DNA of 55,479 nt, from assembly GCA_011051715.1 (NCBI GenBank), contig DRKP01000010.1, forward strand, positions 1 to 55,479, written 5' to 3'. The notes under the pieces were generated by a model, which had not been told where the DNA came from, did not search any database, and saw nothing but the letters and a program-made list of their open reading frames with translations. Origin of the DNA: Sedimenticola thiotaurini (GTDB taxonomy: Bacteria > Pseudomonadota > Gammaproteobacteria > Chromatiales > Chromatiaceae). Positions 1 through 55,479 of this stretch are shown here, piece after piece (positions within the stretch are counted from its first letter, which is position 1; each line of letters starts with the position of its first letter). Position numbers and translations under genes: made by a program.

Positions 1-1411
<1,411 letters not shown>

Positions 1412-1423
1412 TTATAGCACTGC

Positions 1424-2062
1424 TCAGGAGGCGGATTCAGCGCACCCGCCCTCCGCCAGCAGGGCGCGGGCGGTGGTGGCGAGACGGCGACGCCGGAGCA
1501 GGAGCTGCAGCCGCCCGCCACCGCACTGGCGCCACAGCATGGCGGCGCGGATGCCGGCCAGCAGCAGGGCGCGGATGCGGTTGACGTTGTCCGGATTGTG
1601 CAGGTGGGTGGGTTCCCCCCGGACCATGATGCGCGGCTGCAGGGTGCTGATGGTGCGGCTGTAGATCTCCGCCAGCCCGGCGAGGATATTGGGATGGGTC
1701 ATCGGGAAGTGATCCAGCCGCGCCGCCGTGGTCTCTATACCGGCGGCGATCTCCGCCAGCATCGGTCGCTTGCGTGCGAGCTTCCGCTCCAGATGCATCA
1801 ACGCGATCACGTAACGGGTGGTGTCCATGTCCCGGTCGGCGCCTCCATCCAGCTGCCGCAGCAGGGAGAGGAGGCCATGGCGGATGCCGGCGACGCCGCC
1901 GTAGACCGAGGTCGTGGTGTCCGGATCGGTCTGGAACAGGCTGTAGATGCTGTGCCCGACGGCATCGGCGTCGGCCATGCCGTGACGGGCGATCCGGGCT
2001 GCCAGGTCGGCGGCCTGGAAGATCCCGGCGAGGGCGATGCAGCGGTCGCGGTCACTCCTCAT
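1424..2062 (-). CDS. hflD: High frequency lysogenization protein HflD
   Basis: The 212-residue product matches HflD (YcfC) in length (E. coli 213 aa), in its mainly helical, Arg-rich character and in its place between mnmA and purB. In E. coli HflD is a peripheral membrane protein that affects the lambda CII activator; its normal cellular job is unclear. Recognisable stretches are [13 protein letters not shown] and the C-terminal region around [19 protein letters not shown]. The ATG at 2062 overlaps the mnmA stop by 11 bp (ATGAGGAGTGA), so the two are probably translationally coupled. There is a 57-bp gap to purB. The function in this organism cannot be read from sequence. Confidence 0.93.
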
Positions 2063-3170
2063 CGGTCGTCTCCCGCTGGTCCAGGGTCCGCTCGATGATG
2101 CCGCCGCCGAGGCAGCTGCGCCCCTGGTAGAAGACGATCGACTGTCCCGGGGTCATGGCCCGCTGCGGCGTGTCGAACCGGACCCGGCAACGGTCCTGGC
2201 CGGCCGCATCCAGGCGGCACGTCTGCAGCGGCTGGCGGTGGCGCATGCGCGCCTGGCAGGACAGTGGCAGTGGCGGCGGTTCGCCCGCCACCCAGTGCAG
2301 CCGCGTCGCCTCCAGTGCCGTGCTCATCAGCCACGGGTGGTCGTGCTGCTGGGCCACCACCAGGCGGTTGCCAGCCAGATCCTTCCCCACCACGAACCAG
2401 GGCGCCTCGCCGGCCCCGGCGGGGCCGCCGATGCCCAGCCCCCTGCGCTGACCCAGGGTGTGGTACATCAGTCCCTGGTGGCGGCCGATCTCGCGTCCTT
2501 CCGGGGTGACGATGGGGCCGGGGCTGGCCGGCAGGTAGCGGGCCAGGAAGTCACGGAAGCGGCGCTCGCCGATGAAGCAGATGCCGGTACTGTCCCTGCG
2601 CGCATGGTTGGGCAGCCCGGCATCCCGGGCGATCCGGCGCACCTCGGCCTTGGTCAGCCCGCCCAGAGGGAAGCGGCTGTGGCGGAGCTGGTACTGGTCG
2701 AGCTGGTAGAGGAAGTAGGTCTGGTCCTTGTTCTCGTCGCGGGCGCGCAGCAGTTCCACGCCACCATCCCCCGAGTGCACGACGGCGTAATGGCCGGTGG
2801 CGATGGCGTCCCAGCCCAGCTCCAGGGCATGATCCAGAAAGGCGCGGAACTTGATCTCCCGGTTGCAGAGCACATCCGGATTGGGGGTGCGACCGGCCCG
2901 GTATTCGGCCAGAAAATGTTCGAACACCCGGTCCCAGTACTCGGCGGAGAAGTTGATGGTGTGCAGCCGGATGCCCAGGTGATCGGCCGCGGCACGGGCA
3001 TCGGCCAGATCCTCGGCGGCGGCGCAGTGGCCGCTGTCGTCGTCCTCCTCCCAGTTCTTCATGAACAGGGCCTCGACCCGGTGTCCCTGCCGCAGCAGGA
3101 GCAGGGCCGCCACCGCCGAGTCGACGCCGCCGGAGAGACCGACCAGGATGCGCATGGCGTCAGTCGGCAT
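2052..3170 (-). CDS. mnmA: tRNA-specific 2-thiouridylase MnmA
   Basis: MnmA puts the 2-thio group on U34 of tRNAs for Lys, Glu and Gln, using ATP and sulfur relayed by the Tus proteins. The 372-aa product carries the PP-loop SGGVDS (residues 13-18), FMKNWEEDD, and both catalytic cysteines in their family contexts: LCNREIKF (C102) and STGICFIGE (C198). It ends with the usual [15 protein letters not shown]-like segment. I chose ATG 3170 over the in-frame ATG at 3155 because 3170 has a GGAG six bases upstream and overlaps the preceding gene's stop by 11 bp, whereas 3155 has no Shine-Dalgarno. Cytosolic. It sits in one operon with hflD, purB and the two upstream genes. Confidence 0.97.
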
Positions 3171-3759
3171 CGGTCGCTCCGGCTGGGGTGCCATCACCGG
3201 CGATGGTCGTCGTCTCCGCCGCCGGCTCGATGCCGCGTCGCCACGACTCCAGCGGCTGGATGTAGGGGGGCTCGCCATTGGCCAGATACCAGGAGTCGAC
3301 GGCGTAGCGCCGGCCGCTGTCCAGTTCCTGGATGACGGCGGTCCAGTGGAAGTCGAACAGCCAGGGGTTGCGGGATTCGCGGGGCAGCACCCGGTGCCTT
3401 CGCAGCAGTCCCCGCTGCGCCAGCAGCTCCAGGTAGGTATGGCTGTTGATGGATTCGGCCACGCAGTCCAGCTGACCGGGATCGGCCGGGTCGCCCTCGT
3501 TGCGGGGGCGGTCGCGCCAGGTGCCGGTGAGGGCCCCGGCCAGGGTCTCGAGGCGGGCGATGGCGCGCCGGATCGCGGTCCGCTCCGCGGCGGCCGGCTG
3601 CCCGGCCGGAAACAGCCGTTCGATGCCGTGCCAGTCATCGGCGGACAGGCGGATGGTGACCGGATGGTCGCAGTTGTACTCGGTGCAGACCGGCAGCGAT
3701 GGCGGGGCGCCCGCGGCCAGACCCCACCAGAGCAGCATGACGAGCGGCCAGGGCCTCAT
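3160..3759 (-). CDS. Exported protein with possible Cys-His-Asp triad
   Basis: I cannot name a family for this 199-aa protein. It starts with a clear signal sequence ([18 protein letters not shown]), followed by a CTEYNC motif. The centre and C-terminus contain LDCVAES (C99), DFHWTAVI (H138) and YAVDSW (D155), a spacing and context reminiscent of papain-like, transglutaminase-like or NlpC cysteine enzymes. Catalysis is inference only. The chosen ATG at 3759 has AGGAA just upstream; an in-frame ATG at 3807 would add 16 residues before the hydrophobic core. Its stop overlaps the mnmA start by 11 bp and nudJ ends 58 bp upstream, so it is co-transcribed with tRNA and Nudix genes although it is probably periplasmic. 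Confidence 0.75.
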
Positions 3760-3817
3760 CTTCCTGAACCGGAACCGGAGAGGCGATCTGCCGGGGGCGA
3801 CGGGCATGGCGGCCGGG

Positions 3818-4270
3818 TCAGTGTCCGAGATCGTGCAGCAGGGAGAGGGGGTGGCGGGCCCCGGCCCGGTAGTCGTCGATGCAGCGCAGCACCATCGGAC
3901 TGCGCAGGCGCATGGGATCGGCGGCCAGCTCCTCGCGGGACAGCCACAGGGTGCGCAGGATGCCGTTGTCCAGGGGCAGTTCCGGCCGGTGATCGTGACA
4001 GCGGCCGTGGAAACAGAAGCGGATGTAGGTGGCGCCATCCGGCGGCACCTGCCAGCGGTAGATGCCCACCAGCCCCTCGGGAGTGAACTGCCAGGCGGTC
4101 TCCTCCAGGGTCTCCCGCATCACCGCCTCCACCAGGCTCTCGCCCGCTTCCAGGTGGCCGGCCGGCTGGTTGATCACCTGCAGTCCGTTGCGCGTCATCT
4201 CCTCGACCAGCAGGTAGCGTCCGTCACGCTCGATCAGGGCGGCGACAGTGGTGTGGGCCATCCATTCCAT
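3818..4270 (-). CDS. nudJ: Nudix phosphatase NudJ-like
   Basis: The 150-aa product has a complete Nudix box, GHLEAGESLVEAVMRETLEE, which binds metal and the diphosphate of the substrate. It aligns by eye over its whole length with E. coli NudJ (YmfB), a nonspecific (d)NTP and HMP-PP phosphatase: TVAALI, VEEMTRNGLQVINQPAGHLEAGE, and the tail RSPMVLRCIDDYRAG. Gene order nudJ-(X)-mnmA-hflD-purB repeats the E. coli arrangement, which strengthens the name. ATG 4270 gives an N-terminus one residue longer than E. coli; ATG 4261 is an alternative. A heptanucleotide array lies 50 bp upstream. The physiological substrate is not determined by sequence. Confidence 0.9.
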   Translation of the reverse strand: MEWMAHTTVAALIERDGRYLLVEEMTRNGLQVINQPAGHLEAGESLVEAVMRETLEETAWQFTPEGLVGIYRWQVPPDGATYIRFCFHGRCHDHRPELPLDNGILRTLWLSREELAADPMRLRSPMVLRCIDDYRAGARHPLSLLHDLGH

Positions 4271-4320
4271 GGCCCTGGATTCTACCCCAAATCAGCCCCC
4301 CGGGAGTCGTTCACCCCTCA

Positions 4321-4376
4321 CTCCTCACTCCTCACTCCTCACTCCTCACTCCTCACTCCTCACTCCTCACTCCTCA
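4321..4376. repeat. Heptanucleotide tandem array (CTCCTCA)8
   Basis: Eight perfect head-to-tail copies of CTCCTCA fill the gap between the nudJ start and the diguanylate cyclase stop, preceded by one degenerate copy (CCCCTCA, 4314-4320). The same heptamer recurs in short arrays at 8364-8384, at 31632-31658 (opposite strand) and near 50500. Perfect identity implies recent expansion by slippage. No coding function is apparent. Confidence 0.97.
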
Positions 4377-4442
4377 CCATAGGCCATTGCCCGACTGCAG
4401 ATGCCGGCACGACGGCGGAGGGGGGATTGTGCGCCCCGTGCG

Positions 4443-5363
4443 TCAGCCGGCCACGACCCGGTTGCGACCCTGGCTCTTGGCCTGGTAGAGGGCGGTATCG
4501 GCCCGTTCCAGCAGGCGGTCGATGTCGTCGTCCTGCTGCAGCATGGCGACGCCGATGCTGATGGTGACGGAGACGTCCCGGTCCGGCAGCGGGTGCAGTC
4601 GTTCGATGTTGTGGCGGATCCGCTCGGCCAGCTTCAGGCTCCCCTCCAGGCTGGTGCCTGAGAGCAGGATGACGAACTCCTCACCGCCATAGCGGAACAG
4701 GGCGTCGCTGTCGCGGATGCTCCTGTCGGCGCACTGGGCCACGGCCTTCAGGGCCTGGTCGCCATAGAGGTGGCCAAAGCGGTCGTTGATCGTCTTGAAG
4801 TGGTCGATATCCAGCAGCAGCACCGACAGCTCGGTGCCCTGGCGCCGGGACAGCTCGATGGCCCGTACCAGGCTGTCCTTCATGGTGCTGCGATTCTTCA
4901 CCCCGGTCAGGGGATCGATCATGGCCGACTGGACGGCGCGCTGGTAGAGCAGGGCATTGCGCAGGGGATAGAGCAGGGCGGCCAGCAGGTTCTCCGCCGT
5001 CTCCATCTCCTCGCGGCTGAACGGGTGGTCCCGGTGCAGCTTCAGGTCACCCAGCTCCTCGCTGGAGACGATCAGCCGGTATTCACAGCTGTGCCCGGTC
5101 TGTTGCCCGAGGGCGATGGAGATATCGAGGCTGGTGAAGTGGTAGACGAGACCGTCGAAGGCGATGAAGCGGCCCAGCTCCTTGGCGAACAGGGCCATCA
5201 GTTCATTGATCTCCAGAGTGGTCTGGAGGATCCCGGTCAGGGCAAGGATCCGGGAGGTGGCCGGTTGTTGTGCCGCTGTCTGACTGCCGCCGCGGTTCGC
5301 TGGATGAGTGGCCACGTTGTCATCACTCCCTGTTCTGCGTTGCATCTGGCTCGGGCTGTTCAT
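4443..5363 (-). CDS. GGDEF diguanylate cyclase
   Basis: This 306-aa protein is a predicted diguanylate cyclase that makes cyclic di-GMP from two GTP. The C-terminal half is a canonical GGDEF domain: DPLTGVKNR, the metal-binding DIDHFKTIND, and the signature GGEEF at residues 226-230. An RDSD (217-220) lies five residues before it, matching the RxxD inhibitory site for product feedback. Residues 1-35 look disordered; 40-145 form a probable GAF-like sensory region of unknown ligand, with no membrane segment, so it should be cytosolic. The gene stands alone between nudJ and yciK. The 180 bp upstream includes an AT-rich stretch (5417-5480) that could hold its promoter. Confidence 0.93.
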   Translation of the reverse strand: MNSPSQMQRRTGSDDNVATHPANRGGSQTAAQQPATSRILALTGILQTTLEINELMALFAKELGRFIAFDGLVYHFTSLDISIALGQQTGHSCEYRLIVSSEELGDLKLHRDHPFSREEMETAENLLAALLYPLRNALLYQRAVQSAMIDPLTGVKNRSTMKDSLVRAIELSRRQGTELSVLLLDIDHFKTINDRFGHLYGDQALKAVAQCADRSIRDSDALFRYGGEEFVILLSGTSLEGSLKLAERIRHNIERLHPLPDRDVSVTISIGVAMLQQDDDIDRLLERADTALYQAKSQGRNRVVAG

Positions 5364-5542
5364 GGTCTGCGGTCACCTGCTGGTGAAACGGTTCGTGCCC
5401 CGACTGAAGCCAGATTCGTGCCAAATATAAAATCACCAATAGAAACAATAGATAATCAAAAGAACCTCATTCTGCGGCGGAATTCTGTCGCCTACCTGCG
5501 CGCGAAAGCAGACGGATCCCCGTCACCCGCCGGGGAGGGGAA

Positions 5543-6304
5543 TCACCCACCTTCCCCCTGCAGCAGTGCCTCCGCGTCCAGAGCCTGCCCGCGGATCTCC
5601 CGGCTCTCCGGGCCCATCAGCCAGAGATAGAGCGGCATCAGGGTCGCCGGCGGTTTCACCTCCTGCGGGTCCTCGCCCGGGTAGGCGTGGGCCCGGAGGT
5701 TGGTCCGGGTGGGACCCGGGGCGATACTGTTGACCCGGATGGGGCTGTTGCGCAGCTCCTGGGCCAGCACCTGCATCAACCCCTCGATACCGAACTTGGA
5801 GACGGCGTAGGCCCCCCAGTAGGCCTTTGCCCGCCGCCCTACCCGGTCGGACGTGAACAGCAGCGCCGCATCCCCGGCCCGGCGCAACAGCGGCAGGCAG
5901 GCCTGGGTGAGCAGGAAGGGGGCGTTGAGGTTCACCTGCATCACCTGGAACCAGGTCTGGGCGTCGTAGTCGTCGATCCGGCTGAGCAGGCGGACCTGGG
6001 CGGCATTGTGCAGCAGGCCGTGGAGGGGGCCGAAGGTCTCCTCCAGGGTGGTGGCGAGCTGCTGGTAGTCCTCCTCCCGGGCACCCTGCAGATCCATCGG
6101 GTAGATCGCCGGCTGGGGCGAACCCTCCTCCTCGATGGCGTCGTAGACCGATTCGAGCCCGGTCACGTCCCGGTCCAGCAGGATGACGGTGGCACCATGG
6201 CGGGCGTAGGCGAGGGCCGCCTCCCGGCCGATACCGTAGGCGGCCCCGGTCACCAGGATGTGGCGGTCGGCGAGGAGGTCGGTGGCGGGCTGGTAATCGA
6301 ACAT
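5543..6304 (-). CDS. yciK: Short-chain dehydrogenase of the YciK family
   Basis: The 253-aa product is a short-chain dehydrogenase/reductase, equal in length to E. coli YciK (252 aa). It has the NAD(P)-binding motif TGAAYGIG, NNA replaced by the equivalent HNAAQ, and the catalytic Ser/Tyr/Lys series ending in YWGAYAVSKFGIEGL. The C-terminus contains RVNSIAPGPTRTN. Its substrate is not established in the family. ATG 6304 is preceded by AGGAAA about ten bases away. It follows mupP and ubiG on the same strand, the order also seen in Pseudomonas. An ORF extending further upstream is just overlap with mupP in another frame. Confidence 0.9.
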   Translation of the reverse strand: MFDYQPATDLLADRHILVTGAAYGIGREAALAYARHGATVILLDRDVTGLESVYDAIEEEGSPQPAIYPMDLQGAREEDYQQLATTLEETFGPLHGLLHNAAQVRLLSRIDDYDAQTWFQVMQVNLNAPFLLTQACLPLLRRAGDAALLFTSDRVGRRAKAYWGAYAVSKFGIEGLMQVLAQELRNSPIRVNSIAPGPTRTNLRAHAYPGEDPQEVKPPATLMPLYLWLMGPESREIRGQALDAEALLQGEGG

Positions 6305-6333
6305 GGCGTTGGATTTCCTGAGTCTCGGTCGGT

Positions 6334-7023
6334 TCAAATCGCGGTGGCGGTATCTTGCAGGACCCAGGGAAGGATCTCCCGCGGAGCCTCGATCATGCCA
6401 TCCGCCTGCCAGTCCCGCGGGTCGTCCTGCTCCTCGATATAGCCGAACAGGGCCGCCAGGGTGGTGGTGCCGGCCCGGTTGCCGGCCTCGATGTCCCGCC
6501 GGGCGTCGCCCACGTAGAGGGTTTGGGCGGGGGCCACCGAGGCCGCCTCGCAGGCGTACAGGATGGGATCGGGATGGGGCTTGCGCCGCTCCAGGGTGTC
6601 GCCGCTGACGATGGCGGCGGCACGCCGGTCCAGCCCCAGCTGCCGCATCAGCGGGTCGGTGAGCCAGGCCGGCTTGTTGGTAACCACCCCCCAGGGAATG
6701 TCCCTCTGTTCCAGCCACGCCAGTACCTGCTCCATGCCGGGGAACAGGCGTGTCTCCCGGGTCAGGTTGGCCAGGTAGATGTCGAGAAAGCGCTGCCGCA
6801 GGGTGTCGAACTCCGGGTGTTCCGGTCCGATGCCGAAGCCGAGCCGGATCAGGGCGATACCGCCGTGGGAGACGTGGGGGCGGATGGCGGCGAACGGGAG
6901 CGCCTCCCGCCCCTGCCGGAGCAGGGTCTGGTTCAGCGCGTAGGCCAGGTCCGGCGCCGTGTCCGCCAGGGTGCCGTCGAGATCGAACAGGACCAGCCGG
7001 TGTGTCGGCTCAGGAGTCGGCAT
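6334..7023 (-). CDS. mupP: HAD phosphatase, probable MurNAc-6-phosphate phosphatase MupP
   Basis: A 229-aa haloacid dehalogenase-type phosphatase with motif I FDLDGT (D14, D16), motif II-III GVVTNKP and RRKPHPDP, and motif [18 protein letters not shown]. Automatic pipelines often call this family phosphoglycolate phosphatase (Gph). The setting ubiG-mupP-yciK matches Pseudomonas, where the gene product MupP removes phosphate from N-acetylmuramic acid 6-phosphate in the recycling route AnmK-MupP-AmgK-MurU that bypasses de novo UDP-MurNAc synthesis. I therefore favour MupP over Gph, by synteny rather than by any specificity residue. The ATG overlaps the end of ubiG by 14 bp, implying coupling. 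Confidence 0.85.
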
Positions 7024-7729
7024 CTTTGCGGCAGAGGACCATGTAGTTGACGTCCACGTCTCCCGCTTCCAGCCGGTAGCGGCGGGTCAGGGGGTTGTAG
7101 ACCAGGCCGGTGATGTCGCCGGTCTCCAGGCCGGCGGCGCGGATCCAGCGGTCCAGCTCCGATGGCCGGATGAACTTGGCGTAGTCGTGGGTCCCCTTCG
7201 GCAGCAGGCCGAGGATGTATTCGGCACCGACGATGGCGAACAGGTAGGACTTCGGGTTGCGGTTGAGAGTGGAGAAGAAGACCTGCCCCCCCGGCTTCAC
7301 CAGATCGGCACAGGCCTGTACCACCGAACCCGGGTCGGGTACGTGCTCCAGCATCTCCATGCAGGTGACGATGTCGAACGAGGCCGGCTGTTCCCGCGCC
7401 AGCCGCTCCGCCGGGATGCGTTCGTAGTGGACCTCGAGGCCGCTCTCGAGCAGGTGCAGCCGGGCCACCTCCAGCGGTGCCTCGCCCATGTCGATGCCGG
7501 TTACATCGGCGCCACGGGCGGCCATGCTCTCGGCCAGGATGCCGCCGCCGCAGCCCACGTCCAGCACCCGCTTGCCGGCCAGGCCGGCATGGCGGTCGAT
7601 GTAGTCCAGCCGCAGCGGGTTGATCTCGTGCAGTGGCTTGAATTCGCTCTCCGGGTCCCACCAGCGGGCGGCCAGTTCCTCGAACTTGCGGATCTCGGCG
7701 TGGTCGACGTTGGCGGAATGGCCGGTCAT
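7010..7729 (-). CDS. ubiG: Ubiquinone biosynthesis O-methyltransferase UbiG
   Basis: UbiG carries out both O-methylation steps of ubiquinone synthesis, using SAM. The 239-aa protein starts [44 protein letters not shown], typical of the family, followed by the SAM motif VLDVGCGGG and the membrane-association region around [26 protein letters not shown]. The C-terminus ends with NYMVLCRK. It is first in a ubiG-mupP-yciK operon. The start at ATG 7729 has only a weak Shine-Dalgarno, but the N-terminus matches the family. Presence of ubiG indicates ubiquinone-based respiration. Confidence 0.97.
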
Positions 7730-7828
7730 GGCAGGGGTTCCGGGGTGGTTGCTGAGGCCGGGATTATACCGCCTGCCCGGCGCCGGGGACAGGCGGGGAC
7801 CCGTGCGCCGCCAGCGGCACGACGGCTA

Positions 7829-8299
7829 CTACTCCAGTGTCTCCTGCACGATACCGTCGAGGAACTCCAGCAGTGCCCGTTCCGCGTCGGCGGCGTCGCC
7901 CAGCATGCGCGGGCGGCGGAAGGCGAGGTAGACGCCATCGTCTGCCGTCGCCTTCTGGAAGATGCTGATGGTAAGCGGGCAGGTGGCCATGTTGGCCGGA
8001 TGGGCGAGGGACATCCGGTAGGAGAGGGGGATGCTGCAGAACTCCAGTGATTCCGCCTTCCGGTAGATGCGCCGGGTGAGGCCGGTATCGGCGGCGGTGC
8101 GTTCCAGCATGTCGCCGATGTGCAGGGTATTGGTGATCTTGATGCCCTGGCCCTCGATGGCGGTCACCAGGGCGTCGCGGACGTCGTCGTAGCCGTCGTC
8201 GCTCCGGTAGACCACGATCGGGGAGTCGGCCGGGGTGACAGGTTCGACCGCCACTGCCGGCGCGGCCATGAGAAGCAGCAGGATGGTTGGAAGGCGCAT
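7829..8299 (-). CDS. Exported DUF302-family protein
   Basis: The 156-aa product begins with a signal peptide (MRLPTILLLLMAAPAVA) and the mature part resembles DUF302 proteins (TT1751-like fold): an opening YRSDDGYDDVRDALVTAIEGQGIKI, a central CSIPLSYRM, and the closing segment CPLTISIFQKATADDGVYLAFRRP. DUF302 has no agreed function; relatives are found near redox and sulfur genes. ATG 8299 is preceded by AAGGAG ten bases upstream, better than the GTG 72 nt further out, which lies inside the heptamer array. It sits between mtaD and ubiG, which are closer together in Pseudomonas, so it may be an insertion in this lineage. Confidence 0.82.
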   Translation of the reverse strand: MRLPTILLLLMAAPAVAVEPVTPADSPIVVYRSDDGYDDVRDALVTAIEGQGIKITNTLHIGDMLERTAADTGLTRRIYRKAESLEFCSIPLSYRMSLAHPANMATCPLTISIFQKATADDGVYLAFRRPRMLGDAADAERALLEFLDGIVQETLE

Positions 8300-8363
8300 G
8301 CTCGGTGTTCTCCTTTGGTAATTGTGAATTGCGTGGTCATCGCCGGCAGCGGCACGCCCCGCA

Positions 8364-8384
8364 CTCCTCACTCCTCACTCCTCA
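8364..8384. repeat. Short heptanucleotide array (CTCCTCA)3
   Basis: Three perfect CTCCTCA copies, the same unit as the 4321 array. The last copy supplies the stop codon of mtaD (TCA at 8382-8384 on the plus strand), so the repeat has grown right up to, or into, the gene end. Confidence 0.9.
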
Positions 8385-9710
8385 CCCCCTCAGAGTGTCA
8401 CCGCGGCCGATGCGTTCCTGCCACTCCCGGGTGCGGGCGCCCAGCTCCGCCTCGTCGATGGTGGTGAGGCGCCCCTCCCGCACCACCTGGCGCCCCGCCA
8501 CCCAGACGTCGCTCACCTGGTCCCGGCCGGTGGCATAGACCAGCTGGGAGAGGGGGTGGTAGAGCGGCTGGTTCTCCACCCGGCCCAGGTCGACGGCAGT
8601 GATGTCGGCCGCCTTCTGCGGCTCCAGCGAGCCGGTCTCGCCGGCGATGCCGAGGGCCGTGGCGCCGTTCAGAGTGGCCATGCGCAGGGCATCGGCGGCG
8701 GGCAGGGCGCTGGCGCTCCCGGCCACCCCCTTGGCCAGCAGGGCGGCGGTGCGCATCTCGCCGAGCAGGTCCAGGTCGTTGTTGCTGGCGGCGCCGTCGG
8801 TGCCGAGGGCGACGTTGATACCGGCCTCCAGCAGTTGTGCCACCGGGCAGAAGCCGGAGGCCAGCTTCAGGTTCGATTCGGGGCAGTGCACCACGCTGCC
8901 GCCACGGCTGGCGAACAGTTCGATCTCTTCATCCTCGAGCTGGGTCATGTGCACCGCCATCAGGGCGGGGGAGAGCAGCCCCAGTTCGTCCAGCCGCCGC
9001 AGCGGCCGGTTGCCAAAGTCGGCCAGCCCCTGCTTCACCTCGTCCCGGGTCTCGTGCACGTGCATGTGGATCGGGATCTCCAGCTCGTCGGCCAGGGTGC
9101 GGACCCGTTCCAGCGGTGCGTCGGAGACCGAATAGGGGGCGTGGGGGGCGAAGGCGGTGGTGATCAGGCTGTCGTTGCGGAACTGGTCGTGTACCGCCAG
9201 GCCGCGCTGCAGGTAGTCGTCGGCGTTCCCGGCCCAGGCCGAGGGGAAGTCGATCAGGATCAGTCCCACCACCGCCCGCATCCCGGCGGCGGCGGTGACC
9301 TGGCCGGTCACGTCCGGGAAGAAGTACATGTCGTTGTAACAGGTGACGCCGCCGCGCAGCATCTCCGCCACCGCCAGCCGGGTGCCGTCGGCGACGAACT
9401 CCTCGCTCACCCAGCGCCGCTCGGCCGGCCAGATGTGTTCATTGAGCCAGGTCATCAATGGCAGGTCGTCGGCCAGCCCGCGCAGCAGTGACATGGCGGC
9501 GTGGGTGTGGGCGTTGACCAGCCCCGGGATCAGGGCGTGCCGGTGCAGCTCGTGCTCGCTCGCCGCCTGGTAGCTCTCGCGCGCCTCGCTGCTGGGCAGG
9601 ATGGCCAGGATGCGGCCGGCATGGACGGCGATGGAGTGATACTCCAGCACTTCGCCGTGGGGTTCCACCGGAATCACCCAGCGGGCATGGATCAGGGTGT
9701 CGATATTCAC
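8382..9710 (-). CDS. mtaD: 5-Methylthioadenosine / S-adenosylhomocysteine deaminase
   Basis: A 442-aa amidohydrolase of the TRZ/ATZ family, predicted to deaminate methylthioadenosine or S-adenosylhomocysteine. Metal ligands appear in order: NAHTHAAMS, the [10 protein letters not shown] region, HMTQLEDEE and [11 protein letters not shown]. It diverges from mtnA, and the same pair lies next to gyrA in Pseudomonas, where it acts in methylthioadenosine salvage via methylthioinosine. I picked GTG 9710 ([17 protein letters not shown]), which matches family N-termini; a longer in-frame start at 9788 would overlap the mtnA start region and adds an unrelated leader. No good Shine-Dalgarno precedes 9710, so the start is less certain than the gene. 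Confidence 0.92.
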
Positions 9711-9790
9711 CGGGATCGGGACGTCTTGTGCATGTCGATGACCCTTGGTCGTGGTGTACGATAGCCGAATTTGCCACGGGTGGACCACAG

Positions 9791-10870
9791 ATGGAAGCCA
9801 GACCCCTCGAAATCCGCGCCGACGCCGATCATGCCATCGTCTGGGAGAACGACCGGCTCTACCTGCTGGACCAGCGCCTGCTGCCGGCCCGGGAACGCTA
9901 TCTGGAGCTGCAGGACGCCGCGGCCACCGCCGCGGCCATCACCGATATGGTGGTGCGCGGGGCGCCGGCCATCGGCATCACTGCCGCCTATGGCGTGGTG
10001 CTGGCGGCACGATCCGGCTTCGCCGGCGCGGGGTCGGGATGGCGCGACGCCATCGATGCGGACCTGCAGCGACTGGCGGCGTCGCGCCCCACCGCGATCA
10101 ACCTGTTCTGGGCCCTGCGCCGGATGCAGCGGCTGATCGCACGGTTGCCGGCGGAGCAGGACCCGGAACCGGCGCTGCTGGCCGAGGCGCGGGCGATCCA
10201 TTCCGAGGACGTGGCGGCGAACCGCACCCTGGGGGAGCTGGGTGCCGCCCTGATCGACGGCCCCACCGGCGTCATCACCCACTGCAATGCCGGTGCCCTG
10301 GCCACTGGCGGCTATGGCACCGCCCTTGGGGTGGTGCGCAGCGGCTTCGCCGCCGGGACCATCGAATGCGTCTATGCCGACGAGACCCGGCCCTGGCTGC
10401 AGGGGTCGCGGCTCACCGCCTGGGAGCTGGTGCGCTCGGGCATCCCCGTGACCCTGCTCGCCGACGGCGCTGCCGCCAGCCTGCTGCGCCGGGGCGGGGT
10501 GGGGTGGGTGATCGTCGGTTCCGACCGCATCGCCGCCAATGGGGACGTCGCCAACAAGATCGGCACCTACGGCCTGGCGGTGGCGGCACGCCATCACGGG
10601 GTGAAGGTGATGGTGGCGGCACCCACCTCCACCATCGATCTGCAGACGCGGGACGGTGCGGCGATCCCGATCGAGCAGCGGGCGGCGGACGAAGTGCTGG
10701 GCTGCGCCGGAGTACGGGTGGGCGCGGCCGGCGCGGAGGCGTGGAACCCGGTGTTCGACGTCACCCCGGCCGGGCTGGTGGACGCCATCGTCACCGAACG
10801 GGGCGTGGTCCTGGAACCGACGGCGGAAAAGATGGCCGAATTGATGGCAAAACCCCCTCAGAAGCCCTGA
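9791..10870 (+). CDS. mtnA: Methylthioribose-1-phosphate isomerase
   Basis: MtnA converts methylthioribose-1-phosphate to methylthioribulose-1-phosphate in methionine salvage. The 359-aa protein has the substrate loop VRGAPAIGI, the catalytic cysteine in [17 protein letters not shown], and the catalytic aspartate in [19 protein letters not shown], all as in the aIF-2B-like isomerase family. ATG 9791 gives the normal N-terminus; an upstream ATG-type start at 9728 would add 21 unrelated residues. It is divergent from mtaD across 80 bp that must hold both promoters. With mtaD it forms a two-step salvage unit; the later genes of the pathway are not in this window. Confidence 0.96.
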
Positions 10871-10872
10871 AC

Positions 10873-10897
10873 GCCGTTTTACCGGCCTTTTTTTCCA
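10873..10897 (+). terminator. Weak terminator-like sequence after mtnA
   Basis: A short GCCG/CGGC stem with a T-rich loop is followed by seven T residues directly downstream of the mtnA stop. The stem is only four to five base pairs, so this is a tentative terminator. Confidence 0.35.
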
Positions 10898-10916
10898 GGC
10901 GCTACCCCTCCCGATA

Positions 10917-10925
10917 TGGTATGAT
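10917..10925 (+). promoter_or_regulatory. Probable extended -10 element for gyrA
   Basis: TGGTATGAT forms an extended -10 (TGn plus TATGAT) 83 bp before the gyrA start. No convincing -35 hexamer is present 16-18 bp upstream, which is acceptable for extended -10 promoters. Transcription start not known. Confidence 0.45.
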
Positions 10926-11007
10926 GCACGGCTGGATTTGAGCTGTTTGTGCTGTCCTGCCGAAGGCGGCGGGATCGCTGTGCCGTATCGAGGACCCCCG
11001 AGCGCCT

Positions 11008-13575
11008 ATGACCGAATTCGCCAAAGAAGTCCTTCCGGTCAATCTCGAAGACGAGATGAAACAGTCCTACCTCGATTACGCCATGAGCGTGATCGTGGGC
11101 CGGGCCCTGCCCGACGTGCGCGACGGGCTGAAACCGGTGCACCGGCGTGTGCTCTATGCCATGAGCGAGCTGGGCAACGACTGGAACAAGCCGTACAAGA
11201 AGTCGGCCCGCGTCGTCGGTGACGTGATCGGTAAATACCATCCCCACGGCGACACCGCGGTCTACGACACCATCGTGCGCATGGCCCAGCCCTTCTCCAT
11301 GCGCTACATGCTGATCGACGGCCAGGGCAACTTCGGCTCGGTCGACGGTGATGCCCCCGCCGCCATGCGCTACACCGAGGTGCGCATGGCCCGGATCGCC
11401 CACAGCATGCTGGACGACCTGGACAAGGAGACGGTCGACTTCATCCCCAACTACGACGAGTCGGAGCACGAGCCGTCGGTGCTGCCGGCGCGTCTTCCCA
11501 ACCTGCTGGTCAACGGCTCCGCCGGCATCGCCGTCGGCATGGCCACCAACATCCCGCCCCACAACCTGGGCGAGGTGATCGACGGCTGCATCGCCCTGAT
11601 CGACCGGCCGGAGCTGACCATCGACCAGCTGATGGCCCACATTCCCGGGCCCGATTTCCCCACCGCCGCCATCATCAACGGCGCCCACGGCATCCGCGAG
11701 GCCTACCACAGCGGCCGGGGCCGCATCTACCTGCGCGCCCGGGCGGAGATCGAGAACGAGGACAACGGCCGCCAGCGCATCGTCGTCCATGAGCTGCCCT
11801 ATCAGGTGAACAAGGCGCGGCTGCTGGAGAAGATCGCCGAGCTGGTGAAGGAGAAGAAGATCGAGGGCATCACCGAGCTGCGCGACGAGTCCGACAAGGA
11901 GGGCATGCGCATGGTGATCGAGCTGCGCCGCGGCGAGGTGGCCGAGGTGGTGCTCAACAACCTGTACCAGCACACCCAGATGCAGAGCGTGTTCGGCATC
12001 AACATGGTGGCGCTGGTGGATGGACGCCCGCGGCTGCTGAACCTGAAGCAGATGCTCGAATTCTTCATCCGCCACCGGCGCGAGGTGGTGACCCGGCGGA
12101 CCCTCTACGATCTGCGCAAGGCGCGCGACCGGGCCCATGTGCTGGAGGGGCTGGCGGTGGCCCTGGCCAATATCGACGAGGTGATCGAGCTGATCCGGGC
12201 CGCCTCCAGCCCGGCCGAGGCGAAGCAGGCCCTGCTCGCCCGCCACTGGCGTTCCGGCACCGTGGAGGCGATGCTGGAACGGGCCGGGGCCGACGCCTCG
12301 CGGCCCCAGGGACTGGCGCCGGAGTTCGGTCTGACGGAGCAGGGCTACCGTCTTACCGAGATCCAGGCCCAGGCGATCCTGGACCTGAAGCTGCACCGGC
12401 TCACCGGCCTGGAACAGGACAAGATCCTCAACGAATACAGCGATATCGTCGACAGGATCCGGGAACTGCTGGAGATCCTGTCGAGCCCGGACCGGCTGTT
12501 GCGGGTGATCCGCGACGAGCTGGCCGAGATCCGTGAGCAGTACGGCGACGAGCGCCGCACCGAGATCATCCAGAGCAGGCTGGACCTGACCCTGGAGGAT
12601 CTGATCACCGAGGAGGACGTGGTGGTCACCCTCTCCCACGCCGGCTACGCCAAGGCCCAGTCCCTCGACACCTACCGGGCGCAGCGGCGTGGCGGCAAGG
12701 GCAAGACCGCCACCGCCACCCGGGACGAGGATTTCGTCGACCAGCTGTTCGTGGCCAACACCCACGACACCATTCTCTGCTTCTCCAGCCGCGGCCGGGT
12801 GTACTGGCTGAAGGTGTACGAGCTGCCCCAGGCCGGACGCAACGCCCGCGGCAAGCCGATCGTCAACCTGCTGCCGCTGGAGAAGGGGGAGCGCATCAAC
12901 GCGGTGCTGCCGATCCGGGAGTACGCCGAGGGGCGCTACGTGTTCATGGCCACCAGCTCGGGCACGGTGAAGAAGACCCGTCTCACCGATTTCTCCCGCC
13001 CCCGCGCCAGCGGCATCATCGCGGTCGACCTGCGCGACGACGACCAGCTGGTGGGGGTGGCCATCACCGATGGTACCAGCGACGTGATGCTGTTCAGCTC
13101 CGCCGGCAAGGCGATCCGTTTCCGCGAGGAACAGGTTCGCACCATGGGACGCACCGCCTGCGGCGTGCGCGGCATCCGGCTGGAGCCGGGCCAGCGGGTC
13201 ATCTCCCTGATCATCACCAATGGCGAGGGCACGGTGCTGACGGTGACCGAGAACGGCTTCGGCAAGCGCACCCCGGTGGCCCAGTTCCCGGTCAAGGGCC
13301 GGGGCGGCAAGGGGGTGATCTCGATCCGGACCTCGGCCCGAAACGGCGACCAGATCGGCGCCATCCTGGTGGAGGAGGAGGACGAGATCATGCTGATCAC
13401 CGACGGTGGCACCCTGGTGCGGACCCGGGTGGCGGACGTCTCGGTGATGGGGCGCGATACCCAGGGCGTCACCATGATCCGCCTCGCCAAGGGCGAGAGG
13501 CTGGTCGGCATCGCCCGCATCGAGTCCCTCGACGAAAACGAAGAGCACGCCGACGGCGAGCCGGGCGGGGAGTGA
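11008..13575 (+). CDS. gyrA: DNA gyrase subunit A
   Basis: GyrA is the breakage-reunion subunit of gyrase, which introduces negative supercoils. The 855-aa product has the catalytic tyrosine at Y122 (RYTEVRMA) and the quinolone-resistance region [11 protein letters not shown]. Position 83 is Thr and 87 Asp, as in wild-type P. aeruginosa, rather than the Ser83 of E. coli; this is natural variation and not by itself evidence of resistance. The C-terminal pinwheel contains the GyrA box QRRGGKG, needed for DNA wrapping. The acidic tail ([17 protein letters not shown]) is typical. It lies between mtnA and serC as in Pseudomonas. Confidence 0.99.
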
Positions 13576-13698
13576 CGGCCCGGCGGGGGCTTCATCGGGA
13601 CGGGAGGGGATCGAGGGAACGGTGCCTCGGCAGGTCTCCCATCTCTCCCCGGTGAAACCAGGATCCAATCGACCAACGAAGTAGCGGAGAACCCAACG

Positions 13699-14778
13699 AT
13701 GTCCAGAGTCTACAATTTCAGCGCGGGCCCTGCGGCCCTGCCGGAAGAGGTGCTGCGGCAGGCCCAGGAAGAGATGCTCGACTGGCATGGTGCCGGCATG
13801 TCGGTGATGGAGATGAGTCACCGGGGCAGGGAGTTCCTCTCCATCGCCGAGCAGGCCGAGGCCGACCTGCGCGAGTTGATGGGGATTCCGGACGACTACC
13901 GGGTGCTGTTCCTGCAGGGCGGTGCCTCCAGCCAGTTCGCCATGGTGCCCATGAACCTGCTGCAGGGGAAGGGCAGCGCCGACTACATCAACACCGGCTC
14001 CTGGTCGAAGAAGGCGATCGCCGAGGCAAAACGCTATTGTGAGGTGAAGATCGCCGGCGCCTCGCCCGAGGGGGTGCTGGCGGTGCCGGCCGCGGAGGAT
14101 CTGCAGCTCGATCCCGCCGCCGCCTACGTCCATTACACCCCGAACGAGACCATCCAGGGGGTGGAGTTCCCCTACGTGCCGGAGACCGGTGACGTGCCGC
14201 TGGTGGCGGACTTCTCCTCCACCATCCTGTCACGTCCGGTGGAGGTGTCGAAATACGGCATCATCTATGCCGGGGCGCAGAAGAACATCGGCCCGGCCGG
14301 CCTGACCGTGGTCATCGTCCGTTCCGATCTCATCGGTGAACCGTTGCCCGGCACCCCGACCATGTTCAACTACGCCACCATGGCCGAGGCGGGCTCCATG
14401 TACAACACCCCGCCCACCTACGCCTGGTACCTGGCGGGGCTGGTATTTCAGTGGCTCAAGCGCAACGGCGGGCTGGAGGTGATGGCGGTGGTCAACGAGC
14501 GCAAGGCGGAGTCCCTCTACGCCGCCATCGACGGCTCCGACTTCTATCACAACCCGGTGGAGCCGGCCTGCCGCTCCTGGATGAACGTGCCCTTCACCCT
14601 GGCCGATCCGGAGCTGGATGCCACCTTCCTGGCGGAGGCCAAGGAGGCGGGGCTGGTCACCCTGAAGGGGCACCGCTCGGTCGGCGGCATGCGCGCCAGC
14701 ATCTACAACGCGATGCCGGAGGAGGGGGTGCAGGCGCTGATCCAGTTCATGGCCGAGTTCGAGAGGCGGCATGGCTGA
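13699..14778 (+). CDS. serC: Phosphoserine aminotransferase
   Basis: SerC converts 3-phosphohydroxypyruvate and glutamate to phosphoserine, and takes part in PLP synthesis. The 359-aa protein opens with YNFSAGPAALP, has the GGASSQF phosphate-binding loop, and K195 in AGAQKNIGPAG as the PLP Schiff-base lysine; HRSVGGMRASIYNA closes the domain. A GGAG ten bases before ATG 13699 supports the start. A 123-bp gap separates it from gyrA, with no clear terminator. It leads a long same-strand run of amino-acid genes up to cmk. Confidence 0.98.
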   Translation: MSRVYNFSAGPAALPEEVLRQAQEEMLDWHGAGMSVMEMSHRGREFLSIAEQAEADLRELMGIPDDYRVLFLQGGASSQFAMVPMNLLQGKGSADYINTGSWSKKAIAEAKRYCEVKIAGASPEGVLAVPAAEDLQLDPAAAYVHYTPNETIQGVEFPYVPETGDVPLVADFSSTILSRPVEVSKYGIIYAGAQKNIGPAGLTVVIVRSDLIGEPLPGTPTMFNYATMAEAGSMYNTPPTYAWYLAGLVFQWLKRNGGLEVMAVVNERKAESLYAAIDGSDFYHNPVEPACRSWMNVPFTLADPELDATFLAEAKEAGLVTLKGHRSVGGMRASIYNAMPEEGVQALIQFMAEFERRHG

Positions 14779-14814
14779 GCGGCCGGAAAGAAGCAATATT
14801 AAGGTTGAGAAATC

Positions 14815-15996
14815 ATGTACAAGATATTGACATTGAACAATATTTCCGTGGCCGGCCTGGACCGGCTACCGCGGGAGGAGTACGAGGTGGCGTCGGAGAT
14901 CGCCCATCCGGACGCGATCCTGCTGCGCTCCTACAAGATGCACGACATGGAGATTCCGGCAACGGTGAAGGCGATCGGCCGCGCCGGTGCCGGGGTCAAC
15001 AACATCCCGGTGGAGCGGGTGACCCGGCAGGGCATCGCCGTGTTCAACGCCCCGGGGGCCAACTCCAACGCGGTCAAGGAGCTGGTGGTTGCCGGCATGC
15101 TGATGGCGGCGCGCAACCTGGGGCCGGCCTGGGACTTCGCCCGCGGGCTCAGCGGCGACGACACCGAGATCTCGAAGGCGGTGGAACAGGGCAAGAAGCA
15201 GTTCGTCGGCTTCGAACTGCCGGGCCGCACCCTGGGCGTGATCGGTCTCGGCGCCATCGGTGTGCGGGTGGCCAACGCGGCCCGGGCCCTGGGCATGAAC
15301 GTGATCGGCTATGACCCCACCATCACGGTGCAGAGCGCCTGGCAGCTCTCCTCCGAGGTGGAGCAGGCCGTCAGCGTGGACGACCTGCTGGTGCGTTCGG
15401 ACTTCGTCACTTTCCATGTGCCGCTGGTGGATTCCACCCGCCACATGATCAACCAGGAGCGGCTGAAACTGATGAAGAAGGGGGCTGTGCTGCTCAACTT
15501 CGCCCGCTCCGGCATCATCGACGACGAGGCGGCGGTGGCGGCCCTGGACGAGGGCAGGCTGTACGCCTACATCTGCGATTTCCCCAGCAACCTGCTGAAG
15601 GACCATCCGCGCTGCGTCACCCTGCCGCACCTGGGCGCCTCCACCCGCGAGGCGGAGGAGAACTGCGCCATCATGGTGGCCGAGCAGGTGCGGGACTATC
15701 TGGAGAACGGCAACGTCAGGAACTCGGTCAACTTCCCGGCCATCCACCTGTCGCGCAACGGCGGCTTCCGCATCGCCGTGGTCAACTCCAACGTGCCCAA
15801 CATGGTGGGCCAGGTCTCCACCGACCTGGCCGAGGCCGGCCTCAACATCCTCGACATGGTGAACAAGTCCCGGGGTGACATCGCCGTCACCCTGATCGAC
15901 GTGGACAAGGAGCCCGGAGCCGGCACCATCGACCGGCTGGCGGCCATCGAGGGCGTGCTGTCGGTGCGCTGTCTGGGCTGCACCCGGGAGGCGTGA
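14815..15996 (+). CDS. serA: D-3-phosphoglycerate dehydrogenase with ACT domain
   Basis: SerA performs the first step of serine synthesis, oxidising 3-phosphoglycerate with NAD. The 393-aa protein has the NAD-binding GVIGLGAIGVRVANAA, catalytic Arg in NFARSGIIDD, and the His in LPHLGASTREAEENC. Residues about 318-390 form an ACT domain (NSNVPNMVGQVSTDLAEAGLNI), the site where serine inhibits many relatives. It is immediately after serC (36-bp gap) and overlaps no gene but is 8 bp from pheA, so serine synthesis is packed into the aromatic operon. In Pseudomonas serC is followed directly by pheA, so serA here is an addition. Confidence 0.97.
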   Translation: MYKILTLNNISVAGLDRLPREEYEVASEIAHPDAILLRSYKMHDMEIPATVKAIGRAGAGVNNIPVERVTRQGIAVFNAPGANSNAVKELVVAGMLMAARNLGPAWDFARGLSGDDTEISKAVEQGKKQFVGFELPGRTLGVIGLGAIGVRVANAARALGMNVIGYDPTITVQSAWQLSSEVEQAVSVDDLLVRSDFVTFHVPLVDSTRHMINQERLKLMKKGAVLLNFARSGIIDDEAAVAALDEGRLYAYICDFPSNLLKDHPRCVTLPHLGASTREAEENCAIMVAEQVRDYLENGNVRNSVNFPAIHLSRNGGFRIAVVNSNVPNMVGQVSTDLAEAGLNILDMVNKSRGDIAVTLIDVDKEPGAGTIDRLAAIEGVLSVRCLGCTREA

Positions 15997-16004
15997 GGAG
16001 CGGC

Positions 16005-17096
16005 ATGAGTGGCGGTGGCGACGACCGGCTGGCGGCGATCCGTGATCGCATCGACCGGCTCGATCTGCAGATCCAGGAGCTGATCAACCAGCGCGCGGCA
16101 GCGGCCAAGGAGGTGGCGCAGATCAAGCTGGAGGAGGACGAGGATGCCTTCTTCTACCGCCCGGAGCGGGAGGCCGCCATTCTCAAGAAGGTGCAGAAGC
16201 GCAATACCGGTCCCATGGGGGACGAGGAGATGGCGCGCCTGTTCCGCGAGATCATGTCCGCCTGCCTGGCCCTGGAGCAACCCCTCAACATCGCCTACCT
16301 GGGGCCGGAGGGGACCTTCACCCAGGCGGCCGCCCTGAAGCACTTCGGTCACTCCATCAACACCGACCCGCTCGGCTCCATCTCCGATGTGTTCCGGGAG
16401 GTGGAGTCGGGCAACGCCCACTACGGCGTGGTGCCGGTGGAGAACTCCACCGAGGGGGTGATCAACCACACCCTGGACATGTTCATCCGCTCGCCGCTGG
16501 TGATCTGCGGCGAGGTGAGCCTGCGCATTCACCACCACCTGCTCAGTCTGGAGGCGGATCTGGGTGAGGTGCAGCGGGTCTACTCCCACCAGCAGTCCCT
16601 GGCCCAGTGCCGCCTGTGGCTCGACCGCAATCTGCCCAACGCGGAGCAGATCACCGTCGGCAGCAACGCCGAGGCGGCGCGCATGGTGCGGGAGGATCCC
16701 GGCTCCGCCGCCATCGCCAGCGAGATGGCGGCGGAGCTGTACAAGCTGAAGGGACTGGCGCGCAACATCGAGGACGAGCCGGACAACACCACCCGTTTCC
16801 TGGTGATCGGGCGGCAGAAGGCACTGCCCAGCGGCGACGACAAGACCTCCTTCATCTGTGCCACCCGCAACGTGGCCGGCGGCCTCAGCGCGCTGCTCAA
16901 TCCGCTCGCCCAACACGGCATCAGCATGACCCGCATCGAGTCGAGGCCGTCACGCCAGGGCAACTGGGACTATGTCTTCTTCATCGACATCGAGGGTCAC
17001 CAGGACGATCCCCGGGTGGCGGCGGCACTGGAGGACATGCAGCAGGCGGCGCGGATGCTCAAGGTCCTGGGCTCCTATCCCAACGCAGTGCTTTGA
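16005..17096 (+). CDS. pheA: Bifunctional chorismate mutase / prephenate dehydratase
   Basis: P-protein of phenylalanine synthesis, 363 aa. Residues 1-90 form an AroQ chorismate mutase (DDRLAAIRDRIDRLDLQIQELINQRAAAAKEVAQIK), residues about 95-275 the prephenate dehydratase (AYLGPEGTFTQAAALKHFG, PVENSTEGVINHTLD, and the catalytic TTRFLVIG), and 285-363 a regulatory ACT domain with GGLSALLNPL and the phenylalanine-binding IESRPSR. ATG 16005 has GAGGAG five bases upstream; a longer GTG start at 15993 overlaps the serA stop and adds four residues. Feedback inhibition by phenylalanine is expected from the intact ACT motifs. Confidence 0.98.
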   Translation: MSGGGDDRLAAIRDRIDRLDLQIQELINQRAAAAKEVAQIKLEEDEDAFFYRPEREAAILKKVQKRNTGPMGDEEMARLFREIMSACLALEQPLNIAYLGPEGTFTQAAALKHFGHSINTDPLGSISDVFREVESGNAHYGVVPVENSTEGVINHTLDMFIRSPLVICGEVSLRIHHHLLSLEADLGEVQRVYSHQQSLAQCRLWLDRNLPNAEQITVGSNAEAARMVREDPGSAAIASEMAAELYKLKGLARNIEDEPDNTTRFLVIGRQKALPSGDDKTSFICATRNVAGGLSALLNPLAQHGISMTRIESRPSRQGNWDYVFFIDIEGHQDDPRVAAALEDMQQAARMLKVLGSYPNAVL

Positions 17097-17160
17097 CGGG
17101 GAGAGAGCTCCCCACGTTTTTCACCACGGAGGCACAGAGTCCACCTGTCGACAGCACAAT

Positions 17161-17279
17161 CCCGTCGTTCCGGCGAACCCGGCATTCCGGTGACCCTGTC
17201 GTTCCGACGAGCCCGTCACTCTGACGACCCCGTCATTCTGACAAGCCCGTCACTCTGGCGACCCCGTTGTTCCGGCGGC
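17161..17279. repeat. Seven-unit 17-bp degenerate tandem repeat
   Basis: Seven head-to-tail 17-bp units (exactly 119 bp) with consensus near CCCGTCGTTCCGGCGAC fill the pheA-hisC gap. Units differ by two to six bases, so the array is older than the heptamer arrays. It is flanked by TTCACCACGGAGGCACAGAG (17120-17139) and, about 15 bp after the array, by CTCTGTGGTGAA (17300-17311), which are inverted relative to each other. A related fragment, TTCACCGTGGAAGCACGAAG, occurs at 19354-19373. Confidence 0.9.
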
Positions 17280-17349
17280 AGGGCAGACCGGGCCCCGTGT
17301 CTCTGTGGTGAATGATCGATCCGGCAGACAACCAACAAGGCGCAACCCA

Positions 17350-18459
17350 ATGGAACAACCGACCAACCGCTTTCTCCCCCTCGCCGCCCCCGGCATCGCC
17401 AACCTGAAGCCCTATATCCCGGGCAAGCCGGTCTCCGAGCTGGAACGGGAGCTGGGCATCGCCGATTCGGTGAAACTGGCCTCCAACGAGAACCCCCTGG
17501 GCTGCAGCGAACGGGCACAGGAGGCGGTCCGTGCCGGGCTGGCGGAGGTGGCACGCTATCCCGACGGTGGCGGCTTCGCCCTGCGCAACGCCCTGGCCGG
17601 CAAACATAACGTGGATCCGGCCTGCATCACCCTGGGCAACGGCTCCAACGACGTGCTCGACATGATCGCCCGGGTGTTCCTGGCGCCGGGCCGTGAGTCC
17701 CTCTTCTCCCAGCACGCCTTTGCTGTCTATCCCATCAGCAGCCAGGCGGTGGGGGCCACCCTGCGCATCGCCCCGGCCCGCGATTACGGTCACGACCTCG
17801 AGGCGATGATGAATCTGGTCGGTGAGACGACCGGCGTGGTCTGGATCGCCAATCCCAACAACCCCACCGGCACCTGGCTCGATGGCGGGGAGCTGGAGGG
17901 CTTCGTCGCCGGCCTCCCGGAACGGGTGATCGTGGTGGTCGACGAGGCCTATACCGAATACGTGGACGAGCCGGGTTATCCCGATGCCAGCCGCTGGCTC
18001 GACCGTTATCCGAACCTGATCGTCACCCGCACCTTCTCCAAGGCCTACGGGCTGGCCTCGCTGCGGGTGGGCTATGGCCTCTCCCATCCCGATGTGGCCG
18101 ATCTGCTCAACCGGGTACGCCAGCCGTTCAATGTCAACAGCATGGCTTTGGCGGCAGCCGGGGCGGCCCTGGGAGACCAGGCCTTCATCGAGCGCTCGGT
18201 GGCGGTGAACCGGGACGGCATGGCCCAGCTCACCGCAGGATTCGAGCGGCTGGGACTGGACTACATCCCCTCGGTGGGCAACTTCGTCACCATCGATCTG
18301 GGCCGGCCGGTGGGGCCGGTGGACCAGGCCCTGTTGCGCGAGGGCTGTATCGCCCGGCCGGTGGCCAACTACGGCCTGCCCAACCACCTGCGGGTGACGG
18401 TGGGGCTGGCGGAGGAGAACCGGCGCTTCCTGCAGGCGCTGGAGAGGGTGCTGGCCTGA
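17350..18459 (+). CDS. hisC: Histidinol-phosphate aminotransferase (HisC2 type)
   Basis: A 369-aa class I/II aminotransferase. The N-terminus NLKPYIPGKPVSELERELG, substrate motif ASNENPLG, IANPNNPTGTW, VVDEAYTEYVD and the PLP lysine motif RTFSKAYGLASLRVGYG identify HisC. Length equals P. aeruginosa HisC2. Position between pheA and tyrA suggests an additional or main role in transaminating aromatic keto acids (phenylpyruvate, prephenate or hydroxyphenylpyruvate), which HisC paralogues can do. ATG 17350 was chosen because it gives the family N-terminus; the earlier start at 17305 runs into repeat DNA. The stop overlaps the tyrA start (TGATG). Confidence 0.95.
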   Translation: MEQPTNRFLPLAAPGIANLKPYIPGKPVSELERELGIADSVKLASNENPLGCSERAQEAVRAGLAEVARYPDGGGFALRNALAGKHNVDPACITLGNGSNDVLDMIARVFLAPGRESLFSQHAFAVYPISSQAVGATLRIAPARDYGHDLEAMMNLVGETTGVVWIANPNNPTGTWLDGGELEGFVAGLPERVIVVVDEAYTEYVDEPGYPDASRWLDRYPNLIVTRTFSKAYGLASLRVGYGLSHPDVADLLNRVRQPFNVNSMALAAAGAALGDQAFIERSVAVNRDGMAQLTAGFERLGLDYIPSVGNFVTIDLGRPVGPVDQALLREGCIARPVANYGLPNHLRVTVGLAEENRRFLQALERVLA

Positions 18460-19340
18460 TGCTGATCCGTCGCCTCGCCATCATCGGCGTCGGCCTCATC
18501 GGCGGTTCCCTCGCCCGCGACCTGCGGCAGGCCGGAGAGGTGGGCGAGATCGTCGGCTGCGGCCGGGGCCGTGACAACCTGGAGCGCGCTGTCGAGCTGG
18601 GGGTGATCGACCGCTGGAGCCACGACCCCGGGGAGGCGGTCGCCGGGGCCGACATGGTGTTCCTGGCAGTGCCCCTGGGGGCGATGGAGCAGACCTTCGC
18701 CGCCATGGACGGCCATCTCTCCGACGACGTGGTGATCACCGACGGCGGCAGTGCCAAGGCCAGCGTGGTCGCCGCCTGCGAGGCGGGACTGGGAGGGCTG
18801 CCGCCGGGCTTCGTGCCCGGTCATCCCATCGCCGGCACCGAGAACAGCGGCGTCGAGGCCTCCTTCGCCGGGCTGTACCGGAACCGGCGGGTGATCCTCA
18901 CCCCGCTGCCGAGCTCGTCGGCGGCGGCGCTGGCGCGGGTACGCGCCATGTGGCACGCCTGTGGCGCCGAGGTGACCGAGATGTCGGTGGCCCACCACGA
19001 CGAGGTGCTGGCCGCCACCTCCCATCTGCCCCACATGCTGGCCTTCAGCCTGGTCGACACCCTGGCGCGGATGAAGGCCAACGACGAGATCTTCCGCTAC
19101 GCCGCCGGCGGCTTCCGCGACTTCACCCGTATCGCCTCCAGCAACCCGGTGATGTGGCGCGACATCTGCGTCGCCAACCGGGAGGCCCTGGGCGAGGTGA
19201 TGGAGCGTTATATCCAGGAGATGAGCGAGCTGGCCGAGACCATCCGCCGGGGCGACGGTGACCGCCTGCTGGAGATCTTCAGCCGCGCCAAGGCGGCCCG
19301 TGACCGCTACGTGGACGGGTTGCTGGATTCACCTGAATGA
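18459..19340 (+). CDS. tyrA: Prephenate dehydrogenase
   Basis: The 293-aa protein converts prephenate to 4-hydroxyphenylpyruvate (or arogenate to tyrosine) with NAD(P). It has the N-terminal dinucleotide site IIGVGLIGGSLA, the catalytic histidine region PGHPIAGTENSGVEA, and the conserved VAHHDEVLAATSHLPHMLAFSLV. It has no chorismate mutase and no ACT domain. In Pseudomonas this domain is fused to AroA; here it is a free-standing gene separated from aroA by a racemase gene. Coupled to hisC by a TGATG overlap. Confidence 0.95.
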   Translation: MLIRRLAIIGVGLIGGSLARDLRQAGEVGEIVGCGRGRDNLERAVELGVIDRWSHDPGEAVAGADMVFLAVPLGAMEQTFAAMDGHLSDDVVITDGGSAKASVVAACEAGLGGLPPGFVPGHPIAGTENSGVEASFAGLYRNRRVILTPLPSSSAAALARVRAMWHACGAEVTEMSVAHHDEVLAATSHLPHMLAFSLVDTLARMKANDEIFRYAAGGFRDFTRIASSNPVMWRDICVANREALGEVMERYIQEMSELAETIRRGDGDRLLEIFSRAKAARDRYVDGLLDSPE

Positions 19341-19387
19341 GGAATGACGCTGTTCACCGTGGAAGCACGAAGGGCGCGGGTGCCCAG

Positions 19388-20095
19388 ATGAAGACCATCG
19401 GCCTGCTCGGCGGCATGAGCTGGGAATCCACCGCCAGCTACTACCGCATCCTCAACCAGGAGACGAAGCGGCGCCTGGGGGGGCTGCACTCGGCCTCCGT
19501 GGTGCTGCACAGCGTCGATTTCGAGCCCATCGAGAGGCTGCAGCACGCCGGGCGCTGGGACGAGACCGCCCGTATCCTGGCGTCGGCGGCCCGGGGGGTG
19601 GAGGCGGCGGGGGCCGACTTCCTGCTGATCTGCACCAATACCATGCACAGGGTGGCGCCGGAGATCGAGGCGGCCGTGGACATTCCGTTGCTGCACATCG
19701 CCGACGCCACCGGTGAGACGATCGTGCAACAGGGATTGAAGCGGGTGGCGCTGCTGGGGACCCGGTTCACCATGGAACAGCCGTTCTACCGCGGCCGGCT
19801 GGAGGAGCGCTTCGGGCTCGATGTACTGGTGCCGGATCCGGCGGAGCGGGAGCGGATACACCGGGTCATCTACGATGAACTCTGTCTCGGCTCCATCCGG
19901 GGCGATTCGCGGGACGACTATCTCCGTATCATCGCCGGGCTCGGGCGGCGGGGGGCGGAGGGGGTGATCCTCGGCTGCACCGAGATCGCATTGCTGCTGG
20001 AGCAGGAGGACACCGGCCTGCCCCTGTTCGACACCACCCGGCTCCACGCCCTGAAGGCGGTGGACCTGGCGCTGGCCGGTGACACTCCCGGATAA
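19388..20095 (+). CDS. Aspartate/glutamate racemase family protein
   Basis: The 235-aa protein opens with GLLGGMSWESTASYYR and carries two catalytic cysteines, C82 in ICTNTMH and C197 in LGCTEI, the two-base mechanism of PLP-independent amino-acid racemases (YgeA/RacX group). Substrate cannot be told from sequence: aspartate, glutamate, homoserine or other amino acids are all known for relatives. It sits between tyrA and aroA, which are fused in Pseudomonas, so it looks like an insertion. Start ATG 19388 gives the family N-terminus; a longer ORF from 19337 reads through repeat-like DNA. The preceding 47 bp include a fragment of the TTCACC-type repeat. Confidence 0.9.
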   Translation: MKTIGLLGGMSWESTASYYRILNQETKRRLGGLHSASVVLHSVDFEPIERLQHAGRWDETARILASAARGVEAAGADFLLICTNTMHRVAPEIEAAVDIPLLHIADATGETIVQQGLKRVALLGTRFTMEQPFYRGRLEERFGLDVLVPDPAERERIHRVIYDELCLGSIRGDSRDDYLRIIAGLGRRGAEGVILGCTEIALLLEQEDTGLPLFDTTRLHALKAVDLALAGDTPG

Positions 20096-20222
20096 TCCGT
20101 CAACCGGCTCCGGCGTCCCGGGTCCCGCCCACCGGCGGCGCTTCGATGTTTACTTCAACCCATTGCCCGGCTAAGCTTTCCCACCTTTTTTCAGCCGCGT
20201 GTCCACGCTGCCGGAGGCCGCT

Positions 20223-21551
20223 TTGAGTTCAATCCAGCCGCTCCAGTTCCGGGCCGGGCCCGGGGGGCACCTGTCGGGTACCCTGCGGGTGCCGGGCGAC
20301 AAGTCCATCTCCCACCGGTCGATCATGCTGGGTTCCCTGGCCGGGGGAACCACCAGGGTGAGCGGTTTCCTTGAGGGGGCGGATGCCCTCGCCACCCTGG
20401 AGGCCTTTCGCCGCATGGGCGTGGTGATCGAGGGGCCGGACGACGGCAGGGTGGTGATCCACGGCGTCGGGATGGACGGTCTGCGTGCGCCCGACGGGGT
20501 GCTGGACCTGGGCAATTCGGGCACCTCCATGCGCCTGCTGTGCGGCCTGCTGGCGGGGCAGGGGATCGGGGTGACCCTGACCGGGGACGCCTCCCTGCGC
20601 AGCCGTCCCATGCGGCGGGTGACCGATCCCCTGGCCCGGATGGGGGCACGGATCGACACCTCGGAGCAGGGTACCGCCCCGCTGCATATCCGGCCGGTGG
20701 AGGGACTGTACGGCATCGACTACCAGTTGCCGGTGGCCAGCGCCCAGATCAAGTCCGCCCTGCTGCTGGCCGGGCTGTATGCCGATGGTGAGACCTGTGT
20801 CACCGAGCCGGCCCCGACCCGGGACCACACCGAACGGATGCTGCAGGGATTCGGCTACCCCGTGCGCCGGGAGGGGGCGCGCATCTGTGTCACCGGCGGT
20901 GGCCGCCTGACCGCCTGCGAGCTGGACGTGCCGGCGGACATCTCCTCCGCCGCCTTCTTCCTGGTCGGTGCCAGCATCGCCCCCGGTTCCGATCTGACCC
21001 TGCGGCACGTGGGTATCAACCCGACCCGCGACGGGGTGATCACCATCCTGCGCCTGATGGGGGCCGACATCGAGGTGCTGGACCGGCGCGAGGTGGGCGG
21101 CGAGCCGGTGGCGGATCTGCGGGTGCGCTCGGCCCCGTTGCACGGGATCCGGATCCCGGAGGAGCAGGTGCCCCTGGCCATCGACGAGTTTCCCGCCCTG
21201 TTCATCGCCGCCGCCTGCGCCGACGGAGAGACCCTGCTCAGCGGTGCCGAAGAGCTGCGGGTGAAGGAGAGCGACCGTATCCAGGTGATGGCGGACGGTC
21301 TCTCCGCCCTGGGCGTCGACGCGGTGCCGACCCCCGACGGCATGCGCATCCGCGGCGGCGCCATCGGCGGTGGCCGGGTGGACAGCCATGGCGACCACCG
21401 CATCGCCATGGCCTTTGCCATGGCCGCTTTGCGGGCCGGGGACGAGATCCTGATCGACGACTGCGCCAACGTGGACACCTCGTTTCCGGGGTTTGCGGAG
21501 CTGGCCGCGGGCGCCGGCCTGGACCTGACGGTGCGGGAGGTGCAGCGATGA
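20223..21551 (+). CDS. aroA: 3-Phosphoshikimate 1-carboxyvinyltransferase (EPSP synthase)
   Basis: AroA joins PEP to shikimate-3-phosphate. The 442-aa protein has GDKS (25-28), [10 protein letters not shown] (98-107), SAQIK (173-177), RDHTE (200-204), NPTR (266-269) and the C-terminal VKESDRI and [12 protein letters not shown]. All four short motifs used to define class II EPSP synthases are present, and Leu replaces the Pro that follows MR in E. coli. I propose the TTG at 20223 as start: a perfect GGAGG lies five bases upstream, while the GTG at 20199 has none. The stop overlaps cmk by 4 bp. Confidence 0.97.
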
Positions 21552-22216
21552 TCCCCGTGATCACCATCGACGGTCCCAGTGGATCCGGCAAGGGGACCAT
21601 CGCCCGCCTGCTGGCCCGGCGCCTGGGCTGGCGCATCCTGGACAGCGGCGCCCTCTACCGGCTGCTGGGACTGGCGGCGCAACGCCGCGGCATCCCCCTG
21701 GACGACGAGGCGCGGCTGGCGCAGCTGGCGCGCACCATGGAGGTGGCGTTCGACGATGAGCGGGTGCTGCTGGACGGTGATGACGTCAGCCTGGAGATCC
21801 GCACCGAGGAGGCGGGCAACCGCGCCTCGCGGGTGGCGGCCCTGCCGGCGGTGCGGCAGGCGCTGCTGCAGTGGCAGCGGGACTATGCCCGCGCCCCCGG
21901 CCTGGTTGCCGACGGACGCGATATGGGGACGGTGGTGTTTCCCGATGCGCCGCTCAAGATATTTCTCACGGCCAGTGCCGCTGAACGGGCGAAAAGGCGC
22001 TATAACCAGTTGAAAGAAAAAGGGTTGGATGCTAACCTACGCGATCTCATCAAGGAAATCAGTGAGCGCGACGAGCGGGACCGGAACCGGTCCGTGGCAC
22101 CGTTGCGGCCGGCGCCGGATGCGTTGGAGCTGGATTCCACCGGACTCTCCATCGAGCAGGTGATGGACCGGGTCCTGGATGAGGTGCGCAGGATCTGGCC
22201 GGACCAGGGCGTCTGA
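21548..22216 (+). CDS. cmk: Cytidylate kinase
   Basis: Cmk phosphorylates CMP and dCMP. The 222-aa product shows the P-loop [18 protein letters not shown] for nucleotide recognition, [13 protein letters not shown], and the lid region [12 protein letters not shown] with [13 protein letters not shown]. It overlaps aroA by 4 bp (ATGA). The cmk-rpsA-ihfB order is conserved across gammaproteobacteria. A terminator-like hairpin follows 12 bp after the stop. Confidence 0.98.
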
Positions 22217-22228
22217 CCAGGAGCGACC

Positions 22229-22253
22229 GCTGGCCGCGAGGCCGGCTTTTTTT
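22229..22253 (+). terminator. Rho-independent terminator after cmk
   Basis: A seven-pair GC-rich stem (GCTGGCC / GGCCGGC, one G-T pair) with a GCGA loop is followed by seven T residues. It would end or attenuate transcription from the amino-acid operon before rpsA. Confidence 0.8.
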
Positions 22254-22259
22254 ACCGGA

Positions 22260-22338
22260 GACCCGTGCGCGGGTCATTGTCTTCAACCATAGCGACAGGC
22301 CCACCCCCGCGGGCGGGCGGAGGATCGGCACAGCCGAT
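22260..22338 (+). promoter_or_regulatory. Structured rpsA leader with three hairpins
   Basis: Three successive stem-loops can form between the cmk terminator and rpsA: GACCCG-TGCG-CGGGTC (22260-22275), GCCCACCC-CCGC-GGGCGGGC (22299-22318) and ATCGGC-ACA-GCCGAT (22324-22338). In E. coli the rpsA leader also folds into three hairpins that replace a strong Shine-Dalgarno and mediate autorepression by S1. The likeness is structural; I have not folded it computationally. Confidence 0.55.
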
Positions 22339-22354
22339 TCAGGACTCTATTCCC

Positions 22355-24049
<1,695 letters not shown>

Positions 24050-24089
24050 GGCGGCGGTAACCCGGACCACTGCGTCCTAACGTGAAGCA

Positions 24090-24113
24090 GGCCGGGGCCC
24101 GCGGGCCCCGGCC
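24090..24113. terminator. Perfect 24-bp GC palindrome between rpsA and ihfB
   Basis: The 24 bases are a perfect palindrome, giving an 11-pair GC stem, 40 bp after the rpsA stop and 22 bp before the ihfB start. There is no U-run, so it may act as an RNA stabiliser or attenuator rather than a classic terminator. Confidence 0.55.
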
Positions 24114-24135
24114 CCATCAGGGGAAGAGCACAAGA

Positions 24136-24435
24136 ATGACTAAATCGGAACTGATTGACGTCATCGCAAAAGAACAAAGCCACCTTGCCTATCGGGACGT
24201 GGAGCTGGCGGTGAAGTGCATGCTGGAACAGATGAGTCAGGCGCTGGCCTCGGGGGAGCGGATCGAGATCCGGGGGTTCGGCAGTTTTTCCCTGCACTAC
24301 CGGCCGCCGCGCCAGGGGCGTAATCCCAAGACCGGCAAGTCGGTGACCCTGTCCGGCAAGTATGTCCCCCATTTCAAGCCGGGCAAGGATCTGCGGGAGC
24401 GGGTCAATGCCTCCTGGCAGAAGAGTCAGCAGTGA
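24136..24435 (+). CDS. ihfB: Integration host factor subunit beta
   Basis: The 99-aa protein is the beta subunit of IHF, a sequence-specific DNA-bending protein. It begins [11 protein letters not shown] and contains the conserved [29 protein letters not shown], where the proline-tipped arm (RNPKTG) intercalates into the minor groove, followed by [22 protein letters not shown] lies upstream of ATG 24136. It follows rpsA as in most gammaproteobacteria. Confidence 0.98.
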
Positions 24436-24477
24436 AACGGCCGCAAGGCCTGTTGTGGTAATCCGGTGACGGGCACC

Positions 24478-24497
24478 CCGGATCGGTTCCGATCCGG
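24478..24497. terminator. Inverted repeat downstream of ihfB
   Basis: Nine-base arms (CCGGATCGG / CCGATCCGG) separated by TT, 42 bp after the ihfB stop. No T tract follows; a possible rho-dependent or RNA 3'-end structure. Confidence 0.45.
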
Positions 24498-24620
24498 AAA
24501 CAGCGGGTTTCGATCTTTCCGGCCAGGCGCTGGGTGGATCGATTCGCGAACAGGACTCCAGCGCAACCCATCGGAGGGAAGGGCCCTCCACCTCCCTGTG
24601 GAACGGGCGCGTCTGCCCCG

Positions 24621-24797
24621 TCAGTTGGCGGCGACCGCCATGGCCAGCAGATAGGCGAAGGTGACGGTGGCGGCGGAAAGGGCGTAGTAGAAGAAACCGT
24701 GCGAACGGCGCCGGTTGCGGGTCACGCGGTAACGCATGATCTCCGGAATCGGGTCGTCGGCCAGGTCCTGCATGATGTAGTTGCACTGGTGGTTCAT
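24621..24797 (-). CDS. Small single-pass membrane protein (58 aa)
   Basis: I do not recognise a family. The protein has a charged, Arg-rich N-terminal part (MRYRVTRNRRRSH at 21-33) and one membrane segment at about 35-56 (FFYYALSAATVTFAYLLAMAVA), so by the positive-inside rule the N-terminus should be cytosolic. A strong AAGGAG seven bases before the ATG at 24797 argues it is a real gene. It lies convergent to ihfB. Upstream there is a 22-bp perfect palindrome (24826-24847) that could be an operator. Confidence 0.7.
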   Translation of the reverse strand: MNHQCNYIMQDLADDPIPEIMRYRVTRNRRRSHGFFYYALSAATVTFAYLLAMAVAAN

Positions 24798-24825
24798 TTC
24801 GATTCTCCTTGTTGTCCGGGTCTGC

Positions 24826-24847
24826 CGGATGATCGATCGATCATCCG
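24826..24847. promoter_or_regulatory. 22-bp perfect palindrome, candidate operator
   Basis: A perfect 22-bp palindrome centred on GATCGATCGATC lies 29 bp upstream of the small membrane protein start. Its placement just upstream of the gene suggests an operator for a dimeric regulator; no regulator gene is adjacent. Confidence 0.45.
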
Positions 24848-24877
24848 TGCGGGATGAGAGGGGCGACTGCACCGGTA

Positions 24878-24918
24878 TTCGTTCTCTCTGGGTTCTACTC
24901 TAGCAGGGAGAGAACGAA
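24878..24918. repeat. Inverted repeat with 11-bp perfect arms
   Basis: TTCGTTCTCTC and its exact complement GAGAGAACGAA are separated by 19 bp, in the divergent region between the small membrane protein and the next plus-strand gene. Could be a regulatory dyad or RNA hairpin; nothing else is seen in 24798-25035. Confidence 0.5.
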
Positions 24919-25035
24919 AAGAGAACCCCTGCCGTTCGATGGATTGCTGCAGGGAGGGCCGGGGGACGGGGCGCCGGAACCGGGGGAATCCGGGACCGGA
25001 GGCCGACGACGAGCAGCGGAGGGGAGCAGGTGCCG

Positions 25036-25254
25036 GTGACGGAACAGGATCGGATGGTGGATCGGCAGAGCCTGGAGTGGTGCGTCGAGGTGATCTGCAA
25101 CAAGGGATGCAGGGCCGTGCGCGAGGACATGGTGACGCTGGAGCAGGGGGGAGACGTGAGCGGCCTGGAGCCCCTGTCCGACGACCAGCGGCAGGCGGTG
25201 CTGGCCGAGCTGCGCGCCATCATGGCGGTCTATGGGGATAGCTGCCGGTTGTAG
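25036..25254 (+). CDS. Small conserved-looking hypothetical protein (72 aa)
   Basis: A 72-aa acidic protein, MTEQDRMVDRQSLEWCVEV..., with cysteines in WCVEVICNKGC and a C-terminal helix DDQRQAVLAELRAIMAVYG. It lacks membrane segments. I have a general impression of similar short proteins in other gammaproteobacteria but cannot name a family or function. Starts at GTG 25036, nine bases after GGGGAG; a GTG at 25030 is an alternative with the Shine-Dalgarno too close. It is 62 bp before the SET-domain gene on the same strand, perhaps co-transcribed. Confidence 0.65.
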   Translation: MTEQDRMVDRQSLEWCVEVICNKGCRAVREDMVTLEQGGDVSGLEPLSDDQRQAVLAELRAIMAVYGDSCRL

Positions 25255-25316
25255 GGCGGGATACCGCCCCACCGGCACCGGAACGACCTGTCCACGGGTT
25301 CCAGGGGAACACGATC

Positions 25317-25655
25317 ATGGCATTGACGAGAAAGATCCGTAACCGGGAATTGAGAGACACCGTCTACTCCGCTCCGTCACCGATCCACGGCACCGGGCTG
25401 TTCGCCCGCCGCCGTATCGGCAAGGGCGAGTACATCGGCACCTACCACGGACCGGAGGCGAAGCGCAACGGCACCTATGTGCTGTGGGTGTACGATCCGG
25501 ACGACGAGTCCGACATCGTCGGTCGCAGTGGACGCAACCTGCTGCGCTACCTCAACCATGCCAGGCCGGGCAACGCCGAGTTCGACGGCTTCGATCTCTA
25601 CGCCTGCCGCACCATTCGCAAGGACGAGGAGATCACCTTCGACTACGAGGGGTGA
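25317..25655 (+). CDS. SET-domain protein (putative lysine methyltransferase)
   Basis: A stand-alone SET domain of 112 aa, the fold that transfers methyl from SAM to lysine side chains, commonest in eukaryotes. Seen motifs: HGTGLFARRRIGKGEYIG (SAM site), RYLNHARPGNAEF (the RxxNHS-like pseudoknot segment, with A in place of S) and the terminal EEITFDYEG that carries the catalytic tyrosine. No pre- or post-SET zinc cysteines. The substrate is unknown. ATG 25317 is preceded by AGGGGAA. The last 23 bp overlap the 3' end of the convergent peptidase gene. Confidence 0.88.
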   Translation: MALTRKIRNRELRDTVYSAPSPIHGTGLFARRRIGKGEYIGTYHGPEAKRNGTYVLWVYDPDDESDIVGRSGRNLLRYLNHARPGNAEFDGFDLYACRTIRKDEEITFDYEG

Positions 25656-27771
25656 CCGCGGTCCCCGCCTCTTTCTCCGCGGGGACCAGCGGCCGGTGAT
25701 CGGGGATCTCCAGTGGCGGCAGGTCGTCTCCCCCGGTCAGGGTGACGACGAGGGGTGATCCGGTGGTCCGCCACTGCCCCTTCACCCGGTTGGCCGCCTC
25801 GTCGCCCTGGAACAGCAGGTAGCTGTACTTGTTGTAGTGGGGCAGCTTGCGGGCCAGGCGCCGGATCGCGGCGGGGGAGGATGCCTCGAGATAGCCCAGC
25901 ACCCGGGGCCCGTCGCGGCCGGTGACGGCGAGGCTGCTGCCGGCGCGTTCGAAGGCGGCGCCACCGATGCGCACCCATCCATGCTCCAGCATCAGGTCCG
26001 GTGGAAACACCTCCCGCCACAGGCGATCGGAGAAGCGATTCTCCCGTCCCAGGATCCAGACACCACCATCCGGCAGTCGCTCCAGCGCGTCGTCGCGCAC
26101 CAGGCGCAGGCCCGGGTAGCGCCTGCCCCACTGCTGCGCCAGCTCCCTCCACGCCTGGACTGTCTCGTCTGCCGCCCGGGCCGGAAGCACCAGGGTCAGA
26201 CGATCGCTGCCGAACAGCTGGCCCAGGGAGCTGGGGACCTCACCCGGCGCCAGCCGGCGGAACAGGTCGAACAGTGGGTCCACCGCAAGCCGCAGTGGCC
26301 GCGATCCGAACCGGAACTCGAAGTCCTGTTCCCGTCCGGTCATCCGCACCCACCGCAGATGTGCCGGCTGTTCCCCCTCGACCTGGACGTAGAGCGGGAC
26401 CCGCAGTGGGAAGGGGGGATCCCGCTGGATCTGGCGCAGGCTGCCGCCGAGGCGGTAGCCATCCCCCTCCCGCGCGACCTTCAGACCCTCCACCGCCAGC
26501 GCCGGGGCGCCGGTGCGGGTGGTCCAGGTATCGAACTCCCCGTCGAGGTCCTCCCCGGAGACGGCCTCGAACGCCCGCTTCAGATCGTCGAAGCCGGCGA
26601 TGCGGAACCGGTTGTCGGCATAGAAGCGGCGCAGTCCGCGGACGAAGCGGTCGTCCCCGAGTCGCAGGCGCAGCATGTGCAGGAACATCAGCATGCGGCC
26701 GTAACCCACCGCCTGGCTCACCTCGCCGTGGTTGCCGCGAAAGTCGGTGAGGGGAAAGTCCCGCTCCTCCTTCACATAACTGGCGTAGCGCTGCAGGGTG
26801 TCCCGGCGATAGGCGGCCCCCCGGCCCAGCTGCTCCTGGAACAGGTGGTCCGACAGGTAGGTGGTCAGCCCCTCGCTCCAGTTGCCGCCCCCATAGTCGA
26901 CGTAGACGCCGTTGCCCCACCAGTTGTGCAGGATCTCATGGGGGTAGGAGGAGCGCAGGATGAAGGGGAGGCGGATCACCCGGGGGCCGAGCAGGGTGAA
27001 GGAGGGCATGCCGTAGCCGCTCTCCCAGAAGTTCTCCACCAGGGCGAACTTGGTATAGGGGTAGGGGCCGATGAGGCGGTCGTAGAGCGCCAGGTAGTCG
27101 TCGGTGGCCCGCAGATAACGCCGGGCGAGGGCATCGTCGGGCCGGTGCAGGTAGATCTGGGCCAGTACCCGTGGCGTGCGCTGCTGGAACAGCCGGTAGG
27201 GGCCGGCCACCAGATAGATGTCGTCCTGGGGGTGGTCGATATGCCAGGAGCCGTCGTCGCCGGGCCTGCCCTGGCTGACGGCGCGCCACCCCGGTGGCAG
27301 CCGCACGCGCAGGGAGAAGCGCAGGAAGCGTCCCCCGATCGAGGGAAACCAGAGGCTGGAGGCGGCCAGGAATACCCCCCTGCTGCCGATGGTCCCCGCT
27401 GTTCCCGCCCGGCGTCCCGTTCCCCGGGTGGGGTGATGGATGACACCGCCGTAGCGCAGCGTGAAGGAGTGCTGTGGCTGCCGGAAGCGGATGCGCCAGC
27501 GCTCGGCCGGCACCGGGGTGCCACCGGCCCTGCCGAGGGATTCCAGGCGGGCCTCTTTCCCCTGTTCCAGTGCCGGTTCGAGGCCGGCGTGGAGCGTGAA
27601 GAGCACCTCGACCACCGCAGCCGGCAGGGTGACGCGGTCGCGGACCGACAGCCGGTGCCGGTCCGGTTCCAGGGTCACCTCGAGCGCGTGTCCCACCACC
27701 GGCCGGCTCGCCGAGGCCCCGGCCAGAGCCGGTAGGAGCAGCAACAGCAGACTGATAAGATTGGCCTTCAT
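25633..27771 (-). CDS. Exported M1-like zinc metallopeptidase
   Basis: The 712-aa protein starts with a signal peptide (MKANLISLLLLLLPALAGASA) and has the zinc site HEILHNWWGN at 278-287 with a downstream glutamate in NWSEGL at E300. The gap between the second His and this Glu is 17 residues, against 18 in classical M1 aminopeptidases, so it is an M1-like relative. No GxMEN exopeptidase motif is obvious, though ENFWESGYGMPSF resembles it. The C-terminal third (about 520-712) is an additional domain of unknown role. It diverges from the ChaN-PDZ lipoprotein across 51 bp. Likely periplasmic. An apparent longer ORF upstream is a shadow. Confidence 0.85.
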   Translation of the reverse strand: MKANLISLLLLLLPALAGASASRPVVGHALEVTLEPDRHRLSVRDRVTLPAAVVEVLFTLHAGLEPALEQGKEARLESLGRAGGTPVPAERWRIRFRQPQHSFTLRYGGVIHHPTRGTGRRAGTAGTIGSRGVFLAASSLWFPSIGGRFLRFSLRVRLPPGWRAVSQGRPGDDGSWHIDHPQDDIYLVAGPYRLFQQRTPRVLAQIYLHRPDDALARRYLRATDDYLALYDRLIGPYPYTKFALVENFWESGYGMPSFTLLGPRVIRLPFILRSSYPHEILHNWWGNGVYVDYGGGNWSEGLTTYLSDHLFQEQLGRGAAYRRDTLQRYASYVKEERDFPLTDFRGNHGEVSQAVGYGRMLMFLHMLRLRLGDDRFVRGLRRFYADNRFRIAGFDDLKRAFEAVSGEDLDGEFDTWTTRTGAPALAVEGLKVAREGDGYRLGGSLRQIQRDPPFPLRVPLYVQVEGEQPAHLRWVRMTGREQDFEFRFGSRPLRLAVDPLFDLFRRLAPGEVPSSLGQLFGSDRLTLVLPARAADETVQAWRELAQQWGRRYPGLRLVRDDALERLPDGGVWILGRENRFSDRLWREVFPPDLMLEHGWVRIGGAAFERAGSSLAVTGRDGPRVLGYLEASSPAAIRRLARKLPHYNKYSYLLFQGDEAANRVKGQWRTTGSPLVVTLTGGDDLPPLEIPDHRPLVPAEKEAGTAVTPRSRR

Positions 27772-27822
27772 CAGGCCCGGAATGTAACACAGGCGGCCAG
27801 TGGCGGCAGGGAGTGAAGTGAC

Positions 27823-28968
27823 ATGGCGAAGCGTTTTTTTTGGTTGCTGTTGCTGCTGCCGCTCGCCCTTGCCGGCTGCCACGAGGCGGAGCTGCGGCGG
27901 GCGGGGGAGGATACCGCAGCGCCGCTCCGGGTGGATGCCGCCACGCCGGAGCGGCAGCGCAGGCTGCTGGACGAGGTGATCCCGCGACTGGCGCGGAAAC
28001 GGGTCGTATACGTCGGCGAGACCCACAGCAACTATGGCCACCACCTGCTGCAGCTGGAGATCATCCGGGGGCTCTACCGGCTCCGGCCCGGCATGGCCAT
28101 CGGTCTGGAGTTCTTCCAGCAGCCGTTCCAGCAGGTGCTCGACGCCTACATCGGTGGCGAGATCACGGAACGGGAGATGCTGGCGCGGGCCGAATGGTAC
28201 GACCGCTGGATCTACGACTACCGGCTGTACCGCCCCATCCTCCGCTTCGCCCGGGAGAAGGGCATCCCGGTGGTGGCCCTCAATGTGCCGATGGAGATCA
28301 TCGGGCAGGTCTCGCGCAAGGGGATCGGTGGCCTGAGCGAGGATGAGCGGGCGGCACTGCCCACCACCATCGACACCAGCGATGCGCGCTACCGGGAACG
28401 GCTGCGGCGGGTGTTCGAGCAGCACCAGCGGCGCGGTGGCGGCCGCTCTTTCGACCGCTTCATGGACGTGCAGCTGAGCTGGGACGAGGGCATGGCGGAG
28501 CAGATCGCCGACTATCTGAAGCGGCACCCGGAGCGGTACATGGTGGTGCTGGCCGGCTCCGGCCACCTGATGTACGGCTCCGGCATTCCCAGCCGGGTAC
28601 GGCGCCGGTTGCCACTGGAGGACGCCATCGTGCTGCCGGGGGACGATCTGAAGATCGAACCCGGGATCTCGGATCTGGTGGTGGTGCCGGTGCCGGCGCG
28701 GCTGCCACCGGCGGGCCTGATGGGGGTGATGATCGGCAACCACGGCGACGGGGTGATGATCCAGGGGGTGGCGCCGGGGAGCGCGGCGGCATCCGCCGGG
28801 CTGCGCACGGGGGACATGATCCTGTCCATCGACGGGACACCGGTGAAGAGCACCTCGGATGTCAAGATCGGCATGCTGGACCGCCGTCCCGGGGAACGGC
28901 TGCCGCTGCGAATCCGGCGTGACGGGCGGACCCTGGAGCTGGAACTGCGGCTGGATGCCGCCGAGTGA
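27823..28968 (+). CDS. ChaN-like lipoprotein with C-terminal PDZ domain
   Basis: A 381-aa lipoprotein: lipobox LALAGC with C19 as the lipidated residue. Residues about 45-270 match the ChaN/DUF399 fold, including YVGETHSNYGHHLLQLEII and GLEFFQQPFQ; Campylobacter ChaN binds heme and is linked to iron uptake. Residues about 295-375 form a PDZ domain (GVMIGNHGDGVMIQGVAPGSAAASAGLRTGDMILSIDGTPV). The combination suggests a membrane-tethered scaffold or protease adaptor. It shares a divergent promoter region with the M1-like peptidase, hinting at a joint periplasmic role. Its ligand here is unknown. Confidence 0.87.
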   Translation: MAKRFFWLLLLLPLALAGCHEAELRRAGEDTAAPLRVDAATPERQRRLLDEVIPRLARKRVVYVGETHSNYGHHLLQLEIIRGLYRLRPGMAIGLEFFQQPFQQVLDAYIGGEITEREMLARAEWYDRWIYDYRLYRPILRFAREKGIPVVALNVPMEIIGQVSRKGIGGLSEDERAALPTTIDTSDARYRERLRRVFEQHQRRGGGRSFDRFMDVQLSWDEGMAEQIADYLKRHPERYMVVLAGSGHLMYGSGIPSRVRRRLPLEDAIVLPGDDLKIEPGISDLVVVPVPARLPPAGLMGVMIGNHGDGVMIQGVAPGSAAASAGLRTGDMILSIDGTPVKSTSDVKIGMLDRRPGERLPLRIRRDGRTLELELRLDAAE

Positions 28969-28983
28969 CCCGGGCCGGGGGGG

Positions 28984-29835
28984 CTAGACCTCCAGCATCG
29001 ACTGGCGGTAGCGGCCCACCAGCGGGTGTTCGTTGCCGAGGATGCGGAAGATGGCGAGCAGACCCTGGCGGCCGGCACCGTCGCCGAAGCGGCGGTCGCG
29101 GCGCATCACCTCCAGCAGCTGTTCCATGGCGCCGGCGTAGTCGTCGGCGATCAGCAGCAGGGCGGCCAGTTGCTGGCGTGCCTCCAGATCGTCGGGGTCG
29201 GCATCGATCCGCTGCCGCAACACCGGCTGTTCCGGCGCCTCTGCGGCCAGCCGCAGAAACCGCAGGTGGGCCAGCAGGGTGGCGATCTCGCCCTGGTTGC
29301 GGATCTCCCCGGGCAGGGCGGTCAGGATCCTCCACGCCTCGTCCAGCCGTCCGTCACCGATCAGCAGCTTGCCGATGGTGGCGGGGACACGCAGGTTGGC
29401 GGGGTCGTCCATTGCGATCTGCACCAGCCGGGTGAGGGCGCCGTCCCGGTCGCCACGACGCCACTGCTGCACCGCCTGGGCCAGCAGGGTGTCCGAGGCC
29501 CGCGGTGTGTGCCGCTCCAGCAGGCGCCGCAGTTCCGCCTCCGGCTGGTAGCCGTGGACCCTCTCCACCACCTCGCCGTTACGGAACAGCATCAGCAGGG
29601 GCAGGCTGGTCACACCCTGGTCGCGGGCCAGGGTCTTCTCCTGCTCCGCGTCGATGTTGATCAGCAGGAAGCGGCCCCCGAACTCGTTGCTCAGCTTCTC
29701 CAGAAGGGGATAGAGACGCAGCGAGGGTCCGGCCCTGGGCGACCACCAGTTGACCAGCACCGTGCCGCGCCGGGAGTTGTCCAGCACCAGCTGCTCGAAG
29801 CTGGCGGCGGTGGCGTCGAAGATATAGTCGTTCAA
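28984..29835 (-). CDS. cnoX: CnoX/YbbN-like thioredoxin-TPR co-chaperone lacking cysteines
   Basis: The 283-aa protein has the same length and layout as E. coli CnoX (YbbN, 284 aa): an N-terminal thioredoxin fold (1-110) and a C-terminal TPR-like helical region ending NEHPLVGRYRQSML. E. coli CnoX protects proteins from hypochlorous acid and hands them to GroEL and DnaK. In this copy the active-site stretch is WWSPRAGPS, and I find no cysteine anywhere in the protein, so redox chemistry is excluded. The likely start is a TTG at 29835, eight bases after the stop of the upstream membrane gene; no ATG or GTG fits. Confidence 0.85.
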   Translation of the reverse strand: MNDYIFDATAASFEQLVLDNSRRGTVLVNWWSPRAGPSLRLYPLLEKLSNEFGGRFLLINIDAEQEKTLARDQGVTSLPLLMLFRNGEVVERVHGYQPEAELRRLLERHTPRASDTLLAQAVQQWRRGDRDGALTRLVQIAMDDPANLRVPATIGKLLIGDGRLDEAWRILTALPGEIRNQGEIATLLAHLRFLRLAAEAPEQPVLRQRIDADPDDLEARQQLAALLLIADDYAGAMEQLLEVMRRDRRFGDGAGRQGLLAIFRILGNEHPLVGRYRQSMLEV

Positions 29836-29843
29836 GTGACCGG

Positions 29844-30527
29844 TTACCGGACGTCGACCAGGAAGTACTTGGGTGTCGCCTCCCGGTCCAGCCGGATCTC
29901 GTTGGAGTAGGAGCGGGTCTCGCCGGGGAGCAGGGGGTTCTTCTCCTCTTCGGTATCGTTTCCGCCACTGGTCAGCCGTGCCTTGCCCACCTCGATTCCG
30001 AGCTCGTCGAACAGGAACAGGGTGACGTCCGGTTCCACGTTCGCGCTGCCACCATTGTGCATCACCACCCGGTACTCGTAGCGACGCCGGTGAGTGGTGC
30101 CGGTGAGGGTGAAATTGATGTTGCGGAAATACTCCTGCTCGATCGGGATGGTGACATCGAATTTCAGGGGACGGAGCCTGGGGATACGCCCCGCCACCAG
30201 CTCCGCCTGTTCCTGCTCGAGGCGGTCGATGGTGGCCCTGAGCTGCTTGTTGCTGGCCTGCAGCTGGCGGTTCTGTTGTGCCTGTTCCCGCGTCCGCGCC
30301 TGTTCCAGCAGCAGGTCGCCATTGAGCGAAGAGAGTTTCATGGAGGTGATGATCCACACCAGGATCACCACGAACAGCAGGCCACCGAGGATCCAGGAGG
30401 TGATCAGGAGCCTGATGATCTTTCTCTGGCTGCGGCTGTAGCGGTGCTTGTGGCTGCCCGATCCGGTGGCAGTCTGGCGGTGCGTCCTGCCGCCACGGCC
30501 TGCGGCCTTTGAAGCTGTGCTGCTCAT
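29844..30527 (-). CDS. Membrane-anchored coiled-coil protein
   Basis: I do not recognise a named family. The 227-aa protein has a basic, Ser/Gly-rich N-terminus, one membrane segment at about 35-60 (IIRLLITSWILGGLLFVVILVWIITSM), a coiled coil at about 65-115 (REQAQQNRQLQASNKQLRATIDRLEQEQAEL), and a beta-rich C-terminal region that is probably periplasmic (RRYEYRVVMHNGGSANVEPDVTLFLFDELG). The following CnoX-like gene begins 8 bp later, so the two are one transcription unit. ATG 30527 was chosen to give a short cytosolic tail; an earlier in-frame start at 30581 adds 18 residues. Confidence 0.8.
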   Translation of the reverse strand: MSSTASKAAGRGGRTHRQTATGSGSHKHRYSRSQRKIIRLLITSWILGGLLFVVILVWIITSMKLSSLNGDLLLEQARTREQAQQNRQLQASNKQLRATIDRLEQEQAELVAGRIPRLRPLKFDVTIPIEQEYFRNINFTLTGTTHRRRYEYRVVMHNGGSANVEPDVTLFLFDELGIEVGKARLTSGGNDTEEEKNPLLPGETRSYSNEIRLDREATPKYFLVDVR

Positions 30528-30674
30528 GATCTGTGGTGCCGGGTCGGTGGATGGCGACCGTCCGCTGCCGCGGCGGTTCAACCGAATCCGTTCATGGTAA
30601 CGATTTTAACGACCGATGCCCATATGATCTGAACCATTCGGCGGCGATCTACCGGCTTCCGGGCGGAGGCGGGG

Positions 30675-31616
30675 TCATGCCGCCGGCCCCTCTGGGGGGG
30701 CGGCGGTGTAGAACGACTCCATGGTCTCGATGAAGCGCTGGGCCTGGGGCGACAGGTACTTGCCACGGCGCAGGACGATGCCATAGGTGCGTTTGGGGAA
30801 GTAGTCGTCCAGGGGGAAGGTGACCAGCTTCTCCCGGCCGGTGAGGCAGACGTCGGTGACGATGGAGATGCCCAGGCCCATCTCCACATATTTCTTGATC
30901 ACCTCCCAGCCGCCGGCCTCCAGGCCGCTCTTGAACTTGAGGTTGTGCTGCCGGAACACCAGGTCGACCATGCGCCAGGTGGTGAGGCTGGGTGGGGGCA
31001 GGATCAGGCCGTAGGGGGCGATGTCCTCGAGGGTCACGGCCTGTTTTTTCGCCAGGGGGTGGTCCAGGGGGACGATCAGGGCCGGGGAGTAGGTCACCAG
31101 CGGGCGGTAGACGATGTCGTCCGGCACCTCCATCATGGCGCCCACGGCGAAGTCCGCCTCGTCCGCCCGCAACCGCGACAGTCCGTCACGGCCGCCGGTG
31201 ACGTTGTGCAGCTTGATGCGGATCTTAGGATACTGTTCGGTGAACCGCCTCAGTGGCTCCGGCAGCACGTAGAGAATGGTCGACTCCCCCGCCGCGATAT
31301 TCAGCTCCCCCGATTCCAGCAGCCCCTGCTGGGCAGCAAAGGTCTCGTGCAGCTTGTCCATCCCCTCCACCAGCGGCTGGGCCAGCTTGTACAGGGCCTC
31401 GCCCTCCGGTGTCAGCCGGATCTTCGGCCCCCGCCGCTCGAACAGCACCGTCTCCAGCTCCCGCTCCAGCGCCTGGATCTGCAGCGACACCGTAGGCTGA
31501 CTCAGAAAGATCTTCTCCGCCGCCTCGCTGATGCTGCCGGTCCGCGCCGCATGACAGAAGGCGCGCAACTGCTTGAGGCGGTTCTGTTTGTAGTAGATGG
31601 GGGTGGGGGATGCCAT
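30675..31616 (-). CDS. LysR-family transcriptional regulator
   Basis: A 313-aa LysR-type regulator. The winged helix-turn-helix is at residues 15-75 (QLRAFCHAARTGSISEAAEKIFLSQPTVSLQIQALE) and the C-terminal two-lobed effector domain runs from about 100 to 300. It diverges from rnfB across 328 bp that contain an AT-rich dyad (31805-31825) of the T-N11-A kind, so it probably controls the rnf and oxidoreductase operon, and itself. The effector is not predictable; a redox, sulfur or carbon intermediate is plausible. It is not close to CbbR or to canonical CysB by eye. Confidence 0.9.
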   Translation of the reverse strand: MASPTPIYYKQNRLKQLRAFCHAARTGSISEAAEKIFLSQPTVSLQIQALERELETVLFERRGPKIRLTPEGEALYKLAQPLVEGMDKLHETFAAQQGLLESGELNIAAGESTILYVLPEPLRRFTEQYPKIRIKLHNVTGGRDGLSRLRADEADFAVGAMMEVPDDIVYRPLVTYSPALIVPLDHPLAKKQAVTLEDIAPYGLILPPPSLTTWRMVDLVFRQHNLKFKSGLEAGGWEVIKKYVEMGLGISIVTDVCLTGREKLVTFPLDDYFPKRTYGIVLRRGKYLSPQAQRFIETMESFYTAAPPEGPAA

Positions 31617-31631
31617 TTTTTGGTTACTGGT

Positions 31632-31658
31632 TAGGAGTGAGGAGTGAGGAGTGAGGGG
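31632..31658. repeat. Heptanucleotide array (TGAGGAG type)
   Basis: About three copies of TGAGGAG (reverse complement of CTCCTCA, as at 4321 and 8364), immediately upstream of the LysR gene. Confidence 0.85.
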
Positions 31659-31701
31659 GAATTTATCAGAGTCCCCTTGTCTCCTATCCCCTAGTTCCTC
31701 T

Positions 31702-31799
31702 GCCCTCTGCCCTCGGCTCTCGGCTCTCGGCCCTCAGCCCTCGGCTCTCGGCCCTCAGCCCTCAGCCCTCGGCCCTCGGCCCTCGGCCCTCGGCCCTCG
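31702..31799. repeat. Fourteen-copy heptanucleotide array (GCCCTCG type)
   Basis: Exactly 98 bp of 14 heptamers, a mix of GCCCTCG, GCTCTCG, GCCCTCA and one GCCCTCT, ending with five identical GCCCTCG units. The array sits in the lysR-rnfB divergent region, just before the AT-rich dyad. Its sequence differs from the CTCCTCA arrays but shares the 7-bp period. The rest of 31617-31944 holds these repeats, the dyad and a short unassigned stretch. Confidence 0.96.
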
Positions 31800-31804
31800 A
31801 CCCT

Positions 31805-31825
31805 ACTATTATTCCAGCAAATAGT
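31805..31825. promoter_or_regulatory. Candidate LysR operator dyad upstream of rnfB
   Basis: ACTATT-ATTCCAGCA-AATAGT is a perfect 6-bp dyad with a 9-bp centre, within an AT-rich island 120 bp before rnfB in a GC-rich genome. LysR regulators bind T-N11-A dyads, and their own gene is divergent here. Binding is inferred. Confidence 0.5.
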
Positions 31826-31944
31826 AAGAATTGAAATAATTGGAATGTCAAATACCAGTCCTCTGGCTAGACTTTGCTGCAAGTGCGAAATAGACCGGGT
31901 TTATCGGGGCAACAGGAAAACCGGGGGGCAAAGGGGGCGGTTGG

Positions 31945-32838
31945 ATGGAAGAGATGTCCGTTCTCACCAGTATCGCGGTGTCGGCCGGCTTCATGGCGGT
32001 GCTGGGGCTTGTTCTCGCCGGCGTCCTGGTGATCGCCAACCGCAAGCTGTTCGTCTACGAGGATCCGCGCATCGACGAGGTGGAGGATCTGCTGCCCCAT
32101 GCCAACTGCGGTGCCTGCGGTACGCCGGGCTGCCGACCCTTCGCCGAGGGGCTGGTGCAGGGGGAGTACGAACCGGCCCAGTGCACCGTCAACTCCAGGG
32201 ACATGAACAAGATCATCGCCGACTATCTCGGAGTCGATCTTGGCAGGCAGGAGAAGCGGGTGGCACGCCTGGCCTGTGCCGGCGGCCGACACGTCGCCTA
32301 TATCCGGGCCAGCTACGATGGCCTGGAGTCGTGCCGGGCGGCGGCCCTGGTGGCGGGTGGCGGCAAGGGCTGCGCCTGGGGCTGCCTGGGCATGGGCGAC
32401 TGCGCCGATGTCTGCGATTTCGATGCCATCCGGATGGATCGCCACGGTCTGCCGGTGGTGGACGAGGCGCTGTGCACCGCCTGCAACGATTGCGTGGAGG
32501 TCTGTCCCAAGGAGCTGTTCTCCCTGCATCCGGTGAGCCACCGGCTGTTCGTCGCCTGCCGCAACCTGGAGAAGGGGGAGCAGGCGGAGGCGGAGTGCGA
32601 GGTGATCTGCACCGCCTGTGAGCGCTGCGCGGTCGACTCGCCCGAGGGGCTGATCGAGATCCGCAACAACCTGGCGGTGATCGACTACAGCAGGAACGAA
32701 CTGGCGTCGAAAGTGGCGATCGAGCGCTGTCCCACCGGCGCTATCGTCTGGTTCGACCGCAAGGGCGGCTACCAGGTGGGGAAGGATGCCAGGAAGATCA
32801 TCCGCAAGGAGCCGTTACCCCTGGCCCCGACCGCGTAG
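31945..32838 (+). CDS. rnfB: Rnf complex subunit B, long form
   Basis: RnfB takes electrons from ferredoxin and passes them to the Rnf membrane pump. The 297-aa protein is longer than E. coli RsxB (192 aa). An N-terminal membrane segment (8-32) leads to the first cluster site C55, C58, C63, C80. Two complete [4Fe-4S] sites follow: C143/C147/C153/C157 and C177/C180/C183/C187. The C-terminal pair seen in clostridial and Bacteroidetes long forms is eroded: C218, C222, C225, C228 lack the last ligand (S232) and only C262 of the final cluster remains. GGGGGC lies before ATG 31945. First gene of the operon; a REP-like element begins at its stop. Confidence 0.95.
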   Translation: MEEMSVLTSIAVSAGFMAVLGLVLAGVLVIANRKLFVYEDPRIDEVEDLLPHANCGACGTPGCRPFAEGLVQGEYEPAQCTVNSRDMNKIIADYLGVDLGRQEKRVARLACAGGRHVAYIRASYDGLESCRAAALVAGGGKGCAWGCLGMGDCADVCDFDAIRMDRHGLPVVDEALCTACNDCVEVCPKELFSLHPVSHRLFVACRNLEKGEQAEAECEVICTACERCAVDSPEGLIEIRNNLAVIDYSRNELASKVAIERCPTGAIVWFDRKGGYQVGKDARKIIRKEPLPLAPTA

Positions 32839-32920
32839 GAGCGCCGCAACACCGTTTCGCGGCGAGGGCGCTGCTCCTACGGTGGGACGGTGCTGTAGGA
32901 GCGCCGCCCCGGCGCGAAAC
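32835..32920. repeat. REP-like palindromes between rnfB and the oxidoreductase gene
   Basis: GTAGGAGCGCCGC occurs at 32835 and again at 32895, with an inverted partner (GCGCTGCTCCTAC) at 32868-32880. They match the GTAGGAGCGGC...GCCGCGAA type of repeat common in pseudomonads and relatives. The first copy includes the TAG stop of rnfB. A third member is at 40100-40125. Confidence 0.85.
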
Positions 32921-32958
32921 ACGAAGAAACAAACGACGAGTCCCAGGGAAAAGACGAC

Positions 32959-35900
32959 ATGTTCGGAAAGAAAGCACAGAAAGAGTTCCGCTATCCCGGC
33001 ATCCCCATGGCGATGGACGGCAACAGCGCCGTCATCCTGTGCGAGCGGGAGGCCTCGGACGCCGCCGGTGCCTATCCCATCACCCCCTCCACCCAGATGG
33101 GCGAATACTGGGCGGAAGAGGTGGCCCGGGGGCACATCAACGTGACCGGCAAGCCGCTGGTCTTCGTCGAGCCGGAATCGGAACACGCGGCGGCGGCGGT
33201 CACCGCCGGCATGTCCATGTCCGGCCTGCGCGCCACCAACTTCTCCTCCGCCCAGGGCGTCGCCTTCATGCACGAGTCCCTGTACGCGGCGGTGGGCAAG
33301 CGGCTGCCCTACGTGCTCAACATCGGCACCCGTGCCATCACCAAGGCCTCGCTCAATGTCCATTGCGGTCACGACGACTACCACTGCATCGACGACACCG
33401 GCTTCTTCCAGGTGTTCGCCAAGGACGCCCAGGGGGCGGCGGACCTGAACCTGATCGGACGCAAGATCGCCGAACTCAGCCTGACCCCGGCCGCGGTGGC
33501 CCAGGACGGCTTCCTCACCACCCACCTGATCGAACCCCTGCGGGTGCCGGAGCGGGAGCTGATCGAGGAGTTCTGCGGCCGCCCCGACGACATCATCGAC
33601 TGCCCGACGCCGGCCCAGCGCATGCTCTACGGCGACCGGCGCCGCCGGGTGCCCGAGGTGTGGGACGTGGACAACCCGATGCTGTCGGGGTCGGTGCAGA
33701 ACCAGGACGCCTACATGCAGGCGGTGGCGGCCCAGCGCCCCTATTTCTTCGAACACATCAGCGCCATCGCCGATCAGGTGATGGACGAGTACTACCGGCT
33801 GACCGGGCGCCGCTACAACCGCATCGGTCAGTACCGGATGGAGGACGCCGACTACGTCATCGTCGGCCAGGGCTCCATGATCGTGCAGGCGGAGGCGGTG
33901 GCCGACTACCTGCGCGACACCCGCAAGCTGAAGGTGGGGGTGGTCGACCTCACCATGTACCGACCCTTCCCGGGCGACCTGGTTGGCAAGGCGTTGCAAG
34001 GGAGAAAGGGGGTGGCGGTGCTGGAGCGCACCGACCAGCCCCTGGCCGAGGACCTGCCCCTGATCCGCGAGGTGCGGGCGGCCATCGGCAAGTGCGTGGA
34101 GAACGGCATGCAGCAGGACGGCGACCGTCCCTGGCCGGCCTACGCCAGTTACCGGGCGGACCAGGTTCCGCCCCTCTATTCCGGCTCCTACGGCCTGGGG
34201 TCCCGCGACCTGCAGCCGGAGGGGCTGATCGGCGCCATCGAGAACATGCTGCCGGACGGCGGCCGGCGCCGGTTCTTCTACCTGGGCGTCGATTTCGTGC
34301 GCGAACCGGACGACCCCAAGGCGGAGATCCGCCAGAACGAGCTGCTGGAGGCCTATCCCCAGGTGGCGGAGCTGGCCATCCACGGCAGCGAGAACCCGGA
34401 CCTGCTGCCCGCCGGCGCCATCACCGTGCGCATGCACTCGGTGGGTGGCTGGGGTGCCATCACCACAGGCAAGAACCTGGCCATGACCCTGTACGACCTG
34501 CTCGGTTTCGACATCCGTGCCAACCCCAAGTACGGGTCGGAGAAGAAGGGCCAGCCCACCACCTACTATCTGTCGGCGGCGCCGGAGCGGATCCGCCTCA
34601 ACTGCGAGTACCACTATGTCGACGTGGTGCTGTCGCCCGATCCCAACGTGTTCGGCCACTCCAATCCCCTCTATGGTCTGAAGGAGGGGGGCACCTTCAT
34701 CATCCAGAGCAGTCTGGAGTCGCCGGCAGAGGTGTGGGCCCAGATCCCCTCCCGCTACCAGAAGTACATCGTCGACCACGATATCCGCATCTTCTACGTC
34801 GACGGCTTCCGCATCGCGCGCGAGGAGGCCTCCAATCCGGAACTGCAGTTCCGCATGCAGGGCAACGCCTTCCAGGGCGCCTTCTTCGCCGCCTCGCCAT
34901 TGATGGAGAAGGCCGGTCTCGATGAGGAGGGTCTTTTTCAGGCGATCGAAAACCAGTTGCGCGACAAGTTCGGCTCCAAGGGCGAGCGGGTGGTGGCGGA
35001 CAATCTGCGGGTGGTGCGCCGCGGCTTCGACGAGATCACCGAGATCACCGACAAGCCGGTGGGGCTCAATCCGCAGATGGTGCGGAAGTCTCCCGACCTG
35101 CCGGTGATGCTGCGGCGGCTGCCGGTGGGGGACGGCCGGGTCTCCGATGTGCACAGGTTCTGGGAACAGACCGGCTCCTTCTATCTCAGCGGCCGCGGCT
35201 CCGACAACCTGGCCGACCCGTTCATGGCCACCAGCCTGATCCCGGCGGCCACCGGCGTCTACCGGGACATGACCCAGATCCGTTTCGAATATCCCAAGTT
35301 CGTCACCGAGAACTGCACCGCCTGCGGTGACTGCTACACCGCCTGCCCGGACAGCGCCATTCCGGGCCTGGTGAGCACCATCGCCCAGGTGTTCAACACC
35401 GCCATCGAACGTATCGAGACCCGCGGCACGCCGACCCTCTATCTGCGCCGGGAGAGCCGCCAGGTGGAGAAGCGGCTGCGCGCCCTGATCGACGAGGCCG
35501 GGGAGCAGGCGGTGGTGTCGAGCCTGATCGACCAGGCGGTGCTCGAGACCCTCGCCGCCTCGGAGCTGGAGGCGGAGAAGAAGGCCGCCCTGGAGCAGGA
35601 GTTCGGCCTGTTCATGGAGGCCCTGGGCGGGTTCGAGTTTTCCATCACCAAGCCCTATTACCTGAACCGGGAGAAGAAGAGCAAGGGCTCCGGCGGCCTC
35701 TTCTCCATCACCGTCAATCCCTACACCTGCAAGGGCTGCATGGAGTGCGTCGAGGTGTGTGACGACGGCGCCCTGGTGGCCGAACCGCAGGACCAGGCGG
35801 CGATCGAGCGGATGCGCCGGGACTGGGCGTTCTGGCTCGACCTGCCCACCACCGATCCCGACTTCATCCGCATCGACGACCTGGACGAGAAGATCGGCGC

Positions 35901-37917
35901 CCTGGAGACCCTGCTGCTGGACAAGGGCAACTACGAATCCATGGTCTCCGGTGACGGCGCCTGCCTGGGCTGTGGCGAGAAGACCGCCATCCACCTGTTC
36001 ACCTCCACGGTCACCGCCCTGATGCAGCCGCGGGTGAAGCGCCACCTGGCGGAGCTGGACGACCTGATCGGGCGGCTGGAGACCCATGTCCGCCTGAAGC
36101 TGGCCGAGTCCATCGATCTGACCAACCTGGAGGCGGTGAACGAGGCGGTGGAAAGCCATGAAGAGACCGATCTGACCCTGGCCGAGCTCTCCGCCACCCT
36201 GGACGAGGAGGCGCGGCCGGTGGATCAGCAGTGGCTCAAGCGGGTCACCCGGCTGCTGGAGAAACTGCGCCATCTGAAGTGGCTCTACACCGATGGCACC
36301 ACCCGCCAGGGCCGCGCCGCCATGGGCATCGTCAATGCCACCGGCTGTACTTCGGTGTGGGGCTCCACCTTCCCCTACAATCCCTATCCATTCCCCTGGA
36401 CCAGTCACCTGTTCCAGGACAGTCCATCGGTGGCGATGGGCATCTTCGAGGGCCACATGGCGAAGATGGCGGAGGGCTTCAAGGCGATCCGCCAGGCGAA
36501 GCTGGAGCTGGAGGGGAACTACTCGCCGGAGGAGCACGACGCCTTCTTCACCCACTTCGACTGGAGGCAGTTCAGCGACGAGGAGTGGCGGCTGTGCCCG
36601 CCGGTGGTCTCCATCGGCGGCGACGGGGCAATGTACGACATCGGTTTCCAGAACCTGTCCCGGGCCCTCGCATCGGGCATGCCGATCAAGGTGCTGGTGC
36701 TCGATACCCAGGTCTACTCCAACACCGGCGGCCAGGCCTGCACCTCCGGTTTCGTCGGCCAGGTGGCGGACATGAGCCCCTATGGCAAGGCGTGGAAGGG
36801 CAAGACCGAGATCCGCAAGGAGATGAGTCTGATCGGCATGGCCCACCGCACCAGTTTCGTGTTGCAGAGCTCCCAGGCCAATGTCACCCACATGCTGGAG
36901 GGCTTCATCGACGGCCTCAACAGCCGCCGGCCGGCCCTGTTCAACATCTACACCACCTGCCAGCCGGAGCACGGCGTGGGAGACGACGCCTCGGAGCACC
37001 AGGCGAAGATGGCGCTGGAGTCGCGCGCCTATCCCCTGTTCCGCTACGACCCGGACGCCGGCACCACCTTCGAGGAGTGCTGTGACCTGGAGGGCAACCC
37101 GGCGTTGGAGCGGGACTGGCCCGGCTATCGTCTCGACTACCTGGACGAGAACGGCAGGCCGGCCAGCCTGGAGCTGCCCATGACCTTCGCCGACTTCGCC
37201 TTCACCGAGGGCCGCTTCCGCAAGCACTTCCGCAAGGCGCCGCCGGAGACCTGGGATCAAGGTGATCCGGCCGGTACCGGTGCCGCAGGGGCGGTGGACA
37301 TGGTGCCGCTGCACGAGTTCCTTGAGCTGGACGAGGACGACCGCGACGGCCGCTATCCCTACATCTGGGCGCTGGACGGCAAGAACCGGCTGATGCGCAT
37401 CCTGGTGGCCCAGGAGATCGTCAAATCGTGCGAGGAGCGGCGCGACTTCTGGCGCCAGCTGAAGTCCCTCGCCGGCGTCGAGCACCGCTTCGATATGCAG
37501 GCGGTGGTGGAGCAGGCCAAGGCGGAGATGGCGCAGAAGCTGACCCACAGCCTGCTGGCCCTGGCCGGCGGTGGCGACATGGCCGCCCTCACCGATGCGG
37601 TGGCCGGTGGCGGCAATGGCGCCGGCGCCCCTTCCCAGGCCGGTGGCAACGGCGCCATGGCCGCCGACTACGAGCCGGTCTGGATCGAGACCCCCGAGTG
37701 CACCGCCTGTGACGAGTGCACCGAAATCAATCCCAACATCTTCGCCTACAACGAGGAGAAGAAGGCGGTTGTGGTCGATCCGAGGGGAGGGCCGTTCAAG
37801 GATATCGTCAAGGCGGCGGAGAAGTGCACCGCCGGCTGCCTGCATCCCGGGACGCCCTGGAATCCGAACGAGAAGGACCTGGACAAGCTGGTCAGGCGGG
37901 CCGAGAAATACCAGTGA
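32959..37917 (+). CDS. nifJ: Giant NifJ-like 2-oxoacid:ferredoxin oxidoreductase with fused ferredoxin domain
   Basis: A 1652-aa relative of pyruvate:ferredoxin (flavodoxin) oxidoreductase, which oxidises a 2-oxoacid with CoA to acyl-CoA, CO2 and low-potential electrons, or runs in reverse; NifJ is normally about 1170-1200 aa. Domain order: TPP pyrimidine domain (AYPITPSTQMGEYWAEE; RATNFSSAQG), domain II, gamma-type domain (MHSVGGWGAITTGKNLA), two [4Fe-4S] sites from C786 and C924, the TPP/cluster domain (CLGCGEK from C1002, NATGC at C1130, GDGAMYDIGF at 1221, TTCQPEHG), and a C-terminal ferredoxin-like domain from C1581 (CTACDECTEINPNIF ... CTAGCLHP). About 100 extra residues lie between C1005 and C1130. 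A Gly/Ala linker precedes the ferredoxin. Substrate is inferred, probably pyruvate. Confidence 0.92.
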   Translation: MFGKKAQKEFRYPGIPMAMDGNSAVILCEREASDAAGAYPITPSTQMGEYWAEEVARGHINVTGKPLVFVEPESEHAAAAVTAGMSMSGLRATNFSSAQGVAFMHESLYAAVGKRLPYVLNIGTRAITKASLNVHCGHDDYHCIDDTGFFQVFAKDAQGAADLNLIGRKIAELSLTPAAVAQDGFLTTHLIEPLRVPERELIEEFCGRPDDIIDCPTPAQRMLYGDRRRRVPEVWDVDNPMLSGSVQNQDAYMQAVAAQRPYFFEHISAIADQVMDEYYRLTGRRYNRIGQYRMEDADYVIVGQGSMIVQAEAVADYLRDTRKLKVGVVDLTMYRPFPGDLVGKALQGRKGVAVLERTDQPLAEDLPLIREVRAAIGKCVENGMQQDGDRPWPAYASYRADQVPPLYSGSYGLGSRDLQPEGLIGAIENMLPDGGRRRFFYLGVDFVREPDDPKAEIRQNELLEAYPQVAELAIHGSENPDLLPAGAITVRMHSVGGWGAITTGKNLAMTLYDLLGFDIRANPKYGSEKKGQPTTYYLSAAPERIRLNCEYHYVDVVLSPDPNVFGHSNPLYGLKEGGTFIIQSSLESPAEVWAQIPSRYQKYIVDHDIRIFYVDGFRIAREEASNPELQFRMQGNAFQGAFFAASPLMEKAGLDEEGLFQAIENQLRDKFGSKGERVVADNLRVVRRGFDEITEITDKPVGLNPQMVRKSPDLPVMLRRLPVGDGRVSDVHRFWEQTGSFYLSGRGSDNLADPFMATSLIPAATGVYRDMTQIRFEYPKFVTENCTACGDCYTACPDSAIPGLVSTIAQVFNTAIERIETRGTPTLYLRRESRQVEKRLRALIDEAGEQAVVSSLIDQAVLETLAASELEAEKKAALEQEFGLFMEALGGFEFSITKPYYLNREKKSKGSGGLFSITVNPYTCKGCMECVEVCDDGALVAEPQDQAAIERMRRDWAFWLDLPTTDPDFIRIDDLDEKIGALETLLLDKGNYESMVSGDGACLGCGEKTAIHLFTSTVTALMQPRVKRHLAELDDLIGRLETHVRLKLAESIDLTNLEAVNEAVESHEETDLTLAELSATLDEEARPVDQQWLKRVTRLLEKLRHLKWLYTDGTTRQGRAAMGIVNATGCTSVWGSTFPYNPYPFPWTSHLFQDSPSVAMGIFEGHMAKMAEGFKAIRQAKLELEGNYSPEEHDAFFTHFDWRQFSDEEWRLCPPVVSIGGDGAMYDIGFQNLSRALASGMPIKVLVLDTQVYSNTGGQACTSGFVGQVADMSPYGKAWKGKTEIRKEMSLIGMAHRTSFVLQSSQANVTHMLEGFIDGLNSRRPALFNIYTTCQPEHGVGDDASEHQAKMALESRAYPLFRYDPDAGTTFEECCDLEGNPALERDWPGYRLDYLDENGRPASLELPMTFADFAFTEGRFRKHFRKAPPETWDQGDPAGTGAAGAVDMVPLHEFLELDEDDRDGRYPYIWALDGKNRLMRILVAQEIVKSCEERRDFWRQLKSLAGVEHRFDMQAVVEQAKAEMAQKLTHSLLALAGGGDMAALTDAVAGGGNGAGAPSQAGGNGAMAADYEPVWIETPECTACDECTEINPNIFAYNEEKKAVVVDPRGGPFKDIVKAAEKCTAGCLHPGTPWNPNEKDLDKLVRRAEKYQ

Positions 37918-38058
37918 CCGGGGATCCGGGGCAGGGCAGGATTGGCCGGGATTTTATGCCGATGAACCGATATGCTTGGCCCCGGGATACGGCCGGTTGC
38001 ACAGGCCCTTTCCCGACGACTACCGAACATGACGAAAAATCTTGAGGAGCGATACGAT

Positions 38059-38559
38059 ATGGCAACAGTGAAACTGAAGGGCAATCCGGTCACCACCAGC
38101 GGTGAGCTGCCGGAGGTGGGTTCCCAGGCACCGGACTTCAGCCTGCCGGACAAGAGCCTGCAGAACGTGAGTCTGGGCGATTTCGCCGGCAAGAAGCGGC
38201 TGCTCAACATCGTGCCCAGTCTGGACACCCCCACCTGCGCCACCTCCACCAGGAAGTTCAACCAGTCCTTCGCCGGCCGTGACGATGCCGTGGCGCTGGT
38301 CATCTCTGCCGATCTGCCCTTCGCCCAGGGCCGCTTCTGCGAGAGCGAAGGTCTGGAGAACGTGGTCACGCTGTCGCTTATGCGGAGCAAGCAGTTCGCC
38401 AAGGACTACGGTGTGCTGCTGGTGGACGGCCCCCTGGCCGGCCTCACCGCCCGCGCGGTGGTGGTGATCGACGGGGACGGCAAGGTGGTCTACACCCAGC
38501 TGGTGGAGGAGATCACCGAGGAGCCTGACTACGACGCCGCCCTGAAGGCGCTTGGCTGA
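38059..38559 (+). CDS. tpx: Thiol peroxidase (atypical 2-Cys peroxiredoxin)
   Basis: The 166-aa protein reduces organic and hydrogen peroxides using thioredoxin. It matches Tpx: [16 protein letters not shown] places the peroxidatic cysteine at C60, and [11 protein letters not shown] the resolving cysteine at C94. ATG 38059 has GAGGAG eight bases upstream; earlier ATGs at 38029 and 37972 lack support. It is inserted between the oxygen-sensitive oxidoreductase and rnfC, which makes protection of the iron-sulfur enzymes a reasonable role. A large inverted repeat separates it from rnfC. Confidence 0.95.
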
Positions 38560-38572
38560 GGAGTCGGAGGGT

Positions 38573-38688
38573 GGGCGTTGGCGGCACTGCACCGGGCCTT
38601 CGGGTGTCGGCCCGGCGGGCCCGGCACTCCGGAACCCGGGTTGGTGGCGGGCCTCCACAGGCGGCCCGGTGCAGCGCCGCCAACGCCC
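38573..38688. repeat. Large inverted repeat between tpx and rnfC
   Basis: Two 26-bp arms (38573-38598 and 38663-38688) are reverse complements with a single mismatch, around a 64-bp GC-rich core that itself contains shorter inverted repeats. The structure sits in the middle of the operon. There is no T tract and no open reading frame, so it may be an RNA processing or attenuation site, or a small nonautonomous element. Confidence 0.85.
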
Positions 38689-38717
38689 TGTAAGCGGTTG
38701 AACTCTGGGGGGACAGC

Positions 38718-40070
38718 ATGGGCTTTCTGAATCTGTTCCGGCGGCACAAGACCTTCCCCCACGGTATCCATCCGGACGATCACAAGGAGCAGACCGCCGG
38801 TCTGCCGATCCGCCGGCTCCCCTTCGCACCGAAGATGTATGTGCCCCTGGCCCAGCACCGGGGCGCCCCGGCGAAACCGCTGGTGCATCCGGGACAGGAG
38901 GTGGTGCGCGGCGAGCCCATCGCCGAGGCGGGCGGCTTCGTCTCGGTGCCGATGCACGCGCCGGTGACCGGGGTGGTGCGGGCGCTGGACCGGCTGGTCC
39001 CCAGCGCCCAGGGGCCGAAGACCCCGGCCATCGTGATCGAGACCTACGCCGCCGACACACAGCGTGTGGGGTGGGAGATGCCGCGCGATATCGATCAGAT
39101 GACGCCGCAGGAGCTGGTGCAGGCGGTGCAGGAGGCCGGCATGGTGGGCCTCGGTGGTGCCGCCTTTCCCAGCCATGTCAAGCTGTTGCCGCCGGAGGGG
39201 CGGTCGATCGGGACGGTGGTGGTCAACGGTTGTGAGTGCGAGCCCTACCTGACCTGCGACCATCGGGTGATGCTGGAACAGACCGACCGGTTGATCCGCG
39301 GTATCCGCATGGTGATGAAGGCGACCGGCGCCGGGCGGGCCATCATCGGGGTGGAGGACAACAAGCTCGACGCGGTGGGGGTGATCCGGGAGAAGCTGAA
39401 GGACCAGCCCGGTATCGATGTCGAGGCGGTGGAGACCAAGTATCCCCAGGGGGCGGAGAAGATGCTGATCACCAGCCTGCTGGGGAAGGAGGTGCCCTCG
39501 GGCGGCATTCCGGCGGATATCGGGGTGGCGGTCTACAACGTCGGCACCCTGGCCCAGCTGGGCGACCTGGTTCCCCGCGGGCGTGGTCTGATCGAGCGGG
39601 TGGTGACCGTCTCCGGGCCCGGCGTGGCCCGTCCCGGCAACTACCTGGTGCCGATTGGCACGCCACTGGGGTTCCTGATGCAGCAGGTGGGTTCCAGCTC
39701 CGAGGCCAACGAGCTGATCATGGGCGGCCCGATGATGGGCATGGCGGTGGCCTCGCTGGAGGTGCCGGTGACCAAGGGGGTGTCGGGCGTGGTCGTGTTC
39801 GAACCGGATGCCCCCGACCTGCAGCGGCGGCCCATCCATCCCTGCATCAAGTGCGGCGAGTGTCTCAACGCCTGCCCGATCCATCTCAATCCCTCCCTGC
39901 TGGGCGAGCTGGCGGCGGCACGGGAATACCGGGTGATGGAGGAGAGTTATCACCTAAACGACTGCTTCGAGTGCGGCTGCTGCAGCTACGTCTGCCCGTC
40001 CAACATCCCGCTGACCCAGTATTTCCGCATCGCCAAGTCGATCAACCGCGAGACGAGGACGGCGGCGTGA
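38718..40070 (+). CDS. rnfC: Rnf complex subunit C
   Basis: RnfC is the soluble NADH-oxidoreductase subunit. The 450-aa product has the nucleotide/flavin signature GLGGAAFPSHVKL with VVNGCECEPYLTCDHRVM, and two [4Fe-4S] sites beginning at C376 (CIKCGECLNACP) and C416 (CFECGCCSYVCP). It is short, like clostridial and Bacteroidetes RnfC, and lacks the long alanine-rich tail of E. coli RsxC. GGGGGGA precedes ATG 38718. It precedes rnfD by 180 bp that hold a REP-like element. Confidence 0.97.
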   Translation: MGFLNLFRRHKTFPHGIHPDDHKEQTAGLPIRRLPFAPKMYVPLAQHRGAPAKPLVHPGQEVVRGEPIAEAGGFVSVPMHAPVTGVVRALDRLVPSAQGPKTPAIVIETYAADTQRVGWEMPRDIDQMTPQELVQAVQEAGMVGLGGAAFPSHVKLLPPEGRSIGTVVVNGCECEPYLTCDHRVMLEQTDRLIRGIRMVMKATGAGRAIIGVEDNKLDAVGVIREKLKDQPGIDVEAVETKYPQGAEKMLITSLLGKEVPSGGIPADIGVAVYNVGTLAQLGDLVPRGRGLIERVVTVSGPGVARPGNYLVPIGTPLGFLMQQVGSSSEANELIMGGPMMGMAVASLEVPVTKGVSGVVVFEPDAPDLQRRPIHPCIKCGECLNACPIHLNPSLLGELAAAREYRVMEESYHLNDCFECGCCSYVCPSNIPLTQYFRIAKSINRETRTAA

Positions 40071-40099
40071 ACCGCCTGCTTGTAAAGGACCCCTGGCCG

Positions 40100-40125
40100 G
40101 TAGGAGCGGCGCCCCCGCCGCGAAC
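40100..40125. repeat. REP-like palindrome between rnfC and rnfD
   Basis: GTAGGAGCGGCGC followed by CCCCGCCGCGAAC, the same family as the elements at 32835-32920. It lies in the 180-bp rnfC-rnfD gap. Confidence 0.8.
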
Positions 40126-40250
40126 GGCACGGGCAGAGGCACAGCCGTGGCTGGTCTTTGGCCGCCGGGAATGCTGTCACCGTCATCGACCGGCGATCGC
40201 GGAAGATGGGGGTCCCTCTGTTCGCCCGCGGTTGTGGTTCTGAAAAGACG

Positions 40251-41300
40251 ATGAAAACGAAACACAGACCGGTGGAGATCCGCACCTCGCCCCACGTGAA
40301 GAAGGCGATCTCGGTGGAGCAGATCATGCGCAACGTGGTCTACGCGCTGCTGCCGGTCTGCGCCTGGTCGGTGTGGCAGTTCGGTATCAGCGCGCTCGCG
40401 CTGATCCTGGTGACCCTGGTCAGCTGCCTCGCCACCGAGAGCTTCTTCTGCTGGATGTCACGGCGGGACAACACGGTCCGGGACTTCAGCGTGGTGATCA
40501 CCGGCCTCCTGCTGGCCCTCACCCTGCCGCCCGGGTTTCCCCTGTGGATGGCGGCGGTGGCCGGCTTCATCGCCGTCGGCCTCGGCAAGTCCCTGTTCGG
40601 TGGCCTTGGTTTCAATGTCATGAATCCGGCCCTGGTGGGCCGCGCCTTCGTGCAGGCGGCCTTCCCGGTGGCCATCACCACCTGGACACCGTCGTTCCTG
40701 CCGGGGCGTTTCAGCGAGTTCATCCCCTCCACCCTGGCGCTGCCGTTCATGTCCCCGGTGGAGACCAGGGAGTGGGCGCTGGAGCGGGCGGTGGACGGTT
40801 TCACCGGGGCCACCCCGCTGGCGCTGCACAAGTTCGAACAGATCACCACGAGCACCTCCGACCTGCTGCTGGGGACGGTGGCGGGATCCGCCGGGGAGAC
40901 CGCGGCCCTGCTGATCTTCGTCTGCGGCCTCTATCTGATCGCCCGGAGGATGATGGACTGGCGCATCTGCGCCGGCGTCTTTGCCGGCGTGGTGCTGGTG
41001 TCGCTGCCGTTGTGGCTGTTCGATCCCGGCCACTATCCGTCGCCCTGGTTCATGCTGCTCTCCGGCGGCCTGATGCTGGGGGCCATGTTCATGGCCACCG
41101 ACATGGTGGCCTCGCCGGTGACGTCCCTGGGGATCTGGATCTACGGCGGGGTGATCGGCGCCCTGACCGTGGTCATCCGCCTGTTCGGCGGTCTCACCGA
41201 GGGGGTGATGTACGCCATCCTGCTGGCCAACGCCCTGTCGCCGCTGATCGCCTCGGTGACCCAGCCCCGGGTCTACGGTGTGGGCAGGGGGAAGGGCTGA
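40251..41300 (+). CDS. rnfD: Rnf complex subunit D
   Basis: A multispanning membrane subunit of 349 aa, homologous to NqrB and thought to take part in ion translocation. The covalent FMN site is the Thr in DGFTGATPLA (T188). Hydrophobic segments are clear at 31-60, 85-112, and through the C-terminal half. ATG 40251 (MKTKHRPVEIRTSPHV) gives the family N-terminus; longer starts run into repeat-bearing DNA. The stop overlaps the rnfG start (TGATG). Confidence 0.96.
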   Translation: MKTKHRPVEIRTSPHVKKAISVEQIMRNVVYALLPVCAWSVWQFGISALALILVTLVSCLATESFFCWMSRRDNTVRDFSVVITGLLLALTLPPGFPLWMAAVAGFIAVGLGKSLFGGLGFNVMNPALVGRAFVQAAFPVAITTWTPSFLPGRFSEFIPSTLALPFMSPVETREWALERAVDGFTGATPLALHKFEQITTSTSDLLLGTVAGSAGETAALLIFVCGLYLIARRMMDWRICAGVFAGVVLVSLPLWLFDPGHYPSPWFMLLSGGLMLGAMFMATDMVASPVTSLGIWIYGGVIGALTVVIRLFGGLTEGVMYAILLANALSPLIASVTQPRVYGVGRGKG

Positions 41301-41986
41301 TGGCCGGGGCGCAACCGCAGGCCCCGTCCCAGCCCCGCACCCCGGGGGGCGCCATGCTGCGCACCCTGGGGGGCATCGCCATGCTCTCCGGGCTGCTGGT
41401 GGTACTGGTCTACCACTGGACCCGCCCGATCATTGCGGAGAACAAGCGCATCGCCATCGAGAAGGCGATCTTCCAGGTGGTGCCGGGGGCGGTGACGCGG
41501 AAGAACTTCGTCCTCGGTCCGGAGGGGCTGTTCCCGGGCGATGCCGGCAAGGCGAAGGGTGACCAGGTCTATGCCGCCTACGATCGGGATGGACGCCTGA
41601 AAGGGGTGGCCCTGGAGGCGGCCGCCACCGGCTACCAGGACGTGATCCGGATCCTCTACGGCTACGACCCGGGCTGCCAGTGCGTCACCGGCATCCGGGT
41701 GCTGAAGATGGCGGAGACGCCGGGGCTGGGAGACAAGATCGCCAGGGATCCGGATTTCCTGGCCAACTTCGAGGCCCTGGACGGACGGGTGAACGCCGCC
41801 GGCGACGGACTGGAGCACGCCATCGTGACGGTGAAGCACGGCACCAAGAGCCAACCCTGGCAGATCGATGCCATCTCCGGCGCCACCATCTCGTCCAAGG
41901 CCGTCGGCCGCATGATCGATGCCAGCGGTCAGCGCATGTTCCCGTTGATCCTGCGCTACCGCGACGGCTTCGAGCGGAGAGACTAG
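41300..41986 (+). CDS. rnfG: Rnf complex subunit G
   Basis: The 228-aa subunit has one N-terminal membrane helix (about 22-42, GGIAMLSGLLVVLVYHW) and a periplasmic FMN-binding domain with the flavinylation motif SGATISS (T196), modified by ApbE. A CQC pair at 126-128 is unusual but may be incidental. ATG 41300 overlaps the rnfD stop by one base with GGGGGAAGGG upstream. No apbE gene is visible in the window, so it must be encoded elsewhere. Confidence 0.95.
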   Translation: MAGAQPQAPSQPRTPGGAMLRTLGGIAMLSGLLVVLVYHWTRPIIAENKRIAIEKAIFQVVPGAVTRKNFVLGPEGLFPGDAGKAKGDQVYAAYDRDGRLKGVALEAAATGYQDVIRILYGYDPGCQCVTGIRVLKMAETPGLGDKIARDPDFLANFEALDGRVNAAGDGLEHAIVTVKHGTKSQPWQIDAISGATISSKAVGRMIDASGQRMFPLILRYRDGFERRD

Positions 41987-42006
41987 GGATACCGAGGTAC
42001 CAGTCA

Positions 42007-42669
42007 ATGGCTACGCTACCCAATCGACAGGAGCAGGTCACCCTCGACACCTTCCTGCGCGGTATCTGGGAGGAGAACCCGGTGTTCGTCATGCTGCTGG
42101 GGATGTGCCCTGTGCTGGCGGTGACCAACTCCACCATCAATGCCATCGCCATGGGGCTGGCCACCCTGTTCGTGCTGGTCGCCTCGGGCGCCCTGGTGTC
42201 GCTGCTGCGCAAGTTGATTCCGAAGCAGGTGCGCATCGCCACCTACATCATCATCATCGCCACCTTCGTCACCATGGTGGACTACGTGATCCAGGCGATC
42301 AGCCTGGACCTGTACAATGCCCTCGGCGCCTTCATCCAGCTGATCGTGGTCAACTGCGTGATCCTGGGACGGGCCGAGGCCTACGCCTCCAAGCAGCGGG
42401 TCGGGCCGGCGGTGGTCAACGCCCTGGGCATGGGTACCGGTTTCACCATCGCGCTGCTCTGCCTGGGGACGGTGCGGGAGCTGCTCGGCAACGGCACCAT
42501 CCTCGGCATCCAGGTGTTCAGCAGCAACTTCGAGCCCTGGGTGGTGATGGTGCTGCCGCCCGGGGGATTCTTCGTGCTCGGCGCCTGGCTGCTGCTGTTC
42601 GAGTGGCTGAAGCAGCGCAAGGCGGAGCCCGCCGGTGCGGCGGAAGGAGCGACCGTCCATGAGTCCTGA
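42007..42669 (+). CDS. rnfE: Rnf complex subunit E
   Basis: A membrane subunit of 220 aa, paired with RnfA and homologous to NqrD. Cysteines C34 (LLGMCPVLAVT) and C117 (VVNCVILGRAEA) are at the positions that, with two from RnfA, ligate the membrane-embedded [2Fe-2S] cluster in Nqr and Rnf. Six hydrophobic segments are evident. It overlaps the rnfA start by 11 bp. Confidence 0.97.
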   Translation: MATLPNRQEQVTLDTFLRGIWEENPVFVMLLGMCPVLAVTNSTINAIAMGLATLFVLVASGALVSLLRKLIPKQVRIATYIIIIATFVTMVDYVIQAISLDLYNALGAFIQLIVVNCVILGRAEAYASKQRVGPAVVNALGMGTGFTIALLCLGTVRELLGNGTILGIQVFSSNFEPWVVMVLPPGGFFVLGAWLLLFEWLKQRKAEPAGAAEGATVHES

Positions 42670-43249
42670 TTCCCTCGGCTTCATCTTCCTCAACGCCGCC
42701 GTCATCAACAATTTCGTGCTGGCCCTGTTTCTCGGCATCTGCCCCTTTCTCGGCGTCTCGGCCAAGAAGGAGACGGCCTGGAACATGGGGCTGGCGACCA
42801 TGTTCGTGATGCTGGTCAGCTCGCTCTGCGCCTACGGGATCAATCTGCTGCTGGTGAGGTTCGACATCCAGTATCTGCGGCTGATCTCCTACATCGCGGT
42901 GATCGCCTCCGCGGTGCAGCTGGTGGAAATGGCGATGAAGAAGTTCAGCCCGGCCCTGTTCCGCGCGCTGGGCATCTTCCTGCCCCTGATCACCACCAAC
43001 TGCGCCATCCTCGGCCTGGCCCTGTTCCAGACCTTCCGCGAGTACGATTTCCTGCAGAGTCTGGCCTTCAGCAGCGGCGCCGGCGTCGGCTTCACTCTGG
43101 CGCTGATGCTGATGGCGGGGCTGCGCGAACGGCTGGCCCTGGCCCGGGTCCCGAGCGTCAGCCAGGGTGCCGCCATGAGCCTGATGCTGGCCGGCCTGCT
43201 GTCACTGGCGTTCATGGGCTTCGCCGGCCTGGGGGGCAGCCATGCTTGA
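42659..43249 (+). CDS. rnfA: Rnf complex subunit A
   Basis: The 196-aa membrane subunit, homologous to NqrE, has six hydrophobic segments in inverted topology to RnfE. Cysteines C28 (FLGICPFLGVS) and C115 (ITTNCAILGLAL) complete the proposed intramembrane [2Fe-2S] cluster. AAGGAG lies nine bases before ATG 42659. The following small gene overlaps its last 8 bases. Confidence 0.97.
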   Translation: MSPDSLGFIFLNAAVINNFVLALFLGICPFLGVSAKKETAWNMGLATMFVMLVSSLCAYGINLLLVRFDIQYLRLISYIAVIASAVQLVEMAMKKFSPALFRALGIFLPLITTNCAILGLALFQTFREYDFLQSLAFSSGAGVGFTLALMLMAGLRERLALARVPSVSQGAAMSLMLAGLLSLAFMGFAGLGGSHA

Positions 43250-43421
43250 CTTCGTCATCGCGGCGGCGGTGATCATGGCCATGCTGGGGGGCTGGATCCT
43301 GGTGCAACAGATGGCGCGGCGGTTCGCCCGGCGCCATCCGGAGTTCGGGCCCTACACCGAGAAGCGGGGCTGCGGCGGCAACTGCAGCTGCGCGGGAGGG
43401 GAGAGTTGCCAGAAGAAGTAG
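43242..43421 (+). CDS. Small Cys-rich membrane protein, NqrM-like in character
   Basis: A 59-residue protein too short for usual gene tables: one membrane helix (3-21, DFVIAAAVIMAMLGGWILV), a basic turn, and a C-terminal tail with four cysteines C44, C48, C50 and C56 (CGGNCSCAGGESC). Start ATG 43242 overlaps rnfA by 8 bp; the end overlaps ppsR by 16 bp. The layout resembles NqrM (DUF539), the one-helix Cys-rich protein needed to insert iron in the NqrD/NqrE site. Function here is inference. It belongs to the rnf operon by overlap. Confidence 0.75.
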   Translation: MLDFVIAAAVIMAMLGGWILVQQMARRFARRHPEFGPYTEKRGCGGNCSCAGGESCQKK

Positions 43422-44242
43422 GCCGGAAACCGGAGGGGCGGTTGCGGCGCACCGTCTTTTTTGTCTCCGAGAGCACCGGCATCACCGCCGAGACCCTGGG
43501 CCAGAGCCTGCTCTCCCAGTTCGCCCATTCGGTCGAGTTCAAGACCGTCTACATGCCCTTCATCAACACCATGGAGCGGGCCCGGGAGCTGGCCGAGCGG
43601 CTGAAGCAGCTGAACGAGCTCGAAGGGGTGCGTCCGATCGTCTTCGCCACCATGCCGGAGGAGGATATCCGCGCGGTGCTGAGCAGCTCACCCTGCCTCT
43701 ACATCGAGCTGTTCGACACCTTCATCGGTCCACTGGCGAAGGAGCTGGGGGTGGGGCCCAGCGGCAAGCGCGGCCTGACCCACGGCTTCAGCAACGGCGA
43801 CAGCTACGAACACCGGATGAACATCATCAACTTCGCCATGACCAATGACGACGGGGCGCGACTGGACAAGTTCGACCAGGCCGACGTGATCCTGATCGGC
43901 GTCTCCCGCTCCGGCAAGACCCCCACCTGTCTCTATCTGGCGATCCACTTCGACATCAAGGCGGCCAACTATCCCCTGACCGAGGAGGACTTCGAGCGCG
44001 GCCGGCTGCCGCAGGTGCTGATGAACAACCGGGACAAGCTGATCGCCCTGACCATCGATCCCCTGCGGCTGCACCGGATCCGCGAGGAGCGCCGCCCCGG
44101 CAGCCGCTACGCCTCCCTCAACAGCTGCCGGCGTGAGGTGCAGGAGGCGGAGGAGATGTTCCGCCGGCTGGGCCTGAAGGTGCTCGACACCACCTCCCAC
44201 TCCATCGAGGAGATCTCGTCGCTGATCATGAAGGCGATCTGA
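43406..44242 (+). CDS. ppsR: PEP synthase regulatory protein (kinase / pyrophosphorylase)
   Basis: PpsR inactivates PEP synthase by ADP-dependent phosphorylation and reactivates it by phosphorolysis, and so controls pyruvate to PEP flux. The 278-aa product has the P-loop GVSRSGKT (165-172), FFVSESTGITAE near the N-terminus, and RREERR-like REERRPGSRYASL near the C-terminus. The TTG at 43406 is taken as start, since GGAGG lies six bases upstream and no ATG fits; it overlaps the preceding small gene by 16 bp. Its place in the operon links the oxidoreductase product to gluconeogenesis. Confidence 0.95.
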   Translation: MPEEVGRKPEGRLRRTVFFVSESTGITAETLGQSLLSQFAHSVEFKTVYMPFINTMERARELAERLKQLNELEGVRPIVFATMPEEDIRAVLSSSPCLYIELFDTFIGPLAKELGVGPSGKRGLTHGFSNGDSYEHRMNIINFAMTNDDGARLDKFDQADVILIGVSRSGKTPTCLYLAIHFDIKAANYPLTEEDFERGRLPQVLMNNRDKLIALTIDPLRLHRIREERRPGSRYASLNSCRREVQEAEEMFRRLGLKVLDTTSHSIEEISSLIMKAI

Positions 44243-44263
44243 TCCCCGGCGCGATCATCGCAT

Positions 44264-44282
44264 TCCCGGATGAAACATTCGG
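44264..44282 (+). terminator. Stem-loop after ppsR
   Basis: CCCGGATG-AAA-CATTCGGG, eight-base arms with one mismatch, 21 bp after the ppsR stop. No T tract follows. Confidence 0.45.
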
Positions 44283-44349
44283 GCTATGGTTGTATCCCCA
44301 CCCGGTGTACCCTGTGGGCCCGAATCGACCCGGAACAGGAGCCAGCCGC

Positions 44350-45993
44350 ATGACCCCTGACGTGACCGACCTGGACTGGCTGCGCAGCCAGATCATCGGT
44401 GTGGATGCCACCATCCATACCCCCTTTGGCGCCAGGCCGATGCTGTATGCCGACTACACCGCATCCGGCCGTGGTCTGCACTTCGTCGAAGGCTACCTGC
44501 GGTCGCTGCTGCCCCTCTACGCCAACAGCCATACCGAGGACGATGTCACCGGCCGGATCACCACCGCGCTGCTGCACCAGGCGGAGGAGCGGATCAAGTC
44601 CCTGGTCAACGCCGGTCCCGACGGGCGGATCATCGCCTTCGGCACCGGTGCCACCGGCGCCATCGACCGCATGCAGCAACTGCTGGGGGTGAAGCTGCCG
44701 GCGGCCAGCCGCGCCCTGCTGGACGCCCTGCTGGAGGGTTTCCTCGGGCAGGAGCAGGCCAGCGCCTTCCGGCGTTACCGGGAGAGCCATCAGCCGGTGG
44801 TCTTCGTCGGCCCCTACGAGCACCACTCCAACGAGATCTCCTGGCGCGAGAGCCTGTGCACGGTGGTGGAGGTGCAGATGACCGCCGACGGCGCCATCGA
44901 CCTGGAGCACCTGGAGAGCCTGCTGCAGGAGCCCGCCTTTCGCGACCGGCTGCGCATCGGCTCCTTCTCCGCCGCCTCCAACGTCACCGGCATGATCTCG
45001 CCGGTGCCCGAGATCGCCGCGCTGCTGCACCGTCACGACGCCCTGGCCCTGTTCGACTATGCGGCGTCGGCCCCCTATGTGCCGATCGACATGAATCCGG
45101 GGCGGCAGCCGGGGGATCACCTGGACGCGGTGTTCATCTCACCGCACAAGTTTCTCGGCGGACCGGGTGCCAGTGGACTGCTGGTGTTCAACAAGCGCTG
45201 CTACCGCACCGACCTGCCGCCGAGCATGGCCGGCGGCGGTACGGTGGAATACGTGGGACCCGAGGACCACGATTTCCTGGAGGACATCGAGGAGCGGGAG
45301 AAGGCCGGAACCCCCGGCATCCTGCAGACCATCCGTGCCGCCCTGGTGATGGAGCTGAAGCAGGCGATCGGGTTCGAGCGCATCGAGCAGCGGGAGCGGG
45401 CCATGGTGCGGCAGGCGTTCGAGCGCTGGCAGGCCCATCCGGGGATCGAGATCCTCGGCAACCAGGACCCGGAGCGGCGGGTGGGGATCGTCTCGCTGAA
45501 CGTCCGCGACCCTGAGGGGCAGTACCTGCATCCCCGTTTCGTCACCACCCTGCTCAATGATCTGTTCGGCATCCAGAGCCGGGCCGGCTGCTCCTGTGCC
45601 GGGCCCTACGGTCACAAGCTGCTGGACATCAGCCCGGTGAAGGCGGCGGAGTACCGCAGCTGGATCACGCGCGGTTATCACGGCGTCAAGCCCGGCTGGT
45701 GCCGGGTCGGATTCCACTTTGCATTCGACCAGGCCGAGGTGGACTACCTGCTGGAGTGCATGGAGTTCGTCGCCGATCACGGCCACCGCTTCGTCCACCG
45801 CTACCACTTCGATGCCCACAGCGGCAGCTGGACCCACAGGGAGTGGCGCGGGGAGCTGCCGACCCTCTCTCTGCAACGGGCCCTGGAGCCGGTGGCCGGA
45901 TCGTCCCCCCTGACGCAGGAACAGCGGAGGCAGCGTTATCGGGATGCCCTGGATGAGGCGCGCGACTTGGCCGAAGACAGCGGCAGCGGGTGA
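44350..45993 (+). CDS. Class V aminotransferase / cysteine-desulfurase-like enzyme
   Basis: A 547-aa PLP enzyme of fold type I, longer than IscS or SufS (about 400 aa). The PLP lysine is K267 in ISPHKFLGGPGASG. A conserved cysteine motif RAGCSCAGPYG (C414, C416) resembles the active-site loop of desulfurases, but the length and the C-terminal extension (to 547) differ from both classes. AGGAG lies nine bases before ATG 44350. The product may desulfurate or cleave a cysteine-like substrate; this is not provable from sequence. The stop is adjacent to the stop of the convergent kinase gene. Confidence 0.85.
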   Translation: MTPDVTDLDWLRSQIIGVDATIHTPFGARPMLYADYTASGRGLHFVEGYLRSLLPLYANSHTEDDVTGRITTALLHQAEERIKSLVNAGPDGRIIAFGTGATGAIDRMQQLLGVKLPAASRALLDALLEGFLGQEQASAFRRYRESHQPVVFVGPYEHHSNEISWRESLCTVVEVQMTADGAIDLEHLESLLQEPAFRDRLRIGSFSAASNVTGMISPVPEIAALLHRHDALALFDYAASAPYVPIDMNPGRQPGDHLDAVFISPHKFLGGPGASGLLVFNKRCYRTDLPPSMAGGGTVEYVGPEDHDFLEDIEEREKAGTPGILQTIRAALVMELKQAIGFERIEQRERAMVRQAFERWQAHPGIEILGNQDPERRVGIVSLNVRDPEGQYLHPRFVTTLLNDLFGIQSRAGCSCAGPYGHKLLDISPVKAAEYRSWITRGYHGVKPGWCRVGFHFAFDQAEVDYLLECMEFVADHGHRFVHRYHFDAHSGSWTHREWRGELPTLSLQRALEPVAGSSPLTQEQRRQRYRDALDEARDLAEDSGSG

Positions 45994-48486
45994 TCAGGGT
46001 GTGGGGAAAAAACCCGGCACCTTCCGGGCCGGAATGGTAAAACTCAATATGGCGCCCCCCTTGGCGGCATTCCCGGCCCAGATTCGTCCACCGTGGGCCT
46101 CGATGATCTCCTTGCAGATGGCCAGCCCCAGCCCGGTTCCGCCGCTCCTGCTGCGGGTCTTGCTGCTCTGGATGAATTTGTCGAAAACCGATTCGAGTTC
46201 ATCTCCCGGTATCCCGATCCCCTCGTCACGCAGGCTGAACCGGAGTGCCCGGATCTCCTTCCGGTCGGAAGCCCTGCGTCCCCAGCGGATCCTGTCCTGC
46301 TGGATCTCGATCCAGATCCGCCCTCCCGGAGATGAGAACTTGATTGCGTTGCCCAGGAGATTGGAGATCACCTGGGTGATACGCGCCGGGTCGAACCAGC
46401 CCAGAGTATCGGCCTGGCTGGTCGGCGGTACCAGGGTGAGTCGGTGTTCCTCCAGGCTGGCCTGGTGCTCGGCCATGCATCTATCGACCACCTCGAGCAG
46501 ATCCGCCTGCCTGGGCTCCATGGTCATCTTTCCCGCTTCCAGCTTGGACAGGTCGAGCAGGTCGTCCAGCAGGTGCAGCAGCCGGTCACCGCTTTCGCCG
46601 ATATTGGAGAAATAACTGCCCAGCTTCTCCCGGGAAGCCTGTTTCAGGCGACGACTGCCGAGCCGGGAGAAACTGAGAATGGCGTGCATCGGGGTGCGCA
46701 GTTCGTGGGACATGTTGGCCAGGAACCGGGACTTGGCCTGGTTGGCCTGTTCCGCGTGAATGGCGGCATCGGCCAGTTTCCTGGTGCGTTCCTCCACCGC
46801 CTCCTCCAGTTGCTCGGTGTAGCGTTGCAGCTCTTCCTCGGCATGGAAGCGGTGCAGTGTTCCGGCCAGGATATCGGTGGCCGCCCTCAGGTAGTCCACG
46901 TCCATCTGATCGTACTGGACATGGGGCTCCAGATAGAGATTGACGACGCCCAGCAGTTGATCGTTGCCCATGATGGGAAGGATGTAGTGTCCATGGGGTT
47001 CGATGCCGGGGAATCGGATCTCGTGGCGGGGGTCGTCCACGTCCATGCTGTGCAGGGGCACCCTGTCCCTGGCCACCCGGCCACACAGACAGCGGCCGAG
47101 AGGCACCCGGGCACAATTGGTGGTGACGCAGGGCTCCAGGTTGCGGGAGGCCGCCATGCGCAGCTCTCCGCTCTCCTGGTCCATCAGGAAGACAGCACCC
47201 CGGTGTCCCACCTTCATGGTGGGCTGGTCCAGCATCAGGTCCAGAAACAGCACCAACAGCGCCGATTGGTCGGAGCTGTCCAGGGATGCCTCCAGCAGCC
47301 GGGCCAGATTGCTACGGCGGAGTATCTCCCGGCGTAGTGTTTCTTCAGCCCTCTTCTGTTCCGTGATATCGCGCCAGATGCTCTGGTTGTATCTTCTGCC
47401 GTCGATCTCGATGACTTGGCAGATCACCTCCACGTCGAGGATCTCACCGTCCTTGCGGCGATGCCGGGTCTCGAACAGATCGTGTCCCTGCTGTTCGATC
47501 CGGGCGAGGTGTTCCCGTACTTCGTCCTCCGATTCGACGACCTCGATGTCCGGGATCTTCAGCTGCTGGAACTCCTCGCGGGAGTAGCCGAGGTTCTCGT
47601 GGGCCTGGCGGTTGAACTGGAGAAAGCTGCCGTCTTCCAGGTCGACGATGGTGATGGCGTTGGGCGCCTGCTCGAACAGCATCCGGTAGCGGCGCTCCGA
47701 CTCCTGCAGCCGGCGCTCCTGTTCCTTGGCTTCACTGATGTCGAGGGCGGAGGCGATCAGGCCGACGGCCCTGCCGTCATCGTCCAACACGGGTCCGACG
47801 GTCATCCAGGTGGGGAATGTTTCGCCGTTCCTCCTGACGTGGCCCACTTCGCCGCTGAAGGAGCCGGTGGCCCTCACCTGTTGCCGCATCGGCTCGACCT
47901 CCCGCTCTCTCTGCTCCCGGGTATAGAACAGGTTGGCATGGCGGCCGCACAGTTCCTCCACGTTGTAACCGTGCATCCTGGCCCAGGCTTCGTTGGTGGT
48001 GCGGATGATGCCGTCCAGCCCGCTGGTGGCGATGCCGTTGGGTGAATGCCGGACCGCAGCTTCCAGGAACTTGAGCTGTTCCCGGTTCGCCTTTTCCCTG
48101 CTCAGGTCGCGCCAGGTGACGTGGAGCAGGGGGCCACCGCCGGTGTCGATTGCGGTCAGTGTCACCTCGCAGGGAAACACCTCACCGTCCATGCGTCTGT
48201 GCCACCATTCGAAGCGGTTGAAGCCGGTGTCCAGTGCCTGTTCGATCATTGCCGCCGCCTTGCGGCGGGAGAGGGTGCCATCTGGCTGGCATTGTGGTGA
48301 GAGGTCGCTGGGATGCATGTCCAGAACGGCTGATTTTTCGACAGCACGCAGCATCTTGACGGCAGCCGGATTGCAGTCGATGAATCGTTCCCCTTCGATC
48401 AACAGGATGGCGTCGTGTGAGACCTCGAATGCAGTGTGGTGGAAGGCCTCGCTGTCGAAGGCGCGTTTACGGCAGGAAGCGGTCAT
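45994..48486 (-). CDS. Multi-PAS / GAF sensor histidine kinase
   Basis: The 830-aa protein has no membrane segment, so it is cytosolic. Three PAS domains occupy about residues 15-130, 140-260 and 265-390 (each closing with a RDITE- or LDISEAK-type linker). A GAF domain follows (400-550) with a Cys-rich stretch CVTTNCARVPLGRCLCG that could bind metal, heme or a cluster. The dimerisation domain has H594 in NMSHELRTPMHAI, followed by the ATPase domain with NLLGNAIKFS, DEGIGIPGDE and GGTGLGLAICK. It overlaps the preceding response-regulator gene by 4 bp, forming a two-component unit. Confidence 0.93.
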   Translation of the reverse strand: MTASCRKRAFDSEAFHHTAFEVSHDAILLIEGERFIDCNPAAVKMLRAVEKSAVLDMHPSDLSPQCQPDGTLSRRKAAAMIEQALDTGFNRFEWWHRRMDGEVFPCEVTLTAIDTGGGPLLHVTWRDLSREKANREQLKFLEAAVRHSPNGIATSGLDGIIRTTNEAWARMHGYNVEELCGRHANLFYTREQREREVEPMRQQVRATGSFSGEVGHVRRNGETFPTWMTVGPVLDDDGRAVGLIASALDISEAKEQERRLQESERRYRMLFEQAPNAITIVDLEDGSFLQFNRQAHENLGYSREEFQQLKIPDIEVVESEDEVREHLARIEQQGHDLFETRHRRKDGEILDVEVICQVIEIDGRRYNQSIWRDITEQKRAEETLRREILRRSNLARLLEASLDSSDQSALLVLFLDLMLDQPTMKVGHRGAVFLMDQESGELRMAASRNLEPCVTTNCARVPLGRCLCGRVARDRVPLHSMDVDDPRHEIRFPGIEPHGHYILPIMGNDQLLGVVNLYLEPHVQYDQMDVDYLRAATDILAGTLHRFHAEEELQRYTEQLEEAVEERTRKLADAAIHAEQANQAKSRFLANMSHELRTPMHAILSFSRLGSRRLKQASREKLGSYFSNIGESGDRLLHLLDDLLDLSKLEAGKMTMEPRQADLLEVVDRCMAEHQASLEEHRLTLVPPTSQADTLGWFDPARITQVISNLLGNAIKFSSPGGRIWIEIQQDRIRWGRRASDRKEIRALRFSLRDEGIGIPGDELESVFDKFIQSSKTRSRSGGTGLGLAICKEIIEAHGGRIWAGNAAKGGAILSFTIPARKVPGFFPTP

Positions 48487-49430
48487 GACAGTGCCGCGCG
48501 CATCTCGACCTCTGTACCGGTGTGGCTCGGTGCCTGGATCACCGCCAGCACCTGGTTTCCCTTGCCCAGATACTCCAGGTGCTCGAAACTGATCAGCCGT
48601 GCCATGGCGATACCGCGCCCGTGGTTGTCACCAGCGCGCTCGGCCGAGATTTCCAGGTAGGGGCTACAGTCGAATCCACTGCCCTGATCGGTGATGTGGA
48701 TGTGGATCTGGTCATCTCGGTACGTGAATGTGACCTCCACCCATTTGTCCTGGTGGGCAGGATCCTGCAGCCGTCGATTGACCTCCTGCTCCCAGCTTCC
48801 GGTCTCGTTCAACTGGCTCTTCTCGTGGTAAGTGATGCCCAGGTTGCCATGCTCGACGGCGTTGATCATCAGTTCGGTCAGGCCGGTGACGACGCGTTGT
48901 GGATCGGGGCAGGCCTGGGCCAGCAGGGCGGCGAGACTGCGTGCCTCGTCCAGTGTGCGGTAGCGGAAACGGCAGGAGTGCATCAGACCGAGGGTGCGTC
49001 GGTTGCTCTCCAGTTCCTGCCGTATCCCGATATATCGCTGGTAGTCGGTGATCGCGGTGCGGACGATGGAGAGCAGCTCGTCTTCCTGGAACGGCTTGGT
49101 CAGATAGTAGTGGGCGCCGGCCTGGATTCCCTCGACCACGTCTTGGCGGGCGGCACGGGCGGTCTGCAGGATCACCGGAATCTCCTTCAGCTGCGGATGC
49201 TTCTTGATGCGGGCGAGGACTTCCATGCCATCCAGGCCGGGCATCATCCGGTCCAGCAGAATCGCGGAGTAGCGTTCGGGGGTCTGTTCCAACATCCGCC
49301 AGGCGTCCTTGCCGTCGTCTGCGGTGTCCCAGTGGTAACCGGCATCGGCGGATTCCAGGTATTCGCCGATGATGGCCTGGTTGAGAGGTTCGTCGTCCAC
49401 AACGAGTAGAGTTGTCGGATGCTGGTTCAA
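48483..49430 (-). CDS. Response regulator with HATPase (anti-sigma-like) output domain
   Basis: A 315-aa protein with an N-terminal receiver domain (phosphoacceptor D60 in ILLDRMMPG; KPFQEDEL with the conserved Lys) and a C-terminal GHKL ATPase domain (LTELMINAVEHGNLGI, DQGSGFDCSPY, GRGIAMARLI), similar to anti-sigma-factor serine kinases of the RsbW type. There is no DNA-binding domain. Start: TTG at 49430 with AAGGAG eight bases upstream is preferred; a GTG at 49439 sits too close to the same Shine-Dalgarno. Overlaps the sensor kinase by 4 bp; presumably its partner. Confidence 0.88.
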   Translation of the reverse strand: MNQHPTTLLVVDDEPLNQAIIGEYLESADAGYHWDTADDGKDAWRMLEQTPERYSAILLDRMMPGLDGMEVLARIKKHPQLKEIPVILQTARAARQDVVEGIQAGAHYYLTKPFQEDELLSIVRTAITDYQRYIGIRQELESNRRTLGLMHSCRFRYRTLDEARSLAALLAQACPDPQRVVTGLTELMINAVEHGNLGITYHEKSQLNETGSWEQEVNRRLQDPAHQDKWVEVTFTYRDDQIHIHITDQGSGFDCSPYLEISAERAGDNHGRGIAMARLISFEHLEYLGKGNQVLAVIQAPSHTGTEVEMRAALS

Positions 49431-49439
49431 TGTATTCAC

Positions 49440-49775
49440 TCCTTGCCGCTCGCGTCCAGTCCACCCCCACCGCCACCGTGGCGCGGTTCGTTCCGCAGCA
49501 GCCCGTTGGTGCCGGTCACAACGAGCGCGCGATCCGGTCCGGTCGTGGTGTCTGAATCAGAGTTCCCTGCAATGTCATCTGGCTGCCCCGGCAAGGGCTG
49601 CCATCCATGGATTCGTGCATGTTCGTGTTGAAGAGCGGCGGGAAGGGCCGAGATCTTTAGTGGTGAGCACCGGGCAGCGGCTTTCTGCCCGCCCCTTCCC
49701 GCCTTCGGGGGAGCGGGCCGGGAAGGGGAAGGGCACCGGGATTCGACGGATCTCCGGAGCGGGTGAGGAAGGGGA
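49440..49775. other. Intergenic region with hairpin before cytochrome c' gene end
   Basis: This 336-bp stretch has no convincing gene. At 49692-49728 there is a hairpin with 10-base arms (CCCCTTCCCG / CGGGAAGGGG), close to the 3' end of the minus-strand cytochrome c' gene and possibly its RNA terminator. No other signal was identified. Confidence 0.5.
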
Positions 49776-50231
49776 CTACTTCTTCATCCGGAACTTCTTG
49801 TGGCAGCCACCGCAGCTCTTGGCAGTGTTGCCGAACTGGGCCTTCATCGCCGCTGCGTCACCGCTGCGGGCCGCCTCGGCCAGCTTCGCCGATTCCCGCC
49901 GCAGGGCCTCGAACTTGCCCTTGAACTCGGGCCACTTCTCCCAGATCACCGGCTTGGCGGAGCTGTCGAACTCGTCGGTGGATCCCTCGGGGAAGCCCGA
50001 CAGCAGGTCCAGGCGGGTGGCGGTGGCCAGTCCCTCGGCCCTGCTGCGAAAGAGCTCCGCATCGAACGGGATCTTCCCCTTCACCATGCCGGCCATCGGC
50101 TTCAGGTTCCACAGATAGACGTTCATGACCGCCTGTCGGTACTCGATGGCGGCCTCGTTGGCACCGGCGCCTTGCATGGTCAGGATGCCGGTGGCCAGGG
50201 TCAGCAGGGCGATGATGGACCTCTTTTTCAT
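49776..50231 (-). CDS. cycP: Cytochrome c'
   Basis: A 151-aa periplasmic heme protein: signal peptide (1-24), then a four-helix-bundle core and the C-terminal heme site C140-GG-C143-H144 followed by KKFR, the standard position for cytochrome c'. The family binds NO and CO and is linked to nitrosative stress protection. GAGGAG lies eight bases before ATG 50231. It stands alone with 307 bp before the next upstream gene, which may hold its promoter (TATACT at 50442-50447, minus). The symbol is a family name and not proven by position. Confidence 0.93.
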   Translation of the reverse strand: MKKRSIIALLTLATGILTMQGAGANEAAIEYRQAVMNVYLWNLKPMAGMVKGKIPFDAELFRSRAEGLATATRLDLLSGFPEGSTDEFDSSAKPVIWEKWPEFKGKFEALRRESAKLAEAARSGDAAAMKAQFGNTAKSCGGCHKKFRMKK

Positions 50232-50441
50232 GCGTTGTCTCCTCGTTTCAGGTGTCGGTGCTGGTCTGTATACCCACTGGGCGAAGCCTCTGCGGACGCT
50301 CCACCCCGGTTGCGGGATTGCGGAGGCACCGGGGGGCCGGTGGGGGGAGGGCGGATCGCCCACGCGCTGGTGCTTCACCCGGCGGTTTCCCGCCCTTTTC
50401 CCCAAGGGTGAATCAATCGGCCTCCCGGATCCGGTCCCGCA

Positions 50442-50472
50442 AGTATAGAAGAGAATGAGTCTTATTACACAA
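50442..50472 (-). promoter_or_regulatory. Tentative promoter for cytochrome c'
   Basis: On the minus strand TTGTGT (50467-50472) and TATACT (50442-50447) are separated by 19 bp, longer than the ideal 17, in an AT-rich island about 210 bp before the gene. A short dyad (AATGAG-T-CTTATT) overlaps it. The region 50232-50538 otherwise holds a brief CTCCTCA repeat near 50500. Confidence 0.35.
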
Positions 50473-50538
50473 ACTGTCACGGCGGCCCGCCACCACCCCT
50501 CACTCCTCACTCCCTCCCCTTCGCGCTAGAATCCCCCC

Positions 50539-50739
50539 ATGCAGAAGTTCCTGATCCTCCTCGGCCTCGCCCTGCTGATTGCCGGGCTGCTCTGGCCCTG
50601 GCTCGGCAGGCTGCCGTTCGGCCGTCTGCCGGGCGATATCGTCATCGACCGCCCCGGGCTCAAGGTCTACGTACCGATCACCAGCATGGTGCTGGTGAGC
50701 CTGCTGCTGTCGCTGTTGTTCTGGCTGTTCCGGCGCTGA
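50539..50739 (+). CDS. DUF2905-family small membrane protein
   Basis: A 66-aa protein with two membrane segments (3-23 and 46-63) separated by the conserved GRLPGDIVIDRPGLKVYVPI. This matches the DUF2905 family, of unknown function. ATG 50539 has little Shine-Dalgarno. It ends two bases before the hrpA start, so the two genes are probably co-transcribed. Confidence 0.85.
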   Translation: MQKFLILLGLALLIAGLLWPWLGRLPFGRLPGDIVIDRPGLKVYVPITSMVLVSLLLSLLFWLFRR

Positions 50740-50740
50740 C

Positions 50741-53700
50741 ATGACCACGCCGACCCTGCCCGACCGCAAGGCGGTGGAGGCCTGCATGCTGCTCCACCGT
50801 CACGGCTTCAGGCGCCGCTTGAAGGGGCTGGCGCGCCTCTCCCCGGACGATCCCGCCTTCGCCGACGGGGTGGCGCGGTTGCGCCGGCAGATGGACGACT
50901 CCATCGCCCTGGCCGAACGGCGCCGCCAGACCCTGCCCCGGCCCGATTTCCCCCCCGAGCTGCCGATCAGCGAACACCGGCGGGAGATCGGACAGCTGAT
51001 CCGGGCCCACCAGGTGATCGTCCTGTGCGGCGAGACCGGTTCCGGCAAGTCGACCCAGCTGCCCAAGATCTGCCTGGCCCTGGGCCGGGGGGTGTTCGGG
51101 AGGATCGGCCACACCCAGCCGCGGCGCATCGCCGCCCGTGCCCTGGCCAGCCGTATCTCGGCCGAGCTGGGGACGGCGCCGGGCACCGCCGTCGGCCACA
51201 AGGTCCGGTTCCACGATCACGTGCAGCCGGAGACCCAGGTCAAGCTGATGACCGACGGCATCCTGCTGGCGGAGATCCAGCGTGACCGCTACCTCAACGA
51301 GTACGATACTCTGATCGTGGACGAGGCCCACGAGCGCAGCCTCAACATCGATTTTCTGCTCGGCTACCTGAAACAGCTGCTGCCGAAGCGGCCCGACCTG
51401 AAGCTGATCATCACCTCCGCCACCATCGATCCGGAGCGGTTCTCCCAACACTTCGGCGGCGCCCCCGTCGTCAACGTCTCCGGCCGCACCTGGCCGGTCG
51501 AGGTGCGCTACCGGCCACCGGCGGAGGAGGGGGGTGGCGAGCGCGGGGAGCCGATGCAGCAGGCGATACTGGATGCGGTGGACGAACTGTCACGGGCGGA
51601 CCGGGGGGATATCCTGGTCTTCCTCAGCGGCGAGCGCGAGATCCGCGAGACCGCCGAGAGCCTGCGCAAGCACCGGCTGCAGCGGACCGAGGTGCTGCCG
51701 CTCTACGCCCGCCTGGGTCCGGCGGAGCAGGGGCGGATCTTCAACCCGGGGGGGCAGCGGCGCATCATCCTGGCCACCAATGTGGCCGAGACCTCGCTCA
51801 CGGTCCCCGGCATCCGCTACGTGATCGATGCCGGCTATGCCCGTATCAGCCGCTACAGCCACCGCAGCAAGGTGCAGCGGCTGCCGGTGGAGCGCATCTC
51901 CCGGGCCAGCGCCGATCAGCGCAAGGGGCGCTGCGGCCGGGTGGCGGAGGGGATCTGCATCCGCCTCTATTCCGAAGAGGAGTATCTAAGCCGGCCGGAA
52001 TTCACCGAGCCCGAGATCCTGCGCACCAATCTGGCGTCGGTGATCCTGCAGATGAAGCTGCTCGGCTTCGGCGAGATCGAGTCCTTCCCCTTCGTCGACG
52101 CGCCGGACCGGCGCCTGATCAGGGACGGCTACCGCATCCTGGAGGAGATCGGCGCGGTCACCGGCGACCGCCGGGTCACCCGGCTGGGCAGGCAGCTGGC
52201 GCGGCTGCCGGTGGATCCACGCATCGGCCGCATGCTGCTGGAGGCGGCCCACACCCACTGCCTGAACGAGGTGCTGGTGATCGCCGCCGCCCTCAGCGTG
52301 CAGGATCCGCGTGACCGCCCCATGGACCGTCGTGAGGCGGCGGACGAGGTCCATCTGCGCTTCCGTGACGAGCAGTCCGATTTCCTCACCCTGCTCAACC
52401 TGTGGCGGGAGCTGGAGCAGCAGCGGCGTCACCTGAGCCGGCGCAAGTTCCAGCGCTGGTGCCGCGATCATTTTCTCTCCTGGACCCGGGTGCAGGAGTG
52501 GCGCGACATCCATCACCAGCTGCGCGGCCAGCTGCACGAGATGGGCTACCGCGAGAACCAGGCCGGGGCCGGCTACGAGGAGATCCACAAGGCGCTGCTC
52601 AGCGGCCTGCTCAGCCATGTCGGATTCCGCGCCTCCGGCAAGGAGCGGGAGTACCTGGGCGGGCGCAACAGCCGCTTCCTGATCTTTCCCGGCTCCGGCC
52701 TGTTCGGCCGGCAGCCCAAGTGGGTGGTGGCGGCAGAGCTGGTGGAGACGACCCGGCTCTATGCCCGCCAGGTGGCCATGATCCGGCCCGAATGGGTGGA
52801 GTCCCTGGCCGGCCACCTGGTGAAACACAGCTGGTCGGAACCCCACTGGGAGAAGAGGCGGGGGCAGGTGGCAGCCTACGAGCGGGTCACCCTGTTCGGC
52901 CTCACCCTGGTGCCGCGGCGCAAGGTCAACTTCGGCCCCGTCGATCCGGCACAGGCGCGGGAGATCTTCATCCGCTCGGCCCTGGTGGAACGGGACTTCC
53001 ACAGCCGCGCCCCGTTCTGGCGCCACAACCTGGAGCTGATCGAGTACCTGGAGGGGCTGGAGCAGAAGGCGCGCCGTCGCGACCTGCTGGTGGACGAGGA
53101 GCGCATCTACGCCTACTACGACCGGCGCATCCCCGAGGGGATCTACAGCACGCCCCGGTTCGAGAAGTGGCTGCGCGGCGCCACCCGCCGGCAGCCCAAG
53201 CTGCTGCACATGCGGCTGCAGGATCTGCTCCGCCCGGAGGCCGGGGAGGTGTCGGAGCAGGCCTTCCCGGACCACCTCGACGTCAATGGCACGCCGCTGC
53301 CGCTGCGCTACCACTTCGATCCGGGCCAGCCGGCGGATGGCGTGACCCTGCGCATTCCCATCGGCATCCTCAACCAGGTCTCCGAGGAGCGCTGCCAGTG
53401 GCTGGTGCCGGGGCTGCTGAAGGAACGGGTGATCGCCCTGATGCGGGGCCTGCCCAAGTCCCTGCGCCGCGCCTTCGTGCCGATCCCGGATCATGCCGAG
53501 GCCTGCCTGCGGGCCCTGCAGCCGGGAGAGCGTCCCCTGGTGCAGGCCCTGGGCGAGCAGCTCAAGGCGATGACCGGGGTGCACGTGCCGGAGGACGCCT
53601 GGGACGAGTCGCGGCTGCCGGACCACCTGCGGATGAACTTCGTGCTGCTGGACGACGACGGCCGGCGGCTGGCGGCGGGCCGTGATCTGGCTGCCCTCAA

Positions 53701-54652
53701 GCGGCGCTACGGCAACCGGGGCCGGGGCGGCTTCAAGGGCCTGGCCGATCCCTCCCTGGAGCGGGAGGGGCTGCGCGACTGGGAGGTGGGCGAGCTGCCG
53801 GCCTCGCTGACCCTGGAGCGGGGCGGCATCCGGCTGCAGGGCTTTCCCGCCCTGGTGGACGAGGGCGACAGCGTCGCCCTGCGGATCCTCGACTCGGAGG
53901 CCGGTGCGGCTGCCGCCCATCGAGCCGGGGTGCGCCGTCTGCTGATGCTCAGGCTGTCCCGCGAGATGCGCCATCTGAAGAAGAATCTGCCGGGACTGCA
54001 GCGGATGGGCCTGGTCCATGCCCGGCTGCCGGCCGCGCCGGAGGGCCTGGCGCAGCCGCGCAAGCCGGACCTGGAGGCGGAGCTGACCGCCCTGATCCTG
54101 GACCGCACCTTTCTCGACGAGCGGCCGGAGATCCGTGACGGCGGTGCCTTCCGCCAGCGTGTCGACCAGTGCCGGGGGGAGCTGATGGGCCATGCGGAAG
54201 AGGTGCTGGAGCTGGTCGGGCGCATCCTGGAGCGCTACCAGCGGGTACGGCAGCTGCTCGGGGAGGCCAACCGGATCAACTGGATGGCCACCGTGGCCGA
54301 CGTGGGCGGGCAGCTCGACCGGCTGCTGTACCAGGGCTTCCTGCAACAGACCCCGTGGCGGCGGCTGCGCCACTTTCCGCGCTACCTGCAGGCGATCGAG
54401 CTGCGGCTGGAGAAGCTGGAGCACGCCGCTGCCCGGGACCAGAAACTGCTGCAGCAGATGCAGGGGGCCTGGCACAAGTGGCAGCAGTGGGACGGCAAGG
54501 TGCGCAGCAGCGGCCGGGCGGATCCGCGCATCGACGAGCTGCACTGGCTGTTCGAGGAGCTGCGCGTCTCCCTCTTCGCCCAGCAGCTTGGCACCGACGG
54601 CCCGGTCTCCCTGCAGCGGATCGAAAAGCGCTGGCGGGAGCTGGGGCTGTAA
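50741..54652 (+). CDS. hrpA: ATP-dependent RNA helicase HrpA
   Basis: The 1303-aa DEAH-box helicase matches E. coli HrpA in length and layout. Motifs: P-loop GETGSGKST (97-105), HTQPRRIAARA, DEAH at 194-197, SATID, and the DExH C-terminal motifs around NVAETSLTVPGIRYVID and QRKGRCGRVAEG. The long C-terminal half is the HrpA-specific extension with OB-fold. HrpA has been linked to mRNA processing and translation rescue. ATG 50741 directly follows the DUF2905 stop. Confidence 0.97.
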   Translation: MTTPTLPDRKAVEACMLLHRHGFRRRLKGLARLSPDDPAFADGVARLRRQMDDSIALAERRRQTLPRPDFPPELPISEHRREIGQLIRAHQVIVLCGETGSGKSTQLPKICLALGRGVFGRIGHTQPRRIAARALASRISAELGTAPGTAVGHKVRFHDHVQPETQVKLMTDGILLAEIQRDRYLNEYDTLIVDEAHERSLNIDFLLGYLKQLLPKRPDLKLIITSATIDPERFSQHFGGAPVVNVSGRTWPVEVRYRPPAEEGGGERGEPMQQAILDAVDELSRADRGDILVFLSGEREIRETAESLRKHRLQRTEVLPLYARLGPAEQGRIFNPGGQRRIILATNVAETSLTVPGIRYVIDAGYARISRYSHRSKVQRLPVERISRASADQRKGRCGRVAEGICIRLYSEEEYLSRPEFTEPEILRTNLASVILQMKLLGFGEIESFPFVDAPDRRLIRDGYRILEEIGAVTGDRRVTRLGRQLARLPVDPRIGRMLLEAAHTHCLNEVLVIAAALSVQDPRDRPMDRREAADEVHLRFRDEQSDFLTLLNLWRELEQQRRHLSRRKFQRWCRDHFLSWTRVQEWRDIHHQLRGQLHEMGYRENQAGAGYEEIHKALLSGLLSHVGFRASGKEREYLGGRNSRFLIFPGSGLFGRQPKWVVAAELVETTRLYARQVAMIRPEWVESLAGHLVKHSWSEPHWEKRRGQVAAYERVTLFGLTLVPRRKVNFGPVDPAQAREIFIRSALVERDFHSRAPFWRHNLELIEYLEGLEQKARRRDLLVDEERIYAYYDRRIPEGIYSTPRFEKWLRGATRRQPKLLHMRLQDLLRPEAGEVSEQAFPDHLDVNGTPLPLRYHFDPGQPADGVTLRIPIGILNQVSEERCQWLVPGLLKERVIALMRGLPKSLRRAFVPIPDHAEACLRALQPGERPLVQALGEQLKAMTGVHVPEDAWDESRLPDHLRMNFVLLDDDGRRLAAGRDLAALKRRYGNRGRGGFKGLADPSLEREGLRDWEVGELPASLTLERGGIRLQGFPALVDEGDSVALRILDSEAGAAAAHRAGVRRLLMLRLSREMRHLKKNLPGLQRMGLVHARLPAAPEGLAQPRKPDLEAELTALILDRTFLDERPEIRDGGAFRQRVDQCRGELMGHAEEVLELVGRILERYQRVRQLLGEANRINWMATVADVGGQLDRLLYQGFLQQTPWRRLRHFPRYLQAIELRLEKLEHAAARDQKLLQQMQGAWHKWQQWDGKVRSSGRADPRIDELHWLFEELRVSLFAQQLGTDGPVSLQRIEKRWRELGL

Positions 54653-54741
54653 CGGCCGCACGACCGGCTCGGGGAGGAATGGCGATTCTGGGGTAAAATG
54701 GCGCCGCGCAACCACAACCGACATCAGAGGAGTCTCCAGCC

Positions 54742-55233
54742 ATGTCCCCATGCCCCTGCGGTTCCGGTCTCGAATTCGATGCCTGCTGTGGCCCGGTCCT
54801 GGCCGGCGAGCGTCCGGCGGCCACGGCCGAGGCGCTGATGCGGGCCCGCTATACCGCCTTCACCCGTGTCGACATGGACTTTCTCGGCGACAGCCTGCAC
54901 CCGGCCCACCGCCACGACCACGACGAGGCGGCGACCCGCCGCTGGGCCGAGGAGTCGGACTGGATGGGACTGGAGGTGGTGGCGACCAAGGACGGTGGCG
55001 AGGGGGACCAGCAGGGGGAGGTCGAGTTCATCGCCAGCTACCGGGACCGGGGTGGCATGGTGCGCCGCCATCACGAACGCAGCCGTTTCCAGCGCGAAGG
55101 CGGACGCTGGTACTTCGTCGACGGCCGCCTGGTGCCGCCGAAGACGGCAGTGCACAGCGGTCCCAGGGTGGGCCGCAACGACCCCTGTCCCTGCGGCAGC
55201 GGCAGGAAATACAAGAAGTGCTGCGGACGCTGA
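54742..55233 (+). CDS. YchJ-family protein with SEC-C motifs
   Basis: A 163-aa UPF0225/YchJ-type protein with a SEC-C zinc-binding motif at each end: [16 protein letters not shown] at the N-terminus and [17 protein letters not shown] at the C-terminus. The middle (about 25-135) is an NTF2-like fold ([22 protein letters not shown]). Function is unknown; metal binding through the cysteines is likely. GAGGAG lies nine bases before ATG 54742. Confidence 0.9.
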
Positions 55234-55294
55234 GCGGATTCGCCGGCCGGTCCCGCCGCGGGTATTAACCCGGCACCCTAATATATCGTGTTCA

Positions 55295-55392
55295 GCCGTG
55301 CTGTGCGCGTTCGCGGCAAGGCGTCGAAACGCCGCTGTAGCGCCTCTACAGCCAGTTTCGACAACGCAGTCCGCGGGCGCGCACAGCACGGC
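55295..55392. repeat. Large imperfect inverted repeat near window end
   Basis: A roughly 45-bp arm starting GCCGTGCTGTGCGCG is matched by its inverted partner ending CGCGCACAGCACGGC, with about 80 percent identity and a short central loop. It looks like a dispersed palindromic element or strong RNA hairpin. The remaining 55393-55479 is AT-rich then GC-rich and shows no supported gene. Confidence 0.8.
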
Positions 55393-55479
55393 CTATCATT
55401 TTATTTCAATAGGTTAGGAGCCTCAGGCATCTCCCCTCCCGGCGTTGCGTGCCTTGCCAAGGGAACCACCCTTGCCTGC

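Follow-up and report, generated by a model that had tools for sequence, protein, structure and literature searches.

A pyruvate:ferredoxin oxidoreductase with a tethered ferredoxin lies nearly always inside an rnf cluster in sulfur bacteria and relatives, suggesting a private low-potential electron line from carbon metabolism to the membrane

Introduction

The source of low-potential electrons for ferredoxin-dependent carboxylation in sulfur-oxidizing and other respiring proteobacteria is an unsettled question. In the available part of a study of tubeworm symbionts, RNF and the OGOR/PFOR isoforms are listed among complexes with unknown function or direction (PMC11636981). A locus of Sedimenticola thiotaurini poses this question in concrete form: what does a giant pyruvate:ferredoxin oxidoreductase (PFOR) with its own ferredoxin do inside an rnf operon? 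The whole stretch of DNA that was analyzed (the window) is 55,479 nucleotides long. The gene content of the locus and its conservation suggest that PFORs with a tethered ferredoxin, which in sulfur bacteria and relatives are nearly always encoded inside an rnf cluster, form a private low-potential electron line from carbon metabolism to the membrane.

Gene cluster in the window

The genes rnfB, PFOR, tpx, rnfCDGEA, a Cys-rich peptide gene, and ppsR all lie on the plus strand where the initial annotation had placed them (Table 1). A full six-subunit Rnf is encoded: subunits A, B, C, D, and E exceed their TIGR subfamily cut-offs (RnfB with 86.6 bits versus 68.7), and RnfG is recognized through FMN_bind. 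The order B-PFOR-(tpx)-CDGEA differs from the canonical proteobacterial rnfABCDGE. Overlapping gene ends, also described initially, are found from rnfD onward, where the spacings down to ppsR are -1, +20, -11, -8, and -16 bp, but not in the first four gaps (rnfB-PFOR, PFOR-tpx, tpx-rnfC, and rnfC-rnfD), each of which measures 120 to 180 bp. Two of these gaps, rnfB-PFOR and rnfC-rnfD, contain REP-like repeats, the GTAGGAGCG motif occurring 4 times within the window versus 0.45 expected. Given such spacing and repeats among the first genes, a single transcript is only putative. A sigma-70 promoter scan gave no match, and the count of terminator-like sites was at shuffle level. Just beyond the span of the initial annotation lies a divergent LysR-type gene; a homologue is divergent in 20 of the 60 named loci whose upstream sequence extends over 2.6 kb or more.

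Table 1. Positions of genes and sequence features of the rnf-PFOR locus in the window
Feature	Position	Strand	Basis or remark
LysR-family (CysB-like) regulator, divergent; candidate cluster regulator	30675..31616	-	Pfam HTH_1 and LysR_substrate
rnfB, polyferredoxin subunit, 20 Cys and hydrophobic N-terminal stretch	31945..32838	+	Pfam FeS, Fer4; TIGR01944
Three REP-like GTAGGAGCG motifs	32835..32908	.	rnfB-PFOR gap; first overlaps rnfB stop
Giant PFOR, 1652 aa, domains I, II, III, V, VI and fused ferredoxin	32959..37917	+	Pfam, alignments
PFOR domain V, two CxxCxxCxxxC [4Fe-4S] motifs	35314..35760	+	residues 786-796 and 924-934, insert between
Low-complexity linker, residues 1537-1573	37567..37677	+	composition; low pLDDT
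Fused single-cluster ferredoxin, Cys 1581, 1584, 1587, 1623	37678..37914	+	Pfam Fer4_13
tpx, thiol peroxidase	38059..38559	+	PRK00522, 239.9 versus cut-off 123
rnfC	38718..40070	+	TIGR01945, 503 versus cut-off 246
Fourth REP-like GTAGGAGCG motif	40100-40113		rnfC-rnfD gap
rnfD	40251..41300	+	TIGR01946, 302 versus cut-off 207; ATG at 40251
rnfG	41300..41986	+	Pfam FMN_bind; SGAT present in sequence
rnfE	42007..42669	+	TIGR01948, 239 versus cut-off 213
rnfA	42659..43249	+	TIGR01943, 234.2 versus cut-off 229.3
59-aa peptide, hydrophobic N-terminal half and Cys-rich tail, position conserved	43242..43421	+	ORF
ppsR, PEP synthase regulatory kinase/phosphorylase	43406..44242	+	PF03618, PRK05339

The PFOR and its tethered ferredoxin

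The Pfam domains of the PFOR are, in order, POR_N, PFOR_II, POR, 4Fe-4S (Fer4), TPP_enzyme_C, and a C-terminal Fer4_13. Its domains I, II, III, V, and VI form a single chain that can be aligned to 6cin, 1b0p, and 7plm; in the alignment, domain V is ~80 residues longer than in the solved PFOR 6cin. Among 76 full-length PFOR sequences, that of the window included, the GGDG motif, T42, E75, R125, and 16 cluster Cys (12 for three [4Fe-4S] clusters and 4 of the ferredoxin) are invariant (76/76). The Cys of domain V and all four of the ferredoxin are thus fixed in each sequence, and SNTGGQ is invariant in the 30 that were checked for it. The window PFOR scores 387.6 bits with TIGR02176, versus the equivalog cut-off of 911.35, so that pyruvate as substrate is less than assured by the family model. 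Judged by its sequence, this is a divergent PFOR subfamily and no standard NifJ.

The fused domain resembles ferredoxin I (1dax, 1dfd, 1fxr; E 4e-6). The linker before it ranges from 17 to 64 aa over the 76 sequences and is rich in GAPSTQN residues (median 75%, versus 41% for the entire window protein). An AlphaFold model of residues 482-1652 was poor (pTM 0.43), showed no docking, and served only to assign secondary structure and to mark the linker as a low-confidence segment. An invariant ferredoxin on a flexible, variable tether would fit a physical electron channel.

Conservation in related genomes

A channel from the oxidoreductase through its ferredoxin to RnfB had been proposed in the initial annotation, which took merely sporadic pairing in related genomes as evidence against it. 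The PFOR of the window type (PFOR1) is carried by 109/195 genomes of the order, and rnfB adjoins it in 100 of these carriers; the remaining 9 have a contig break there, so the pairing is not sporadic. Among named loci, rnfB adjoins PFOR in 75/76, rnfC then follows in 72/72 testable, and the CDGEA order is found in 58/59. Two more distant genomes (L164 and L165) also have PFOR within rnf. All 20 RnfB Cys are kept in every aligned RnfB of the PFOR1 type (72 to 75 sequences). Distance matrices of PFOR and the Rnf subunits are correlated (r 0.68 to 0.88 over 46 loci), which is also expected from common descent and therefore carries little weight.

No isocitrate lyase match was found in a search of the S. 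thiotaurini genome. A role of PFOR1 as replacement for the glyoxylate shunt predicted mutual exclusion with this enzyme and was refuted: across the 195 genomes, 67 of the 109 carriers have both, 42 have PFOR1 alone, 26 the lyase alone, and 60 neither. The odds ratio of 3.5 is uncorrected for relatedness and derives from counts of 66/42/27/60, before G162 was counted as a PFOR1 carrier.

Accessory genes

The tpx gene, which probably starts at 38059 rather than 37972 (the PRK00522 match starts at residue 30), is present in the window as first described but is no conserved member of the cluster (7/59 named loci); by this distribution it is a lineage-specific passenger outside the conserved unit. 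The 59-aa peptide was matched by tblastn in 37/59 loci and had no Pfam match at E values up to 1. Its identification as NqrM was rejected for want of a PF04400 match; this family was found in 3/28 relatives but not in the genome itself.

PpsR scores 248.6 with PF03618 (cut-off 23.5), 268 with PRK05339 (cut-off 225), and 349.7 with NF049928, marginally below the cut-off of 350. The suggested link between PpsR and the cluster holds in part. Direct adjacency of ppsR is unconserved and the window has ppsR alone, but ppsA, encoding PEP synthase, directly follows rnfA in 16/80 named loci, with ppsR next in 10 of those, which favors pyruvate-to-PEP synthesis. These loci are a minority. The ppsA query came from L093; spurious matches in L119 (25% identity) and L126 (26%) were removed, leaving 14/50, and L116 and L127 (<9 kb downstream) were added to give 16/80.

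Twin operon and third PFOR

A second operon, with the order korA-korB-p837-rnfB-PFOR2-rnfCDGEA, is spread over three contigs in this genome. The TPP motifs of its PFOR parts are gone, as are the proximal Cys save one. The electron-carrying Cys are kept: 8/8 of domain V in 7/7 PFOR2 sequences, 4/4 of the ferredoxin in 5/5 p837 sequences, and the same 20 RnfB Cys in 10/10 twin-type RnfB. The adjacent KorAB retains its own motifs in 5/5, and RnfB2 directly precedes PFOR2 in 28/28 listed genomes. From these residues, PFOR2 and p837 probably act as a scaffold that carries electrons between KorAB and RnfB. A twin with dead PFOR parts but retained electron-carrying Cys would, like the tethered ferredoxin of the window PFOR, be compatible with a physical channel. 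The adaptor role is not universal, since neither KorAB nor p837 was found in the stretch at PFOR2 loci L169, L187, L196, and L198 or within the 1.5 kb upstream at L189, and 4/7 PFOR2 retain Arg at the R114 position.

A wider scheme is possible and is put forward tentatively. The 2-oxoacid:ferredoxin oxidoreductases may be wired into Rnf through RnfB, with the PFOR body as connector; in the twin operon, the PFOR would have been duplicated and lost catalysis, leaving PFOR2 and p837 with no function except to conduct electrons, by the domain V clusters and the tethered ferredoxin, between KorAB and RnfB, so that pyruvate and 2-oxoglutarate carboxylations would each have a private electron supply driven by the ion gradient. 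There is also a third PFOR with a fused ferredoxin, and in 14/16 loci the gene after it encodes an NfnBA-like protein.

A separate Rnf set lies on contig C76 (rnfA first, rnfG and rnfE last). A single Rnf base common to two RnfB modules was suspected from only three RnfD in the genome and was dropped because contig C8 opens with 129 bases that match rnfC, and C11 has, by similarity, rnfC, rnfD, rnfE, and rnfA. The complete genomes G132, G008, and G039 have three RnfD apiece.

Electron path and direction

The conserved genes point, with fair probability, to a dedicated Rnf (B-[PFOR]-CDGEA) in which RnfB has as its permanent partner a PFOR bearing a tethered ferredoxin as its own acceptor. Beyond the observed genes, domains, conserved ligands, and conserved order, we infer the contact between PFOR and RnfB, the direction of flow, and by-pass of the free ferredoxin pool. 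Electrons of NAD(H) would enter at RnfC and pass through RnfDGEA in the membrane to RnfB, whose 20 Cys would suffice for up to five [4Fe-4S] clusters, and then through the tethered ferredoxin, the domain V clusters, and the proximal cluster to the TPP site. In the synthetic direction, the ion gradient would raise NADH electrons to the potential for carboxylation of acetyl-CoA to pyruvate, which PEP synthase, encoded in the cluster of some relatives and switched by PpsR, would convert to PEP. Run in reverse, pyruvate oxidation would pump ions and yield NADH.

That the cluster serves this oxidative direction, with PFOR oxidizing pyruvate (e.g., from stored glycogen at low oxygen) and feeding RnfB through the tethered ferredoxin to give NADH and an ion gradient, is somewhat doubtful. 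Rnf in fermenters works in the oxidative direction, which is in its favor, whereas the ppsA and ppsR genes that some relatives have in this cluster, and aceE of pyruvate dehydrogenase in the genome itself, argue against it. The available part of the Solemya velum symbiont account proposes this direction for the rnf2 operon, with pyruvate as electron donor (PMC4287430).

It is unlikely that PFOR and Rnf are neighbors without contact, co-inherited via a common soluble ferredoxin pool with which the fused domain merely speeds exchange. Co-regulation by itself can keep gene order, and common descent would also yield the distance-matrix correlation, but in the PFOR1 and PFOR2 loci, as in the more distant ones, PFOR splits the Rnf genes between rnfB and rnfC, and it would be difficult to account for the electron-carrying Cys of dead PFOR2 and p837 if these had no structural role. 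A substrate other than pyruvate is very improbable: the TIGR02176 score far below the pyruvate equivalog cut-off would allow another 2-oxoacid, but T42, E75, and R125, whose counterparts in a solved PFOR are T31, E64, and R114 (alignment numbering), presumably the substrate residues, are invariant in 76/76, and the PEP synthase context suits pyruvate.

If PFOR is bound to an Rnf of its own and has a dead twin next to KorAB, this would offer a concrete, testable answer to the question of the electron source, namely, Rnf reversed via a tethered ferredoxin. It would also change the common picture in which a shared pool of soluble ferredoxin is the sole link between Rnf and metabolism.

Comparison with known systems

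A literature search, mostly outside subscription papers, found one earlier mention of the arrangement. In the rnf2 operon of the Solemya velum gill symbiont, PFOR lies between rnfB2 and rnfC2 in rnfBCDGEA, the same gene order as in the window, and the order itself is therefore already known (PMC4287430, in its available part). That part leaves the fused ferredoxin, the wide taxon spread, in-cluster ppsA/ppsR, and the twin unmentioned. This symbiont corresponds to locus L106, in which the rnfB and PFOR matches are each broken in two, by coordinates in different frames.

The tubeworm symbiont rTCA cluster with Hdr-Flx, pntAB, and rnf likewise places an oxoacid:ferredoxin oxidoreductase beside electron-transfer complexes, but its korABCD genes are interspersed with Flx-Hdr genes, unlike the window cluster. 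These symbionts have dimeric korAB elsewhere in the genome, with which a PFOR-like gene falls in expression, and a dead PFOR scaffold is undescribed in the available parts of these accounts (PMC6315080, PMC11636981). The near-universality of the arrangement and the catalytically dead twin look new.

The Rnf complexes of Acetobacterium woodii and Bacteroidetes/Chlorobi share the six subunits, the polyferredoxin RnfB, and the CDGEA order (BCDGEA in Bacteroidetes/Chlorobi). Their operons are without PFOR in the gene orders given in the available part of PMC4014512. The PFOR of Desulfovibrio africanus (1b0p) has the same domains I to III, V, and VI and three [4Fe-4S] clusters, and ferredoxin I (1dax, 1dfd, 1fxr) belongs to the same one-cluster family as the fused ferredoxin. 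The window PFOR differs from 1b0p in its ferredoxin fused by a flexible linker, in inserts in domains V and VI, and in the location of its gene within rnf.

The rnf-PFOR gene cluster

Contig C10, one of the 194 contigs of a 3.39-Mb genome, makes up the window. The initial annotation reported rnfB, an oxidoreductase (the pyruvate:ferredoxin oxidoreductase PFOR1), tpx, rnfCDGEA, a Cys-rich peptide, and ppsR on one strand, and Pfam and NCBIfam establish that this order is real, the peptide having no match in either database. The peptide might, as a guess, be a metal-insertion factor for RnfA/E. The overlapping gene ends also described hold beyond rnfD, where spacings are −16 to +20 bp, but not from rnfB through rnfD, where the genes are 120 to 180 bp apart.

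Features of the rnf-PFOR cluster and its surroundings in the window
Feature	Position	Strand	Remarks
LysR-type regulator	30675-31616		Divergent from cluster
CCTCGGC tandem array	31697-31804		Period 7, 15.4 copies; between LysR gene and rnfB
rnfB	31945-32838	+	Pfam and NCBIfam
Open frame, 1,676 aa	32815-37845	−	Antisense to PFOR
REP-like motifs	32835-32908 and 40100-40113		One overlaps rnfB stop
PFOR, 1,652 aa	32959-37917	+	Pfam and NCBIfam
tpx	38059-38559	+	Pfam and NCBIfam
rnfC, rnfD, rnfG, rnfE, rnfA		+	In that order after tpx; Pfam and NCBIfam
Cys-rich peptide, 59 aa	43242-43421	+	After rnfA; hydrophobic half and Cys-rich tail
ppsR	43406-44242	+	Pfam and NCBIfam

REP-like GTAGGAGCG motifs occur four times in the window, compared to 0.45 expected, and all lie in gaps of the rnf-PFOR operon. 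The CCTCGGC array likely sits in a control region, and the long antisense frame is taken as a high-GC artefact.

Conservation of the rnfB-PFOR-rnfC arrangement

The pairing of rnfB with PFOR is close to obligatory. In a sample of 195 genomes of the order, including that of the window, 125 match the PFOR query at 1e-100. Sorted by identity, the matches listed contain the same PFOR (64 to 100% identity) in 108 genomes, and six unsorted genomes yield one further carrier (G162, a fragment), giving 109. Of these 109 carriers, 100 have an rnfB gene upstream of PFOR and in the same orientation (median gap, 124 bp; largest, 906 bp). In eight of the other nine the PFOR match lacks its N-terminal end, and in the ninth (G085) only 160 bp of contig precede PFOR; the only five window-type rnfB genes without an adjoining PFOR belong to five of these same nine genomes. 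The association across genomes, which could have been sporadic, is therefore not. Among 398 genomes of the phylum, 44 match at 1e-100 and, the window's own genome aside, only G464 and G558 contain the same enzyme (67 to 68%), adjoined by rnfB and rnfC in both.

The 80 best named loci, a sample biased to close relatives, gave the same picture: where 400 bp or more of upstream sequence is present, PFOR is preceded by rnfB in 75 of 76 loci, all 72 testable loci have rnfC after it, and CDGEA follows in 58 of 59 loci with at least 5.5 kb. One locus, L148, is the exception to both, with 472 bp upstream lacking rnfB, and with rnfE and rnfA not found. By record title these loci include Sedimenticola, Chromatiaceae, Thiodiazotropha, Ectothiorhodospira, Rhodocyclaceae, Gallionellaceae, and Shewanella atlantica; misbinning may account for metagenome-assembled genomes with labels such as Acidobacteria, Opitutaceae, Kiritimatiellae, and Hyphomicrobiales. 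Among the same 80 loci, tpx is present in 7 of 59, the LysR gene in 20 of 60, and the Cys-rich peptide (tblastn) in 37 of 59.

PFOR and its tethered ferredoxin

The PFOR domains are present in order, and the enzyme can be aligned with solved PFORs (6cin, 1b0p, and 7plm), relative to which it carries two inserts, one of ~80 residues that lies between the clusters of domain V and one of ~100 residues in domain VI. Its score with the standard NifJ model falls far short of the cut-off (387.6 versus 911 bits). At the C terminus is a single-cluster ferredoxin similar to ferredoxin I (1dax/1dfd/1fxr; E value, 4e-6). In 76 full-length sequences (the window and 75 of the 80 named loci, excluding L106 and four incomplete loci), the 12 PFOR cluster cysteines, the four ferredoxin cysteines, GGDG, and the positions aligned to T31, E64, and R114 of the solved enzyme are invariant, as is SNTGGQ across a 30-sequence alignment (A1). 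The linker ahead of the ferredoxin varies from 17 to 64 residues in these 76 PFORs, is rich in G, A, P, S, T, Q, and N (75%, versus 41% in the whole protein), and has low confidence in an AlphaFold model that is itself poor (pTM, 0.43); because of these properties, we infer that the ferredoxin is a tethered mobile carrier.

A third PFOR of 1,666 to 1,710 aa (loci L159, 3827-11898; L163, 2488-10428; and L199 to L212) also carries a CxxCxxC motif of this type at its C terminus. It is followed by an L159-like protein in 14 of 16 loci, the exceptions being L206, cut by a contig end, and L205, with no partner in reach. The partners in L159 and L163 pass NCBIfam PRK12779, a fusion of GltD-like and dihydroorotate-dehydrogenase-B-like parts, which we take to be NfnBA-like. 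Fused-ferredoxin PFORs therefore tend to be encoded beside a partner dedicated to electron handling.

A twin operon with a degenerate PFOR

Paralogues designated PFOR2 (29 to 32% identity, mostly 1,510 to 1,580 aa) have an RnfB (46 to 54% identity to that of the window) upstream in all 28 cases among the matches listed. The order korA-korB-p837-rnfB-PFOR2, in which p837 encodes a PFOR-derived, ferredoxin-bearing protein, is complete in 18 of the 26 loci fetched. Contig edges cut three others (L171, L180, and L188), KorAB and p837 were not found in the fetched stretch of four (L169, L187, L196, and L198), and L189 shows neither in the 1.5 kb that it has upstream. In the window's own genome, the twin operon, continuing into rnfC to rnfA, is spread over contigs C163, C8, and C11 (L153, L154, and L157, respectively), and the PFOR-derived proteins that it encodes retain cluster cysteines but have no TPP motifs. 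Several loci have sucC (succinyl-CoA ligase beta) downstream of PFOR2. In one genus (L190 to L192, L194, and L197), rnfC was not observed beside PFOR2; four of these genomes have rnfD ~13 kb past PFOR2, and G026 has it on a separate contig. In L169 (genome G017), PFOR2, without KorAB in the stretch, is flanked by similar genes of ~200 aa and a PDDEXK_2 transposase-family gene (7617-9154 and 13950-14810).

All seven PFOR2 sequences compared keep the eight domain V cysteines and have lost GDG, SNTGGQ, and the T31 and E64 positions; arginine is retained at the R114 position in four, and a single proximal cysteine is left, in L167. In all five p837 sequences compared, the four ferredoxin cysteines are kept and the TPP motifs and the proximal cysteines lost, while KorA and KorB motifs are intact in 5 of 5. 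Judged from these residues, the simplest reading is that PFOR2 would be a dead PFOR retained as a wire from KorAB to RnfB; since some PFOR2 loci lack KorAB, this is not the whole story.

Electron route and direction

For PFOR1, the best reading, held with moderate confidence, is a direct channel in which electrons would pass between PFOR, its tethered ferredoxin, and RnfB. Pyruvate synthesis requires low-potential electrons, which Rnf can provide from NADH at the cost of an ion gradient. A PEP synthase gene (at least 64% identity to the L093 protein, itself PEP synthase by NCBIfam) begins no more than ~0.65 kb from rnfA, in the same orientation, in 16 of the best 80 named loci (14 of the 50 loci that extend 9 kb or more downstream) and is followed by ppsR in 10 of the 16; L172 also has this arrangement. 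The window has ppsR alone, with PEP synthase genes elsewhere in the genome. Because PEP synthase, which is gluconeogenic, adjoins rnfA in some loci, the synthetic direction, from acetyl-CoA through pyruvate to PEP, is somewhat favoured. The genome carries aceE and gave no hit for isocitrate lyase. The picture is not a simple one, in that this PFOR does not take the place of isocitrate lyase across the order but occurs together with it in 67 of 109 carriers.

Comparison with known systems

In tubeworm studies, Rnf is located close to rTCA genes, and expression of a PFOR-like gene is reported to drop along with korAB (PMC6315080, PMC11636981), and PFOR is invoked for PHA mobilisation in Kentron (PMC6593406). 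The A. vinosum genome paper describes three rnf clusters whose role it considers wholly unclear (PMC3368242). In a literature search that covered few subscription journals and most hits only as listings, no paper surfaced that describes a fused ferredoxin, how widespread the pairing is, or the putatively dead twin. In the Solemya velum symbiont locus (L106), the rnfB (9337-9961) and PFOR (10001-14912) matches are each split in two, in different frames by coordinates, the PFOR split falling at the ferredoxin linker, through sequencing error or decay. PFOR genes between rnfB2 and rnfC2 are already known from the paper on that symbiont's genome, whose authors proposed pyruvate as an electron donor (PMC4287430), and PFOR-Rnf coupling is thus no new category. 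The rnf gene orders in the part of PMC4014512 available lack PFOR, whereas in the window PFOR lies inside rnf.
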